Source: Phytophthora colocasiae (lineage: Eukaryota; Oomycota; Peronosporomycetes; Peronosporales; Peronosporaceae). From it: a stretch of DNA of 64,000 nucleotides. The position numbers were made by a program, and so were the translations under genes. How positions within the stretch are numbered: the first letter of the stretch is position 1; every line of letters starts with the position of its first letter. The stretch covers positions 124,001 to 188,000 of the forward strand of contig JAGKQI010000005.1 of NCBI GenBank assembly GCA_018806915.1, given 5' to 3'. Below the pieces are notes generated by a model, which saw only the letters and a list, made by a program, of their open reading frames with translations, made no database searches and was not told where the DNA came from. Below are positions 1 through 64,000 of this stretch, in pieces.

Positions 1-1360
1 TGATCGAGTTGGTACCAGGCGCGATGCGACAAATAGCGCTCGTCACACTCATCGAGTACGGCGTTCCGCAGCGAATCGGCCTCCTCCGCCGTTGCTCGAT
101 GAGCAGGGACTCCCCACTACCACGTGGAGCGCCTGATGGCGCGGCGTCGCCACCGTAGTCAAAACCAGTATCTGGTGAAGTGGCGTGGATATCCTCATTC
201 CCAAAACTCGTGGGAGTTTGAAGGGTCCCTGAGGCAGGACTGCCCTGACGTCGTGGACGCTTTTGATCGCGAAGATCAGGGGCGCCCGAAGGGCTCGAGG
301 TCGACCACTCGGTCGACACCCGCTTCTCACCACTAGTGTGAGAAGCTGACGGACTAGCAGCCGAGCTCAGGCTCTGGTCCGTGGCTGGCACAGCCAGCGA
401 GTCTCCCTCGGAGACTGAAGGAGCATCCTGCGAAGCAGGGATAGTGGCCTGAGAGGCGGGAGCCACTGCCGTCGTGTGACGAGGAAAGCGGCCGGGCCGC
501 ACGCGTATCTTCGCGTACTGGAAGAGTAGACCTCGGGCGAGGCGGACGTCCACCTCGGCGCAGCTCTCCATGAGCCGGTCAAACGACGCGAGCTTCCGTG
601 AAGCCTCGGCCCAGGTGGCCACATGGACCATGTAGTCCCGGGTGGTCTCTCCGGTTTGGAGCAGGAGTGGATAAGTCCTCATCTGAGGCACAGACTCCCG
701 TCGCCGTTGCTTATCTAAGCGTTGCCGATACTCGGCGAGTGTGCACACCTGCGGGGTCAGGAAACGCTCATGGAGCCCCTGTCGCTGCTGAGTCTCAGCC
801 ACCGTACGTGGAGGATTGCCTATGGCGTAACCATGCAGGTTTGGCTGCGCCATCAACTGCTTCACCTGCTCGGCAGGGTCGCGAGGCTCGAAGCCGTAGT
901 CGCGCCGCGACGAAGTCCCCACGATGTCCCGTTGGACCGGTCGACGTGACTCTGGAGCACCGCTCAGGGAAGCCTCCTGTGCCTCATCCAGAGGGTTGGT
1001 GATCGCGTCTTCGACTGCCTTGAGTGACTCTGGCTCATCGCGAGCAGGAAGCGGTGGTGCGTTGCGCAACGCGTTGAGCACGAGGCTCGAAGGTCCCTCC
1101 GGGAACGGATTGGGCTGCCGCAGCTGCCGAGGAATTGAGTACCGACGCGGATCGCGTGGAGAGCGCAGCTCAGATCGGGGCGTCCGAGGGCTCGCAGGAG
1201 CAGGAGACGCATGGGCATCGCCCTGTTCGGACTCCTCGTAGTCCACTTCGACCTCGCCTTCCTCTGTAGGAGAGCGACGTGGGTCGCGCGTCGGCGACGC
1301 TGTCGTGTACTCGAAGGGTGAGCCACCGCTACCACTTGACGTCGGGCTGACCTTGAACAT
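1..1360 (-). CDS. Antisense ORF of gypsy B0, partial
   Basis: Read on the minus strand from the ATG at 1360, this frame stays open to the window edge, about 450 codons. It is closely similar to the antisense ORF of gypsy B. It has an acidic N-terminal stretch (EEGEVEVDYEESEQ), then a Pro/Ser/Arg-rich segment, a central helical region (LTPQVCTLAEYRQRLDKQ), a second Ser/Pro-rich region with a basic patch, and then the start of a coiled-coil tail. The reading runs opposite the chromodomain. An 11-base insertion near 105-116 shifts the last part out of frame relative to gypsy B. No database family is recognised. It is not an ordinary shadow, because 340-1360 has no coding on the other strand. Confidence 0.65.
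   Translation of the reverse strand, partial: MFKVSPTSSGSGGSPFEYTTASPTRDPRRSPTEEGEVEVDYEESEQGDAHASPAPASPRTPRSELRSPRDPRRYSIPRQLRQPNPFPEGPSSLVLNALRNAPPLPARDEPESLKAVEDAITNPLDEAQEASLSGAPESRRPVQRDIVGTSSRRDYGFEPRDPAEQVKQLMAQPNLHGYAIGNPPRTVAETQQRQGLHERFLTPQVCTLAEYRQRLDKQRRRESVPQMRTYPLLLQTGETTRDYMVHVATWAEASRKLASFDRLMESCAEVDVRLARGLLFQYAKIRVRPGRFPRHTTAVAPASQATIPASQDAPSVSEGDSLAVPATDQSLSSAASPSASHTSGEKRVSTEWSTSSPSGAPDLRDQKRPRRQGSPASGTLQTPTSFGNEDIHATSPDTGFDYGGDAAPSGAPRGSGESLLIEQRRRRPIRCGTPYSMSVTSAICRIAPGTNSI
124..336 (+). pseudogene. Chromodomain at the end of B0 pol, frameshifted
   Basis: This 70-residue frame holds a chromodomain core (YLVKWRGYPHSQNSWEFEG) nearly identical to the C-terminus of the intact pol of gypsy B. 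Chromodomains at the end of integrase bind histone tails and can steer integration. An insertion of about 11 bases near 105-116, absent from gypsy B, separates this frame from the integrase tail upstream (1-105), so the B0 chromodomain is no longer fused to Pol. The same insertion also shifts the antisense frame. Confidence 0.75.
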
Positions 1361-1655
1361 CGCTCCGTAGCGAAGGCGAGACGCCGCGAAATACTCCGAA
1401 ACGGAGAGCGTGAGAGGAGCCGAGGGCTCAGACCGGAAAGCGCTGAGGCGCTGAGGCGTAGACGCCTGGGCACGGGACACCTCAGGAGCGGTTGGCTCGC
1501 TGGGGAGAATTGGAGAATGTGCTCGTTGAGCCAGCGCGCACGCGCACTCTCGTTGAGAGATTTCTTTTATCGGAAAGTTGCCGGTGACCGGCCTTGACAA
1601 GGCAGTTATGTCTACAGTTGTAGATACTCCGTATCCACGGTTTGGTGGGGGAGGG

Positions 1656-2057
1656 TGTAACGGGGTTACACGCCTTGGCTACAATAGGTGTGGTATACAC
1701 CATCCAGGTCACAAGTCACAGATCTGTGTACGACACATAGTGTTTCTCACACGTCACATATGTAGCCAGTTGCTGGCTGTTAGCTCAGAGCCACACATTG
1801 CATTTGATTAGGATTTAGTATGTTAGATACTAAATCCGTTACATTCAGGATTAGGGCAATAAAATAAATAAAAATCAGTTTGCATTTTACATAATTAGTG
1901 TTAGTTCCTTTATTATAGGGACACTGATTGTGAGAGTCCCGTATTTAGTGGACTACTTGGTTCTTGTATAGAACCGAAGGCTAGTGCCTTGCAAACAGGA
2001 CTCTACGAGTCAACCAAACTTCCTCTGTGCCGTGCACACCTACGCAGCCCCGCTGCA
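1656..2057 (+). repeat. LTR of the B family (3' LTR of B0)
   Basis: The LTR starts TGTAACGGGGTTACA and ends GCTGCA. It is the same family as the gypsy B LTRs at 20403-20823 and 32029-32455 but more diverged. It contains a perfect 11-base-arm hairpin around GGATTTAGTAT (about 1811-1837). Two bases after its end a primer-binding site follows, so it also serves as the only 5' LTR of the chimeric element A. Confidence 0.85.
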
Positions 2058-2385
2058 CCTGGTAGCAGTCCCACGACCGACTGCCGTTCGTTCGTATGGA
2101 GTCATACGAACGCGGGGTAGAGAACTCCCCAATGGATGAGGGATCCACTGGGACCCCTCACATGTCCGTTACGCGCACGGACTGTGCCCACCTGTCGGAT
2201 CCAGAGTGGGAAGCTCTCCAATGACTCTCGGAAGTCGTTGGAGAGGCAGCGGTAGCGACGATGCTTCGTACGCTATCGCCGACAGAGCAACACGGTGTTG
2301 CTCTGGTACATTGTTGAGGAGCAACGAGATGTTGCTGCCTCGACGGCTTTCCCTAAGCCACGCGTGGAGTCGTTGAAAACTCCAC
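2058..2385 (+). other. Leader of gypsy A and broken Gag N-terminus
   Basis: No complete ORF lies here. It holds several perfect hairpins, for example GTTCGTATG with its complement around a 4-base loop (2090-2112), AGAGCAACA/TGTTGCTCT (2284-2304) and CGTGGAGT at 2363-2370 with its complement at 2379-2386. From about 2305 a frame reads Gag-like residues (RVESLK) up to a run of four As at 2376-2379, where the frame shifts by one base into the main gag ORF. Confidence 0.6.
2060..2068 (+). other. Primer-binding site, initiator-Met tRNA type
   Basis: TGGTAGCAG two bases after the LTR end is the complement of a tRNA 3' end reading CTGCTACCA, as in many eukaryotic initiator Met tRNAs. The B family has TGGTAGCAC in the same place (complement at 20392-20400). 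Confidence 0.7.
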
Positions 2386-3081
2386 GTGAGTACCTACACG
2401 GGGAAGGAGGACGAGACCCTCCTTCGTTGGCTTGTCGAACTTGACACAGCCGCTGCGGCTCGACGTATCGTCGATCCGATGTCGAAGGTCGCGTTCGCCA
2501 TGTCATGTCTTGGCGGACGTGCGAGGAGTTGGGCCTATGGGCGCCGACTCTCGGATCCTACGTGCTTCAGCACGTATGAGGTGTTCAAGGAGGAACTCAA
2601 ACTTGCGTTTGAGCCTCCGAAGAACGAGTTCAGATCGAGAGCGGAGTTTCTCGATCTGCAGCAGGGCAAGGATGATGTTCACACCTTTGCCCAGCGTGCT
2701 CGATACTTGGTATCGAACATAGTGGCCAACCCGATCGACGAGGCGACCAAGGTCGTCACGTTCATGAAGGGACTAAGAGATGGTCCCGTCAAGACGTATC
2801 TCTTCCGAGAGTATCCGAATACGCTCGAAGAGGCGATCAGCCTTGCAATGCAAGAGGAGTTTAGCCGGCGTCAAGCTAAACTCCATGCGAACGCGCCGAA
2901 GCCGGCGCGTCCTGTTGTGAAGACGGGAGGTCCGGAACCTATGGACCTCTCGAGTGCTACGACTGCTGGTCAACAGCAGCGTAGGAACAGCAAGGTTCGA
3001 TGTTACAAGTGTAGTAACATCGGTCACTATGCACGCGAGTGCACAGCGGGCGGGCGTTCAAAAAACGCCAAGGACCATTAG
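2386..3081 (+). pseudogene. gag: Gag of gypsy A
   Basis: The open frame is 231 codons and begins at a GTG, with a TGA just upstream at 2374, so the true N-terminus lies in the frame before the extra A at 2376-2379. The first 150 residues match a retrotransposon Gag capsid domain (LLRWLVELD, FKEELKLAF, VVTFMKGLRDGPV, NTLEEAISLAMQEEF). A CCHC zinc knuckle follows (CYKCSNIGHYAREC, C-x2-C-x4-H-x4-C) near 2998-3042. Gag forms the particle and the knuckle binds genomic RNA. It ends at TAG 3079-3081, 12 bases after a slippery heptamer, so part of translation probably continues into Pro. Confidence 0.85.
3060..3066 (+). promoter_or_regulatory. Candidate -1 frameshift site, gag to pro (A AAA AAC)
   Basis: The heptamer AAAAAAC is split as A-AAA-AAC in the gag frame (codons TCA AAA AAC), the canonical -1 slippery phase used by several retroviruses. 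A -1 slip enters exactly the protease frame (positions divisible by 3). Four bases downstream AGGAC (3071-3075) can pair with GTCCT (3091-3095), a weak stem. A much stronger 9-base hairpin (TCGCGTGTC and its complement, about 3111-3135) lies further on. Confidence 0.6.
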
Positions 3082-3910
3082 GCGCGGGGCGTCCTACTGG
3101 TGATGCAGTCTCGCGTGTCGAGCTTGGACACGCGACATTGAGGACTGCTGCCCCCAGCGAGAAGGTTTCTCGCTGTAAGCTGCAAGATGACAAGTCAAAC
3201 CTTGTCATCCTGAACGTGATGTCGAAGAGAGTGAACTCTCTTCGTGCCCTAGTGGACTCGGGCGCGTCGAACAACTTTGTTCGACAGGGAAGTCTTCGAA
3301 GGCTTGACTTCGAGGAGGCCGACACGCCTCGCGGCGTGTTGGAGGTGCGGTTGGCAACAGGTGCCACCGTGAGGACTGAGAAGCGCGTAGTCCGTGTGCG
3401 CTTCTCTTACAAACGAAGGACGTTTGTAGAAGATCTTATCGTCTTGGATCTAGACGATAAGTTCGACTTGGTATTAGGCATGCCGTGGCTTGCACGACAT
3501 GACCCGGTGATCAACTGGGAGAAGCGTACACTCGTACGCTTCAACAACACATACACGACAGAGAGCGATGGCCCTGTCAGTGCTGCACATGCACCGGCCG
3601 GTGCATGTGGATCCCCAGTTGAGGCAGCAGCGGCCGCCGCTGCCTCCGATCGCCGCCGGCGACCATCAACGACTCCGGGAGTCGTTGTGAGAAAATGTGT
3701 GTCGACTCAGAAATCTGAGCCGAAGGGTCGCGGTCACATGAGTGATGGTCAGGTGAATGTGAATCACCTGACGCGTAAACATCTGAATGATGTTTGTCAC
3801 ATGAGTGATGGTCAGGTGAATGCGATTCACCTGAGAGAAGGTATTATACCGGTATTACCGGTATCCTTGGAGGTACTTCAAGCCTCCAAGGGTCGCGCCG
3901 ACGACGTCGC

Positions 3911-4221
3911 GTCAACTCTGGGAGTTGACGAAGCAAATAATATTCGGGGAACCGAAAGGCGTGCGTCAGCTCTGGGAGCTGACGCCACTGCCGCGTCGCT
4001 GCTTGTTCTGGGAACTAGCGATCGTGCATCAGCTCCGGGAGCTGATGATGCGTGTACAAGCGAACGTTCGCTGCTAGTTCCGGGAACTAGCGATCGTGCG
4101 TCAGCTCTGGGAGCTGACGATATGTGAACAAGCGAACACTCGCTAGCGCAGGAAGCTAGAGAGAGCACGTCGACTCCGGGAGTCGACGATGCGGTTGCTT
4201 CATCCGCTCCGGGAGCGGATG
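3911..4221 (+). repeat. Hairpin-coding repeats in the protease-RT linker of A
   Basis: At least six perfect hairpins with 6-8 base arms share a five-base loop CTGGG or CCGGG: 3911-3929, 3965-3983, 4027-4047, 4074-4090, 4100-4118, 4169-4187 and 4201-4221. Each encodes Ser/Leu-Ala/Val-(Leu/Pro)-Gly-(Ala/Thr)-Asp/Ser. Arms differ between units but each stays self-complementary, so they are not simple copies. Confidence 0.8.
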
Positions 4222-4627
4222 GAGGCGCAGCGGTTCAGGGAACCGACTGCGCGGCAGGAGGTGCTGGCGGTTGCAAACGCCCAGCACCCGAACAACCTGC
4301 GTGCTCACGTGCAGCAGCGCTGCACGCGATGAGCGGCACTCAAGCCGGGCTTGATAGTGCGAGTCAGCGGAAGGAATCCGCTGACGATTGCGATAACGTC
4401 CCGTCCAAGGTGCGATGCCTTGGACGTGGAGCACCTGGAGCCGGGCTCCACGGTAGACCTTCGCGGCGCAAGCTCAGGGAGCTGCGCGAGTCTCAGTCCG
4501 GGACTGAGACGGGTGTATCTGCAGTGCAGACACCGAGTGTCGAGACGTTGAACGTCTTGACACGTACGGGTACTGGGTTACAGTACCAGAGGATGCGGTT
4601 GGAGAACCGCCGACGAGTGCGTCGGCG

Positions 4628-7600
4628 TTGACCGCACTTCCAACGATGAGTTGGAAGCGCTTCGCGCGAGACTTGTACGATGGACGCATCGAACAAATTT
4701 GCATTCTCTCGGATATCGAGAGAGTGGATCGCGAAGCCGAGGAGCTGAAGCAGCTCGTCGTCGATGGCATCACTGAGGGCGATGACCCCCTCAGTGCGAA
4801 GACCAAGAAGCAACGCTTCGAGGAGCAGAGTTGGGACTCGTTGAAGTCGAGTCCCTATTACGAGATTCTGCGGGAGTACAAGGATGTACTCCCGGACGAG
4901 ATTTCTTCGGAGCTTCCGAAGGATAAGGGCGTACAGCACGAGATTGATCTCGTGCCGGACACGAAGTACTGTGTTACACGGCAGTGGCCACTGCCGCGTG
5001 AACAAGTGCAAGCGATCGACGACTTCTTTGAAAGTCGTCGTCTTGCAGGTCAAGTGCGGGAATCGAAGTCCCCGCACAGTGCTCCAACGTTCTGTGTTAA
5101 GAAACCACAGGGCGGCTGGCGCATCGTTCATGCGTACAACAAGTTGAACGATGCGACGATACCGGCGCAGACGCCGATACCGCGAAAAGATGTTATCATC
5201 GATTCGATGGCCTTGAGCACTATCTTCAGTGCTCTAGATCTGCGTGATGGATTCTATCAGATCCTCATGCGTGAGAGGGACATCCCTCTCACAGCGGTAA
5301 GCACTCCAAGCGGTATGCTTTGGGAGTGGCTCGTCATGCCACAGGGGCTTAAGAACGCCCCTGCGACGTTCAATAGATGCGTGACACATCTATTGCGCTC
5401 GGTGCGCGACTTCGCACCGAGCTACTTCGACGACGTGTTCGTCCACAGCCGGGCTGTGAACGGGAAGACGGACATTGAGATGCACAAGGTGCATCTCCGG
5501 AAGCTGCTAGAGCTTATGAGGAAACATAAGCTCTATGCGAACCTGAAGAAGTGTATCTTCGGGGCGAGCGAGATACCCGTGCTGGGGTGTCTCGTGGGGA
5601 AAGACGGCGTGCGCCCTGACCCAGAGAAGGTCAGAGTGATCAATGAATGGCCTACGCCATCCAATGTGAAGGAACTGAGGCAGTTCCTTGGGCTTGCCAC
5701 GTACTTGTGCAAGTACGTGGAGAACTATGCGGGCAAGATTCGCCCGTTGTCACAGCTTCTTAAGAAAGAAGCTGAGTGGATTTGGACGACCGAGTGCGAG
5801 GAGGCATTCGGTGCAGTCAAGCAGGGCTCGACTGAAGCGCCGATCTTAGCCGTGGCGGACCAAGATCGTCCATTCCACGTAGTGTGCGATGCATCCGACT
5901 TTGCAATCGGATGTGCATTGATGCAACACGATCACGAAGGGCGTGATCGTGTAGTCTACTATCAATCGCGTCAGCTGAAGCCAGCTGAGCGTAACTACCC
6001 TGTACATGACAAGGAGCTCCTTGCCATGAAGTATGCACTCGCAAAATTCCGAGTGTATCTACTTGGGAGTAGACCGTTCGTGGTCTATACAGACCACGCA
6101 TCATTGCGTACGGCGATTAAGTCGCCGCACATCTCGCAACGTATGGCGAGATGGTTGTCCTTCTTCGCGGAGTACAACTTCCGGGTGGAGTACAAACCCG
6201 GAAGACTCAATGTAGTGGCCGACGCGTTATCGCGTCGACCTGACTATGCGGAGACGGTCGACGCCAACGCAGTTGGCGTCGTGAGGACAAGTGTGCCGTC
6301 GTCAACGTCGATTGACGACGTGAAGAACGCGTATGCAAGGGATGCAGACGCGAAGGGGCTGCTGGAGTTCCTCGCAGCACCTTCCGACGTGGCACGTCGG
6401 AAGCTAACCCCTCATCTTCGAGCTCGTGTACACCGTTATCGTGTACACGAAGGCCTACTGTTGTACAGTGCAGTAGACGACAATGCGGATCGCATTGTCG
6501 TTCCGAATGATCATGACCTCCGGTTGAGGATCATGTTCGAGTATCACGATGCCCCCACGGCAGGGCATCCGGGTCGTGAGAAGACATACGCTCTTCTCAC
6601 GCGTGACTTCTACTGGCACCACCAGTACAAGTGGGTGCGCAAGTACGTACGTGCTTGCGAGGTTTGTCAACGCGTGAAGCCTGCGCAGTTCTCGCAGGCT
6701 CCTCTTCAATCACTACCGACTCCGTCGGAGTGTTGGCAGTCCATGTCCATGGACTTTGTCTTCGGTCTTCCGCCTGACAGCAAGCGGAGGACGGGCATCG
6801 TTGTCTTTGTGGACCGATTCAGCAAGATGGTTCATCTTGCTGCCGTCCCGGCTACTGTTACAGCCGCGCAGACTGCGCGACTGTTTGTTGACATGGTGTT
6901 CAAACACCATGGCATGCCGCTCGACATTGTGTCGGACCGTGATCCACGCTTCACAGCGCGGTTCTGGCAAGAAGTGTTTACACTTCTTGGTTCACAGTTA
7001 TCAATGTCGACTGCGGATCATCCGCAGACGGACGGACAGACCGAACGTGTCAACCGTGTATTGGGTGACACGTTGAAGAGCTACGCTCACTCGTTCCCGC
7101 ATTGGAGCGAGTGCTTGCCGATGGCAGAGTTTGCCATCAACAACTCGGTGCATGCCTCGACAGGGCATACACCGTTCTACGTGAACGCCATGAGGCATCC
7201 ACGATTGCCGAGCATGCTCGGCGGGGTAGCTTCCTCCTTAAGTGGGGGAGGATCTACGGTTGCGTCCGAACAACCGCAGAATGCAACTGATAGCAGCACA
7301 CTATCAGCTGCGGTGACGCGTGCGACGTCTCGTTCGAGCAGGAACGAGCGCGCGATGTCTGTGCCGGGCACAGACATGAGAGATGATAGCGAGCAGGCAG
7401 GGCCTGCTGCTGACAAGGGCGACAAGCTGAAAGGATTCAGCTCGGGTGCGCTAGACTTTGTCCAGCGAAGACAAGCCGTCATACGGTTTGTCCAAGATGC
7501 TATCGCAGCTTCTGTCGATCGACAGAAGCTGAACGCTGATACTGTTGGTAGAGGCAACACAAATGAATTCGAAAAGGGTTCATTAGTTTTGTTAGCTACA

Positions 7601-7879
7601 CAAAACCTACCTAGACATGCAGTGTCTGACTTTGGAGCAAGCAAGCTTGCTCCAAGATTCATTGGGCCGTTCAAAGTACTTGAACGGCACGGCAACGCGT
7701 ACCGGCTGGACATACCGTCCAGCATGAGACTCCACCCGACCTTCTACGTCGGGCGGTTGAAGCCGTACGTGCAGAACGGACTACCTAGGGTTGGTAGTCC
7801 GACTGAGGAGTGCGAGAGGCCTGGAAGGCCTTCTCGAGACCGTCGACACGGTCGATCAACTGGTTCATTCTCGTCCTAA
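4628..7879 (+). CDS. pol: Pol of gypsy A: reverse transcriptase, RNase H, integrase
   Basis: The frame has 1083 codons from a TTG; it really continues from pro before the frameshift near 4606. Domains in order: RT with HSAPTFCVKKPQGGWR and the catalytic YFDD (about 5421-5432); RNase H with VVCDASDFAIG (5878), DKELLAMKYAL and YTDHASLRT; integrase with an HHCC zinc finger (HDAPTAGH ... CEVCQRVK, about 6545-6675) and catalytic D, D, E in MDFVFG, VSDRDPRF and QTDGQTERVNR; and a GPF-type tail (RFIGPFKVLERHGNAYRLD). It makes the cDNA and inserts it. The frame ends at TAA 7877-7879, but the chromodomain continues in the same frame after it. Its 3' end overlaps the antisense ORF. Confidence 0.92.
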   Translation: MTALPTMSWKRFARDLYDGRIEQICILSDIERVDREAEELKQLVVDGITEGDDPLSAKTKKQRFEEQSWDSLKSSPYYEILREYKDVLPDEISSELPKDKGVQHEIDLVPDTKYCVTRQWPLPREQVQAIDDFFESRRLAGQVRESKSPHSAPTFCVKKPQGGWRIVHAYNKLNDATIPAQTPIPRKDVIIDSMALSTIFSALDLRDGFYQILMRERDIPLTAVSTPSGMLWEWLVMPQGLKNAPATFNRCVTHLLRSVRDFAPSYFDDVFVHSRAVNGKTDIEMHKVHLRKLLELMRKHKLYANLKKCIFGASEIPVLGCLVGKDGVRPDPEKVRVINEWPTPSNVKELRQFLGLATYLCKYVENYAGKIRPLSQLLKKEAEWIWTTECEEAFGAVKQGSTEAPILAVADQDRPFHVVCDASDFAIGCALMQHDHEGRDRVVYYQSRQLKPAERNYPVHDKELLAMKYALAKFRVYLLGSRPFVVYTDHASLRTAIKSPHISQRMARWLSFFAEYNFRVEYKPGRLNVVADALSRRPDYAETVDANAVGVVRTSVPSSTSIDDVKNAYARDADAKGLLEFLAAPSDVARRKLTPHLRARVHRYRVHEGLLLYSAVDDNADRIVVPNDHDLRLRIMFEYHDAPTAGHPGREKTYALLTRDFYWHHQYKWVRKYVRACEVCQRVKPAQFSQAPLQSLPTPSECWQSMSMDFVFGLPPDSKRRTGIVVFVDRFSKMVHLAAVPATVTAAQTARLFVDMVFKHHGMPLDIVSDRDPRFTARFWQEVFTLLGSQLSMSTADHPQTDGQTERVNRVLGDTLKSYAHSFPHWSECLPMAEFAINNSVHASTGHTPFYVNAMRHPRLPSMLGGVASSLSGGGSTVASEQPQNATDSSTLSAAVTRATSRSSRNERAMSVPGTDMRDDSEQAGPAADKGDKLKGFSSGALDFVQRRQAVIRFVQDAIAASVDRQKLNADTVGRGNTNEFEKGSLVLLATQNLPRHAVSDFGASKLAPRFIGPFKVLERHGNAYRLDIPSSMRLHPTFYVGRLKPYVQNGLPRVGSPTEECERPGRPSRDRRHGRSTGSFSS

Positions 7880-9332
7880 GACCGGACGAGAGGTTCGAGG
7901 CAGTCTGAGCTGCCTCGCAGACCTCAGCACGGAGGACACGAACCTCCTGCTTCAGAGCAGCTATCTCAGCGCTCTGTGTCTGCTCCAGCGCAGCAACTCG
8001 ATCGTGCAGGGCACGATCGTCATGGTCATAGCGTTGACCATGCGGAGGGAGTGTTCCCACCCCCTCCGCCGCCGTTGCGCGACGCGCGTGGAGCGATCCG
8101 CTGGATTGTGGAGCGGATCGTGGCTCATAAGAGAACGAACTCTCAAGGGGTTCGTTTTCGTATTCGTTGGAGAGGATTTCCTCCCCATCGAGATACATGG
8201 GAGCCGCGGAACGTCCTGATGGAGGACGTTCCGGAAATGGTGAGGGCGTACGAAGCCCACCATAACTTGCAGGGGTAATCCCTGCACGAGGAGTGCTGCG
8301 GTCAGCCACAGCACTCGGAGCTTCGCGTGGCACAATACGACCACGGAGCTCCTTGATGTGATCGGGTACACGGACGACCGTGTACCCCAGGAGATCACTT
8401 TCGGTAAGACGTGTTGCCAAGGGTTGGCAACACGGGCAGGGTGTGCCAAAGGGAACGGCACATGGGATCCCCGCTTCCATGGACTGATCATGGAGGCGTT
8501 CACACTTACCACGTGTAGTGTAAGTGTAGTAGCGATCGCGAGCCGCAGCAACGCGATCGCGATAGGCCTTCGGGTCTTTGTTGAAGTTCTCAACAAAGGC
8601 GTTCCACGACTGACAAAGTGCCTGCCACTCTGGCACTTTGCTCTTGCGGGAAGTCTTCTTCGCTGCATAGTATCGGAGCTCGTGGAAGAGCCCGATATAG
8701 TAGTCGCTTCTTTGAGTCTCGGACTCAAAGACAACCTTAGCGGCGACGTCGTCGTCGTTGATACTGTTGCATGAGTACAACAGTATCGGGTTCGGTGGTG
8801 AACTAGCACCGAACCGGTCATGGATCTCCGCCTCAGTAGGCATCCATGGCGTGCGCACTAGCGGATCAGTGCGCGGTGCAGTGAGCGCCCTCGACATGGG
8901 GGACGCTTCATCATCACTGCGCGGACGCTTCGAGCTTGAAGCGTCCGAGACCTCAACACGAGGTCGTCGAGATCCCACGGGTGGGTCTGACGTGTCTTCG
9001 GACGAAGACACGGGAGCGGGAGCCTTGACATCAACCTCCCCCTCCTCAACATCCTCGTCGTAGTCGAGGATGTCTTCGTAGTCCTCTCCAAAGAGTTCTT
9101 TGAGAGGGACAGCAGGATTCTTAATCTCTGCTAGAGAAGAAGACTTCTTCTTCTTCTCTTGCTTCTCCTTATGGAGAGCATGGTACTTGGTGACAGAGAG
9201 CTTCTCTGTCGGACCGCTGGAAGCAGCAGTGCTAGTGGGCACTGCTGAGGTCGTTGTTCCTGTTGCAGAGGCAGCAGGTGAGGCTTGCGCGTCCGCAGAA
9301 GCGGACGGAGACGTGGGCGTTGGCGAGTCCAT
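7785..9332 (-). CDS. Antisense ORF of gypsy A, 515 codons
   Basis: This begins with a true ATG (9330-9332) about 100 bases inside the 3' LTR and has no interruption. Layout: Ala/Ser/Thr-rich residues 1-45; a Lys-rich stretch; an acidic segment (DILDYDEDVEEGEVDV, about 83-98); a basic patch (SSSKRPRSDD) that could be a nuclear signal; a central helical domain (about 180-290) with a Cys cluster (GTPCPCC); a Pro/Ser-rich hinge; and a C-terminal coiled coil (VAALEQTQSAEIAALKQEVR). The first two thirds face no sense gene. The last third lies opposite the chromodomain and integrase tail. The family is not recognised. The acidic-helical-coiled-coil plan resembles the antisense ORF of gypsy B and, more loosely, that of D, with little residue identity. 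It is intact although gag and pol in this copy carry several lesions. Confidence 0.75.
   Translation of the reverse strand: MDSPTPTSPSASADAQASPAASATGTTTSAVPTSTAASSGPTEKLSVTKYHALHKEKQEKKKKSSSLAEIKNPAVPLKELFGEDYEDILDYDEDVEEGEVDVKAPAPVSSSEDTSDPPVGSRRPRVEVSDASSSKRPRSDDEASPMSRALTAPRTDPLVRTPWMPTEAEIHDRFGASSPPNPILLYSCNSINDDDVAAKVVFESETQRSDYYIGLFHELRYYAAKKTSRKSKVPEWQALCQSWNAFVENFNKDPKAYRDRVAAARDRYYTYTTRGKCERLHDQSMEAGIPCAVPFGTPCPCCQPLATRLTESDLLGYTVVRVPDHIKELRGRIVPREAPSAVADRSTPRAGITPASYGGLRTPSPFPERPPSGRSAAPMYLDGEEILSNEYENEPLESSFSYEPRSAPQSSGSLHARRATAAEGVGTLPPHGQRYDHDDRALHDRVAALEQTQSAEIAALKQEVRVLRAEVCEAAQTASNLSSGLRTRMNQLIDRVDGLEKAFQASRTPQSDYQP
7880..8278 (+). CDS. Chromodomain of gypsy A pol, after an in-frame stop
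   Basis: This is the same frame as pol, separated only by TAA 7877-7879. A Pro/His-rich linker is followed by a chromodomain (WIVERIVAHKRTNSQGV, then FRIRWRGFPPHRDTWEP, about 8099-8220). In gypsy B the chromodomain is fused to integrase without a stop. Here the stop is either a lesion or is read through; the sequence alone cannot decide. The whole segment lies opposite the antisense ORF. Confidence 0.75.
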   Translation, partial: DRTRGSRQSELPRRPQHGGHEPPASEQLSQRSVSAPAQQLDRAGHDRHGHSVDHAEGVFPPPPPPLRDARGAIRWIVERIVAHKRTNSQGVRFRIRWRGFPPHRDTWEPRNVLMEDVPEMVRAYEAHHNLQG

Positions 9333-9420
9333 TGCGAAATGAACTCGGATTTCTCTCGGGAACTTGACGGTCTTGTCAAGTTCTGTTGATTGACGTATCG
9401 AGACCGATACGTCGAATCTT

Positions 9421-9430
9421 AACGGGGGGA
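9421..9430 (+). other. Polypurine tract of gypsy A
   Basis: AACGGGGGGA stands three bases before the LTR start and would prime plus-strand DNA synthesis. Confidence 0.7.
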
Positions 9431-9784
9431 TGGTGTAACGGGGTTACACGTACAAGTGGTTGTACCACTTGTAACTCTAACAGTTAGGATAACTGTTAGA
9501 GGTTGGAAATGGGCCTCAGACCTTGGTGTGCTGTACACACCAAAGGATACATGGGCGAACCACATTATTGGGTGGTTCGTGTGCATTTGTGCATATTATT
9601 GGTAGAAAGTAACGGATTTCTACCAATCACTGAGCAGACCCTTTAGAAATAGATAACAAACAGTTTTAGGAGGTCCATAATTGGCTTATGCCAAATTCAA
9701 TAACAGTTCTCATTTTACGGTATTTTTGCAGTTTAATTTAGTTATATTTGATTTAATTATACTTATTTAAATAAGTATACTTAA

Positions 9785-11734
9785 CTCCTTGGACGCGGCG
9801 GTTTTTGCACGTGTTGTGTTGTTCTGTACAACATAACAAGACTTGATTTCAGTATGCCAAAAATTCCGCAAAACCGAACTGATGTATCAATGGACAAATC
9901 TGTCGACTGTGATTGGTGACACGTGGACGCATTCTACAACTTGACTGGTAGTTCAAAACACGTGGTGAACCAAAACTTTTCACAAATTTGAAACGTAGAG
10001 AAACAAAAGTCGGTTCCCCTCGGCTCATTCGATTGACACGCACGTAATCGCGCACGTCGCGCCATGGATATCAAGGTGGTGTGGCCTCTACTACGCAAGG
10101 CCAACTGGACAGCAAGACCTCCGACAGGACTCGACGTTCAGTACGCTTGCGTTATGTTATTGATGTTGTAATTACTCTAATGCGCTGTATTTTATTTGAC
10201 GTAGCTTTGACTATGTAAAGCCAGGATGTAGTCGGAAGACTGGTACTAGGGGCGTTGACTATTTTAACGGGGAGGGCGAGCTGCTGGCGTATGTGCGCGG
10301 TGATAAGAATGGCAGTAGCCGCCTCTGATCCGGGGCTGCTTGCATTGGGATGGGCGGACAACAACATTGTCTACTTCTTGGCTTCTCATGTTAGTGCGGA
10401 CCGTACATCTGTGCAGCGTCGAGAGAAAAATGGCGTGATGTCGACGGTACCCTGTCCAGCGCTAGTTGCTGAGTATCAACGATACATGGGAGGCGTGGAT
10501 CGTCACGATCAACTACGACTCCAATCTTACTCAATGCAGCTATCGACAAGGTAATATGTTGACACGGGTGACTTATGATTTCGATTTTATGCTGACGTAC
10601 TAATGTCAACGTATTTTTCTAACTTTATGCTGTTCTGGACGCAGGTTCACTAAGTACTACAAAAACCTGTTTCTGAGACTGGTAGATATGGCTGTTGTCA
10701 ACGCGTATATCATTCACAAGGCGACACAAGAAGCAGAGCAAAGGACGCGCATTTCGCATTCCTCTCCGCGTTGCACCAGCAGCTGCTTGCTCAGTCCGAA
10801 ATGGATTTTACCCAGACGACGGTACCTTCACCGTCGAAGCCGCGGCGTGTGAACACGCTACCTGCTATGGTCACTAGTGAACACAACCTAGTTTTGACGG
10901 CTGCAAAGCGAGATAATGATGGTGTGAAGCGTACACGACAGCGTGGGTGCAAGGTTTGCTTGTATTACAAGCCTAAGGGTCAAAAGCGGGGGAAGAGCTC
11001 GCGATACTACTGCCCGACGTGCACGGTGAAGATGGAAGGGTTGATTCCTCTTTGCAATACCGTCCGTGGGTACACGGAAAATGAAGGCTTGACGTGCTCA
11101 CAAATTTGGCACTTAGTCTGGCACAACGGGGAGTTGCTCCTCATGAGTGCCGTATTCGCCGTCGTTCTGTCAAAGAGTAGGCTAAACACTTGAAATACAC
11201 GTACTGATAGCACACAGCTACATGTTAGATCCATGCTGTGTTGCAGGGTGGTGGAAACGTCACGTAGCCTTACAGACCGACCGGAAACTGAGCTGGACAC
11301 CTGTGACGAGCATACCTTCGCCACTCGCCGCTTCGTAGAGTATGGCACATCGCTGCTGGCCTGTTGCTTCTTGCTGGCGCCGCGCAGACAGAAGCTGAGC
11401 ACGTCATGGCGCTAGGAATGAGCGTATCGAAGCTCCGCGGTTGCAGTGAGCGGAGCGCCTGTGGCTATGACCGCTGCCATTAAATTTTTTAAAAAAAATG
11501 CCTTTCTACACCCGTGTCAAAAGGGGTTTGATTAGGTAAAATGCAACTGATAATGAAGCATCACGTTTTTGCGAGGAATATTAATGGAGAGCTTAGCTAC
11601 ATGTTGTGCGCAAAACATCCATTTTGATATTAGTGCTCAGTATACCATTCTGAAACTAATACATTTTCTTACGCTGTTCTGTACAACATAAGTCATATGT
11701 TATGATGTTCCCGTCAACATCCGCGTCCAAGGGG
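9785..11734 (+). mobile_element. Degenerate piggyBac element
   Basis: It is flanked by the TTAA target duplication typical of piggyBac (9781-9784 and 11735-11738). The terminal inverted repeat is 14 bases, C(T/C)CCTTGGACGCGG. A second motif, TTCTGTACAACATAA, occurs inside both ends in the same orientation (about 9821 and 11674). The internal transposase is decayed and largely deleted, so the element is non-autonomous. It landed in the 3' LTR of gypsy A. Confidence 0.85.
10064..11193 (+). pseudogene. piggyBac transposase remnant
   Basis: Recognisable parts are a short N-terminal exon from ATG 10064; a PG...RGVDYFNGEG stretch (about 10206-10270); the core segment LALGWADNNIVYFLAS; the signature CPALVAEYQRYMGGVDRHDQLR (10450-10518) containing the last catalytic Asp; FTKYYKNLFLRLVDMAVVNAYIIHK after an intron; and a C-terminal Cys-rich region (CKVCLYYKP ... 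YYCPTCTVKM). A clean GT-AG intron at 10551-10644 joins the reading frame exactly, and another is likely at 10151-10204. The central part with the first catalytic residues is missing and the frame is broken. Confidence 0.75.
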
Positions 11735-11834
11735 TTAAATTAAGTCTATTCTAATTGCACGCTTCCTCATACACGTAAGCGCACGTGTACGCCACCTAAT
11801 AGGTCTAAGTAGACCCATTACAGAAGCTGCTGCT

Positions 11835-12971
11835 GTGGATGCCTTACGTGAGAGCGCGATCGAGGAGGTGGATCAGCTAACGAACGACGAGCTCACTAGT
11901 GAGGAGTACCATGCGGTAACACAAGCCAGAAAAATTGTCGGAAGATTTCGCGCGCTGACAGTATACTTCCATAAGTCTCAAGTGGGAGCGAATCGATTGG
12001 AGAAGATTCAGAAACATGACTTGCTCTTACCAGTACCTCTTACAACTATTGTTGATTGTCCAACTCGATGGAGCAGTACCCTGGATATGCTCGTTCGTCT
12101 GATCCAGCTTAAAAGTGCATTCGAGAAATTTTTCGAGTATTTAGCTACATCTGATGGCAAGAAGGAGTTTCCGCGGTTACGGCTAACCTGCCCAAAACCA
12201 ACGGACTGGTTAACTATCGACTGCTTAATGGATCTCCTTGCCCCATTCGCGTTGGCGACAAGAAAGCTCAGCGGTGATAGCTATCCTACTTTAGCGTTGG
12301 CGTACCCATTCCTGCGACTGGTGCGCAACGAGCTGGAGAAACCAAACATGTTCGACGGTAAAGTTGGAGCTTGTGATCGAGCAGCTGTAAGGGTTGTCCG
12401 GTCAAGCATGGAGCTGGTGCAAAGTACGTTTCTGAAGCTTTTTAGAAAGCGAGTGGGGAAACTTAATGATGGTATGATGTGGACATCGTGTTTGCATCCT
12501 ACTTTCTCAAAGATGGGTCACTTGACTTCTCAAGAGCAACAAGTGGCACGAGAACAGTTTCTTCGTGCTATGATCAATGTTGCTCGGGCTTTTGAACATC
12601 GAGCCACAACAGAGCAGCAGCCACAAGTGATCTTGTCGCCCCCACCTAAGCAGAGAGATGCTCCATCAGATGAAGAAGACGAAACATCGAGCTACGCGGA
12701 CATAACTATTGCATGCGAGTCGGAGTTGGCTCTGTACTGGAAGCATGCTACGAAGGCGTCGTCGTCGTGCGATCCACAGAAGTGGTGGAAACATAATGCA
12801 CCCGTGTTCCCCATAATTGCTCGCTTGGCGCGAAAATGGCTAGGCTGCGTTGCAACTTTCGCGATTTGGTGTTTATCGCCGAAAACAAGTGCCTCACGCA
12901 GTCGTAGCAACTCTCCATACAAAAAGCAAATATGTTTAGGTGCATGTTTAGGGCCGGTTGTGACAACATAA
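11835..12971 (+). pseudogene. hAT transposase fragment
   Basis: This is a 378-codon frame from a GTG with no upstream start, cut off at the left by the LTR of gypsy A. It reads like the middle to C-terminal part of a hAT transposase: VGRFRALTVYFHKSQVGANRLEKIQ, CPTRWSSTLDMLVRLIQL (here the D-x-x-TRWxST motif as DCPTRWSST), KLSGDSYPTLALAYPFLR, and DPQKWWKHNAPVFPIIARLARKWLG. After that the frame is lost before the hAT dimerisation motif. It is a different lineage from the complete hAT at 22404. Gypsy A probably inserted into this element. Confidence 0.75.
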
Positions 12972-13240
12972 CGTACCAATTTTGAACCTTGACGTTACGT
13001 TCTATACGTTGTCCAAATGTTGACACCTCTAGCTGAGATCGTAACAGGCCTTGAACAAGTGCTTGTCAACTTAAATGAAGGTTGAGTTGATCTTGAATTC
13101 GGCCCGCCAATGTCACTCCAGGATTCGCGAAGAAAGGAATTCATGACCGGTGAGAAGCCAGGCATACGGCTATCTTGCTTGATGTACACACCACCTCCAT
13201 TAGGAGTTCTTCTCCCGATTCGGACTTTCAGGTTGGGTGA
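12972..13240. other. Junction zone between hAT fragment and gypsy C1
   Basis: There is no intact gene. On the minus strand 13240 down to about 13024 still reads as a frameshifted continuation of the C-family gag (KVRIGRRTPNGGGVYIKQD in place of C2's residues after IKWR). I cannot place the exact left end of C1; no LTR or target duplication is visible here, so its pol and 3' LTR are gone. Confidence 0.4.
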
Positions 13241-14508
13241 AGACCATGAACCCGCCACTTGATGTAGGTGCCCGTCGCTGATGCAGCCTTCTGGAAGACA
13301 TCTGCGCCAGGCTTCGCCGTTCGCCAGGCGTATTCGACGTTCGGCGGAACAACTCTTCCAGCGTCCATGTCCCTCCAGCGGCGGAACTCACGGCGTACGT
13401 ACTTCAGGGCACGTTCTCCATCCAGCGAATCAGCCCTCCCAAACTCATCAGACGGTGCCTTCAGAGAATCTTCGGACTTCATCGGCATGTCATCGGACAT
13501 TGGGGTGTCTTTGGACTTTGGAGTTTGCGAGACATGTTCATCAACCAGTCTGGGTTCTGTTTTCACTTCCCCCACGGACTTCCCAGAAGTCGTCGACTCA
13601 GAACACAAGTCAATGATCTCTGGGGACTCAACCACGTCGGCGCCTCTCGACAATGAAGACGAAGTACTGCCAGATCTCGATCTTCCGGGCGTAAACTTGC
13701 TTATGACATTGTTCTCCTGCAGCCTCTGCACGTCCTTCAAGAATTTCTCCTGCTGCTCCTCCACCGCCAACGTCCCTGAGTCTGTAAACGACTGGGAGCG
13801 TCTTATCACCGCGCTTCCACTTAAATCAGCCCCTGCGGCTGCGTTCGGACTTGAATACGAGGTCAAATACCAGCTGATGTTGCCAATGAGGTCGCTAGCA
13901 TTGGTCGTCAGCGAGTTGTATGCTGGAGACACCGGCGTAGCTTCATAGTCTCCTGGAATCACCACCCGTTGGCTTGAGCACGCTGAACAGAAGATGCGTC
14001 CGCATGCACGGCAATGGTGTTTGCGGATCAGCATCGAGAACACCGTATGGCACTTGAAACAGGCAAAAACTGCATCGTCCTGCACCCGGGAGGATAGTCT
14101 CCTCGGCTGGACGAACCTGTACATGTCCTGTCCAAGCTGTCCGTCGTCTCCATTCGTCCAATCTTCATCCGACGTACTGCTGTCCATGTCGATGGAGGTT
14201 CCTCCTCTTGTCTCTTCTTCATTCTCCTCCAACATATCTTCACTTCCTTCATAAACGGAATCCAACATTCCGTTGCCATAAGCTGGGGGTCCGTCCTCTT
14301 CGTTTTCTAGGAAGGTTGATGGAGTTCCAGGAGGCGGAGGGGGAAACCGTCGAACCTGCTGCTGTGGAGGTCTTGGAAGCCTTCCATTGGCTGCTGGAGG
14401 CTTGCGACGTCTTCTCTGCTGCTGATGCAATGTACTACGGACTTCCAGGATCTGCGAGAAGCTCAGATCGACGACTGCAGCGTCTCGAGAGGCTTTGGCG
14501 CCGTCCAT
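13228..14508 (-). CDS. FYVE zinc finger fused in frame to C-family gag
   Basis: The ORF has 426 codons from ATG 14508. Residues 1-288 are host-like: a Pro/Gln/Arg-rich N-terminus, an acidic segment (SEDMLEENEEE), then a FYVE-type zinc finger (FACFKCHTVFSMLIRKHH, then CRACGRIFCSACS, about residues 148-180) with the basic RKHHCR signature for phosphatidylinositol-3-phosphate, and a helical region. From residue 289 (GADVVESPE) to the end it is gag of the C family, matching C2 at 55505-55900. So a piece of a FYVE gene with its own start codon sits in the retrotransposon gag and reads straight through into it. No frame break lies between the two parts. Whether it is expressed is unknown. Confidence 0.8.
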   Translation of the reverse strand: MDGAKASRDAAVVDLSFSQILEVRSTLHQQQRRRRKPPAANGRLPRPPQQQVRRFPPPPPGTPSTFLENEEDGPPAYGNGMLDSVYEGSEDMLEENEEETRGGTSIDMDSSTSDEDWTNGDDGQLGQDMYRFVQPRRLSSRVQDDAVFACFKCHTVFSMLIRKHHCRACGRIFCSACSSQRVVIPGDYEATPVSPAYNSLTTNASDLIGNISWYLTSYSSPNAAAGADLSGSAVIRRSQSFTDSGTLAVEEQQEKFLKDVQRLQENNVISKFTPGRSRSGSTSSSLSRGADVVESPEIIDLCSESTTSGKSVGEVKTEPRLVDEHVSQTPKSKDTPMSDDMPMKSEDSLKAPSDEFGRADSLDGERALKYVRREFRRWRDMDAGRVVPPNVEYAWRTAKPGADVFQKAASATGTYIKWRVHGLHPT

Positions 14509-14770
14509 GACGCGATTCTGAAGCTGTTAGGGGGAGTTAAGAGGTGAAACTTGCACGCAATCGAAGCGGAGATAACGGCAAAACAGATAAGACCTAGAGA
14601 AGCGAGCGTTTTGCTCTTGCTTTGCAGGAAGAAGCTAATTCGGTCCACGGTGACGCCCCCGCACTTGGTCTTCTGAGCTTTTCTTCGTGTGCACAAAGGA
14701 CCTGGCAAACTTAATGAATCGGTTGAAGAGGGTCTGGTTTATTTCAGCAAATCAGAACTGACGGTGGAAG
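13645..14770 (-). other. Captured host gene segment inside C1 gag
   Basis: Comparison with the uninterrupted gag of C2 (55480-55520) shows about 1126 foreign bases between GAGGCGTCTGAGG and GGCGCCGACG. It carries about 260 bases of 5' flank or leader and the first 288 codons of a FYVE protein in the same direction as the element. The boundaries share the tetramer GAGG. No LTR or TIR bounds the piece, so it was acquired by recombination or template switching and not by its own transposition. Confidence 0.75.
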
Positions 14771-15119
14771 CCTCAGACGCCTCATCACCACCCTCACGGG
14801 CAGTGGCCAATTCGTCACCAGAAGCTTCAGCTTCGGACGGACCTTCCTCAGAACCTTGTTCGCCAGACACATCGGGTGTCTCTTGGGCTTCAGGCTCCGC
14901 AGCAGGCTGGTCCTCGACCGCCGGTTCCGGGACGTTCACCTCCTCGGCTGCTTCCTTTTCACGTGCAGCCTTCCTCTTCTCGCGTGCCGCCTTCTGAACA
15001 GCGTCCAAGTCGGGTTGTTCGTCAGGCGGAAGACCTTGAAGACGCTTCGACTGACGTGTCGCCACACTGCGACCACCGCGTCCCCGACGTCCTCCTCTCG
15101 TAGTTCCATGTGAAGCCAT
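14739..15119 (-). pseudogene. gag: Gag N-terminus of gypsy C1
   Basis: This runs from ATG 15119 and matches the first 118 residues of C2 Gag with only one or two differences (Arg/Gly-rich start, QSKRLQGLPPDEQPDLDAV, Lys/Glu-rich helix, acidic Pro/Glu region). It then enters the captured host segment and stops at 14739. Confidence 0.85.
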
Positions 15120-15190
15120 CTTGAATATAGACGCTTGACAGAAACCCTCTTCTCAAACTCTCTTAGATCCGGTGATATCACGATACCAAG

Positions 15191-15208
15191 ATCCGGGCAC
15201 GCGCACCA
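15191..15208 (-). other. Primer-binding site of gypsy C1
   Basis: On the minus strand it reads TGGTGCGCGTGCCCGGAT, two bases after the LTR end. It is the same 18 bases as in C2 (55064) and D (36930), where the match extends into the tRNA T-loop. Confidence 0.8.
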
Positions 15209-15210
15209 GT

Positions 15211-17046
15211 TGTCGCGAAGTCGGTGCAACTTTTACCGCGGTGCAGGGGCGTACAGTGAACCTGGAAGTGTGACTATCGGTAGTGATAGCAGAGTCGCAC
15301 AGCAAGGTGGGCGTGTGTTACCTTGTGCTGTCCTCGTAGGTTCGTTGTCTTGGTAATGAGACCCTCGCCGGGGTCGTGAGAGTGTGTGTGTGAGTGAGGG
15401 TTCCTTGCGTAGACCGTCGGATGTCCTTCTGGTCCTCACAGGAGCGCTTGGGAGTCGAACGTTTTCCGGTGAACACTTGTGTACGCCGGAGATTTCTGAA
15501 GGTAAAAGAGAGATTAATACAATGGGAAGTCCTGTCACTAGACTTCCGAGATAACCGCAATATAGAGTTCCGATATACAAATATGTAACTGCTCTTATTC
15601 TTTCCTGGCCCTTGACCAGTGGGCTAGTTCTCCAGGTCAACTAGGGAAATGTTCGCCAGACACCTGGTCTGTCTGGTAATCCCGTAACTTCGCGCACCAC
15701 CCTCTAATATATAGAGGGAAAATAAACCAATACACTATCGGTTATATATAACAGTCTACCGAGCGTCTTGAGAGCGACTGTCTAGCTCCCAAAACCTGTC
15801 CAAACGTACAATATGAAATGGGCTACCGCTAGAGACAAAACAAACGACCCAACTAGTAAATGGAATAGGTGGGTCCTCTCATGTCTCTGCGTTACGCTGA
15901 TCTCCACCTAAAGGGGCTTGATAGGTGAGAGATCACACGACTCAAAGCTTTGTCGTGGCCTAATACTTACAAGAAGCAGCAGGCAGATAGACTTGTTCGT
16001 GACAAGATAAATTGAACTCTGGTTACATATCTCGTATCTCTCTGTCTTCTATCTTCCATATTCTCATATACACTGGGTCTCAGTATAACTCAGGAATCTT
16101 CACTTGGGCTCACTATGGTAGTCGATGCTGCAGATCTTGTCGAGTCGACACTTAATGATGTCATTACAGGGATGAGCGGGTTGCGTTTCACTTGATTGCG
16201 TGAGGTCGTGTTGGGTACACTTGGTTTCAGTATGGGGTGGACTTCAGAGTGTCAGAGTCTTGGTATCCTGTTCGTCAGGGTCTGGAATCATGTGCGTCGG
16301 AGACATGTTCATCGGAACCATGTACTCCGGAATCATGTACATCAGAGTCGTAATACCAGAGTCGTGACACTTGGGTCTGATCATCGGAGTCTTGTACGTC
16401 GGAGTCTGTTCATCGGAAACTGGTAATGTCTGGAATATTGCTTGTATAACATCAGAAATTTGTTACCAGAATCATGTTCGTCAGACTCATGTACGTCGGA
16501 CTCATGTTCGTCAGACTTCATGGTGTGATATCAGAGTTTCAATGCGTGATACCAGAAATCCATGAGTGTTTTCAGGGTGAGGAGCACGTATGCTGCAACG
16601 CACGAAGTCCAGTTGGGGTATGCGCGGGGTGCGCTACGTCCGGTGCGCGATACTTGGTATCTTGTGGGTATAATTGTAATCCTTGAACCATCATCGTCAC
16701 ACAGGACGGCAACGGGATGAGGTCTCTCAGAGATACATTCTTCTGAGAGACTTTCTGCCAACCTTTAGGCACTCATCGTCGGGGAAAGTCCGGTGATCAG
16801 ACTGAGTGTTGTTGTCTCTCGAAGTTTTGTGCACTTTTCCGAGGAACACTTCTGATCTCTTGGGCCCCTTTGCAGTACAGGTGAAGGTTATTTATACAGC
16901 AGTTTTCTTCCACAGATCCATCATATTGTCGCACGGGACATAACCTCGTCCCACATCTCCCTTTCTCCCAGTATCCACCATACATCCAATCACATCACAG
17001 CGTAACGGCCACATTCCACTCGAAAATCGTAATTAACAGCATGTCA
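15211..17046 (-). repeat. 5' LTR of gypsy C1 (1836 bases)
   Basis: On the minus strand it starts TGACATGCTG and ends CTTCGCGACA. It is the same family as the C2 LTR at 53239-55061. It contains an AT-rich CTCTATATATTAGAG-like block (about 15700-15715), a possible TATA region, and a degenerate 15-base minisatellite at about 16250-16540. Confidence 0.85.
16250..16540 (-). repeat. 15-base minisatellite in the C-family LTR
   Basis: Degenerate units of about 15 bases, close to TCYGAYGNACATGAY on the minus strand, run across this part of the LTR (on the plus strand, forms such as CATGTACGTCGGACT). The matching array in C2 is at 53765-54030. Confidence 0.65.
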
Positions 17047-17287
17047 CTTTAAGTTGCTTGGTCGGGGCCGGGTTTCCAGGGATTGTCGCACGCTTCGAAT
17101 CTGGATCGGCGTCTGTGGAGAAAAGTTCTTCTTCAATATGTCCACACAACGTAGCGCGAGGGGTGTTGAGTTTTAAAGCCCAATCTTCCACTGACCACTT
17201 TGCGATATTTAATGCCGATGCATTCTTCTTCTGCTCCTTCATAGCAATCAGGATTTCGATTCGCTCAGAGATGGTGTGCGGCATCAT
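17047..17287 (-). pseudogene. R1 HTH gene, head only
   Basis: The first 80 codons of the R1 minus-strand gene (starts MMPHTISERIEILIAMKEQK) are cut at 17046 by the LTR of C1. See the fuller copy at 32539-33388. Confidence 0.7.
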
Positions 17288-17624
17288 GAATGGTTGGAAG
17301 ACCGAACCAATGGGAGGAAGCGTTGACTCGTTTAGATGTTTGTACTTCAGGAATGACCATATATTCTCGACTTTATCGATAATTAAAATTTATGAAAATT
17401 ACTAGAAGTTTGTATAGACAAAAACATGGTTTTGTCGAAAAGTAGCCTTGAAACATATGTTTTTATAATATATTGGGAATCAGCGTAGTTGATTTGGGTG
17501 GGGTAGGTCAAGGTCGCATGTCTATAGATAGTCCAGGGTAGGATATATGGACAGGGCTAGTGTATACCTGTGAGACTTTTCAAAATATTGTTATAAACGG
17601 AACAGCACTTGTAAGCAGAAGCGT
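17288..17624. promoter_or_regulatory. R1 divergent intergenic region
   Basis: This AT-rich spacer lies between two divergent R1 genes. It is repeated at 33389-33725 and partly at 53010-53238. It holds AT-rich blocks (about 17380-17400 and 17460-17475) and would have to contain both promoters. No defined motif can be called. Confidence 0.4.
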
Positions 17625-18106
17625 ATGTTCCCCATACCGTGCCAAGCTCCATCGGCAACCTACCGTGCCAAGCTCCATCGGCAACCTCACCGCGTCGGGC
17701 AAAAAATCTGTCACTCTCCCAACGTGCAGTTGGCAGTGGTCAACCTTATCCGTGCGTCACTGAAAATCAAGAAGCGACCTCGTCTTTCGTCACCTTCTGC
17801 ACGGCATCCATCCGCGAACTGCCACAATACTTTCGCCCCGAAGGCTGCTATAGATCCCGACGTTGTCTACAACATTCGGAAGCTGATTGATCGGCACGGA
17901 AATCCCCCCCCCCACACACACACACGTGTCCTATCTTGTGGAATCGGATGTCAAGCCATGTCAGTTGAGCTGGGAGTGGCCGGAAAACCTGACAGGCGTC
18001 TTCTGGGGCATCGACCAAGTGAATAAGTGCGGCAGCTCCCTGTCGCTCAACACATTTTATGGAACGACGTATCGTGACGCAGCATACTCGGAGGAGAGTC
18101 TTTGCT
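17625..18106 (+). pseudogene. R1 plus-strand gene, copy 1, 5' part
   Basis: This is homologous to 33726-34207. It ends abruptly at 18106 inside the coding region; its 3' part lies inverted at 21342-20829. The C-run plus CA-run at about 17907-17925 differs in length from copy 2 and falls at a frame change. Confidence 0.7.
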
Positions 18107-18761
18107 ATCTTCGAAGCTGCGGGGGTTGTGACGGAATGTCTCAGTTCTGGCCACGCCAGCTCGTAAGCCTTCCATGAAGACGGTCACGGCGACCACCTCG
18201 GGTAGAGGGTCGGCAGTCATGCCGACGATGAGAGTGCGCAGGACATAGTCCACCAGATCCTTCTTGTCCTGGCGACAAGCAAAGAAGCGTGACCGCACGC
18301 GATACGCCTGGTTAGGCGAAGCAAACACTTGCGTGAGTTTGGCCTTTAGCTCGCCCCACGTGGGGAAGGCCGCTTCCACCGACGTCCCAGACGTCAATGC
18401 CCATTCTCGTGTTCGTCCTTCGAGCTTAGAGATAGCGAACGCTACGCGTTGTCCCTCCAACTGGAGCATAGTGGCCCCCATGGCCATTTCGACCTCTCTG
18501 GTCCACAACAGGTGGTTCTCCCCTTCCTTCCCATGGAAGTCTTCACGCGAGCGTGACGGGCTTGGCTCTCGGAGCAGGGGTACTCCCTTTTACATTCCGC
18601 TGAATGTGTTCAACGAGAGCGTTCTCGTACGAGGCAAATGCCTCCAGGCGCGCGTTGACGGCATCCGGCCCTTGAGACGCAAGGTGCGCCATACCTTCAG
18701 GGCCTAGCAAGGACGTAAGCTTGTTAAGCGTATCCCGCTGACTCGGAGTCAAGTGAGCGTA

Positions 18762-20328
18762 CAGTGCACGCCGGAATTATAAACGCACCAGAAAATTGAC
18801 TTTCCTGAAAACCATCTTCAGTGTTTCCAGCCAAACCAACCCTTACAGACTACTGGACGACAATAGAAAACGTATGCAAAACGGAGAAATGGAAAAGCTG
18901 GTGTCGTTCAAGAGCAATCGGCAAAAAACATGTTTTGGCTCGGGTCAAAAGTATAAACGCACTCTACTTGCCAAAATTGGTTGGGCTCTAGTAGGGAGTC
19001 TTCGAGCCTTTCAGCAACCGTGTCGCTTCCAGTCGCTTAGGAACACTCCTAACTAACTTTTTAATGTACGTTGGATCAATTCGAGACCACTCTAACTTGA
19101 TCTGTTTGATCAAATCGGCGGCCCTCTCAAATTGGCGACCGTTTGCATATACTTTGCGAGCCAGAAGTCCCCAAACGTTCTCTATGATGTTGAGATCGGG
19201 GCTCTTCGCCGGCCATGGTAGCGTAGTAATGTTATTTACCGCGAGGAAGTCCTTCGTGAGTCTTGCCGAGTGAATGGACGCGTTATCGTGCTGAAATATT
19301 GGGTCCAAATCGCCAATATTCGACTTAAGTTCTCTCATGTAAGGTAGCAAGCTGCTGCGAAGAGTTTCAGTGTAGTTGCTAGCACCTTGCTTGCCCTTTA
19401 AAAAGACGATCTCGGTGTTGCCGTACCAGTTCACCCCTGCCCAAATCATGACGCTTCCCCCACCGTTCACCCGCTTCGACATGTATTTCGGCTCGGCTCG
19501 CATGTCATGCCAGTAGTAACGGAACCCATCAGGGCCATCCAAATTGAACTTCTTTTCGTCTGTGAACACCACGCGCCGCCAGAATACGCGTTTGCCACGG
19601 TAACGTTCCGCAAAAGCCACTCGAGCCTTCTTGTGGTGAGGCTTGATGGTTGGAGTGAGTTTGCGTTTAGCAAATGTGATGTAGCGGTGTTTACGCAGCA
19701 CACGTAGCACGGTAGACTTACTAGGACGGCATGGCAAATGACTAGATATGTGGGAAGCTGATAGATTTCGCGCTACAGCCAGCCAAACAACACGCCTCGA
19801 CTCTCGGTCATTCAATTTTGGCCTTCTCCTGGTTCTCTTGGTCACTAATGAAGCATTGCCGCGCTTTAAGTAGTTCCTTATAGCCGTCTCACTGCGTCCA
19901 ATCTCATTTGCCACTGCTCTGTTGCTTTTTCCATCTCTTAGCAGCTTGTTTATCTTCATGCATTCTTCCTGGCTTAACTGCTTGCCGCGAGGCATAGTTG
20001 TCACCTCCCCAAAAAAACAAGTGGTGGTATCTGAAACGTTTTTCAAACCGCTATTTATCTGTTTCATTTATTACCAATAAGACCGCTTATATTTCGTTTA
20101 TTACCGCCCGTAATAAAAAACTGACCAGTGCGTTTATACTTTTGACCCGAGCCAAAACATGATTTTTGCCGATTGCTCTTGAACGACACCAGCTTTTCCA
20201 TTTCTCCGTTTTGCATACGTTTTCTATTGTCGTCCAGTAGTCTGTAAGGGTTGGTTCGGCTGGAAACACTGAAGATGGTTTTCAGGAAAGTCAATTTTCT
20301 GGTGCGTTTATAATTCCGGCGTGCACTG
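18762..20328 (-). mobile_element. Tc1/mariner element, nearly intact
   Basis: It has TA target duplications (18760-18761, 20329-20330), ends CAGTGCACGCCGG, and long inverted repeats of about 207 bases (18762-18968 and 20122-20328). It encodes one full-length DD34E transposase. It sits in gag of gypsy B, and the MITE at 51451 shares the terminal CAGTGC(A/G)CGCC. Confidence 0.92.
18988..19995 (-). CDS. Tc1-type transposase, DD34E
   Basis: The likely start is ATG 19995 (MPRGKQLSQEECMKINKLL), giving 335 residues, a usual Tc1 length; the frame is open 24 codons further up but those lie toward the inverted repeat. An N-terminal paired helix-turn-helix region (NRAVANEIGRSETAIRNYLKR; then a second one, RNLSASHISSHL) binds the repeats. 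The catalytic triad is visible: D in VVFTDEKKFNLDG, D in IFQHDNASIH, and E in SPDLNIIENVWG. There are exactly 34 residues between the second D and the E, which defines the Tc1 branch. It cuts and pastes into TA sites. No stop or shift interrupts it, so the copy could be active or very young. Confidence 0.93.
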   Translation of the reverse strand: MPRGKQLSQEECMKINKLLRDGKSNRAVANEIGRSETAIRNYLKRGNASLVTKRTRRRPKLNDRESRRVVWLAVARNLSASHISSHLPCRPSKSTVLRVLRKHRYITFAKRKLTPTIKPHHKKARVAFAERYRGKRVFWRRVVFTDEKKFNLDGPDGFRYYWHDMRAEPKYMSKRVNGGGSVMIWAGVNWYGNTEIVFLKGKQGASNYTETLRSSLLPYMRELKSNIGDLDPIFQHDNASIHSARLTKDFLAVNNITTLPWPAKSPDLNIIENVWGLLARKVYANGRQFERAADLIKQIKLEWSRIDPTYIKKLVRSVPKRLEATRLLKGSKTPY

Positions 20329-20391
20329 TACGCTTCTGGCTCCATTCTCACAGAGAAACAGTCTTCAACTCAGGAGTTGGATTGACTACAA

Positions 20392-20400
20392 GTGCTACCA
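20392..20400 (-). other. Primer-binding site of gypsy B
   Basis: On the minus strand TGGTAGCAC stands two bases after the LTR end; initiator-Met type like the site at 2060. Confidence 0.65.
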
Positions 20401-20402
20401 GA

Positions 20403-20823
20403 TGCAGCGGGGCTGCGTAGGTGTGCACGGCACAGAGGAAGTTTAGTTGACTCGTAGAGTTCTGCTTGCAAGGCACTAGCCTTCGGTTCCATACAAGAAC
20501 CAAGTAGTCCACTAAATACGGGACTCACACAACCAGTGTCCATATAATAAAGCAACTAATACTAATTATGTAAGATGCAAACTGAATTATATTGACTTTT
20601 ATTGCACTAGTCCTAAATGTAATGGATTTAGTATCTAGCATACTAAATCCTAACAAAATGCAATGTGTGGTTCTCAGCCACACACCCCCCCCCTCCTCAC
20701 ATGGGTACATGTGACGTGTGAGATACGATGTGTCATACACCGATCTGTGACGTGTGACCTGGCCGGTGTACATACCACACCAAAATGTAGCCAAGGCGCG
20801 CAGCGCCGCGTAACCCCGTTACA
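20403..20823 (-). repeat. 5' LTR of gypsy B (inverted by the rearrangement)
   Basis: It starts TGTAACGGGG at 20823 and ends GCTGCA at 20403. It differs from the 3' LTR (32029-32455) by roughly nine substitutions and a microsatellite (C-run here, TG repeat there). The adjoining five bases TGGGT (20828-20824) match TGGTT after the 3' LTR (32456-32460) with one mismatch, so they are a likely target duplication. Confidence 0.85.
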
Positions 20824-20828
20824 ACCCA

Positions 20829-21342
20829 TGTCTTCCCTAAATTCACTTTCTGTTCTTCTTATTCTTCTTCGTTTTGTTCGAGCGATTGAGAGGCGGTGGG
20901 GCAATACGATAAAGAGCATGCACCTTCGTCACGTACTCCACATAGTTAAGCGGCTCCAAATAACACGGATGGTCTTGGGATTCGGTGAAGCCGTCGATGA
21001 TCAACGGTGGTTGATTCGGGCCGCGCGCAACCAATGTGACACAGTGTTCGATGACGTCATGTGCGATATGGGCGATGTAGTAGCCAGGTGTCAACGCCAG
21101 AGCGATTTCTTCAAGCTTTGTAATGGACGGTACGGACTGGTTCAGCTGCTTCTTGAACAACTCAACGTAGTCCAAATGAACGTCATCCCGACGAAGGAAC
21201 TTGAAGAAGGCGTCGATGTCTCGTGTCAATACACCGTCAGGAAAATCGTTTTTCTGCTCGGCGCAGAACCTGCTCCAGTGGTCACGGTTGACCAGTTCTA
21301 AACGCCCTAGTCCGAAACATGCGCCTTGGAACGCGAAGAGGA
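20829..21342 (-). pseudogene. R1 plus-strand gene, copy 1, 3' part (inverted)
   Basis: On the minus strand it encodes LVNRDHWSRFCAEQKNDFPDG through GYYIAHIAHDVIEHCVTL and LIIDGF, nearly identical to codons in the copy at 34208-34720. It is separated from its 5' part (17625-18106) by the inversion. Confidence 0.8.
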
Positions 21343-21567
21343 GCTGTCAGCGTGGCATTGAATGCCGAACACAATTTTAAGTTGTCGAGGGTCGGTGCTA
21401 GCACAGGGTGTGGTGGATCTGAGCCCATGGACCTCAGCTATGCTGAAGATGAGGTAGCTGAGCTACGAGCTGCGATGCAGCGTATGAGCACCCACCGGCG
21501 CTATACATGCGGCAGTCCCTCACATCTGAGGCCCAACCGCCCTCTGCGCAAAGGGCGCGCCGGCTAG
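21343..21567 (+). pseudogene. gag: Gag of gypsy B, 3' part
   Basis: This continues the Gag domain from 18107 (AVSVALNAEHNFKLSR), then the conserved GGSEPMDLSYAEDE and a degenerate zinc knuckle (RYTCGSPSHLRP, where the expected first Cys pair and last Cys are not clear). It ends TAG 21565-21567. Confidence 0.8.
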
Positions 21568-21568
21568 A

Positions 21569-22198
21569 ATGGCTGCAATCCCTTCGCGGGTCCCGCGTTT
21601 TGGGCTCTGCCCAGAGAAACGACGGCTCCCAGTAGACGCGGGGCGGTCTACTGGAGAAGAACTGAGGTCTGCAATGCGTGAGAGGCACTGGGGCTCAGCC
21701 CCGAAGAGCTCCGTGCTCTTGAATACGGAACGTGTGAGCAAGCAGGGCTTGCAGGTCGTCCAGGTGGACGTGAAGGGCTTCGAGAAGCCGAGGATCGTGT
21801 TGATCGATTCGGGGGCGTCTGGCAACTACGTCAGACGCTCCAACGTTGAAGGTAGTCAGCAATATGCTGAGGCGCTTCGAGCGCGAAGAGGTGACACAGT
21901 CACAGTCCGTCTAGCGACGGGCGTCCGTGTCACGGTGGCCAAGGTCCCCATGGACCTGCAGCTGAAGTTCTTGGACTTCGATAGCGTGGAACGCTGCTTG
22001 GTCCTGGACCTGGATTCGAGGTACGACCTCATCCTTGGCATGGCGTGGCTGGAGCGCCACGAGCCATGGATTGATTGGAGGTTGAAGACCTTAGGTGCTA
22101 CGCACTTCTCTCGTAGTGGAGCTTTGGCGAGTCATGACCCATCTCTGCTAGGAAGCAGAAGCGCTATTGGCGCGAGCATCGAGCCGAGTCGGCTATGA
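21569..22198 (+). CDS. pro: Protease of gypsy B
   Basis: This is a 209-codon frame, shifted relative to gag, without an ATG needed if made as a Gag fusion. The active site is LIDSGASGNYVRRSN (about 21803-21845), followed by LRARRGDTVTVRLATGV and the flap-like LILGMAWLERHEPWIDW. It is an aspartic protease for polyprotein maturation. I see no slippery heptamer at the gag-pro overlap here, unlike A and D. Confidence 0.85.
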   Translation: MAAIPSRVPRFGLCPEKRRLPVDAGRSTGEELRSAMRERHWGSAPKSSVLLNTERVSKQGLQVVQVDVKGFEKPRIVLIDSGASGNYVRRSNVEGSQQYAEALRARRGDTVTVRLATGVRVTVAKVPMDLQLKFLDFDSVERCLVLDLDSRYDLILGMAWLERHEPWIDWRLKTLGATHFSRSGALASHDPSLLGSRSAIGASIEPSRL

Positions 22199-22310
22199 TG
22201 CTGGAAGTCGGTGTTTCCGAGTTAGTGGACAGCACCGAGTGCGAGGACCGCAGTCCTGTTGAGCGCGTAGCGCTGGTTGACAGTGAGTCAACGTGTGGGA
22301 TAAGCTCACG

Positions 22311-22395
22311 TAACCCCTGTGGGGCGGCACGTACTCCGTCGAGTGATACTGGTCGTGGACCAAGTCGATCGCTGAGTGTCTCTGACACTGGACCT
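22311..22395 (+). repeat. Linker tandem repeat of gypsy B, unit 1
   Basis: This is the first of about 3.4 units of roughly 95 bases in the protease-RT linker; the others are at 26766-26857, 26858-26945 and a partial one from 26946. A unit encodes CAAARTPSSD..GRPSQSLSVTDTGPG. The hAT element inserted at the end of unit 1. Gypsy A also has repeats at the same place in its polyprotein, with unrelated sequence. Confidence 0.7.
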
Positions 22396-22425
22396 GTTAC
22401 GGTTAGTGTTGTTAAAATAGTTACC

Positions 22426-22484
22426 GGTAATTACCCTTGTTACCAGGGGAAATATTTACCCGCGGTAATTACCCGGTAATTACC
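22426..22484. repeat. Left subterminal palindromes GGTAATTACC x3
   Basis: Perfect copies lie at 22426-22435, 22464-22473 and 22475-22484, mirrored by three at 26670-26679, 26684-26693 and 26721-26730. They are probable transposase-binding sites, by analogy with subterminal motifs in Ac-like hAT elements. Confidence 0.75.
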
Positions 22485-22570
22485 CCGGTAAGTGTTTACT
22501 TGACATCGAAATCTTCGTGTAGAAGATTGCATTTTGACATTGCACTCAAGCGACTAGAGATTGACGATAG

Positions 22571-24562
22571 GGGGGGAAACGACATGACATTTGGACCCAT
22601 TTCCGCGTCATTAACCCTGCGGTGAAGGGGGAGAAGCAGCACCCTGACGTCCAATGTAAATACTGCGGCAAGCCCATCAGAAATGCTCAACGGAAGAAGA
22701 ATCTTGCTGATCATCTTAGCAACCCCAAAAAGTGCGGCAATGCACCTCATGACATCGTCACGGCTTTCGGTACTCGATCTCCAGCGAATCCGCGCACACG
22801 ACGTCAGCTATTCACTGGTGGTGGACGCTACTTACTTGGTCAGACCTCGGAAAGTTTTGTTTCACAAGAGGAGCTCGAGTTAGATTTTGCTGAACTATTC
22901 TACGCTACTGGGATACCGTTCCGGATCGTAGAGGACCCCGCCGTGAAGCGATTCTTTAGCAAAGCGTGCCCTTCGTTCCGGTTGCCATCGCGTCAGCGCA
23001 TTGCTGGCCCCTTGCTTGAGGCAACGTACAAAAAGCGCAAGGTGGACGTCATTGAGCAGATCAAGCAGCAGCAGTACTTGGCACTGTCAACAGACGGGTG
23101 GTCAGATGCAAATAACTCTAGCATCGTGAATTTTATGCTAGTTTCACCAACGATGAAACCAGTTTTTTGGTCATCCGTTAACACGGGAGAAGAGGAGCAT
23201 ACAGGCGTGTACATTGCTGCCTGCATTGATCGTGTCATCGAGGAGGTGGAGACAGCTATTGGAAGAAAGAGAGCTATTTGCGCTGTCGTTACTGATAATG
23301 CAAGAAATATGAAGTCAGCGTGGAAGGAAGTGCAGACCAAGAGGCCCTATGTCTACTGCAACGGATGTGCAGCGCATGCTTTCAATCTGCTAATGAAAGA
23401 CGTCATGAAGATTAGCCGGCTTGCTGATGTACGCGATGACTCCAAAAGTGTGGCAAAGTTCGTCCGCGCGAGACACGGACTGCTGGATCGTTTTCGGTCT
23501 CAGCAAACGGCCATTCTAAAAAAGGGTGAGAGGCGAATAGCTCTATGTGTACCCATCCCGACACGATGGTACACTGTCGAGAAATGCATCCGCAGTGTTT
23601 CCAGAAATGAAAGTGTCATCCGCTCTACCTTTGCCGACACACAACTTCTGAAACGCTACAACGCCAAAGCGCAAAGACCAGAAGCGGACCGTGTTGCAGC
23701 AATAGTTGCAGATGATGAACGTTGGGCTGAAGCAAAACGGACACTGGATTTATTAACGCCAATCAACAAAAGCCTAGCTGTCTGCGAAAGTGACAACACT
23801 TACTTATCCTCCATCTACTCAGAGTTCGTCAACCTCAATGAGAGTGCGGCATACAGTGTGCCTGTCGCCAAAGTCAGCATGGAAGACAAGGCCAAATACG
23901 CTGAGATTCAGCGTGAAATTCTGGACTTGATTGAAAGCCGCCGAGAATTCATTATGTCAAGTTCGATGCGCGTCGCGTACTTGCTGGACCAGACCACAGA
24001 TATCACGAAGTTTTCTACTGCAAACGACCCAAGGGAAGAAGGTGATCTCGCCCTAGCCATGCGCGAACTCGTTGACATGGCGAAAGGTTCTGCAACTGAC
24101 CCGGACACAGTGAAAAAATATGAAGCCGCAGTTGAAGCCTGGACATGCCAACGGTTTACATGGGCAGAACAAGGAATTGCACCATCTACTATACCAATGG
24201 CGCCTTCTAGTTACTGGAAGATACACGGTCGCTCGGCGTTTCCGCTGCTGAAACCAGTTGCCGATATGATGTTTGCCATTCCAACGTCATCCGCGTCAAG
24301 CGAACGGTGTTGGAGCATTTACGAGTTTATCCACTCCAAGAGAAGAAATCGGCTACACGCATCGAAAGTAGAGAAACTCGTATTTATTTACTCGAACTTG
24401 GTCCTGCGAACGGATGAACCGATTCGAGATCACTTGGCCGATGACATGTATCCAGACGCACACGATGGTGATATGCACATGCTTGATGGAGACGATGAGG
24501 AAGACATGATAGCTGATGGCGAAAACGCCGATGGGAGTACGATGTCGGATATTGACATGTAA
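22571..24562 (+). CDS. hAT transposase with BED zinc finger
   Basis: The open frame runs from 22571 after TAG 22568; there is no ATG before the BED finger, so a short upstream exon or a non-standard start is likely. Domains: BED finger (WTHFRVINP, CKYCGKPI ... NLADHLSNPKKC) near the start; RNase-H-like catalytic core with LSTDGWSDANNSSIVNF and AVVTDNARNMKSAWKEV and the CAAHAFNLLMKDV motif; a helical insertion; and the C-terminal hAT dimerisation region (SSASSERCWSIYEFIHSKRR, then EKLVFIYSNLVL). At about 660 residues it has the usual length, without internal stops. It would recognise the TIR and subterminal palindromes and make 8-base duplications. Acidic C-terminus (DGDDEEDMIADGE). Confidence 0.9.
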   Translation, partial: GGKRHDIWTHFRVINPAVKGEKQHPDVQCKYCGKPIRNAQRKKNLADHLSNPKKCGNAPHDIVTAFGTRSPANPRTRRQLFTGGGRYLLGQTSESFVSQEELELDFAELFYATGIPFRIVEDPAVKRFFSKACPSFRLPSRQRIAGPLLEATYKKRKVDVIEQIKQQQYLALSTDGWSDANNSSIVNFMLVSPTMKPVFWSSVNTGEEEHTGVYIAACIDRVIEEVETAIGRKRAICAVVTDNARNMKSAWKEVQTKRPYVYCNGCAAHAFNLLMKDVMKISRLADVRDDSKSVAKFVRARHGLLDRFRSQQTAILKKGERRIALCVPIPTRWYTVEKCIRSVSRNESVIRSTFADTQLLKRYNAKAQRPEADRVAAIVADDERWAEAKRTLDLLTPINKSLAVCESDNTYLSSIYSEFVNLNESAAYSVPVAKVSMEDKAKYAEIQREILDLIESRREFIMSSSMRVAYLLDQTTDITKFSTANDPREEGDLALAMRELVDMAKGSATDPDTVKKYEAAVEAWTCQRFTWAEQGIAPSTIPMAPSSYWKIHGRSAFPLLKPVADMMFAIPTSSASSERCWSIYEFIHSKRRNRLHASKVEKLVFIYSNLVLRTDEPIRDHLADDMYPDAHDGDMHMLDGDDEEDMIADGENADGSTMSDIDM

Positions 24563-24715
24563 GCAAGTAAATTGAATAAATCTCTTTTTTGGTTGACTGT
24601 GCCTTGTACTTCTTTTCGGTGGCCTTATTGCTAGCAACAGAAGAAGACTGTGTCAGGGTCTCTTCTGTTAAGTTCCCAAGCGCTGCCAATTCCACGAGGT
24701 CTATAATGCACTCAC

Positions 24716-24982
24716 CTACTTCTTCGTCAGCACGCGATTCTTGTATTCACCCGTGATTTCTCGGACGCGAGACAGTTGCTGGTTGCCCACCATCAGGGAA
24801 ACAATCACCACGTATATCTCCTTCAGCCTCTCACTGTTATCAGCTCCCTGACTGGTCTCCTCCACTGTAAGTTCCTTTTCCTCCTGAAGTAGCATCGTAC
24901 GTTCATAGTATGCAGCCAGCACCACCTTCAGCACACTGCTGTCGTCTTTATTGAGCTTCGAAGGCGACTCCAGCTCCAACAA
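24716..24982 (-). CDS. Unrecognised 88-codon ORF inside the hAT element
   Basis: It begins MLELESPSKLNKDDSSVL and is rich in charged residues, with two helical segments (LLQEEKELTVEETSQ; IYVVIVSLMVGNQQLSRVREI) and ends KNRVLTKK. It does not look like part of the transposase or of the LRR gene fragment next to it, and may be the end of a second captured host gene. No family is recognised. Confidence 0.35.
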   Translation of the reverse strand: MLELESPSKLNKDDSSVLKVVLAAYYERTMLLQEEKELTVEETSQGADNSERLKEIYVVIVSLMVGNQQLSRVREITGEYKNRVLTKK

Positions 24983-25055
24983 CTGAATGTGGAAATGTTT
25001 CGGGAAACCTCCAACTCGTAGTGCGAAATGGGCGTCTATACATTCCTTGGCTAGT

Positions 25056-26652
25056 TCAGTTTTCTCCTTCTAGTGCTCGGCCGGAAAACTTACGAATCAC
25101 TTGGAGTGTAGCTGGGGTGGCTTTCGGATCGGAATCGTCGAGACAAGTCGCGTTTTGACAAAGCGAATTGGACAGGTCACTCTGTCCGAGGAATCCATTG
25201 CAGCAGAGTTGTCCCCCCTGGAACACCGAGAAGTGGGCGAGTGGAATGACAGGCGTGAGATCGGGAATAGTTCGCAGTAGCTTGCAGCCAGTCAACTCCA
25301 AGCGCTCAAGATTCGCGTGGCGGGTTAAAGGGGGAAGACTTGTCACGCTGTAGAGTCGGGAATAAATGATGCTCCTTAGCAGAGGAGCTCCTTCAAGTGA
25401 TGGCATTTTGATCATGCGACTTTGAATACCAAGCTGTAGGTATCTCAGCTCGATCATGTTGTTAAAGAGATCAGGAGCAAGATCACCGAGATTTTCACTT
25501 CCGACTTTCCCCTCAATTTGTCTATCAAATAAACGAAACGTTTAGTATAAACATTCAAAAGTGTAGCGATGCAAGTCGTACAGATATTGCAGTTTCCGGA
25601 ACTCTTTTGTCCACACTGGAAGCTCTTGAGTCGCACAGTTGATCAGAGAGCTACAGTACACATGACGAATAATGAGGAACTAGACAATGAATAACACTCA
25701 CTCACTTTTTAACGCACAGTAAGTTGAGGTTGTGGCAACCTCGAAGTTCCTTCGGTAGTGTCGTGAGCTGTCGGTTCACAAGTCGCAGCGTCTCCAGTGT
25801 CCCCGCAGCTGCCAAAGCCTTCACAGTATCCGTGCTGTCGACTGGGTGTGTCCACTCATAATATGTCCTTGGTGCTGGATCTCCGTCTACCAGTGCTCGA
25901 CAAGGGCAAAACTCTGCATCTCTCCACCGATAGGCAAAAACAACGCACTGCGGGTGTGAAAAGCAAACGTTTTGTGACGTTGTGATCGCTCGATGAGTAG
26001 CTAGAACGACCCCGATACTGTATGTGACGAAGAAAAGAGCAAGAAATCGAGGAACAGGTTTCTGTGGGACACCACTTTTGTCCGTCGAGGAAGAGAAGGA
26101 GAAATACACTGGTTTGAGTTCGGTGGACCCTTTTCGAGGCACGGAGGCGGGGACAATATGCTTCTGCGTCTTGATCTCCAGCAAAACGTCGACTATTCGT
26201 TTGTAGCGGTAGCTGAAGGCGAGATTCATCCCAATCCGAAGGAACAAATCCGTGTAGTCGAGAATCCGGAGGGAGTCGAAAGAAGCGCGAAAGAGAGCGA
26301 TCTCCGCTGGGTTGGCGAACATCCGAGCTCTCCGCTCGAACGTTCCTACGGGTAGAAGCTCCATGTTGATGGCGAAAACCGCGCGATCGTAGTGAAAATT
26401 ATGTGAACAAAAACTCAGAACTGTGAGCGGGTAGATGATGGTAGAACCAAAATCGAAGAGCGAGTCCACGAGGATTTCAGCTAACGCCGTGAACTTGTTA
26501 AAGACGATGCCAACCACACACGAAAGCGTGAGTTGCGCCAGTGTAAGCTGTTTACGTGCTTGACGGACCGACGGCGCCGACTGCTGCGCCTCTAAGCCCC
26601 ACGTGCGGGCATTGGTAATTTTTTGTCTTGTTATTGTCAGTTTTAAAATCAA
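25056..26652 (-). pseudogene. Captured fragment of an LRR membrane protein gene
   Basis: Exon 1 (26652 to 25706) has hydrophobic spans (LTLSCVVGIVFNKFTALAEI ... TIIYPLTVLSFC; FLALFFVTYSIGVVLATH), then CVVFAYRWRDAEFCPCRALV, YEWTHPVD and the start of leucine-rich repeats (LETLRLVNRQLTTLPKELRGC). A 55-base GT-AG intron (25705-25651) joins to LINCATQELPVWTKEFRKLQ. Further repeats follow (NNMIELRYLQLGIQSRM, LERLELTGCKLLRTIPDL) and a Cys-rich end (CCNGFLGQSDLSNSLCQ). The plan matches a Phytophthora family of membrane LRR proteins. The N-terminus is missing and the frame near 25540 does not join cleanly, so it is a non-functional piece lying wholly within the hAT ends, opposite in direction to the transposase. 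Confidence 0.75.
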
Positions 26653-26669
26653 ACCCGAAATTACCCAAA

Positions 26670-26730
26670 GGTAATTACCTAGCGGTAATTACCGCGATTT
26701 ACCCAGTTACCTAATTACCCGGTAATTACC
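26670..26730. repeat. Right subterminal palindromes GGTAATTACC x3
   Basis: Perfect copies at 26670-26679, 26684-26693 and 26721-26730 mirror the left end of the hAT element. Confidence 0.75.
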
Positions 26731-26765
26731 GGGGTAAATACCAACACTAGTTACGGTCATTGATT

Positions 26766-26985
26766 GTGCAGCGGCACGTACTCCGCTGAGCGGCATCGGT
26801 CGTCGACCGAGTGGATCGCAGAGTGTCACTGACACTGGGCCTGAAGGGGCCGAAACCTGTGCGGCGGCACGTACTCCGTCTAGTGACGTCGGCGGTAGAC
26901 CGAGTCAGTCACTGAGTGTCACTGACACTGGGCCGGGCAAGGCCATAACCTGTGCGGCGGCACGTACTCCGTCAAGTGGACGTTC
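26766..26985 (+). repeat. Linker tandem repeats of gypsy B, units 2-4
   Basis: Two full units of about 90-95 bases and a partial one continue the array that starts at 22311. Each contains the string GGCACGTACTCCG. Confidence 0.7.
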
Positions 26986-27046
26986 GTCGACTAGGCGACG
27001 ACGTCGTAAGGCCCTATGGGCGAGACGCTCTGCGTCTGAGTCGTCC

Positions 27047-30000
27047 GTGACATTTAGTGTCAACGCACAGGAGGGCTGTGGGCAGCTATACACTCTGGTT
27101 GATGGAGTGGACGGCAGTGCCGAAGGCAGCGTCCTGCTGGACGGACTGCCAAGTGTTGACAAGCTCCTTGAGCTAGAGGAGATGTCGTTCGCCGACTTTG
27201 GCGATGCCTTGAAGGCTGGCGAACTCGCCGAGGTGGTCATCGTTCGACCTGAAGAGGAGTTAAACTCATCGTCCCTCGTTGACGAGTCCGTCTTGGCCGA
27301 GGTCAAGAAAGCGCTGAGCGCCAGGAGTGGATCGGAGATCCTCAAGAGTCCCTCGGATCCCTTCTACTCCTTGCTGAAGGAATATGGAGACGTTGTCTCG
27401 AAGGAACCACCGAGTGGCCTGCCTCCTGACCGAGGCGTTCGTCACGAGATCGACTTAGTTCCGGGAACTAAATACTGCGTGACCCAACAGTGGCCTCTTC
27501 CTAAAGAGCAATGCGACGTCATTGACGCCTTCTTCCGTGCGAAGCACGCGGCGGGTCTCGTGCGCGAGAGCAAGTCTCCGCACTCCGCGCCAACGTTCTG
27601 TGTCAGAAAGCCGAATGGCAAGTGGCGTATCGTTCACGCTTTTAACAAGCTCAACGCTGCCACGATTCCGGCGCAGACGCCGATTCCTAGGAAAGACGTT
27701 CATCAGAACAACATGGTGGGTTGCACCATGTACAGTGCGCTCGACTTAGTCGATGGCTACTATCAGCTGCTCATGCGAGCCAGTGATATTCCACTTACAG
27801 CGGTGAGCACCCCGAGCGGTATGCTCTGGGAGTGGCTCGTCATGCCCCAAGGGCTCTCGAACGCGCCCGCAACGTTCAATCGTCTAGTGACGCAGCTGTT
27901 CAGGCCCCTACGGGCATTCGCACAAACGTACTTTGACGACGTGTTCGTCCACAGTCAGGCCGAACACGGCAAGACTGACGTTGAGGTGCACGTGGAACAC
28001 GTGAGAGCTGTGCTCGAGTGCATGCGCACGAACAAGCTGTACGCCAACGCAGACAAGTGCGTCTTTGGCGCGGAAGAAATCCCCTTCCTAGGGTGCTTCA
28101 TTGGGAAGCATGGCCTTCGTGCTGATCCAGCGAAGGTCAAGGCCATTGTGGATTGGCCGGTTCCCTTGAACCAGAAGGACTTGCGTAAGTGGCTGGGTTT
28201 GGCCAACTACTTGCACAAGTACAGCGAGAACTACGCTGAGTTGGCTCGGCCACTGACGGATCTCCTTAAGAAGGATGCCGAGTGGGTATGGCGTACCGAG
28301 CACGAGAATGCGTTCACTTGTATCAAGGATAGCCTGCTTCAGGCACCGATACTGGCGCTGCCAGACCCCGCTCGTCCGTTTATTGTCGTCTGTGACGCCT
28401 CGGACTTTGCCATCGGCAGTGCTTTGCTACAAGCGGACGCCGAAGGGCGCGAACGCGTCATTGCGTTTGAGTCGCGACAGCTCAAGGCTGCTGAGAAGAA
28501 CTATCCAGTTCATGACAAGGAGCTACTTGCGATGAAGTACGCTCTCGTCAAATTCAGGGTTCACCTGCTCGGCTCCAAGCCGTTTGTGATCTACACGGAT
28601 CATGCGTCACTACGCACAGCGACGCAGTCGCCTCACCTCTCGCAGAGGATGGCCCGATGGCTCTCCTTCTTTGCGGAGTATAACTTCGAGGTGAAGTACA
28701 AGCCTGGCAGGCAGAACGTCCTCGCTGACGCGTTATCACGTCGCCCGGACTATAAGTTATCTCATGTCACCTCGGTGACGTCGTCCGTGACGGACATGGT
28801 TCGAGCAGCGTACGCTCAGGACGACTCATGTGTCGCGCTGCTTCAAGCTCTAGGGAGCGATGAGTTTTAGGACTCAAAAGTGACTCTGTCACGACGCCTA
28901 AAGGCGAGACTCCAACGCTATAGCCTGGAAGGCGGTCTGCTGTACTACAGCACGGGTCAGGATGACCCACCACGTGTGGTGGTTCCTCACGATGAGGACC
29001 TGAAGTATCGCGCCCTCTATGAGGCCCACGACACGCCAACAAGCGGCCACCTCGGTCGCGAGAAGACCTACGGCTCAGTGAGCTCCATGTACTGGTGGCC
29101 GAAGATGTACAAGTGGGTCAGCACATATGTGCACACGTGCGAGACGTGTCAGCGGGTTAAACCCTCCCCGCATGCGGCAGCGCCTTTGGCGAGCTTGCCT
29201 GTACCCTCTGGGTGTTGGTAGTCCATGAGTATGGACTTTGTGTTTGGCCTGCCGAAGGACTCGGCAGGCAACACGGGCGTGGTGGTCTTTGTTGACCGTC
29301 TGAGCAAGATGGCTCACCTAGCGGCTGTGCCGGACACCGTCAGTGGCGCTGGTACAGCGACGATCGTTATCGATCGGGTCTTCCGCCAGCATGGGCTGCC
29401 AGAGACCATTGTCTCGGATCGAGACCCCCGTTTCACGGGTCACTTCTGGGCGTCCGTCTTTAAGGTGCTTGGCACTCGACTGGACATGTCCACGGCGGAT
29501 CATCCGCAGACCGATGGTCAGACTGAGCGCGTGAATCGCGTCCTGGAGGACATCCTCCGCAGCGTATGCGCTGAAACGCCGAAGCGTTGGAGCGCTATGC
29601 TCCCTCTCGTTGAGTTCTCAATGAACAACGCGGTGCATGCCTCGACAGGCTTCACCCCGTTCTACGTGAACGGCCTTGCGCATCCGTGCGTCCGGCTCAC
29701 TCCGCCACACGGTAGCCTTGGGCTTGGTGGGGGAGAGGCTCTGCCGTCGCTCGACTCCGAGCTTGCTGATGTCAGCCCTCTTGCTGTTCGTAAACAAGTC
29801 GATGACTTCCTCTCGACGAGATTGAGCGTCTTACGACGTGTGCGTGACGCGATGGCTGAAAGTCAAGATGTTCAAAAGGAACAAGCTGATGCAAAAGGCA
29901 GAGGCAATGTGTGGGAATTCAAGGTCGGTGACCAAGTTTTATTAAACGCTAAGAACCTACCTACACATGCAGTGTCGGCCGTCTTTAAGACGAAATTGCG

Positions 30001-30736
30001 TCTGCGCTTCATCGGACCGTTCACGGTCGTGGCCAAGAAGGGCCTGGCATACACGCTGGACTTGCCGAAGCGGATGCGAACACATCCTGTGTTCTACGTC
30101 GGCTTACTCAAGCCATATCGGGACCCCGCGGGGGTGAGCGCGGAGGCGCTAGCGCCGAAGGCACACGCGCAGGCTGCGTCCTCTGCAGCAGCATCGCCAC
30201 CTGACCCCGCAGCTCAGCGAGCTGAAGCTCCTGCTGGTGCAGGCGAGCAGTCAGGGACTGAGGCCCTTCGAGCCAAGCCACCCGGCTTTCAATTTCCTTT
30301 ATGTCATGAGCGAGACGGGCATGCGAATGCCAAACGCTCTCCATGTTCCCCTGAAGAGACTGAGTCTGACTCTGGAGAGTACCGATCGAGCGATCGAGTT
30401 GATACCAGGCGCGCTGCGACAAATAGCTCTCATCATACTCATCGAGTATTGCGTCCCGCAGTGAATCGGCCTCCTCCGCCGTTGCTCGATGAGCATTACC
30501 ACGTGGAGCGCCTGATGACGCGGCGTCGCCACCGTAGTCAAAACCAGTATCTGGTGAAGTGGCGTGGGTATCCTCATTCCCAAAACTCGTGGGAGTTTGA
30601 AGGGCCCCTGAGGCAGGACTGCCCTGACGTCGTGAACGCTTTTGATCGCGAAGACCGGAGGCGCCCGAAGGGCTCGAGGTCGACCACTCGGTCGACACTC
30701 GCTTCTCACCACTATTGTGAGAAGCTGACCTGCTAG
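27047..30736 (+). pseudogene. pol: Pol of gypsy B: RT, RNase H, integrase, chromodomain
   Basis: This is one continuous frame interrupted only by TAG 28868-28870 and TAG 29219-29221. Gypsy A has CAG (Gln) at the second site (CWQSMSMDF), so a C-to-T change explains it. Domains: RT (HSAPTFCVRKPNGKWR, catalytic YFDD about 27930); RNase H (VVCDASDFAIG, DKELLAMKYAL, YTDHASLRT); integrase HHCC finger (HDTPTSGH ... CETCQRVK) and D-D-E (MDFVFG, VSDRDPRF, QTDGQTERVNR); GPF tail (RFIGPFTVVAKKGLAYTLD); then a long Ala/Pro/Ser linker and a chromodomain (YHVERLMTRRR, YLVKWRGYPHSQNSWEFEG). Integrase and chromodomain are fused here. The last 629 bases lie opposite the antisense ORF. Confidence 0.92.
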
Positions 30737-31973
30737 CAGCCGAGCTCAGGCTCTGGTCCGTGGCTGGCACAGCCAGTGATTCTCCTTCGGAGACTGGAGG
30801 AGCGTCCTGCGAAGCAGGGATAGTGGCCTGAGAGGCGGGAGCCACTGCCGTCGTGTGACGAGAAAAGCGGCCGGGCCGCACGCGTAGCTTCGCGTATTGG
30901 AAGAGCAGACCTCGGGCGAGGCGGACGTCCACCTCGGAGCAGCTCTCCATGAGCCGATCGAACGACGCGAGCTTCCGTGAAGCTTCGGCCCAAGTGGCCA
31001 CATGGAACATATAGTTCCTGGCCGTCTCTCCGGTCTGGAGTAGGAGCGGATACGTCCTCATCTGAGGCACAGACTCGCGTCGTCGTTGCTTATCCAAGCG
31101 TTGCCGATACTCGGCGAGTGTGCATACCTGCGGGGTCAGGAAACGCTCATGGAGCCCTTGCCGCTGCTGGTTCCCAGCCGCCGTGCGAGGTGCAGCGCCT
31201 ATGGCGTATCCGTGCAGGTTTGCCTGCGCCATTAACTGTTTCACCTGCTCGGCAGGGTCACGAGGCTCGAAGCCGTAGTCGCGTCGCGACGAAGTCCCCA
31301 CGATGTCCCGTAGGACCGGTCGACGTGACTCTGGAGCACCGCTCATAGAGGCCTCCTGTGCATCATCCAGAGGGTTGGTGATCGCGTCTTCGACGCTCCC
31401 GGGTGTCTCATCACGAGCAGGAAGTGGCGGAGCGTTGCGCAACGCGTTGAGCACGAGGCTCGAAGGTCCCTCCGGGAATGGATTGGGCTGATGCAGCTGC
31501 CGAGGAAGCGTGTACCGACGCGGATCACGGGGAGAGCGCAGCTCAGATCGAGTCGTCCGAGAGCTCGCAGGAGCAGGAGACGCAGGGGCATCGCCCTGTT
31601 CGGACTCCTCATAGTCCACTTCGACCTCGCCGTCCTCAGCAGGAGAGCGACGTGGGTCGCGCGTCGGCGACGCTATCGAGTACTCGAACGGCGAGCCACC
31701 GCTACCACTTGTAGTCGGGCTGCCCTTGAACATCGCTCCGTAGCGAAGGCGAGACGCCGCGAAATATTCCGAAGCGGAGAGCGTAAGAGGAGCCGGGGGC
31801 TCAGGCAGGAAAGCGCAGAGGCGCTGAGGCGGAGACGCCAGGACACGGGACACCCGAGGAGCGGTAGGGTCGCTGGGGAGAATTGGAGAATGTGCTCGTT
31901 GAGCCAGCGCGCACACGCACTCTCGTCGAGAGATTTCCTTTATCGGAAAGTTGCCGATGACAGGCCTTGACAA
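30108..31973 (-). CDS. Antisense ORF of gypsy B
   Basis: The frame is open for 621 codons; the first ATG is at 31733 (MFKGSPTTSG), giving 541 residues, and the codons before it start with TTG. Layout: Ser/Gly N-terminus, acidic EDGEVEVDYEESEQ, Arg/Pro-rich segment, helical centre (LTPQVCTLAEYRQRLDKQRR ... ASFDRLMESCSEVDVRLARG), Ser/Pro-rich hinge with DQKRSRRQ, and a C-terminal coiled coil (LEGPQSLTARLHQQELQLAE) ending Pro-rich. It begins about 300 bases inside the 3' LTR and ends opposite the integrase-chromodomain linker. It is uninterrupted, whereas sense gag and pol of this copy are broken. The B0 copy matches it residue for residue over most of its length. No family is recognised. Confidence 0.75.
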   Translation of the reverse strand: MSRPVIGNFPIKEISRRECVCALAQRAHSPILPSDPTAPRVSRVLASPPQRLCAFLPEPPAPLTLSASEYFAASRLRYGAMFKGSPTTSGSGGSPFEYSIASPTRDPRRSPAEDGEVEVDYEESEQGDAPASPAPASSRTTRSELRSPRDPRRYTLPRQLHQPNPFPEGPSSLVLNALRNAPPLPARDETPGSVEDAITNPLDDAQEASMSGAPESRRPVLRDIVGTSSRRDYGFEPRDPAEQVKQLMAQANLHGYAIGAAPRTAAGNQQRQGLHERFLTPQVCTLAEYRQRLDKQRRRESVPQMRTYPLLLQTGETARNYMFHVATWAEASRKLASFDRLMESCSEVDVRLARGLLFQYAKLRVRPGRFSRHTTAVAPASQATIPASQDAPPVSEGESLAVPATDQSLSSAASRSASHNSGEKRVSTEWSTSSPSGASGLRDQKRSRRQGSPASGALQTPTSFGNEDTHATSPDTGFDYGGDAASSGAPRGNAHRATAEEADSLRDAILDEYDESYLSQRAWYQLDRSIGTLQSQTQSLQGNMESVWHSHARLAHDIKEIESRVAWLEGPQSLTARLHQQELQLAELRGQVAMLLQRTQPARVPSALAPPRSPPRGPDMA

Positions 31974-32028
31974 GGCAGTTATGCCTGCAGTTGTAGATAC
32001 CGCGTATCCACGGTTTGGTGGGGGAGGG

Positions 32029-32455
32029 TGTAACGGGGTTACACGGCGCTGCGCGCCTTGGCTACACTTGGTGTGGTATATACACCGGCCAGGTCACACG
32101 TCATAGATCGGTGTATGACACATCGTATCTCACACGTCACATGTACCCATGTGAGGGGTGTGTGTGTGTGTGTGTGTGGCTGAGAGCCACACATTGCATT
32201 TTGATTAGGATTTAGTATGCTAGATACTAAATCCATTACATTTAGGACTAGGGCAATAAAAGTCAATATAATTCAGTTTGCATCTTACATAATTAGTATT
32301 AGTTGCTTTATTATATGGACACTGGTTGTGTGAGTCCCGTATTTAGTGGACTACTTGGTTCTTGTATAGAACCGAAGGCTAGTGCCTTGCAAGCAGAACT
32401 CTACGAGTCAACTAAACTTCCTCTGTGCCGTGCACACCTACGCAGCCCCGCTGCA
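32029..32455 (+). repeat. 3' LTR of gypsy B
   Basis: It runs TGTAACGGGG ... GCTGCA, preceded by the polypurine tract GGTGGGGGAGGG. It contains a TG microsatellite (about 32159-32178) where the 5' LTR has a G-run. It is followed by TGGTT, the target repeat, and then R1. Confidence 0.88.
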
Positions 32456-32538
32456 TGGTTCACTAGTGCAATAGCCATTGATTGCCTATTATTATTTGTT
32501 GCAACTAAAGCATATCAATCGTCTCGTTGTTGCATGCA

Positions 32539-33388
32539 TTACAATTTTATCATCCCAATGGTGGATCTTCTCGTTATCTTAATGTGGTTCTGCTGTACTA
32601 TTTGCTCGTTTCGAAACAGCTTCATGAAATTCATGCGCTCGAGATCGCAGTTGAAGCGCCGTTCAGTGATAGTACATATATCATCGATAGTATGCAGGAG
32701 ATCCAGGTTTCCGTTTGCCACGAGTTTACCATTCAAACAGTCGTCATCACCGTCACTGTCAATCAGAATTGGACATTGCTGGCTCCCAAACAGCAGGCCG
32801 TCTTTGGTGTCGTCTAGAGTGTCCAGCGAGGCTTCAACAACCTCGCTTTTGGTTGCGCACACATTCGCAAGTGTTGTATGGTTGTGATCGTCGCAAACTC
32901 CATCGTATCTTGGGTTTCGTAGTCACGATTGCAGGAAAAGGTGTCAAATGAGTTGACTGCTTTGGGTACAGCGCTATGTACCCGACGAGATGGTTGCGAC
33001 GGACGAAGCGGCTGGCCCACGACAACCGAGCCTTTGGTGTTTTGGCCGCTTCGACGGCAATCGATCGAACAGAGTGTTCGATAATGTCTTTCTTCGTCAT
33101 CTTATAGTCTTCTTGATACCTTTGGCGCACAAGTTGCGCAACGGAGACTTTAAGTTGCTTGGTCAGGGCCGGGTTTCCAGGGATTGTCGCACGCTTCGAA
33201 TCTGGATCGGCGTCTGTGGAGAAAAGTTCTTCTTCAATATGCCCACACAACGTAGCGCGAGGGGTGTTGAGTTTTAAAGCCCAATCTTCCACTGACCACT
33301 TTGCGATATTTAATGCCGATGCATTCTTCTTCTGCTCCTTCATAGCAATCAGGATTTCGATTCGCTCAGAGATGGTGTGCGGCATCAT
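32539..33388 (-). pseudogene. R1 HTH gene, most complete copy
   Basis: From ATG 33388 (two Met in a row) 184 codons are open to 32834. The first part (ISERIEILIAMKEQKKNASA; then WALKLNTPRATLCGHIEEE) looks like a DNA-binding helix-turn-helix. A second segment (RYQEDYKMTKKDIIEH ... SWASRFVRRNHLVGY) resembles the second helical domain of CENP-B/pogo-type proteins. Downstream a different frame (32862 to 32539: SEVVEASLDTLDDTKDGLLF, ILIDSDGDDDC) keeps coding character, so a shift near 32850 probably broke a longer protein of about 300 residues. No catalytic domain is visible. It is divergently paired with the R1 plus-strand gene. Confidence 0.5.
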
Positions 33389-33725
33389 GAATGGTTGGAA
33401 GACCGAACCAATGGGAGGAAGCGTTGACTCGTTTAGATGTTTGTACTTCAGGAATGACCATATATTCTCGACTTTATCGATAATTAAAATTTATGAAAAT
33501 TACTAGAAGTTTGTATAGACAAAAACATGGTTTTGTCGAAAAGTAGCCTTGAAACATATGTTTTTATAATATATTGGGAATCAGCGTAGTTGATTTGGGT
33601 GGGGTAGGTCAAGGTCGCATGTCTATAGATAGTCCAGGGTAGGATATATGGACAGGGCTAGTGTATACCTGTGAGACTTTTCAAAATATTGTTATAAACG
33701 GAACAGCACTTGTAAGCAGAAGCGT

Positions 33726-34719
33726 ATGTTCCCCATACCGTGCCAAGCTCCATCGGCAACCTACCGTGCCAAGCTCCATCGGCAACCTCACCGCGTCGGG
33801 CAAGAAATCTGTCACTCTCCCAACGTGCAGTTGGCAGTGGTCAACCTTATCCGTGCGTCACTGAAAATCAAGAAGCGACCTCGTCTTTCGTCACCTCCTG
33901 CACGGCATCCATCCGCGAACTGCCACAATACTTTCGCCCCGAAGGCTGCTATAGATCCCGACGTTGTCTACAACATTCGGAAGCTGATTGATCGGCACGG
34001 ACCCCCCCCCCACACACACACACGTGTCCTATCTTGTGGAATCGGATGTCAAGCCATGTCAGTTGAGCTGGGAGTGGCCGGAAAACCTGACAGGCGTCTT
34101 CTGGGGCATCGACCAAGTGAATAAGTGCGGCAGCTCCCTGTCGTTCAACACATTTTATGGAACGACGTATCGTGGCGCAGCATACTCGGAGGAGAGTCTT
34201 TGCTTCCTCTTCGCGTCCCAAGGCGCATGTTTCGGACTAGGGCGTTTAGAACTGGTCAACCGTGACCACTGGAGCAGGTTCTGCGCCGAGCAGAAAAACG
34301 ATTTTCCTGACGGTGTATTGACACGAGACATCGACGCCTTCTTCAAGTTCCTTCGTCGGGATGACGTTCATTTGGACTACGTTGAGTTGTTCAAGAAGCA
34401 GCTGAACCAGTCCGTACCGTCCATTACAAAGCTTGAAGAAATCGCTCTGGCGTTGACACCTGGCTACTACATCGCTCATATCGCACATGACGTCATCGAA
34501 CACTGTGTCACATTGGTTGCGCGCGGCCTGAATCAACCACCGTTGATCATCGACGGCTTCACCGAATCCCAAGACCATCCGTGTTATTTGGAGCCGCTTA
34601 ACCATGTGGAGTACGTGACGAAGGTGCATGCTCTTTATCGTATTGCCCCATCGCCTCTCAAGCGCTCGAACAAAACGAAGAAGAATAAGAAGAACAGAAA
34701 GGAGATACGCCATAGTTGA
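33726..34719 (+). CDS. R1 plus-strand gene, copy 2
   Basis: The main frame (33988-34719) encodes about 240 residues with a hydrophobic/aromatic core (SYLVESDVKPCQLSWEWPEN, LTGVFWGIDQVNKCGSSLSF), GACFGLGRLELVNRDHWSRF, and GYYIAHIAHDVIEHCVTL followed by LIIDGF, with a basic tail (KRSNKTKKNKKNRK) that could be nuclear. The HC...D arrangement recalls papain-like or OTU-like folds, but no complete catalytic set can be assigned. The upstream 80 codons (DPDVVYNIRKLIDRHG) are in another frame, and the switch falls at a C-run/CA-run (34002-34022), a slippage-prone site. Function unknown. Confidence 0.5.
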
Positions 34720-34816
34720 ATTTAGGGAAGACATGGTTCACTAATGCAATAGCCATTGATTCCCTATTATTATTTGTTGCAACTAAAGCATATCAATCGT
34801 CTCGTTGTTGCATGCA

Positions 34817-35388
34817 TTACAATTTTATCATCCCAATGGTGGATCTTCTCGTTATCTTAATGTGGTTCTGCTGTACTATTTGCTCGTTTCGAAACAGCTT
34901 CATGAAATTCATGCGCTCGAGATCGCAGTTGAAGCGCCGTTCAGTGATAGTACATATATCATCGATAGTATGCAGGAGATCCAGGTTTCCGTTTGCCACG
35001 AGTTTACCATTCAAACAGTCGTCATCACCGTCACTGTCAATCAGAATTGGACATTGCTGGCTCCCAAACAGCAGGCCGTCTTTGGTGTCGTCTAGAGTGT
35101 CCAGCGAGGCTTCAACAACCTCGCTTTTGGTTGCGCACACATTCGCAAGTGTTGTATGGTTGTGATCGTCGCAAACTCCATCGTATCTTGGGTTTCGTAG
35201 TCACGATTGCAGGAAAAGGTGTCAAATGAGTTGACTGCTTTGGGTACAGCGCTATGTACCCGACGAGATGGTTGCGACGGACGAAGCGGCTGGCCCACGA
35301 CAACCGAGCCTTTGGTGTTTTGGCCGCTTCGATCGAACAGAGTGTTCGATAATGTCTTTCTTCGTCATCTTATAGTCTTCTTGATACC
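34817..35388 (-). pseudogene. R1 HTH gene, copy split by gypsy D, tail part
   Basis: This is nearly identical to 32539-33120. Its head lies on the far side of gypsy D at 52746-53009, so D inserted in the coding region. Confidence 0.65.
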
Positions 35389-35392
35389 TTCG

Positions 35393-36927
35393 TGTGAAGC
35401 TGTGACTCTGCAAATTTTCTATGGACTGCCGGTTCCCAGAGCCAGAGCGGCATTGACGATATTACTGGTCCAAATGATTTCAGGGTTAAGGCACAATTGT
35501 GGGTGCCAAGGGACAAGGGCAAGCCTGGGAAGGGGTTGCCGACTCCAAAAGATGGAAACGACTTGAAAAGATCCTGACATACTCCGGAAGATGCACTCCA
35601 GATGATTCGAACACCGAAACCAAGTGACTGTTCGGTAACGCCATGACCAAGGGGTTTTATTTTTGGAGTATATGCGAGACCCAAATTATCAAGTCGAAGG
35701 TTCGAAGTGGAGGTTAACGTTTGACTATCGGAGACTGTCTGGTTTGTACCCAGTATCCTGGTTGAGTCTCGGGTATACTCAAGGCCATATATTTCCGACC
35801 GACCAAGACGACCGACGATGATGTGTCCGGAGCCAGCTGGAATTCTTCCGTGTTCTTTGACTCTATGGTATTCTACTGAAACGCAAGCCTCTTCCTGATG
35901 AGACGCCCCTACTACATAGTGAAACCAAGTATATTTTTGCATGTTTAGCTAGTGCTAGCTATTATACATTAAAGAGAGTTCAATTTGCCACCAAGGGCGC
36001 AAGTGCAAAGTCTTGGAAGGTGTTCCCAAGACACACTGTGAGGAGCCGTGGACCAGCCTCGAGAAGAGGGCTTCACGTGTAGCCGAACAAGCGTCAGGCC
36101 GCGTCGACAAGCGTCACCGCCGCGTGAATCTCCGCCAGGGTAAGACCAAGTTGGAAAGGTGATCCGGGCGGCGTATCCCGGGCGTGACCCCTTCCATTTC
36201 ATATTCCAGTTGATACTTTCGGGTATTATTTCATATTATAACTGCGTTTTGGGAGGTTAGTGGTAGTCACCCCTAAAATTGATTGATTTGACTGCTTGTG
36301 TGTTTGGACTGTATTGGTTGTGTGTGTTCTTAAATACTACATAGTATTTTGGACATATATATTGGATTCTATTCTTCTGGAGATTCCTAGTGAATCTATC
36401 AGAAGTGGTGCGCTGTTTAAAGAGCCCCGGAACTGTGCCAGTGTTCCGGACTTTGCTCTAGTCGTACTGGCATTTGGAGTGCCCACCGCTCGAGGGCCGA
36501 AAAGAATAAGAAGCGGTTGTATATTTTGGCTTAACTCTCTTGTATATTTGGTTAACTGTTGGAGGGAAAGTACTTTGCTCATAAGTGCTTACCCATTTTC
36601 GGACTAATTAACCACCGTTTGGGAAGTGTTTATTTGGTTAGCACTCTCCGTCCGGATCTAGTTCTACAATCTTTTGGAGATAACACTTTCGGTGCAGACT
36701 CCTCGCGTTCGAAGACAAACGACACCTACGAGGGTAGTCACAAGGTCACACGCCAAGCCACTTTCCGGACACTCATTTGGACACCGGAAGGTGGTGCTGA
36801 CTCACTCCAACTGGACACCTGACTACTAACTCTCTTTTGGAGTTTTTAGTGTCTGGGTAGTTCCTTTTGGACGGCACGCTATACGCAACCCCCTGGGCGG
36901 TCAAAAGTGTTCACCCACTTCGCCACA
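35393..36927 (+). repeat. 5' LTR of gypsy D
   Basis: TGTGAAGCTG ... CTTCGCCACA, 1535 bases. An AT-rich ACATATATATTGG block (about 36353-36365) could serve as TATA region. ORFs inside it are short and not supported. Confidence 0.9.
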
Positions 36928-36929
36928 GC

Positions 36930-36957
36930 TGGTGCGCGTGCCCGGATTCGAACCGAG
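36930..36957 (+). other. Primer-binding site of gypsy D with T-loop match
   Basis: TGGTGCGCGTGCCCGGAT continues as TCGAACCGAGG. Its complement is a tRNA 3' end: CCA, discriminator A, acceptor strand CACGCGC and a T-arm with the invariant GGTTCGAATCC. The extended 28-29 base complementarity is unusual; C1 and C2 keep only the first 18 bases. Confidence 0.85.
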
Positions 36958-37039
36958 GATATCACCGAGTTATCTTTTTATATTTTGTTGATTAGTTTTG
37001 GGGGATTGATTGCTTGCTAACTTTCCAAGTGTGGTTGTT

Positions 37040-40000
37040 ATGACTGGAAGTGGAAGTGGAAGCACGCGCAAAGGAGGAGGCGACGCGTCTCTAAGTGGAA
37101 TGACTACGAGATCGTCGCGTCGGTTGAAGGGGCAGCAGCCTGATGAGCATGAAGATTTGGATGCAGTTATCAGAAGAAATCGTCAGGCGAATGCTGCGAA
37201 GCGGAAGGCTGCTCTGGAGGCCAAGGAAGCGAAGGAATCACTGGAAGAAGAAGAAGAAGAGTCTGAACCAGATCAACTGGACGCGCACCACGCGAGCCAG
37301 GAGGATAGTGGCTCGGAAGAGTCTTTGGGAGAAGAAGGTGATCCTGAGAAGGAGGAGTCTGGGTTCGACGAGGATCCGGACGAAGAAGAAGAAGTGTCTG
37401 AATCCGACATCGAAAGGCGTCCGGATGATGCACTGGTGGACGACTCCGGCCTGGAGGAGTCCGATGGAGAAGAGTATGACGCCGTCTCAAATGAGGCTGA
37501 AGACTCTGGAGCAGACGTGTCTGATGAAGAAGCTGTCGAAATGGAGTCCCCCATGGAGGATCGAGTTCCGGACTCTCCTTCACCTGGAAGAATGGCTCCG
37601 GTCGGGGACGCCCGAGAAGAATCATCGCAGTTCAAGACAGAAGTCAAAACTGAAGTGCGCCCGTTATCGCCAGTTCGTGAAGAAGCTGTGCTTGAAGACG
37701 AGGTTGTATCTCAGCCGGACGCTATGGAAGTGGAGATGCCGCAATTAATTTCGGAAGATTCGCCGCTTCCGGATGACCGGCGTTTTTCGGAGGTGCCTGT
37801 GGTGCCCGCCCAAGCAGCGCCCCGTTTTGACATCTCAGACACTCAGATGCATGAAGCTCCAGAAGGTGGACGGATGTCACCTGAACCCCTAATGACTGAT
37901 GTTCAAGCGAAGGAGTATGTGGCTGCTCAAGTCCGACGCTGGGAGCAGGACAGTTCCGAAAGGAACTATCCACCTGAGTTCCATCATGGCTGGCCGCAAG
38001 TCTACCTGGAGTGCGAACCGTTCATCGGGGCCGCTGCGATGACTTCGGAATACCTGAACCGTCGCATCCTAATGCCGGCTCAGACTGACGCTTGGATCTC
38101 AAAGTTGCAGATACAACGCCGGACGTTTGGATTCGTTCAGGATGTCCAAGGCGCGCTGATCCCGCCTGCGGAGTTTTCGCCCCGAGAGTGTATCGCTGTT
38201 CTTCAAACGATGCTATTCGAGGCTGGGTTCAGTTTCGTCAACTTGGTTCCAGGATGGTTTAGGACGCGAGTGTTCAAGGTCCACCCGGATTTGGTTCGAC
38301 AAGTGGTTGGTGACGTGTTTCGGTTGCTTGTGGTTGAGATGATCGAGTGGAGACAAGTTATGCTCCGTGCATACGCGTACACCAGAATTTTGGAGACTTC
38401 TGGAAGACAAGGATTATATCAACAACATCCTGAAGTGTTTCGTCATGGTGAAAGTGTTGTCATTTCGGATTACGAGACCTCACTATTCGGTCGAGACTTT
38501 GCGAGACAGCTCCAGTTGGCAGGTTTCCGTAAGACAAGAAGTCCAAGGGGGCCACCCCAAGGAGAGGTCCAGCCGAAACGTCTTCAACGTGTCATGCCCA
38601 GAGCGCCATCGTCCATCCCGTCGCCCGCGTCATCTTCGCTGCCGTCTGTGCCGTCATCGGTACTGCGGAATCTGGAAGCGAGCCAGGGTGATCGGTCGTC
38701 CAGAAGCGCCATGTCATCCAGCAGAGTCTCGTCGGAACGTACAAACTCGGCTCGATCCTCGAGCATGTTTGCCTCTTCAGGAGGTTCCAGTGAGTCTATG
38801 GCGAGCGCTACATCCGGATCACGGACTTCGCGAGAAAGCACTTCGGACTCTTCGGGATTCGGGATGAGTAGAAGTGGGGGCAGTCATATGCCCTTTTCCA
38901 GATTCGCGCCCATGGCGATGTCAGCTCGGAGCTTCGGAGGACCAATGTCCATGGAGTCTGGGATGACATTCCAGATCACGCATGGAAAACCAAGTGGAGC
39001 CCGTGAGGATGTGAGTCGCAATGATGCCGTACCAGACTCGATGGTTGACCTGCAGAAGAAGAAGCGTGCCAAGCCGTCTCCAAAACGGCGAGAGGCAGCT
39101 CGAGAAGCCCGTCAAGCCAGATCTCCTGAGGCACATGATGAACTGAAGCCTGAAGGCCGACGTCGTGAGAGTCCCAGTGAACCTGCCAGGTCGGAGCGTT
39201 CGTCCAAGTCAGCTAGCTCTGGTTCCACACAAGTCGCGCTGAACACGATGTTCCAGCTCCAGAAGGTGATGGCACGAATGGAAGACCAGCAAGGGTCGGC
39301 ACTACAGAAGATGTCAAGCGACCTGGATTCCAAATTAGAGCGCTTGCTGGACTCGAGGATTCAAGGGATGTTCCCGAAGCAGGAGCCGACTCAAGTGTTT
39401 ACCACTACGCAAGTCGTCCCAGCAGAGCCACGTCCTGATGAAGATCATTCCTCAGAGCGTTTATCCAGAGAGTAACGTCATAAGAAGAAGAGCACCAAGT
39501 CGAAGCGTAACTCGTCTGATGACCGGAAGGTGTTCGACCTTCAGCGCGAGCTGGAGGCGTCCGAGGCTGCGAGGAAGAAGGAGCGTGAGATGTCGACGGC
39601 GGTGCAGAAGTTCTTGGCCACGCAAATTCGCGACTTAAAGGCAAAGACGTCAGGACCGTCCGTTAGTGCAACTCAAGGTGGGACATCTTCTGATTTGGCA
39701 ACTTTACACCCAGTATCCAGTGCCCCATCCCAGAGCACGTCCCATACGGAATCCCAGAAAACAGATGTTCGGAATCCTGACGAAGCTTTTGCCGCTCAAC
39801 TGGCCGCCGCCCTCAAAGTTGTTTCTGGTGAGACGAAGACGTCCAAGACTCCTGAGTCCAGGAAGCACCATGACGGCAAGGCAAGGGGGGCAAGCGACCC
39901 CGAACGGAGAAGATCATCGGAAGTAAGACCTCGAAGAGAAGCATCAGGCGATGGGTCCCGGAGAAGGGCGTCGAGGAATGGGACAGACGCGCCGAGGAAG

Positions 40001-41349
40001 GGCTCATCGTCAAGTAAGGGCCAGTCTTCTAAGCGGTCAGTCTCCAGACGGAGACGGCCTTCGGACGATCCAAGCTCGTCCAGTTCGAGCTCCGACTCTG
40101 GCAGTGACTCCGACTCCCCAAGTTCAGATAGCAGCTCTTTCGAAGACACATCTCCCGGAGTTACGACTACGACCGGCCCGAATGGAACCACTACGTACCT
40201 GTTCAAGCCGTTTGTGAATGCGAGCACTCTGGAAGATTTTGACGAGAAGGCGCCGCTGGCCACTCGGATGAGATGGTTGGAAAGGTTCCAAAGTTTGTCA
40301 GTTCAAGGAGGCTGAACAGACAGCGTGAAGATATACGAAATGAAATTGAAGTTGTCCCCTGCTGTCCGGAACTGGCGCGCCAATCTGACTCCGAAGGTTC
40401 GCCGGAAGTGGAAGGATTTTCTGAAGGCGTTCAAGGAGCGATACTGCAAGGCGAAGACTTCCGACGCTGAACGTTACTATACGATGGTCCAAAAGAAGAA
40501 CGAGTCTCCACTGGATTTCAACTACCGACTCAACAAGGTGGTCGAGCTGGAGTCGACATCGATGGATCGAGTAAACAGCGCGAAAGTCACTTGAAGGTGT
40601 TCCTCAAGAAACTTCTGGACTCCAGACTTCGGATGACGCTCCAAGGACAACGACTCCGAAGCTTGAAAGATGTCGAGTACGTCTTACGGCAGCATGAAGA
40701 CTTGACTTTGGATGACGAATATGATACGCCACCTCCGAAGCGAGACTTCCGGGCAGACAACGTTCCTCGTGACAAGTTCCGGTCCAAGCGGACAGGTAGA
40801 GCATACCTCGCTCGAGATGATGAAGGCTCGGAAGATGACGATCGACATGTGAGGTCCCAAGATGAGGAAAAGAATCCACCACCGGAGACCATGTCCACCT
40901 CGACTACTTCGAAGACTGATGACGGTCCGGATGACTCTTTCCTGACTATGGACGATCTTTCGAACGCGGTATACAAGATTCTCGAAGATTCTGGGTGGAA
41001 ACCTCGATCACCTGGAGACCATCCGGACACCAAACGACATGGTTTCAAAAGCCCGACTTACTCCGCAAGATTCTGCGAGAATTGTCGAAACTTCGGGCAT
41101 GTCAAGGAGGACTGTTGGGCTGACATCGAGTGCGAACGTTGTCATAAGAAAGGACATCCGGTCCGATTCTGCTGGACTCGCCAATGTGACTATTGTCACC
41201 GGTATCACGAAGGATCATGTGGAGAGTACAAGGCACTCCAAGACATCAAGAGTCTCATCCAACAAGGTGCGCTGGACCTGCCGACCGCCATCCGGAATCA
41301 ACTTCTGGATCCGGACGCCGATTCTGGGGAGAAACCGTTAAACCACTAA
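37040..41349 (+). pseudogene. gag: Gag of gypsy D (very long)
   Basis: ATG 37040 starts MTGSGSGSTRKGG. Order: basic/Gln-rich start; about 150 residues of Glu/Asp-rich disorder; a helical domain (PRECIAVLQTMLFEAGFSF); Ser-rich stretches; coiled coil; a second Ser-rich acidic zone; a retrotransposon Gag core (TRMRWLERFQSL ... FKERYCKAKTSDAERYYTM) about 40240-40530; and two CCHC knuckles (CENCRNFGHVKEDC, CERCHKKGHPVRFC). Lesions are TAA 39473-39475, TGA 40313-40315 (probably once TGG, Trp) and a one-base loss near 40569. About 1430 codons, several times a usual Gag. It ends TAA 41347-41349 right after a frameshift signal. Confidence 0.85.
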
Positions 41350-41383
41350 GCCCGCTGGATGGGGATCCAGAACGCGCCGGGCT
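41337..41383 (+). promoter_or_regulatory. -1 frameshift signal, gag to pro of gypsy D
   Basis: The slippery heptamer G-TTA-AAC (41337-41343) is in gag phase, two codons before the gag stop. After 5 bases a stem-loop starts: AGCCCG (41349-41354) pairs with CGGGCT (41378-41383), and inside it TGGAT (41356-41360) pairs with ATCCA (41365-41369) around GGGG. A -1 slip enters the protease frame. Confidence 0.75.
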
Positions 41384-42185
41384 CAAGAAAACCCCAGAAT
41401 TGTGTGTTTTAGCGTACGTTGGACCTGAGTTGAGACGACAAGTTAACCATCAATGCATGACCATTTTCCCGAAAGAAGACCCCACTCCAGTTGGTGATGA
41501 CCCTGACCTTTTAGACGACTGGCATCCAGATAACACGGATGACACTCCTGTCGAGTTCAGGCTCAAACCTAGTGAGAGTTACGGATGGTGGGAGGAACAT
41601 CGTTCGGAGAATTCGAAAAGGGTTGCTATGGTACATGGTGCGGTGAACAACTGTCGGACAGAGATTCTTTTGGACTCCGGAGCTTCAGTAAGTATGCTGA
41701 GTTTGGATCTTGCGCGTAGACTCAAACTCAAGTTGGACTTTCAGAAGCAGCTCCGGGTGTCCGGATTGGGAGGAGTGCCGACAATCATCTCTGCTCGGAC
41801 TGAAGTGAAGGTGACTTTGGGACTGAACGTGGTGTATGTTTTGGAATTGTGGGTTGCCAACATCGGCGAAGGTGTTGGCATGCTTCTCGGAATGGACTTC
41901 ATGTATTCGGCTGGAGTCCGATTGTGTGTTCGAGAAGGCTTGGTGCAACTTCCAGATGAAGAGAATGTGATGTTGTCCGGAAGAACGTTCGACCAACAAA
42001 GGAAAGGACTTCGGCTGGATGTGCGACCATCAGGGACGATATGCCTCCAACCGGGCGAGCAAGCTGTCATCCGGATCAATTATGGCCAGAGTAATCCACA
42101 ACGTGAAGTTGTGTGGGCTGGGCGTGGTGACCGACGCAGCTTATTTATGGTGCCCGATCTTGGGCAGTCGCCGTTCGAGTGGTGA
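41344..42185 (+). pseudogene. pro: Protease of gypsy D
   Basis: Entered by the -1 shift. The aspartic protease motif is ILLDSGASVSMLSLDL (about 41667-41715), with VANIGEGVGMLLGMDFMYSAG as flap/C-terminal part. After the residues GRGDR the frame leaves the family sequence: compared with C2, seven bases are missing near 42131, and it stops at 42183-42185. Confidence 0.85.
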
Positions 42186-45100
42186 ATATTTCGGAGAAGG
42201 ACGTCTGGATGGGACCAAACACCACAGTCGCCCAGATTGTGGAGTACGGATGTTATCCTTTTGGACGTTTTGTGAGGCCAGGACTTCGGAGGTATCGAGA
42301 ATGGGAGGTCCTGATCTATGAGAATACCAACTCCAGACAAGAGCAGCTCCGACAACAGAAGTACATGCAGATGCTGTCCGAGTCCGGACCACCATGTGTC
42401 CAGAGAACAACCTACTCGTGGCCCAAGAAATTGTTGGTAAGGCCACCCCGAGGAAGCTCAAATGTGCACATGGTCCAACTTCAAGTTCCACCCCCGAAAA
42501 TTCCTGATGATTCTGTTCGAGAAGAACTCCCGACCATTTCAGAACCTGACGACCCTCCGCGAGTTGTGGAGCCAGATCCTGAAGAACACGAAACTTGTGA
42601 TGAAGTTCCGGATGGAGATGATGGGTCCGTTTTTGAAAGTTCGGATGATGATGAATTCTTCGATGCGATTACTGTGGATGAGGACTTGACAGGGGACGAC
42701 CCTTCAGAAGATATGGCTCTGGAGGAAGAATTCGAACCCCCTAGGAGATCTTTTGGAGAGAATGTCCAGTCAGACATGTTGAATCGAGCCATTCGGAGAT
42801 TGGAAACCAAGTTCACCCGGTGTTTGCACGTGAGTGCAGAAGAGTTGAATTAGGAACCAGCCGTGTATGTACATGAGGGAAGTGACATGTTGTCCCAATT
42901 GAAGGACCAACTGGTCATGCTTCCCGAAGTACATGAGTTGGCTCCAAGTTGTGACATCGAGAAGGCGGACGTTGGAGAACCCGGAAAGACGACTCCAGAA
43001 GAAGAGCGTAAGCTCCGCAATATTCTGAAACGTCATCGGAAGATTTTCTTAGGGGACGGTAATGCAGCCCCGGCTCTGGCGAGAGGTGTGATTTGCGACT
43101 TGGATGTTGGAGATGCTAAACCTGTTGCACAACGACCACGGTCGATTGCACCTCATTTGGCCGTCAAGGTGTACGAGTTGCTCAAGAAACTTTTGGAGAC
43201 CGGACTGATCGAACATTCGGAATCTCCTTGGGCATCACCGATCGTTATCGTCTTGAAGAATGGAGTCGATATCCGGATGTGTATTGATTATCGAGTCGTG
43301 AATGCGTTCATCTTGTTGTCGAACTATCCGTTACCGCTGATCGACGACCTTCTAATCGGTTTCGAAAGTGCAATGTGGTTTATGAGTCTCGACATGACAA
43401 GTGGATTTTGGGCTATCCGAATGTCGGAACGTGCAAAGTTGATTTCAGCTTTCGTATGTCCATTCGGACATTTCCAATGGATTCGTATGCCATTTGGACT
43501 CAAAAATGCACCACTGGTTTATCAAGCAGTAATTAACAACTGCCTGTGGGGATTCGTCAGATTGCCTCCTGAAGAGGAAGTCCAAGTGGACTCTGAAGTT
43601 TTGGAGTTCTTACAACTGAATCTTCCGGAAGGTAATGAATGGCCAAGGTCATCATGATGCTGGATTCCAAGTCCCAAATCTTTCGGATACTATGACTGTG
43701 TTTCAGCGGAATATACCTGCCCCGTCTCAGATGAGTCCGGTGTTGGGACGAAGTTCCTATATCGATGACATCGCCCATGGTGCTCCAACTTGGGACCAGT
43801 TGTGTGAAGATCTGAATGCATTGCTATTTCGACTCAGATACTGGAACATCTCGGTGAGTCTTCCGAAGAGTGAGTTTGGAAAATTGACGATCCCATACTT
43901 GTCTCATGAGATAAGTGCTGAAGGTATTCGAGCTACTCCGAAAATCGCAAAGGGTGTTTTGGACCTTCCGTTTCCGACCCCTCTGAAAGGCGTCAGTCGT
44001 TCCTCAGGAGTTTGAATTATTATCACAAGTTCATTGAAGATTTTCCGGTGGTCGCAGCAGTTCTGTATGAACTTTCGGACGAACAGATCAAGGCAGGGCG
44101 GAATTTGGACCAAGCCAAAGAAGCATTTGGACTTTTGAAGCACAAGATCATTTCGACCCCGCTACTGCGTCATCCGGACCGAACCCGACCGTTTGTGATT
44201 ATTCCTCACGCCAATGCTTGGGCCGCCTGCGCAGTCCTCGCCCAGGAATATGACGGGATGATTCATCCGGTCAGGTATACTGGACGAGTTCTGAATGATT
44301 CCGAGTTACGGTATCACATTGCGGAAAAGGAGGTCATTGCGATCTTGAGAGTGCTTCAAGTTTTCCGGAGTTTGGTTGAACAGTCCAAGTTGATTGTCTA
44401 CACCCGTTATTCTGTTTTGAAATGGGTGATCAATTCAAAGTCTGCCGATGGGCGCTGTGTGCCCTGGGGACTTGCCTTATCTCATTGGGACTTGGACATT
44501 CGAAAAGTTCAAAAGGACGAAGATGGTTTAGCGGCTATTATGGGTGCCGGCATCACTCCGCGTGAACATTTGGACGAAATTTCGGAATCGCTGATTCCAC
44601 TCAAGGGACGCATCCGGAAACCTCCAGTGATGAGTATCGAAATGTTGGAGTCGGATTACGAAGGTATCGTCCTGAATTTTGATGGAGCTGCTAAGACATC
44701 CACCCGGAAAGGAAGTTGTGGTTGTATCCTGTGGAAACTGCCTGGTTGGAAGGTCCTCGAAGCTCGTGGTTTTACTTTGGATAACGTCACAGTAAATGAC
44801 GCGGATTATCATGGACTTCTGAAGGGCATGCTGATGGCGTCCAACCGGAGTATCGATGAGTTGGTAGTGGTTGGTGATTCCAGGATTGTAATTCAACAAG
44901 TCCAGGGGTTAATCAACTGCAACCAACCACATCTCCAGAAACATCTCGCGGAGGCGGAGACTCTGAAAGATAAGTTCCGAAAGATCCGTTTCGTACATCT
45001 GAAGCGAGAATATAACCAGGCTGCCGACTACCTGACTTCGAAGTCTCTCCTACTAGACGAGTCGTGGGAAGTTCGGGACGAAAGTGACCTGAATCATCTG

Positions 45101-46963
45101 GAGCATGTGTCCAAAATTGCAGAGAAACTGGTGAAGGTGGACAGCTCGGAAGAGAAAGAGACTTTAAAAGATGTATCATCCGGAGTTCAAATTTCAGATG
45201 ATCAAAGTCTTCCGGGACCAGAATCCGCCCCCCTCCCTCCTGCTGCAAGAGTCATGGCAGTCATTGCACAAGCTGGGGATACCGACCCGGGACGTCCAGA
45301 TGAAGTCCCCATGGGTCCGTTGGAATTTCAGGCCGAGCGATGGCGGAGGATCAAGGCACATCAGGATGCGGATGAATACTTGTCCGAGCTGAAAAGTTTT
45401 CTGAAAGGTGATCTCGAAAGGTTTTCACGCCGAAGACTCCGGAAGATCGCCAAGGTAGCCGACCTGTTCACATTGGACAGTCGAGATGTTCTCTACCGGT
45501 TGTCGACGATTAGTCAAAAACGACCTCGAGAATTCTTGGGAGAACTCCGACTCGTCGTGCCAGAATCTTTGCGCCCCGACATGCTTCATTATGCTCACGA
45601 AGATTTCCAAGGAGGTCATCAAGGGATCCGTCGGACTCACGAGAAACTTCTTTCGGAATATTATTGGCCAGGAATGTATGCCGATGTGGAACGACATGTA
45701 AAAGAGTGTGTGGATTGTGCAAGTGGAAAGGGACGACCTCCGAATGACGGTCCGTCACCCGGAAATATCGAGCCATCCTACCCATTTGAAGTCGTTTCGA
45801 TGGATTTCGTCACGCATCTTCCGAAGTCGGCCCGCGGAAATACTTTTCTGCTTCTCTTCCAAGATATGTTCTCCGGATATGTCATGTGCAAACCAATGAA
45901 TTCGACAACTGCCCAGGACGTCGCCGAGGTTTATGAGCAGGTGGTGTTCCAACGGTTTGGAGCGAGTTCGATGATTCAACATGACCAAGATCCGCGGTTC
46001 ATGAGTACTGTCTTCGAATGTTTCCGGAATCTACTCGGAAGTCTTCAAAGAGCCACCCTGGGATATCGTCCGCAAGCTAACGGTCAGCAAGAACGGTCAG
46101 TCCAGACGGTCGTCCGGAGTATCCGAGCTTATATCATGGAAGCAGACCAGAGCGACTGGGACGACCACGTGGAGAGGCTCATGTTTGCTTTGAACACATC
46201 CTTCGATGCTACCCGGTTGGAGACCCCATTCTACCTGGTCCACGGCTGGGACGCTCAGAATACCATCTCGGCAATGTTGGGTCCAAAGCCCCACAATCTT
46301 CCGGAGAGGACGGCCTACGAGTGGAGACGAAAAATGCAACGCGACTACAGTTATGCGATTGCGTTTGCTGAAGAACGTCATCGTTCGGAAGTTCAAACTC
46401 AGAGATGGAAAGATTTGTCTGAGAGACTGAAGTCTGGATTCGAGAAGGGAGACTCCGTCTGGTTATATATTCCGAAGGTTCAGACTGGTTTGAGTCGGAA
46501 ATTAGCTCACATGTGGCATGGACCTTTTCGAATTGAAGAAGTTCATGACGACTATCTAGTGAAACTCAAGGTCGAGGACACGGGGTACCGTGTCAACCCA
46601 TGGGTACACATAAGTCGTCTAAAGCCACGAGCCGTATTCCCCAGACGCCCAACCGGTGAAGTCCAAGTGGAAGACGACGATGACTTCGATGCTGCTCTTC
46701 TTCCAGAAGATAGCTGGGAGCCTGACGTTGGAAACGACGAGTACGAAGTTGAAAAGATTTTGGACCTGAGATTGTCGAAGCGGACTCGTACCTCCAAGAG
46801 GACTCGAGAATATCTGGTGAAGTGGAAAGGATATGACGAACCTGAATGGCTACCTGTATCGCAACTTAGCTGCGGTGCCCTACTCTATGAATTTAACCAA
46901 GGAGCGCGGGCGCGGGCGAGGTTCCAGGCGATGCAGGCTGGGGATGATCATTCCCGAGCTTAG
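42132..46963 (+). pseudogene. pol: Pol of gypsy D: RT, two RNase H domains, integrase, chromodomain
   Basis: Read in three pieces because of TAG 42851-42853, a shift near 43634 and a missing C near 43993. RT: SPWASPIVIVLKNGVDIRMC, FQWIRMPFGLKNAP, catalytic YIDD (about 43759). First RNase H: VIIPHANAWAACAVL and YTRYSVLKW, where the usual catalytic Asp residues are gone. Second RNase H: LNFDGAAKTSTRKGSCG, VNDADYHGLLKGM, VVVGDSRIVIQQVQ, KREYNQAADYLTS with its D-E-D-D set present. Integrase: HHCC finger (HEDFQGGH ... CVDCASGKG), D in VVSMDFVTH, D in QHDQDPRF, E in QANGQQERSVQT. Chromodomain at the end (YEVEKILDLRLSKRTRT, YLVKWKGYDEPEWLP). Confidence 0.9.
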
Positions 46964-47281
46964 ACGTTCACATGTCATGTGAATGTCCGGGTGGATCGAT
47001 TGGAAGTGTGTTTTCGATTGAATTTTGTTTTGATTACGATTGGATTATGATTATCATGGAAGTTGTCGTGAGGTGAGTTTCGAGAGATTACATGGGACTT
47101 CAAAGGAAATTAACGAGATGACTACTGGAGATGTTACGAGATGAAATGAGTGCATTTTGGATGGTTAAAAGTGATTGCTACGTGGAAACATGCAGAATTG
47201 AGATGACCTTCATCCGGAGTTGGGCGCAATCTTAGTCTTCACTCCAGAGATCGGAAAACTGGATGCGCTGCTCGACTGGGA
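46964..47281. other. Spacer after pol of gypsy D
   Basis: AT-rich and without a supported ORF. It lies between the pol stop and the end of the antisense gene, the place where two converging transcripts would terminate. Confidence 0.4.
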
Positions 47282-50238
47282 TCAGTTTGGCAGAAGTTCA
47301 TCCGGAACATGAGCAATTCGTTCTTCTTCGGTGCTGCAGTAAACCCACTGCGCACGTCCAGGTTCTTGCCTGTCCAACAGATTCAGCTGCTCTTTGAGTG
47401 TGTATGGATGACCGGTAGACGGGTTGAGATGACCGGGGTCCATCAAGATCCAGTGGCATAACTTGTTTGGGAAGTTCCACACAACAGGCTCGAACCAAAT
47501 AGAGTCCGGAAGACGAGACCTCACTCGAGTGAGTAGTGCCAAAGCTCTTTTTCGGAAGACCGAATGGACATTGGTCCGTTTGTCATGAGCTTTCCGGATA
47601 GACAATGGAGCAGATGGCGATCCGTCAAGCGTTAACCAGTGGTAAGTGTGCCAGAAGGCCCTCGAATCACCAGCGACGAAATTGGTCTAGTCATATAGCG
47701 CATCCCGAGCTTCTTCATCCAAATCGTCACGAGTGTGAAAATATAACTCCTGAGGACGTCGCGAGTACACGTCATTCCAAGGGGCATCCAAGAGAAGCCG
47801 TTGCAACTGTCGATCCATACTCCACGAACGTGATTTCAGGATCTTCACATCATGACAAGTCTAAAGATGGTGATTTCAATCCGGATGAAAACGGGGAGCC
47901 AGATGATGATGATGAACCGTTTCCACCTCCATCACCTCCAACACGACACTCCGGTTACCGTCGACTCCGTCCGAGTGACTCATCTAACTCCAAGAGTACA
48001 GTTCTCGCTCGTCGAGACTTTGAAAGGCTTACATCACTGGAGAAGGAGATCATTGAAGTGCCGAGTTCAGGGGAAACCTCTTGGAGACACTACGGAATCC
48101 GGATGAAGTGGAGTGATCCGCTTGGAGGTCACGCCCGGCAGACTCCGGGCCTTCCTGACTATTCTCCGCGGCTGTTCATTGGAGTCGTCTGGACCGAGAA
48201 TCTCCTCGAGAACACATTCTTGTTCAACCATGGGGCCCCAGTATTCCGGCTCTCGTTCATCCATGAAAAGTTGCTCCAATACCGATTCTGCCAAGTTTTA
48301 GTAGCGTCTCGGGACGTACTTAGTCCAGAAGACTTCATCCAGCTTGTTCCAGAACATCATCCGGACCAACATGGCTACGAGAGGCTCCAGTTCGAAACGC
48401 GTGTGTGCACTACGATCTTCTTCCAACCATTCGCGAGCACCAGGATATTTCACACCAGAGATCATCATCATTTAAAGATCCATTCGAAGATCTTCCCAGG
48501 CGACTGGATGGTCAGAAAGAGACTGACGTGCCTCAGCTTGCGTCCAGAGAACTTGAGCATCATCAGGACGACAATCCAATTGAGAATCACTATCCCAGCC
48601 TGATGGTCGACTTTGCATGTGGAGTGGAGCTTTCCGAGATTTCGTGGACTCTTTTGATTTTGATGATGAACCTCCAGAAGGTGACCGTTTCTTGGATGAT
48701 GACTTGCCCGAACTTTCAGACGAAACATTTCCAGTAAGGTCGACGAGAGGCGGTAGCGATGGATCGGATTCTTTAGAGTCTCCATCGTCGTCCGGGCGAA
48801 TCATTCGAACGTATGCCGGAAATGAAGGGCGAAAATCATCAGGGATCATCACTGTGATCACTGTGCGCCATGTTGGATCCACAGGATCTCCATCTCGGAA
48901 GTGATTCAAAAGGCCTAACAGACGTTCCCAATTTATCTGGACTTGGGTGTGGTTCTCTGCCCCAAGAAAGTTCATCAAATCGACCGGATTGAAGGCAGAC
49001 CGAGCTAGTTGAGATTCCAAACTCCGGCGACGAGATTTTTTCATTTCCACTTGGCGACGTAAATCTTCAATCTGGGTGCGATGCCCGCGCTTGGCACGAT
49101 CGTTCTCCTGCAACAACTTCAAAGTGTCTTCACGAAAGTTTCGAATGATCTCTGTTTTCTCAACTTCCAGATTCGCGATATGTTGATCGCGAGAAGCGAG
49201 ATCCAACTGGAATTCACGCCTGAGTGAGTCTAAGACATCCTGACGACCACTAGCATCTCGAACGGATTCTTCGGAGCTCTCGAGTTCTGCTTGGACTCGG
49301 CTCAACTTCTCAGTGACTCGACGTAGAGCGGATACAGTGCCGAAGACACGTTGGGCGAAGTTTTCAGGATCAAATTCGGTCAGGACGCTTGCCATCTGAC
49401 GACGAAAAGAGAGATCGGCCAACAAAGTTTCCAGCTCAGGACCTTGAAGTGAATCGGATCTTGTAGTCAGGATGTGTTCGTTCAAATCATCGCTCTCGTC
49501 AAAGAACTGGAATAACATCGCCTTTTCCGAAGTCGAGAGGCGCTCCACTTGTGCCAGCATTTCCAGTCCACCATAGCCATCTTGGAAGAAACGACTTCGC
49601 CCCAAATGATTCGCAACTGCAGAAATCCCGACCAGACGAGTGTCCTCCGCAGAGCAGAAGTCCGCTATGGTGAGACTGATAGGCGTTTGCTTGGGACCAC
49701 CCGGGCCGAGTCGGCTTGATACGTTCAATCGGGAAGCTTCAACCGATGTTATGGGAGCTGTGCGCACTTTGCCGAGACCCAAGATGTCGCTTGCTGCGCT
49801 TTCATCGCGATGTTCATCATTACTCCCGCCTTCCTGCGCTTTTCCACTTCCTGGTTGTACATTATCCCCTCCCGAAGACTGCTTAGGGATGTCAGATTGA
49901 CTGCCAGCGACGCTTGAACCATGTGTGGAGGTGATACTTGACCCTGGGGCGGCTTGAGCAGCAGGTACGGCCGTAGGAGATATGTGTGACGACGTGTTAG
50001 CTTCCATTGGAGCGCTCAGCAGCCGCGATATCGCAAAGTGAGCGTGTGAGTTTGTTTGGATTTTTTGACGTGAAGTGATTGGCTGAGTTGGGACCGGGCG
50101 AAGAAAAGACGCCACCTCCGCTAGTTGGAGAACCGAATTGGAGTTTGCGTGGAAATTTGACCGATTTACTGGCGGACGACTTCTCCTGGATAACCGACTG
50201 GACTTTGATCGTGGTGCCTTCGTCTTGCTTCGTCTCAT
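47282..50238 (-). pseudogene. Antisense gene of gypsy D
   Basis: ATG 50238 lies 60 bases inside the 3' LTR; a second candidate start is MEANTSSHISP (50007). 588 codons are open to TAA 48472-48474; the same frame then goes on (GVKYPGAREWLEEDRSAHTR ... DEVFWTKYVPRRY, stop, NLAESVLEQLF ... PEYWGPMVEQECVLEE) to 48067. A further coding-like piece in another frame (DSIWFEPVVWNFPNKLCHWI) ends at 47282. The full protein was perhaps 980 residues. Layout: Ser-rich N-terminus, globular part (ADFCSAEDTRLVGISAVANH), a long coiled coil (about residues 290-420), a helical part (NPVDLMNFLGAENHTQVQIN), a Ser/Lys-rich acidic stretch, then the C-terminal domain. No family is recognised. It faces no sense gene. 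Confidence 0.65.
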
Positions 50239-50297
50239 CGCGACCTATCACCTCGGAAGCAAATTGCTCAATGAGAGCTCATGATGAGAGGGACGGT

Positions 50298-52741
50298 TGT
50301 GAAGCTGTGACTCTGCAAATTTTCTATGGACTGCCGGTTCCCAGAGCCAGAGCGGCATTGACGATATTACTGGTCCAAATGATTTCAGGGTTAAGGCACA
50401 ATTGTGGGTGCCAAGGGACAAGGGCAAGCCTGGGAAGGGGTTGCCGACTCCAAAAGATGGAAACGACTTGAAAAGATCCTGACATACTCCGGAAGATGCA
50501 CTCCAGATGATTCGAACACCGAAACCAAGTGACTGTTCGGTAACGCCATGACCAAGGGTTCTATTTTTGGAGTATATGCGAGACCCAAATTATCAAGTCG
50601 AAGGTTCGAAGTGGAGGTTAACGTTTGACTATCGGAGACTGTCTGGTTTGTACCCAGTATCCTGGTTGAGTCTCGGGTATACTCAAGGCCATATATTTCC
50701 GACCGACCAAGACGACCGACGATGATGTGTCCGGAGCCAGCTGGAATTCTTCCGTGTTCTTTGACTCTATGGTATTCTACTGAAACGCAAGCCTCTTCCT
50801 GATGAGACGCCCCTACTACATAGTGAAACCAAGTATATTTTTGCATGTTTAGCTAGTGCTAGCTATTATACATTAAAGAGAGTTCAATTTGCCACCAAGG
50901 GCGCAAGTGCAAAGTCTTGGAAGGTGTTCCCAAGACACACTGTGAGGAGCCGTGGACCAGCCTCGAGAAGAGGGCTTCACGTGTAGCCGAACAAGCGTCA
51001 GGCCGCGTCGACAAGCGTCACCGCCGCGTGAATCTCCGCCAGGGTAAGACCAAGTTGGAAAGGTGATCCGGGCGGCGTATCCCGGGCGTGACCCCTTCCA
51101 TTTCATATTCCAGTTGATACTTTCGGGTATTATTTCATATTATAACTGCGTTTTGGGAGGTTAGTGGTAGTCACCCCTAAAATTGATTGATTTGACTGCT
51201 TGTGTGTTTGGACTGTATTGGTTGTGTGTGTTCTTAAATACTACATAGTATTTTGGACATATATATTGGATTCTATTCTTCTGAAGATTCCTAGTGAATC
51301 TATCAGAAGTGGTGCGCTGTTTAAAGAGCCCCGGAACTGTGCCAGTGTTCCGGACTTTGCTCTAGTCGTACTGGCATTTGGAGTGCCCACCGCTCGAGGG
51401 CCGAAAAGAATAAGAAGCGGTTGTATATTTTGGTTTAACTCTCTTGTATACAGTGCGCGCCAAATCGATAGGACCCCCCCTGAAAATGCCCATAACTCAG
51501 TCAGTTTTTATCATTTTAAGTTGCGGTTTTGACAGTAGATCCATAACACGGTAAGAAAGGACCTACGGGCGTTTGTTTTAGCGTTTTTGCACCCTAAAGT
51601 ATGGCTCCCATACAAAAAACTGTTTTTTGCCAAACGACACAATTTAGGACCCCCATGCTTCAATGCAAATCCCTATACTAAATAAAACCCGCTCAAAATG
51701 ATATGACTGGGGATTTGTATGGGGACATGTTCTAAACCTCTGTAGAGTGAAGGTGAGTGCATGTATCATGACTCTGAATTACACAGAACATTGATAATAG
51801 ATAAGTGCATATTTGGTAGAGATCATATATGCTTTAGAGAGTTCTTATGCAAGGAATCGACATTATTATTTTGTCTCTAACATTTGAACGCATTTTGACT
51901 ATGATTTGCTAAAAAACAGCCACTAAATGACTGACTGTTAAAGTGCCAGCAATTACTTTGTAACTCTCTGCCAATGGTTATGGCCTTCTCTACCAAATAT
52001 GCACTTATCTATTATCAATGTTCTGTGTAATTCAGAGTCATGATACATGCACTCACCTTCACTCTACAGAGGTTTAGAACATGTCCCCATACAAATCCCC
52101 AGTCATATCATTTTGAGCGGGTTTTATTTAGTATAGGGATTTGTATTGAAGCATGGGGGTCCTAAATTGTGTCGTTTGGCAAAAAACAGTTTTTTGTATG
52201 GGAGCCATACTTTAGGGTGCAAAAACGCTAAAACAAACGCCCGTAGGTCCTTTCTTACCGTGTTATGGATCTACTGTCAAAACCGCAACTTAAAATGATA
52301 AAAACTGACTGAGTTATGGGCATTTTCAGGGGGGGTCCTATCGATTTGGCGCGCACTGTATTTGGTTAACTGTTGGAGGGAAAGTACTTTGCTCATAAGT
52401 GCTTACCCATTTTCGGACTAATTAACCACCGTTTGGGAAGTGTTTATTTGGTTAGCACTCTCCGTCCGGATCTAGTTCTACAATCTTTTGGAGATAACAC
52501 TTTCGGTGCAGACTCCTCGCGTTCGAAGACAAACGACACCTACGAGGGTAGTCACAAGGTCACACGCCAAGCCACTTTCCGGACACCCATTTGGACACCG
52601 GAAGGTGGTGCTGACTCACTCCAACTGGACACCTGACTACTAACTCTCTTTTGGAGTTTTTAGTGTCTGGGTTGTTCCTTTTGGACGGCACACTATACGC
52701 AACCCCCTGGGCGGTCAAAAGTGTTCACCCACTTCGCCACA
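50298..52741 (+). repeat. 3' LTR of gypsy D, with MITE insert
   Basis: It starts TGTGAAGCTG after a GAGAGGGACGG purine tract and ends CTTCGCCACA. Apart from the 910-base insertion (MITE plus duplicated TA) it differs from the 5' LTR at about seven positions in 1535, so the insertion is young. Confidence 0.9.
51451..52358. mobile_element. Foldback MITE, 908 bases, Tc1/mariner type
   Basis: It is flanked by TA (51449-51450, 52359-52360). The two arms of 371 bases (51451-51821 and 51988-52358) are almost perfect inverted repeats around a 166-base AT-rich centre. The ends CAGTGCGCGCC resemble those of the Tc1 at 18762 (CAGTGCACGCC). There is no coding capacity, so it must be moved by a transposase made elsewhere. 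Confidence 0.92.
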
Positions 52742-52745
52742 TTCG

Positions 52746-53009
52746 GCGCACAAGTTGCGCAACGGAGACTTTAAGTTGCTTGGTCGGGGCCGGGTTTCCA
52801 GGGATTGTCGCACGCTTCGAATCTGGATCGGCGTCTGTGGAGAAAAGTTCTTCTTCAATATGCTCACACAACGTAGCGCGAGGGGTGTTGAGTTTTAAAG
52901 CTCAATCTTCCACTGACCACTTTGCGATATTTAATGCCGATGCATTCTTCTTCTGCTCCTTCATAGCAATCAGGATTTCGATTCGCTCAGAGATGGTGTG
53001 CGGCATCAT
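52746..53009 (-). pseudogene. R1 HTH gene, head part of the copy split by D
   Basis: Starts ATG 53009 like the copy at 33388. A Trp codon (TGG) has become TGA (plus-strand positions 52902-52904), and the rest of the gene lies at 35388-34817 beyond gypsy D. Confidence 0.7.
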
Positions 53010-53238
53010 GAATGGTTGGAAGACCGAACCAGGGAGGAAGCGTTGACTCGTTTAGATGTTTGTACTTCAGGAATGACCATATATTCTCGACTTTATCGAT
53101 AATTAAAATTTATGAAAATTACTAGAAGTTTGTATAGACAAAGACATGGTTTTGTCGAAAAGTAGCCTTGAAACATATGTTTTTATAATATATTGGGAAT
53201 CAGCGTAGTTGATTTGGGTGGGGTAGGTCAAGGTCGCA
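52746..53238 (+). repeat. R1 repeat, copy 3, left part
   Basis: Matches 33124-33616 with few changes, then is cut by the LTR of C2 at 53239. Its continuation should lie beyond C2, outside the window. Confidence 0.85.
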
Positions 53239-55061
53239 TGACACGTTGCTAATTACGATTTTTCGAGTGGATATGGACGTTACGCTGTGATGTGATTGGA
53301 CATATACTGGATTGTGGGAGAAAGGGAGATGTGGGACGAGGTTATGTCCCGTGTGACAATATGATGGGTCTGTGGAAGAAAACTGCTATATATATTAACC
53401 TTCACCTGTACTGCAAAGGGGCCCAAGAGATCAGAAGTGTTCCTCGGAAAAGTGCACAAACTCCGAGAGACAACAACACTCAGTCTGATCGCCGGACTTT
53501 CCCCGACGATGAGTGCCTAAAGGTTGGCAGAAAGTCTCTCAGAAGAATGTATCTCTGAGAGACCTCATCCCGTTGCCGTCCTGTGTGACGATGATGGTTC
53601 AAGGAATATAATTATACCCACAAGATACCAAGTATCGCGCACCGGACGTAGCGCACCCCGCGCATATCCCAACTGGACTTCGTGCGTTGTAGCACACGTG
53701 CTCCGCACCCTGAAAATACTCATGGATTTCTGGTATCACGCATGGAAACTCTGATATCACACCATGAAGTCTGACGTACATGAGTCTGACGAACATGATT
53801 CTGGTAACACAAGTCTGATGTGTCCGGCTTATATAAGCAATATTCCAGACATTGCCAGTTTCCGATGAACAGACTCCGACGTACAAGACTCCGATGATCA
53901 GACCCAAGTGTCACGACTCTGGTATTACGACTCTGATGTACATGATTCCGGAGTACATGGTTCCGATGAACATGTCTCCGACGTACATGATTCCAGACCC
54001 TGATGAACAGGATACCAGACTCTGACACTCTGAAGTCCACCCCATACTGAAACCAAGTGTACCCAACACGACCTCACGCAATCAAGTGAAACGCAACCTG
54101 CTCATCCCTGTAATGACATCATTAAGTGTCGACTCAACAAGATCCGCTGTACCGACTACCATAGTGAGCCCAAGTGAAGATTCCTGGATTATACTGAGAC
54201 CAAGTGTACATGAGAATATGGAAGATAGAAGACAGAGAGATACGAGATATGTAACCAGAGTTCAATTTATCTTGTCACGAACAAGTCTATCTGCCTGCTG
54301 CTTCTTGTAAGTATTAGGCCACGACAAAGCTTTGAGTCGTGTGATCTCTCACCTATCAAGCCCCTTTAGGTGGAGATCAGCGTAACGCAGAGACATGAGA
54401 GGACCCACCTATTCCATTTACTAGTTGGGTCGTTTGTTTTGTCTCTAGCGGTAGCCCATTTCATATTGTACGTTTGGACAGGTTTTGGGAGCTAGACAGT
54501 CGCTCTCAAGACGCTCGGTAGACTGTTATATAACTGATAGTGTATTGGTTTATTTTCCCTCTATATATTAGAGGGTGGTGCGCGAAGTTACGGGATTACC
54601 AGACAGACCAGGTGTCTGGTGAACATTTCCCTAGTTGACCTGAACTAGCCCACTGCTCAAGGGCCAGGAAAGAATAAGAGCAGCTACATATTTGTATATC
54701 GGAACTCTATATTGCGGTTATCTCGGAAGTCTAGTGACAGGACTTCCCTTTGTATTAATTTCTCTTTTGACTCCAGAAATCTCCGGCGTACACAAGTGTT
54801 CACCGGAAAACGTTCGACTATCAAGCGCTCCTGTGAGGACCAGAAGGACATCCGACGGTCTACGCAAGGAACCCTCACTCTCATCAACACTCTCACGACC
54901 CCGGCGAGGGTCTCATTACCAAGACAACGAACCTACGAGGACAGCACAAGGTAACACACGCCCACCTTGCTGTGCGACTCTGCTATCACTACCGGTAGTC
55001 ACACTTCCAGGTTCACTGTACGCCCCTGCACCGCGGTAAAAGTTGCACCGACTTCGCGACA
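53239..55061 (+). repeat. 5' LTR of gypsy C2
   Basis: TGACACGTTG ... CTTCGCGACA, 1823 bases, the same family as 15211-17046. A palindromic CCCTCTATATATTAGAGGG block (about 54559-54577) is a plausible TATA region. Confidence 0.9.
53765..54030 (+). repeat. 15-base minisatellite in the C2 LTR
   Basis: About 16 degenerate units, typical forms TCTGACGTACATGAG, TCTGACGAACATGAT and TCCGATGAACATGTC. The related word TCTGGTGAACA recurs in the coding region of the same element. Confidence 0.7.
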
Positions 55062-55063
55062 AC

Positions 55064-55081
55064 TGGTGCGCGTGCCCGGAT
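55064..55081 (+). other. Primer-binding site of gypsy C2
   Basis: TGGTGCGCGTGCCCGGAT, two bases after the LTR; same tRNA as D and C1. Confidence 0.85.
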
Positions 55082-55152
55082 CTTGGTATCGTGATATCAC
55101 CGGATCTAAGAGAGTTTGAGAAGAGGGTTTCTGTCAAGCGTCTATATTCAAG

Positions 55153-58100
55153 ATGGCTTCACATGGAACTACGAGAGGAGGACGTCGGGGACGCGGTGGT
55201 CGCAGTGTGGCGACACGTCAGTCGAAGCGTCTTCAAGGTCTTCCGCCTGACGAACAACCCGACTTGGACGCTGTTCAGAAGGCGGCACGCGAGAAGAGGA
55301 AGGCTGCACGTGAAAAGGAAGCAGCCGAGGAGGTGAACGTCCCGGAACCGGCGGTCGAGGACCAGCCTGCTGCGGAGCCTGAAGCCCAAGAGACACCCGA
55401 TGTGTCTGGCGAACAAGGTTCTGAGGAAGGTCCGTCCGAAGCTGAAGCTTCTGGTGACGAGGTGGCCACTGCCCGTGAGGGTGGTGATGAGGCGTCTGAG
55501 GGAGGCGCCGACGTGGTTGAGTCCCCGGAGGTCATTGACTTGTGCTCTGAGTCGACGACTTCTGGGAAGTCCGTGGGGGAAGTGAAGACGGAACCCGGAC
55601 TGGTTGATGAACGTGTCTCGAAGACTCCAAAGTCCGAAGACACTCCGATGTCTGACGACATGCCGATGAAGTCCGAAGATTCTCTGAAGACACCGTCTGA
55701 TGAGTCTGGGAGGGCCGATTCGCTGGATGGAGAACGTGCCCTGAAGTACGTACGCCGTGAGTTCCGCCGCTGGAGGGACATGGACGCTGGAAGAATTGTT
55801 CCGCCGAACGTCGAATACGCCTGGCGAACAGCGAAGCCTGACGCAAATGTCTTTCAGAAGGCTGCGGCAGCGACGGGCGACTACATCAAGTGGCGGTGCT
55901 CTTCAGTATTTCCGGAAGACATGTGGATATCGGAGTTCTGCTTGAGGCGCCATAGTTTTGGCCGAATCTAAGACTTGTCGTACGTCGAGATCTCGATGAA
56001 TACTCTGACGGCACCCGAGTGCGTCGCTGTCCTTCAGACGATGCTGTACGAAGCAGGATTTGAGTTCCAGAACTTGCTACCGAGGTGGTCTCAGACCCAA
56101 GCGTCTGCTATCTTCGAACCTCAAGTGCGCAGTGTGGCGACGGAGCTTCAGAGCCGACTTGCTGAAGAACTGGTTGAGTGGGCCACTGTGACCGCCAGGT
56201 CACCGGTCCATCGACTCCCAGAAGACACAAAAGCAGGCAACGAAGCACGTCAAGGCGAAGCTGATGGTATATTACGCGATGAGAAGGCTGACCTACAGGG
56301 ACGACAGTTGATCATGAGACTCCGGGTGACCGGACTCAGAGTCACACATAGTTCTGACGGGTCCAGCAGTGGAGAACCGCCGCAGTCCAAGCGCCTGCAG
56401 CATAGTCCGCCGCGCCCGCAAGTCTCGTCGACGCCATCGCTGAGTTTGCTGCCGGTATACGAGAGTCACTCTGATAGCACTCGCTTGGAGTCTGGTGTAC
56501 CAATGTCTGAAGATCGAGGTAGCTCCCTGATGACTGATGCGCCTGTGCCAAGTGTTATCGGGACCTCGCGTACGTCTGATGACTCGTCGGGACTCCAGAC
56601 CTCTCGTGGAAGTTCCACAGACTCGTCGCTGATGTCTATGAGTCGAGGGGCGTCATCGCATATGCCAGTGTCAGTTAGAGGTCTAGCGATGATTGCCCAA
56701 GGTGCTGATGTCGGAGGAATGCTGGCCGGAGAGTCTATGGGGATCCACGTGACACGAACACTGATGCCGGTGAAGTCGGAGCCTGAAGACTTCGAGATGT
56801 TGGAAGAGAAGCCGGAGTTTCCAGAAGTGAAGTCCGAGAGACAGTTGTCTACCAGAGATTCTGTTCACCGGACGCCGGAAGCCCCATCATCGTCCGTCTC
56901 GAGCCGTAGGAGAAGCCACCAGAGCAGGCACCAGAGTCTGAAAAGCGAGGATCACCAGAAGGTGTCTTCCAGACGCTTGAATTCCGTTGCGTCCAGCCAC
57001 ACACGAAGTTCCCAGAGATCAGGCCCAGCGCAGATCGAATTGAACGCTATGCGGCAGCAACAGGAATGGCAACGTCGGATGGAACAGGAGCAGAAGGAAT
57101 TTCTGGCCAGAGAACGTCTGGAATCCATGGAGCGTGAACGTCGACGTGAACAACGAGAACTTGATACGCGCCAGCAGATCCAGACACTTACCGACCGACT
57201 ACTTGAGTCTGAGAGCGCCAGACTGGAAGCCCAGAGACGCGTGGATGACTTGGAAGAACGTCGGAGTCAAGTGTCAGAGTCCAAGCTCAAGTACCATTCG
57301 AAATCGTCTGAGAGACAGGTGTCTGACGAACAAGTTTCTGGTGAACAGTTTTCTGACGTACAGCGTCTGGAGACCGAGTTTGCAGATCGCTGGAAACAAC
57401 GGGAAGCCGAGGCCGAAGCCGAACGTGCGCGTTGGGCAGACGAGCTGAAACGTGACTGGATTTCGCAAATGGAGACCTTACGACAGCGGGTGCACGACGT
57501 GGAGTCGGAGCGCGACAGGGAGCGGGAAAGTTCCCAGAACATGCAGCGTTTCCAGGCCGCAGAATTGAGGAACCTTCGTGCAACATTGTCCCAAGTTCAA
57601 GGGGTCGCCCACCCTGAAGTAGCAACTTCAAGTCGGATCTCCGGTGAACATGACCCTAAACCGGCAACCGGACTTCTGGTGAACAGTCGGGATACGGGAG
57701 ATTGCACACCTGGGGTTAGGGGATCAGAAGGAGTCGCCAGTAGGGGTAGGGTTACACCCATTAAAACGACGTAGGCCTTCCATACGCCTCTTCCCCTACG
57801 GAGAACGACCGACACCAAGCGCGCGAAGGCTGGAAGGCATGGCGCGGCCACCGCGGCCGCTACGACGACCCAGACGGCTCAAGCGGCTCCCCCGACCGAG
57901 GTCAAGACTGAAGGAAGGCGCCCAGCGACTCCCAGGCGCGATGGACCCCGGAAAACCAGTGAAAGACGCTCTGAAGATGACCGGGACGCTCCTCGGAAGC
58001 CAGGAAGACGCAGGAATGACCCAGATCCTGGTGGAAGCTCCAGCGACTCAAGCCCGGACTCCAGTAATTGGTCGTCTGATGACTTGGATCCTCCGGAGGT

Positions 58101-58197
58101 TGTAAACCTGTCTTCTGCGTCCCAAGGACAAGCTGGAGCGACCCTGTTGACTATGAGGCCCTTCATAAACTCAAGTATCATCGGAGAATTTGATCCC
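55153..58197 (+). pseudogene. gag: Gag of gypsy C2
   Basis: The frame from ATG 55153 is interrupted by TAA 55969-55971 and TAG 57772-57774 and otherwise open to 58197. Order: Arg/Gly-rich start, Lys/Glu helix, acidic Pro/Ser/Glu stretch with ALKYVRREFRRWRDMDAGR, helical domain (PECVAVLQTMLYEAGFEF), Ser-rich region, and a long coiled coil rich in Gln/Glu/Arg (about 57040-57590). The last residues (TMRPFINSSIIGEFDP) align with the start of the Gag core of D (YLFKPFVNASTLEDFD). The Gag core and knuckles that should follow are deleted, and the inversion begins here. Confidence 0.85.
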
Positions 58198-58319
58198 ATT
58201 GTCACACGCGACATAACCTCGTCCCACATCTCCCTTTCTCCCACAATCCAGTATATGTCCAATCACATCACAGCGTAACTTCCATATCCACTCGAAAAAT
58301 CGTAATTAGCAACGTGTCA
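58198..58319 (-). repeat. 3' LTR of C2, first 122 bases (inverted)
   Basis: On the minus strand it starts TGACACGTTG at 58319, preceded by the polypurine tract GGAGGGGCGG (58321-58333 complement). It ends at the inversion breakpoint. Confidence 0.85.
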
Positions 58320-58703
58320 ACCGCCCCTCCTGGTCATAATTCGTCAATGCGGAACTTTCTCCAAACTGAGCATCATGGCCAGGCCAGTACGTCAGAGGTC
58401 CCGTGAACATCGTGTAGCTGTGACGTCCTCAAAAACCTCCAGTATTTTGGAGTCTCTAGTGTCTTATCGCTTGGCCATCTTCTTCTCCTAGCGTCACAAT
58501 TATCCACTCGTAAGAATTCCATCATACACACACAATCACAAAATCATCTCCATACAAATTCGCATAACAATCACCATCTCTGGGAGTCACGTGTCTCCGA
58601 AATCACATTTCCGAAAGACATGTCTCTCAGGCACCTCATTTCTGAAATACATCGTCTGGTGAACAGTGATGTTCACCAGAGTTCTCAGAATGAGTTTTAG
58701 AGT
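58320..58703 (-). other. Spacer between C2 pol and its 3' LTR
   Basis: Only 384 bases and no long ORF, so unlike A, B and D this family has no antisense gene here. It contains a perfect hairpin TCTGGTGAACA with its complement (about 58650-58680). Confidence 0.6.
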
Positions 58704-61700
58704 TTAAACTCTGGGGTGATCGTCTCCAGCTTGCATTGCTTGGAAACGAACTCGCGCCCGTGCGCTCTGATTGAACTCATACAGCAAAGCGCCACAGTTC
58801 AGCTTTGACAAGGGTAGCCACTCTGTCTCGTCGTACCCCTTCCACTTGACCAGGTATTCGCGAAGTCTCTTAGAGGTCCTAGTACGTTTGCTCCACCGAG
58901 TGTCTAGTATCTTTTCCACTTCGAATTCATCATTCTCGGTGTCGGGCTCCCAGCTGTCTTCTGGCAACAGCGCTGCATCAAAGTCATCATCCTCATGGAC
59001 ATCGAGTTCCACAATCGGTCTTCTGGGAAACAAGGCTCTCGGCTTCAGGTGACTTATATGAACCCAAGGGTTCACACGATACCCGGTGTCCTCGACCTTC
59101 AGTTTCACACGAAAATCATCCAACATCTCTTCAATCCGGAAAGGGCCATGCCACATGTGTGCGAGTTTCCGACTCAACCCCGTTTGTACCTTGGGAATGT
59201 ATAACCATTCGGCATCACCGACGGCAAATCCGGACTTCAGACGTTCCGACAACTCCTTCCACTTTCGGGTCTGTTCTTCGGAACGCTCCCGCTTGGCCTT
59301 CTTCTGAAGTTCTTCAGCACAGGCTTGAGCGTAGCTGTAATCTCGTTGCATCGTCCGACGCCACTCATAAGCAGTGCGCTCTTGTACACCAGAAGGCATT
59401 AGACCAAGCACAGTCCCATGAGCATCCCATCCGTGCACCAGAAAGAAAGGTGTCTCCAGACGGGTCGCATCAAAGGAAGTGTTCAATGCGAACATCAAAC
59501 GTTCGGCGTGGTCGTCCCAGTCACTCTGGTCAGCTTTGGCGATGTAGGCCTTGATGGCGCGCACGACCGTCTGAACAGACCGCTCTTGCTGGCCGTTCGC
59601 CTGGGGACGGTACGCCAGAGTCGCTCGTTGTCTACTTCCCAGGAGGTCCCGGAAACACCTGAATACTTCACTCATGAACCGAGGGTCCTGATCATGGCGT
59701 ATCAGGGAACTAGCTCCGAAGTTCCAGAAGACACGTTCCTCGTAGGCCTCAGCGACATCTTGAGCCGTAGTAATACTCATAGGCTTGCACATCACATAGC
59801 CTGAGAACATGTCTTGGAACAACAACAGGAATGTGTTGCCTCTGGCGGACTTTGGCATGTGCGTCACGAAATCCATGGACACTACTTCAAAAGGTCGACT
59901 GGGCTCGATGTTGCCGGGCGACGGTCCAGGATTCGGGGGACGCCCCTTGCCACTTGCACAGTCCATACACTCCTTGACGAACCTTTCCACATCAGCGTAC
60001 ATACCAATCCAGTAAAAATCGGAGCTCAGTTTCTCGAACGTACGTTTGATTCCCTGGTGAGCACCCTGGTAATCCCCATGAGCATAATGCAGCATATCAA
60101 CATGCAAGTCTCTGGGAACCACAAGTCTGAGCTCATCAACCATGTCTCTCGGACGTTCCCTGGTAGCACGGCTGAGGCGGTACAAAACGTCTCTGGAATC
60201 CAAGATAAAATCATCGGCAATCCTGGCAAGCTTCCTCACCCGGGGTCGTGGTAGATCTCCCACGTCACCCTTAAGGAACTTGATGAGTTCTGCCAGATGA
60301 ACATCTTGAGTCTGGTGGACTTTTATCCGCCGCCAGCGTTCTTCCTGAAACTCCAATGGGCCCATGGGTTCACGAGCTTCTACATCGTCCGGTAGGTTCG
60401 TTTCTTCCTGATCGCGTGCATGAGTGATGGCAGCAAGCACCTTGGCAGCATGAGGCAGGGGTGCAGACTCTGGCCCTGGGTCATCCATCTCCGGTGTACA
60501 ATCGTGTTCACCAGAGGTCTGGTGAACATCGTCCGGAGTTTCAGAAGACATCCCTTTGGGAGGCTTCATCAACTTCTCTGGGATCTTGGACACCAGTTTC
60601 AGATGAGTCAGTTCGTCAGGGTCTTGGACCTGCCAGGACTCGCCAAGAACGAGGGTCTTGGACGTCAAATAATCCGCTGCTTGATTGAACTCACGCTTCA
60701 CGTGCACTAACCTCAGAGACTGGAACTTGATCTTCAGAGACTCAAACTCGGCCAATTTCCGCTGCAGGTTTGGCTGATTACAATTGATCAGTCCTTGAGC
60801 TTGCTGGATAGCGATACGGGAGTCTCCGACAACCACCAAGTCTCGGATACCACGTTCCAAAGCTAACTTCAATCCATTGATCAAACCACAGTATTCTGAG
60901 TCATTCACAGTGACACCTTTCAGAGCGAACCCTTGGGCTTCTAGGATATTCCACCCCGGGAGCTCCCAGAGCACACATCCGCAGCTTCCCAAGCGAGTGG
61001 ATGTCTTGGCGGCACCATCAAAACTCAGAACACAACCTCGGTAATCAGCCTCTAGCATCTCCACGCTAATGGGTGCTGGAGGTTTGACTCGCCCCTTGAC
61101 GGGGATGAGGTTTTCAGAGACCTCATCGAGGTGTTCACGGGGTGTGATGCCCGCTCCAAGAATAACCGGGAGACCATCTTCATCTCGCTGGATCCTGCGA
61201 ATCTCCAAGTTCCAATGTGACAACTTCAATCCCCACTTCACGTTCCGACCATCAGCCGAACTGGATGACAGGAGCCATTTCAACACCGAATGTCTGGTGT
61301 ACACCGTGATCACGGGACTCGTGTTTACCAGAGCCCGAAAGTTCTCCAGAACCCTGAGGATCGCGATGACCTCCTTCTCTGCGATATGATACCGGAGTTC
61401 CGCCTCATTCAGCACACGTCCAGTGAACCGTACGGGGTGTATCACTCCATCGTACTCCTGTCCCAAGACGGCTGAAGCAGCCCACGGGTTCGCATGAGGT
61501 ATAATAACAAAGGGTCTGGTGCGATCTGGGTGTCTGAGGAGCGGTGTCGAGACAATCTTGCGCTTCAGGATTTCAAAGGCTTCCTTCGCTCGAGCCAAAT
61601 CCCGACCAGCGCGAATCTGTTCATCGGACAACTCGTAGAGCACAGCAGCGATCACCGGCAAGTCTTCGATAAACTTGTTGTAGTAATTCAGACTTCCCAT

Positions 61701-62642
61701 GAAACTCTGTACTCCCTTGAGTGTCGACGGGAACGGCAATTCATCCACTCCCTTGACGATCTTCGGCGTGGCTCTCAGTCCTTCAGCACTGATCTCATGT
61801 GACAGATAAGGAATCGTCAGCTTCCCGAACTCGCTCTTGGGCAGGCTCACAGAAATATTCCAGTATCTGAGTCTAAAGAGCAAGGCGTTCAGGTCTTCAC
61901 AAAGTTGATCCCAGGTGGGCGCCCCATGAGCAATGTCGTCAATGTAGGAACTTCGACCGAGTACCGGTCCCATGAAGGACGGGACTGGGATGTTCCTCTG
62001 AAAAACAGTCATTTGGTTGGTGAGCACCGGAACCTCTGGCATGTGTTCACCAGAGCTCTGAAGTTGTTCACCAGACATCAGACCATGTACGTCAAAGTTC
62101 TGGGGTTCTAACTTCAGGAATTCTAACACATCGGAGTCAACCTCAGCTTCCTCTTCAGGTGACAATCGCACGAACCCCCACAGGCAGTTATCCAGCATAG
62201 CCTGGTACACCAGAGGGGCGTTCTTCAGACCGAAGGGCATTCTTACCCACTGGAAATGTCCAAATGGGCAGATGAACGCTGAGATCAGCCTTGCACGCTC
62301 CGTCATTCGAATAGCCCAAAAACCACTCGCCATATCCAGACTCATAAACCACAGTGCTGCCTCAAAACCAATCAACAGATCGTCTATCAGGGGCAACGGA
62401 TAACGCGACAACTGGATAAAACCATTCACCACTCGATAATCAATGCACATGCGTATGTCCACACCATTCTTCTTGAGGACAATCACAATTGGTGATGCCC
62501 AAGGCGAAGTCGAGTACTCGATGAGTCCGGTCTCCAGGAGCTTCTTCAGAAGTTCGTACACCTTGATCATCAGGTGAGGGGCAACAGACCTCGGACGTTG
62601 GGCAACAGGTTTAGCGTCTCCCACGTCCAAGTCACAGACCAC
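58704..62642 (-). CDS. pol: Pol of gypsy C2: RT, two RNase H domains, integrase, chromodomain
   Basis: 1312 codons without a stop. RT: SPWASPIVIVLKKNGVDIRM, FQWVRMPFGLKNAP, YIDD. First RNase H: VIIPHANPWAASAVL and YTRHSVLKWLL, catalytic Asp residues lost, so it probably acts only as a connection domain. Second RNase H: LSFDGAAKTSTRLGSCGC, VNDSEYCGLINGLKLALE, VVVGDSRIAIQQAQG, KREFNQAADYLTS, with its acidic set kept. Integrase: zinc finger (HGDYQGAHQG ... CMDCASGKG), catalytic D-D-E in VVSMDFVTH, IRHDQDPRF and QANGQQERSVQT. Chromodomain: FEVEKILDTRWSKRTRTSK, YLVKWKGYDETEWLP. Upstream a small deletion near 62640 shifts it from the protease/linker frame. Confidence 0.92.
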   Translation of the reverse strand: MVCDLDVGDAKPVAQRPRSVAPHLMIKVYELLKKLLETGLIEYSTSPWASPIVIVLKKNGVDIRMCIDYRVVNGFIQLSRYPLPLIDDLLIGFEAALWFMSLDMASGFWAIRMTERARLISAFICPFGHFQWVRMPFGLKNAPLVYQAMLDNCLWGFVRLSPEEEAEVDSDVLEFLKLEPQNFDVHGLMSGEQLQSSGEHMPEVPVLTNQMTVFQRNIPVPSFMGPVLGRSSYIDDIAHGAPTWDQLCEDLNALLFRLRYWNISVSLPKSEFGKLTIPYLSHEISAEGLRATPKIVKGVDELPFPSTLKGVQSFMGSLNYYNKFIEDLPVIAAVLYELSDEQIRAGRDLARAKEAFEILKRKIVSTPLLRHPDRTRPFVIIPHANPWAASAVLGQEYDGVIHPVRFTGRVLNEAELRYHIAEKEVIAILRVLENFRALVNTSPVITVYTRHSVLKWLLSSSSADGRNVKWGLKLSHWNLEIRRIQRDEDGLPVILGAGITPREHLDEVSENLIPVKGRVKPPAPISVEMLEADYRGCVLSFDGAAKTSTRLGSCGCVLWELPGWNILEAQGFALKGVTVNDSEYCGLINGLKLALERGIRDLVVVGDSRIAIQQAQGLINCNQPNLQRKLAEFESLKIKFQSLRLVHVKREFNQAADYLTSKTLVLGESWQVQDPDELTHLKLVSKIPEKLMKPPKGMSSETPDDVHQTSGEHDCTPEMDDPGPESAPLPHAAKVLAAITHARDQEETNLPDDVEAREPMGPLEFQEERWRRIKVHQTQDVHLAELIKFLKGDVGDLPRPRVRKLARIADDFILDSRDVLYRLSRATRERPRDMVDELRLVVPRDLHVDMLHYAHGDYQGAHQGIKRTFEKLSSDFYWIGMYADVERFVKECMDCASGKGRPPNPGPSPGNIEPSRPFEVVSMDFVTHMPKSARGNTFLLLFQDMFSGYVMCKPMSITTAQDVAEAYEERVFWNFGASSLIRHDQDPRFMSEVFRCFRDLLGSRQRATLAYRPQANGQQERSVQTVVRAIKAYIAKADQSDWDDHAERLMFALNTSFDATRLETPFFLVHGWDAHGTVLGLMPSGVQERTAYEWRRTMQRDYSYAQACAEELQKKAKRERSEEQTRKWKELSERLKSGFAVGDAEWLYIPKVQTGLSRKLAHMWHGPFRIEEMLDDFRVKLKVEDTGYRVNPWVHISHLKPRALFPRRPIVELDVHEDDDFDAALLPEDSWEPDTENDEFEVEKILDTRWSKRTRTSKRLREYLVKWKGYDETEWLPLSKLNCGALLYEFNQSARARVRFQAMQAGDDHPRV

Positions 62643-63867
62643 GCCCCTTGCCGGGGCAGGTGAAAGATTTTCCGATGATACTTCAGAATGTCCCTGAGTT
62701 TCTTCTCCATCTCCGGCGTTGTTTTCCCGGGTACTCCGACGTCAGCCTTGTCGATATCGCATTCAAGAGTCAGATCTTCCAATTCAGGTAGCATAACCAG
62801 TTGGTCACGTAATTGAGAGAGTAGCTCTGTTCCTTCCCGTATGTAGACACCGGGTTCCAGATCCAATTCCTCATTCGTGACTCGCATGCACCGCTCGTAC
62901 TCGGCTCGGAGCTTTTCCACAGGGGTGCCTGGCATACTCTGGATTGGGATGTCCCATGAACAGTCTGTCGGATCCTCATCTCCCATGGACAGTTCACCAG
63001 AAACACTCAGGGTGACTTCATCCTCGACCATGTTGCTCGGAATCCCAGACGTGGTCCCGGAGTCTGTCGGAGTCTTTTTCTCTGATGACAATCCCAGATC
63101 TCCGGTGTCCACAGCGGTATCTCGGGTCTCCTCTTTTCCGGCATCCACCCAGTCATCTGTCTGCGTAGCCACATCCAAAGCGAAACGAACTCGTTTTGTT
63201 CGTGGGACCGAAGTAGGCCTCACGAACTGTACTCGAGCATTATCCAGCCTCGGGCGCTGTAAGATCTTAGTGGGCCACGGGTATACCGGATGATCCACAC
63301 ACGGAGGCTGAGGTATCAAATCCTCCAAGTCAGCTTCGGCCTTCAAACGTCTCTTCGTTTCTGGTGACGGAGTGTTCTCCAGAATCAAAACTTCCCAGTC
63401 GCGGTAGGCTGCAGAGCCTGGCCGTACAAAGCGACCATGTCGTGGGAAAAATCCATACTCCACAATCCTTGCAACGTCAGAGAATACATTCACCCAAGTA
63501 TTCTTGTCAGAGATGTTCACCACGCGCACCGCCACAGGCCATGACCGGGCTGCATAAATCAGCTGAGTCACCCAACGATCTCCGCGTCCCGCCCACACAA
63601 CTTCTCGTTGTGGGTTCGTCGGACCATAGTCAATGCGAACAACAAATTCTTCACCCGGCCTCAGGAGTACAACTTCACTTGGTCGGATGGACCTGTTCCT
63701 GCCGATGTGATCACCAGGCTCCCAGCTGCACATCATCACCACGACTTCGTCTGGCATAGATACCAGTCCCTCACGAACGCTGATCCTCAGACCAGCGGCG
63801 AACATGAATCCCATTCTTAATAGCACGTTTATACCTTCGCCGATATTCGCAACACAGACATCAACAA
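62570..63867 (-). pseudogene. pro: Protease end and pre-RT linker of gypsy C2
   Basis: The frame from 63867 reads VDVCVANIGEGINVLLRMGF, the C-terminal half of the protease as in D (VANIGEGVGMLLGMDF), then PTNPQREVVWAGRGDRWVTQ, VRVVNISDKNTWVNVFSDVA, an acidic linker and the pre-RT segment (GVYIREGTELLSQLRDQLVM). The D-S-G active site is missing. It ends out of frame (KYHRKIF then shift) just before RT, near 62640. Confidence 0.85.
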
Positions 63868-64000
63868 TATGATGGGTCTGTGGAAGAAAACTGCTATATA
63901 TATTAACCTTCACCTGTACTGCAAAGGGGCCCAAGAGATCAGAAGTGTTCCTCGGAAAAGTGCACAAACTCCGAGAGACAACAACACTCAGTCTGATCGC
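63864..64000 (+). repeat. 3' LTR of C2, continuation
   Basis: Corresponds to 53357-53493 of the 5' LTR (ACAATATGATGGG onward), running off the window. Confidence 0.85.

What the first reader, a model, noticed from the sequence alone, without database searches (positions are those of the whole stretch)
2058..9520. Gypsy A is saturated with short perfect hairpins along its whole length
Seen directly: between about 4737 and 6320 I find some 37 stems of at least 6 perfect pairs with loops of 0-20 bases, one every 45 or so bases, and about 19 have arms of 8-11. Examples: CCACGTACTTG (5697-5707) with its complement 5710-5720; TAGAGCTTATG (5508-5518) with 5525-5535; GTGAGAGGGA (5271-5280) with 5283-5292; GCTCGGTGC (5397-5405) with 5414-5422; CACGATCAC (5927-5935) with 5943-5951; and the 18-base palindrome CGGCAGTGGCCACTGCCG (4979-4996). 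Arms of 8 or more at such loops should occur about once per 1.7 kb by chance (rough estimate). The pattern continues in the leader, gag, pro linker, antisense ORF and LTR, so it ignores coding boundaries. At the same protein motif (QWPLP) gypsy B uses codons that do not form the palindrome, so synonymous choice makes the hairpins. Gypsy B shows the pattern weakly; D does not obviously show it. Possible reasons: selection on genomic RNA structure (packaging, strand transfer, evasion or use of Dicer) or a repeated template-switch process that writes self-complementary patches.
Basis: partly seen in the sequence, partly recalled or inferred. Interest (0 to 1): 0.95.

Follow-up and report, generated by a model that had tools for sequence, protein, structure and literature searches.

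The report
Jumping gene tiled with tiny hairpins
A virus-like jumping gene in a water-mould (Phytophthora-type) genome is covered end to end with short, perfectly self-complementary hairpins that its copies largely keep intact, which hints at an unknown job or an unusual copying process.

Summary
Gypsy element A (2058-9787) has 114 perfect hairpins with arms of 8 or more, against 2.5 in dinucleotide shuffles; pol has 40 against 1.7 in codon-preserving shuffles. Two chromodomain-type gypsy elements, a hAT element and a FYVE gene in the window lack it. The pattern crosses leader, gag, pro, pol, an antisense gene and the LTR. Gypsy B is not a weak version of A: it is saturated with shorter hairpins (arms 4-6, loops 3-4).

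Among 19 further copies, pol third-codon-position variants shared by three or more sequences hit 2 of 322 stem sites against 37 of 762 others. G-U is not preferred to A-C, so selection on the sense RNA alone is unlikely. Three loops are exactly inverted in some copies, a footprint of hairpin-templated strand switching.

Best reading: hairpins arise or are mended partly by strand switching and are kept by purifying selection for a strand-blind function, perhaps keeping sense and antisense nucleic acid folded so as to avoid double-stranded RNA and silencing. The constraint is shown for A; its cause and function are inferred.

The parts
2058..9787 (+). Gypsy element A as present in the window: internal region from the leader on, and 3' LTR; saturated with short perfect hairpins
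   Evidence: 114 hairpins with arms of 8 or more vs 2.5 by shuffle; borders by comparison with 20 other copies
2386..3081 (+). gag: Retrotrans_gag and CCHC zinc knuckle
   Evidence: Pfam; 6 hairpins with arms of 8 or more vs 0.2 by codon shuffle
3039..4127 (+). protease ORF (RVP_2) with a repetitive tail
   Evidence: Pfam; 22 hairpins vs 1.2
3667..4510 (+). tract of nine similar 21-nt hairpin units whose paired positions change together
   Evidence: units were picked because they are hairpins
4628..7879 (+). pol: RT, RNase H, integrase
   Evidence: Pfam in two pieces; 40 hairpins vs 1.7 by codon shuffle
7785..9332 (-). antisense ORF of 515 aa between pol and the 3' LTR, under codon-level constraint
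   Evidence: 498 homologous proteins at E up to 0.001; 25 hairpins vs 1.0
9434..9787 (+). 3' LTR of A (approximate ends), with hairpins of its own
   Evidence: LTR matches in other copies; hairpins listed
3812..3834 (+). hairpin whose 3-nt loop is exactly inverted in 6 copies
8709..8731 (+). hairpin whose 3-nt loop is exactly inverted in 1 copy
9475..9501 (+). LTR hairpin whose 3-nt loop is exactly inverted in 1 copy
8532..8560 (+). site where one substitution swaps one hairpin for an overlapping one (10 and 8 of 20 sequences)
1..2057 (+). 3' part of a gypsy B copy inserted into A
   Evidence: 89.7% to 30392-32455; A 5' LTR and leader upstream of the B LTR in L046
26700..32455 (+). second gypsy B copy (start approximate), saturated with smaller hairpins (arms 4-6, loops 3-4)
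   Evidence: RT ORF 27047-28867: arm 5 with loop 3-6, 30 vs 5.4 by codon shuffle; size spectrum measured on another copy, L033

Best explanation
A is a Ty3/Gypsy retrotransposon whose whole sequence has become a series of short perfect hairpins (arms mostly 7-11, loops mostly 0-10, one about every 53 nt). SHOWN: the excess; its confinement to the element; depletion of shared variants at stem positions, including synonymous ones; Watson-Crick stems without a preference for G-U; a related family (B) with the same trait at a smaller size; occasional exact loop inversion. INFERRED (origin): perfect stems are created or mended when the reverse transcriptase, or a host polymerase, switches strand within a hairpin. 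INFERRED (maintenance): purifying selection for self-complementarity. INFERRED (function, least certain): both the sense and the antisense single strands of the element need to fold on themselves; the element carries an antisense gene and so probably makes both RNAs, and rapid local folding into stems too short for Dicer would hinder their annealing into double-stranded RNA and hide them from small-RNA silencing.
For: Excess over shuffles. Stem constraint: pol third positions 2 of 322 arm vs 37 of 762 other sites with variants shared by three or more sequences, hairpins taken from any copy (p 2.3e-4). Paired changes: 30 of 33 doubly changed cells are again Watson-Crick, 22 of the 30 at two pairs. 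Nine similar units, 7 of 9 pairs with changes on both sides. Strand symmetry. Antisense gene with codon-level constraint and homologues. Stems stay short also in leader and LTR, longest 12. Loop inversions. Published, from passages: Phytophthora small RNAs come largely from transposable elements (PMC3804510) and map in both orientations along P. infestans gypsy elements (PMC3522703).
Against: No transcript, small-RNA or structure data were available. C, which has no hairpin excess, may also have an antisense ORF after pol (48472-50238; homology to A's only E 0.036), so an antisense gene alone does not predict hairpins. The LTR shows no stem constraint (1/120 arm vs 1/203 other) and the 3' region little (8/445 vs 22/929). 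In B constraint is unproven: RT third positions arm 5/198, loop 5/64, outside 17/389. B folds only modestly better than shuffles (z about -1.7). The Dicer size limit is recalled, not tested.
Confidence: 0.38

Rival explanations
1. Mutation, not function: the reverse transcriptase of A (and of B) often snaps back and copies its own strand, writing and repairing short inverted repeats. Stem size is a property of each enzyme and the element merely tolerates the result.
For: Perfect Watson-Crick stems, strand symmetry, family-specific sizes, positions not shared between families, sharp element borders, 3 loop inversions. Template switching can create and maintain hairpins (PMC8794818, abstract); repeat conversion was proposed for nematomorph coding palindromes (PMC6649704, passages).
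Against: Unbiased copying between arms should spread about as many changes as it undoes, but no doubly changed pair lies in pol while 38 of 829 pol third positions outside window hairpins carry shared variants; protein constraint on the partner arm could explain part of this. Only 3 of 97 clusters fit strand switching. No excess of A-specific residues in arms.
Confidence: 0.25
2. Selection on the sense genomic RNA: the hairpins are dispersed packaging or condensation signals for Gag, or genome-scale ordered RNA structure.
For: Excess folding stability (z -3.9 on the sense strand); Gag has a zinc knuckle; stem constraint.
Against: G-U is not favoured: G-T 22 vs A-C 36, 27 vs 27 at outer stem ends, 110 vs 121 new single changes. 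The reverse strand folds as well or better (difference 0.45, se 0.22). No common loop motif in A apart from the CGG of the repeat tract.
Confidence: 0.12
3. A DNA-level role: hairpins form in single-stranded cDNA or as cruciforms and help integration, shield cDNA or affect chromatin.
For: Strand symmetry and Watson-Crick pairing; loop lengths that favour fold-back; a weak lean towards wobble on the reverse strand (22 vs 36, p 0.09).
Against: No specific benefit known; cruciforms would favour long arms with very short loops, but arms stop at 13.
Confidence: 0.15
4. Chance, base composition or assembly artefact.
For: None found.
Against: Dinucleotide and codon shuffles. Of 181 hairpin loci seen in any of 21 sequences, 112 are present in about three quarters or more of the covering sequences.
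Confidence: 0.01

Closest known systems
Coding palindromes in mitochondrial genes of Nematomorpha (PMC6649704; abstract, section list and passages seen)
   Same: Many perfect inverted repeats inside protein-coding genes, scattered, gained and lost between species, apparently maintained.
   Different: There arms reach 284 bp and the genome is mitochondrial; here arms stop at 13, spacing is about 53 nt, noncoding parts are included, and the carrier is a retrotransposon.
Template-switch mutations creating and maintaining hairpins (PMC8794818; abstract, opening text and section list seen)
   Same: One event can make or mend a perfect stem; loop inversion fits.
   Different: Studied in RNA genes and DNA replication; here more than 100 stems in one mobile element, and only 3 of 97 clusters carry the footprint.
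Genome-scale ordered RNA structure (GORS) of RNA viruses (PMC3695492 and others; search listing and start of abstract only)
   Same: Element-wide excess of folding stability, coding regions included.
   Different: No sign of G-U tolerance or of one favoured strand; stems are perfect and short.
Viroids folding compactly to escape RNA silencing (PMC3185485; search listing and start of abstract only)
   Same: The idea that self-structure hides an RNA from silencing.
   Different: Viroids are noncoding circles; A codes for proteins and its stems are short separate hairpins.
Plant Retand and other gypsy elements with antisense ORFs before the 3' LTR (PMC11963269; search listing and start of abstract only)
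   Same: A long pol-to-3'LTR region; the listing shows antisense ORFs.
   Different: Whether Retand elements show hairpin saturation was not looked at.

Membership tests
Ty3/Gypsy LTR retrotransposon | Gag, protease, RT-RNase H, then integrase | tested here: met
   Pfam hits in that order
Ty3/Gypsy LTR retrotransposon | Long terminal repeats at both ends | tested here: met
   Window has the 3' LTR; several other copies have both; a 5' LTR lies upstream of the B insertion (L046)
GORS | Folding energy well below shuffled controls along the genome | tested here: met
   Mean z -3.91 over 64 windows of 120 nt, 95% below -2
GORS | Structure of the sense RNA, G-U pairs tolerated (criterion recalled) | tested here: not met
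   G-T 22 vs A-C 36; reverse strand z -4.36
Coding palindromes (Nematomorpha type) | Perfect inverted repeats in coding sequence far above chance | tested here: met
   Codon shuffles
Coding palindromes (Nematomorpha type) | Long arms | tested here: not met
   Longest arm 13
Template-switch hairpins | Reverse-complement footprints at the hairpins | tested here: met
   3 of 97 clusters, 0 in three controls
Template-switch hairpins | Arms written in one step | tested here: inconclusive
   No close relative without the hairpins could be fetched; no excess of protein changes in arms
Anti-silencing structure | Fewer small RNAs or less double-stranded RNA from hairpin-rich elements | not testable with these tools
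   No RNA data held

The most novel reading that the evidence does not exclude
The hairpins act as a built-in error-correcting code: each arm is a second copy of the other, and the element's own reverse transcriptase uses hairpin-templated strand switching to restore mutated arms. Stems would then stay perfect and almost free of fixed changes, G-U would have no advantage, loops would now and then be inverted, and each family's enzyme would set its own arm and loop size.
Probability: 0.1. Interest if true: 0.97.

Novelty: new variant of a known kind. Interest (0 to 1): 0.85.

Why it matters
A mobile element that gives some 42% of its sequence to short perfect hairpins, in coding and noncoding parts alike, and largely keeps them, is under a strong constraint of unknown cause. 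Related families differ in hairpin size, so the trait can be compared, dated and tested. It bears on how reverse transcriptases mutate their own genomes, how transposons meet RNA silencing in oomycetes, and how much structure synonymous sites can carry.

Tried and rejected
Chance and composition: rejected by shuffles. Sense-RNA-only selection: not supported by the G-U test and strand z scores. A shared loop motif as a protein-binding site: none in A apart from CGG of the repeat tract; in B GNA triloops 21 of 163 vs 10.5 expected and TNC 12 vs 9.4, not pursued. Conserved hairpin positions between A and B or F (L038): not found. Close relatives in viral contigs: none confirmed. Intermediate families, by searching the genome with a P. 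idaei and a P. cactorum protein: the listed matches look like A copies; three of the more divergent were fetched and are 95-97% identical to A outside stems in pol. Homology of the A and B antisense proteins: only a weak match of 45 residues, E 0.005; of A's with C's antisense ORF: E 0.036 over 27 residues. A pooled third-position test for B (p 0.03) used the RT frame outside the RT ORF and is not relied on. In one search copy L019 was poorly mapped (pol) and its row is not used; one search left it out.

Full report
WHAT IT IS. The window lies in a 92.5-Mb genome. The best-scoring named relatives of A's proteins come from Phytophthora: RT 85-86% identical to P. cactorum and P. cinnamomi proteins, antisense protein 84% to a P. 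citrophthora protein. A has gag with a zinc knuckle, protease, RT-RNase H and integrase, and an antisense ORF of 515 aa between pol and the 3' LTR. The antisense ORF looks like a real gene. At sites outside stem arms, shared variants fall at its third codon positions in 18 of 363 sites, against 6 of 375 and 6 of 372 at first and second positions; 15 of 20 copies have no stop in it, gapped codons set aside. It has 498 homologues at E up to 0.001 among 8000 scored candidates. A 742-bp probe of A gave 40 matches, the number scored out of 870 candidates. A 5' LTR of A and about 100 bp of leader lie upstream of the window and are followed by a B LTR; B ends at window 2057, where A resumes.

All six quoted hairpins are present. 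A holds 114 hairpins with arms of 8 or more and loops up to 20, against 2.5 (sd 1.9) in 40 dinucleotide shuffles. Codon-preserving shuffles leave the excess in place: pol 40 vs 1.7 (max 4), pro 22 vs 1.2, gag 6 vs 0.2, antisense 25 vs 1.0. The other ORFs tested (D, two of C, hAT) show none, and the two kilobases around the FYVE gene at 13.2-14.5 kb hold one hairpin with arms of 8 or more. Counted without overlap (arms of 7 or more, loops up to 16) there are 145 hairpins covering 42% of A, centres 53 nt apart on average (sd 26). Arm lengths are 7:37, 8:26, 9:39, 10:26, 11:14, 12:2, 13:1; 136 of 145 loops are 0-10 nt. In leader and LTR the longest arm is 12.

B HAS THE SAME TRAIT AT ANOTHER SIZE. 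In 3767 nt of one B copy (L033) there are 127 hairpins with arms of 5 or more and loops up to 8. Arm 5 with loop 3-4 occurs 39 times against 4.6 expected, arm 4 with loop 3-4 53 against 19.8, arm 6 with loop 1-4 25 against 2.1. Nine further loci were picked, one per codon variant of QWPLP, from the first 100 listed of 1044 pattern matches. L043 is B itself (95% identical). L038, L042 and L044 show a 2.1- to 2.5-fold excess of arms of 6 or more, L037 1.7-fold, and L039, L040, L041 and L045 none; each is a single 1.6-kb piece. Hairpin positions are not clearly shared between A and B (9 of 72 B centres within 2 nt of an A centre, 4.9 expected) or A and L038 (1 of 11, 0.9 expected). Density rather than place seems to matter.

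COPIES KEEP THE STEMS. In 20 further copies (1.7-3.6% substitutions from the window copy), variants shared by three or more sequences occur at 36 of 2595 arm sites, 45 of 772 loop sites and 140 of 4348 others, hairpins (arms of 7 or more) taken from the window. Taking hairpins from the window copy favours conserved arms, so they were also taken from any of 19 copies plus the window (arms of 8 or more): pol third positions then show 2 of 322 arm sites against 37 of 762 others (Fisher p 2.3e-4), while rare variants are at 28 of 322 and 82 of 762. Related copies are not independent, so the p value is only a guide. By region (arm vs outside, window hairpins): leader 1/72 vs 14/216, gag 1/107 vs 19/509, pro 13/401 vs 40/608, linker 3/158 vs 13/295, pol 1/762 vs 46/2295, 3' region 8/445 vs 22/929, LTR 1/120 vs 1/203. 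The LTR gives no support and the 3' region little. Of 32 arm pairs listed with a shared variant, 19 are the first or last pair of the stem. When both bases of a pair differ from the window, 30 of 33 cells are again Watson-Crick; 22 of the 30 are two pairs of the hairpin at 4099-4119. Across nine similar units 7 of 9 pairs change on both sides, but the units were picked because they are hairpins. At about 8546 one substitution swaps one hairpin for an overlapping one, 10 and 8 of 20 sequences. In B the constraint is unproven: RT third positions arm 5/198, loop 5/64, outside 17/389, though 20 of 25 doubly changed cells are Watson-Crick.

STRAND AND PAIRING. If the sense RNA were selected to fold, G-U should be tolerated and A-C not. 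Among stems with one mismatch at family-fixed sites, G-T is found 22 times and A-C 36 (p 0.09; three stricter cut-offs give 18 vs 29, 9 vs 14 and 9 vs 13). At outer stem ends it is 27 vs 27. New single changes in copies are 110 vs 121. Folding z scores in 120-nt windows are -3.9 (sense) and -4.4 (reverse) for A, the difference being 0.45 with se 0.22; -1.6 and -1.8 for B; and -0.6 to +0.1 for the seven other sequences tested. In B single changes are 63 G-T vs 45 A-C, so there is no consistent lean. The constraint appears strand-blind.

ORIGIN. In three hairpins a 3-nt loop is exactly inverted with the stem kept: at 3812 in 6 copies, at 8709 and 9475 in one each. A scan of 97 distinct clusters of three or more substitutions found these 3 as reverse-complement copies of nearby sequence and none as reversed, complemented or duplicated copies. 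So strand switching at these hairpins seems to happen, but explains few clusters. RT residues that lie wholly in arms differ from the residue common to 21 homologues in 1 of 82 cases, others in 15 of 326 (p 0.21); for the antisense protein, 16 homologues, 13 of 60 vs 59 of 190 (p 0.19). Stems thus show no excess of protein change, with the caution that the homologues may share the hairpins. In pol only 8 of 40 hairpins fall in the phase with fewest free positions, but in all ORFs together it is 28 of 93.

MECHANISM. I commit to a two-part reading: strand switching supplies or mends perfect stems, and selection keeps them. For the benefit I favour, weakly, self-folding of both strands against double-stranded RNA and silencing. 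The element has an antisense gene; stems stay below the length that Dicer is generally taken to need (recalled); and Phytophthora makes small RNAs from transposable elements (PMC3804510, passages), in both orientations along P. infestans gypsy elements (PMC3522703, passages). Pure mutation, sense-RNA packaging and a DNA-level role stay open.

NOVELTY. Ten paper searches, seen as listings, with the abstract or passages of five papers read, showed no report of a retrotransposon saturated with short perfect hairpins. The library holds open-licence papers only. The nearest case seen is the coding palindromes of nematomorph mitochondria (PMC6649704).

Noticed in passing
7785-9332 (-): A conserved antisense gene of 515 aa sits between pol and the 3' LTR of A, with 498 homologous proteins found, the best named ones in Phytophthora; no confident Pfam domain.
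   Followed up: partly
30108-31973 (-): B has an antisense ORF of 621 aa in the same place, with only a weak match to that of A (E 0.005) and no Pfam hit.
   Followed up: partly
2055-2150 and L046 3089-3185: About 96 bp of A's leader are found on both sides of the inserted B copy, far longer than the usual target-site duplication of a few bases (recalled); cause not worked out.
   Followed up: no
11735-11822: An 88-bp piece 97.7% identical to A's sequence just after the 5' LTR (L046 2994-3081) lies about 2 kb downstream of A, with no A LTR match beside it.
   Followed up: no
3609, 3771, 4462-4591, 8580-9110: Breakpoints of deletions or duplications recur among A copies at these places; those at 3609 and 3771 lie at ends of hairpins 3586-3609 and 3748-3772.
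   Followed up: no
44012-46960: Element C carries a second RNase H-type domain (RVT_3) and a chromodomain, and no hairpin excess; compare oomycete elements with an added RNase H in PMC5348765 (passages).
   Followed up: no
B hairpins, L033 and two B stretches of the window: Loops of B are closed by a 5' pyrimidine and 3' purine twice as often as the reverse (259 vs 128 of 387), a bias absent in A (72 vs 65 of 137).
   Followed up: no
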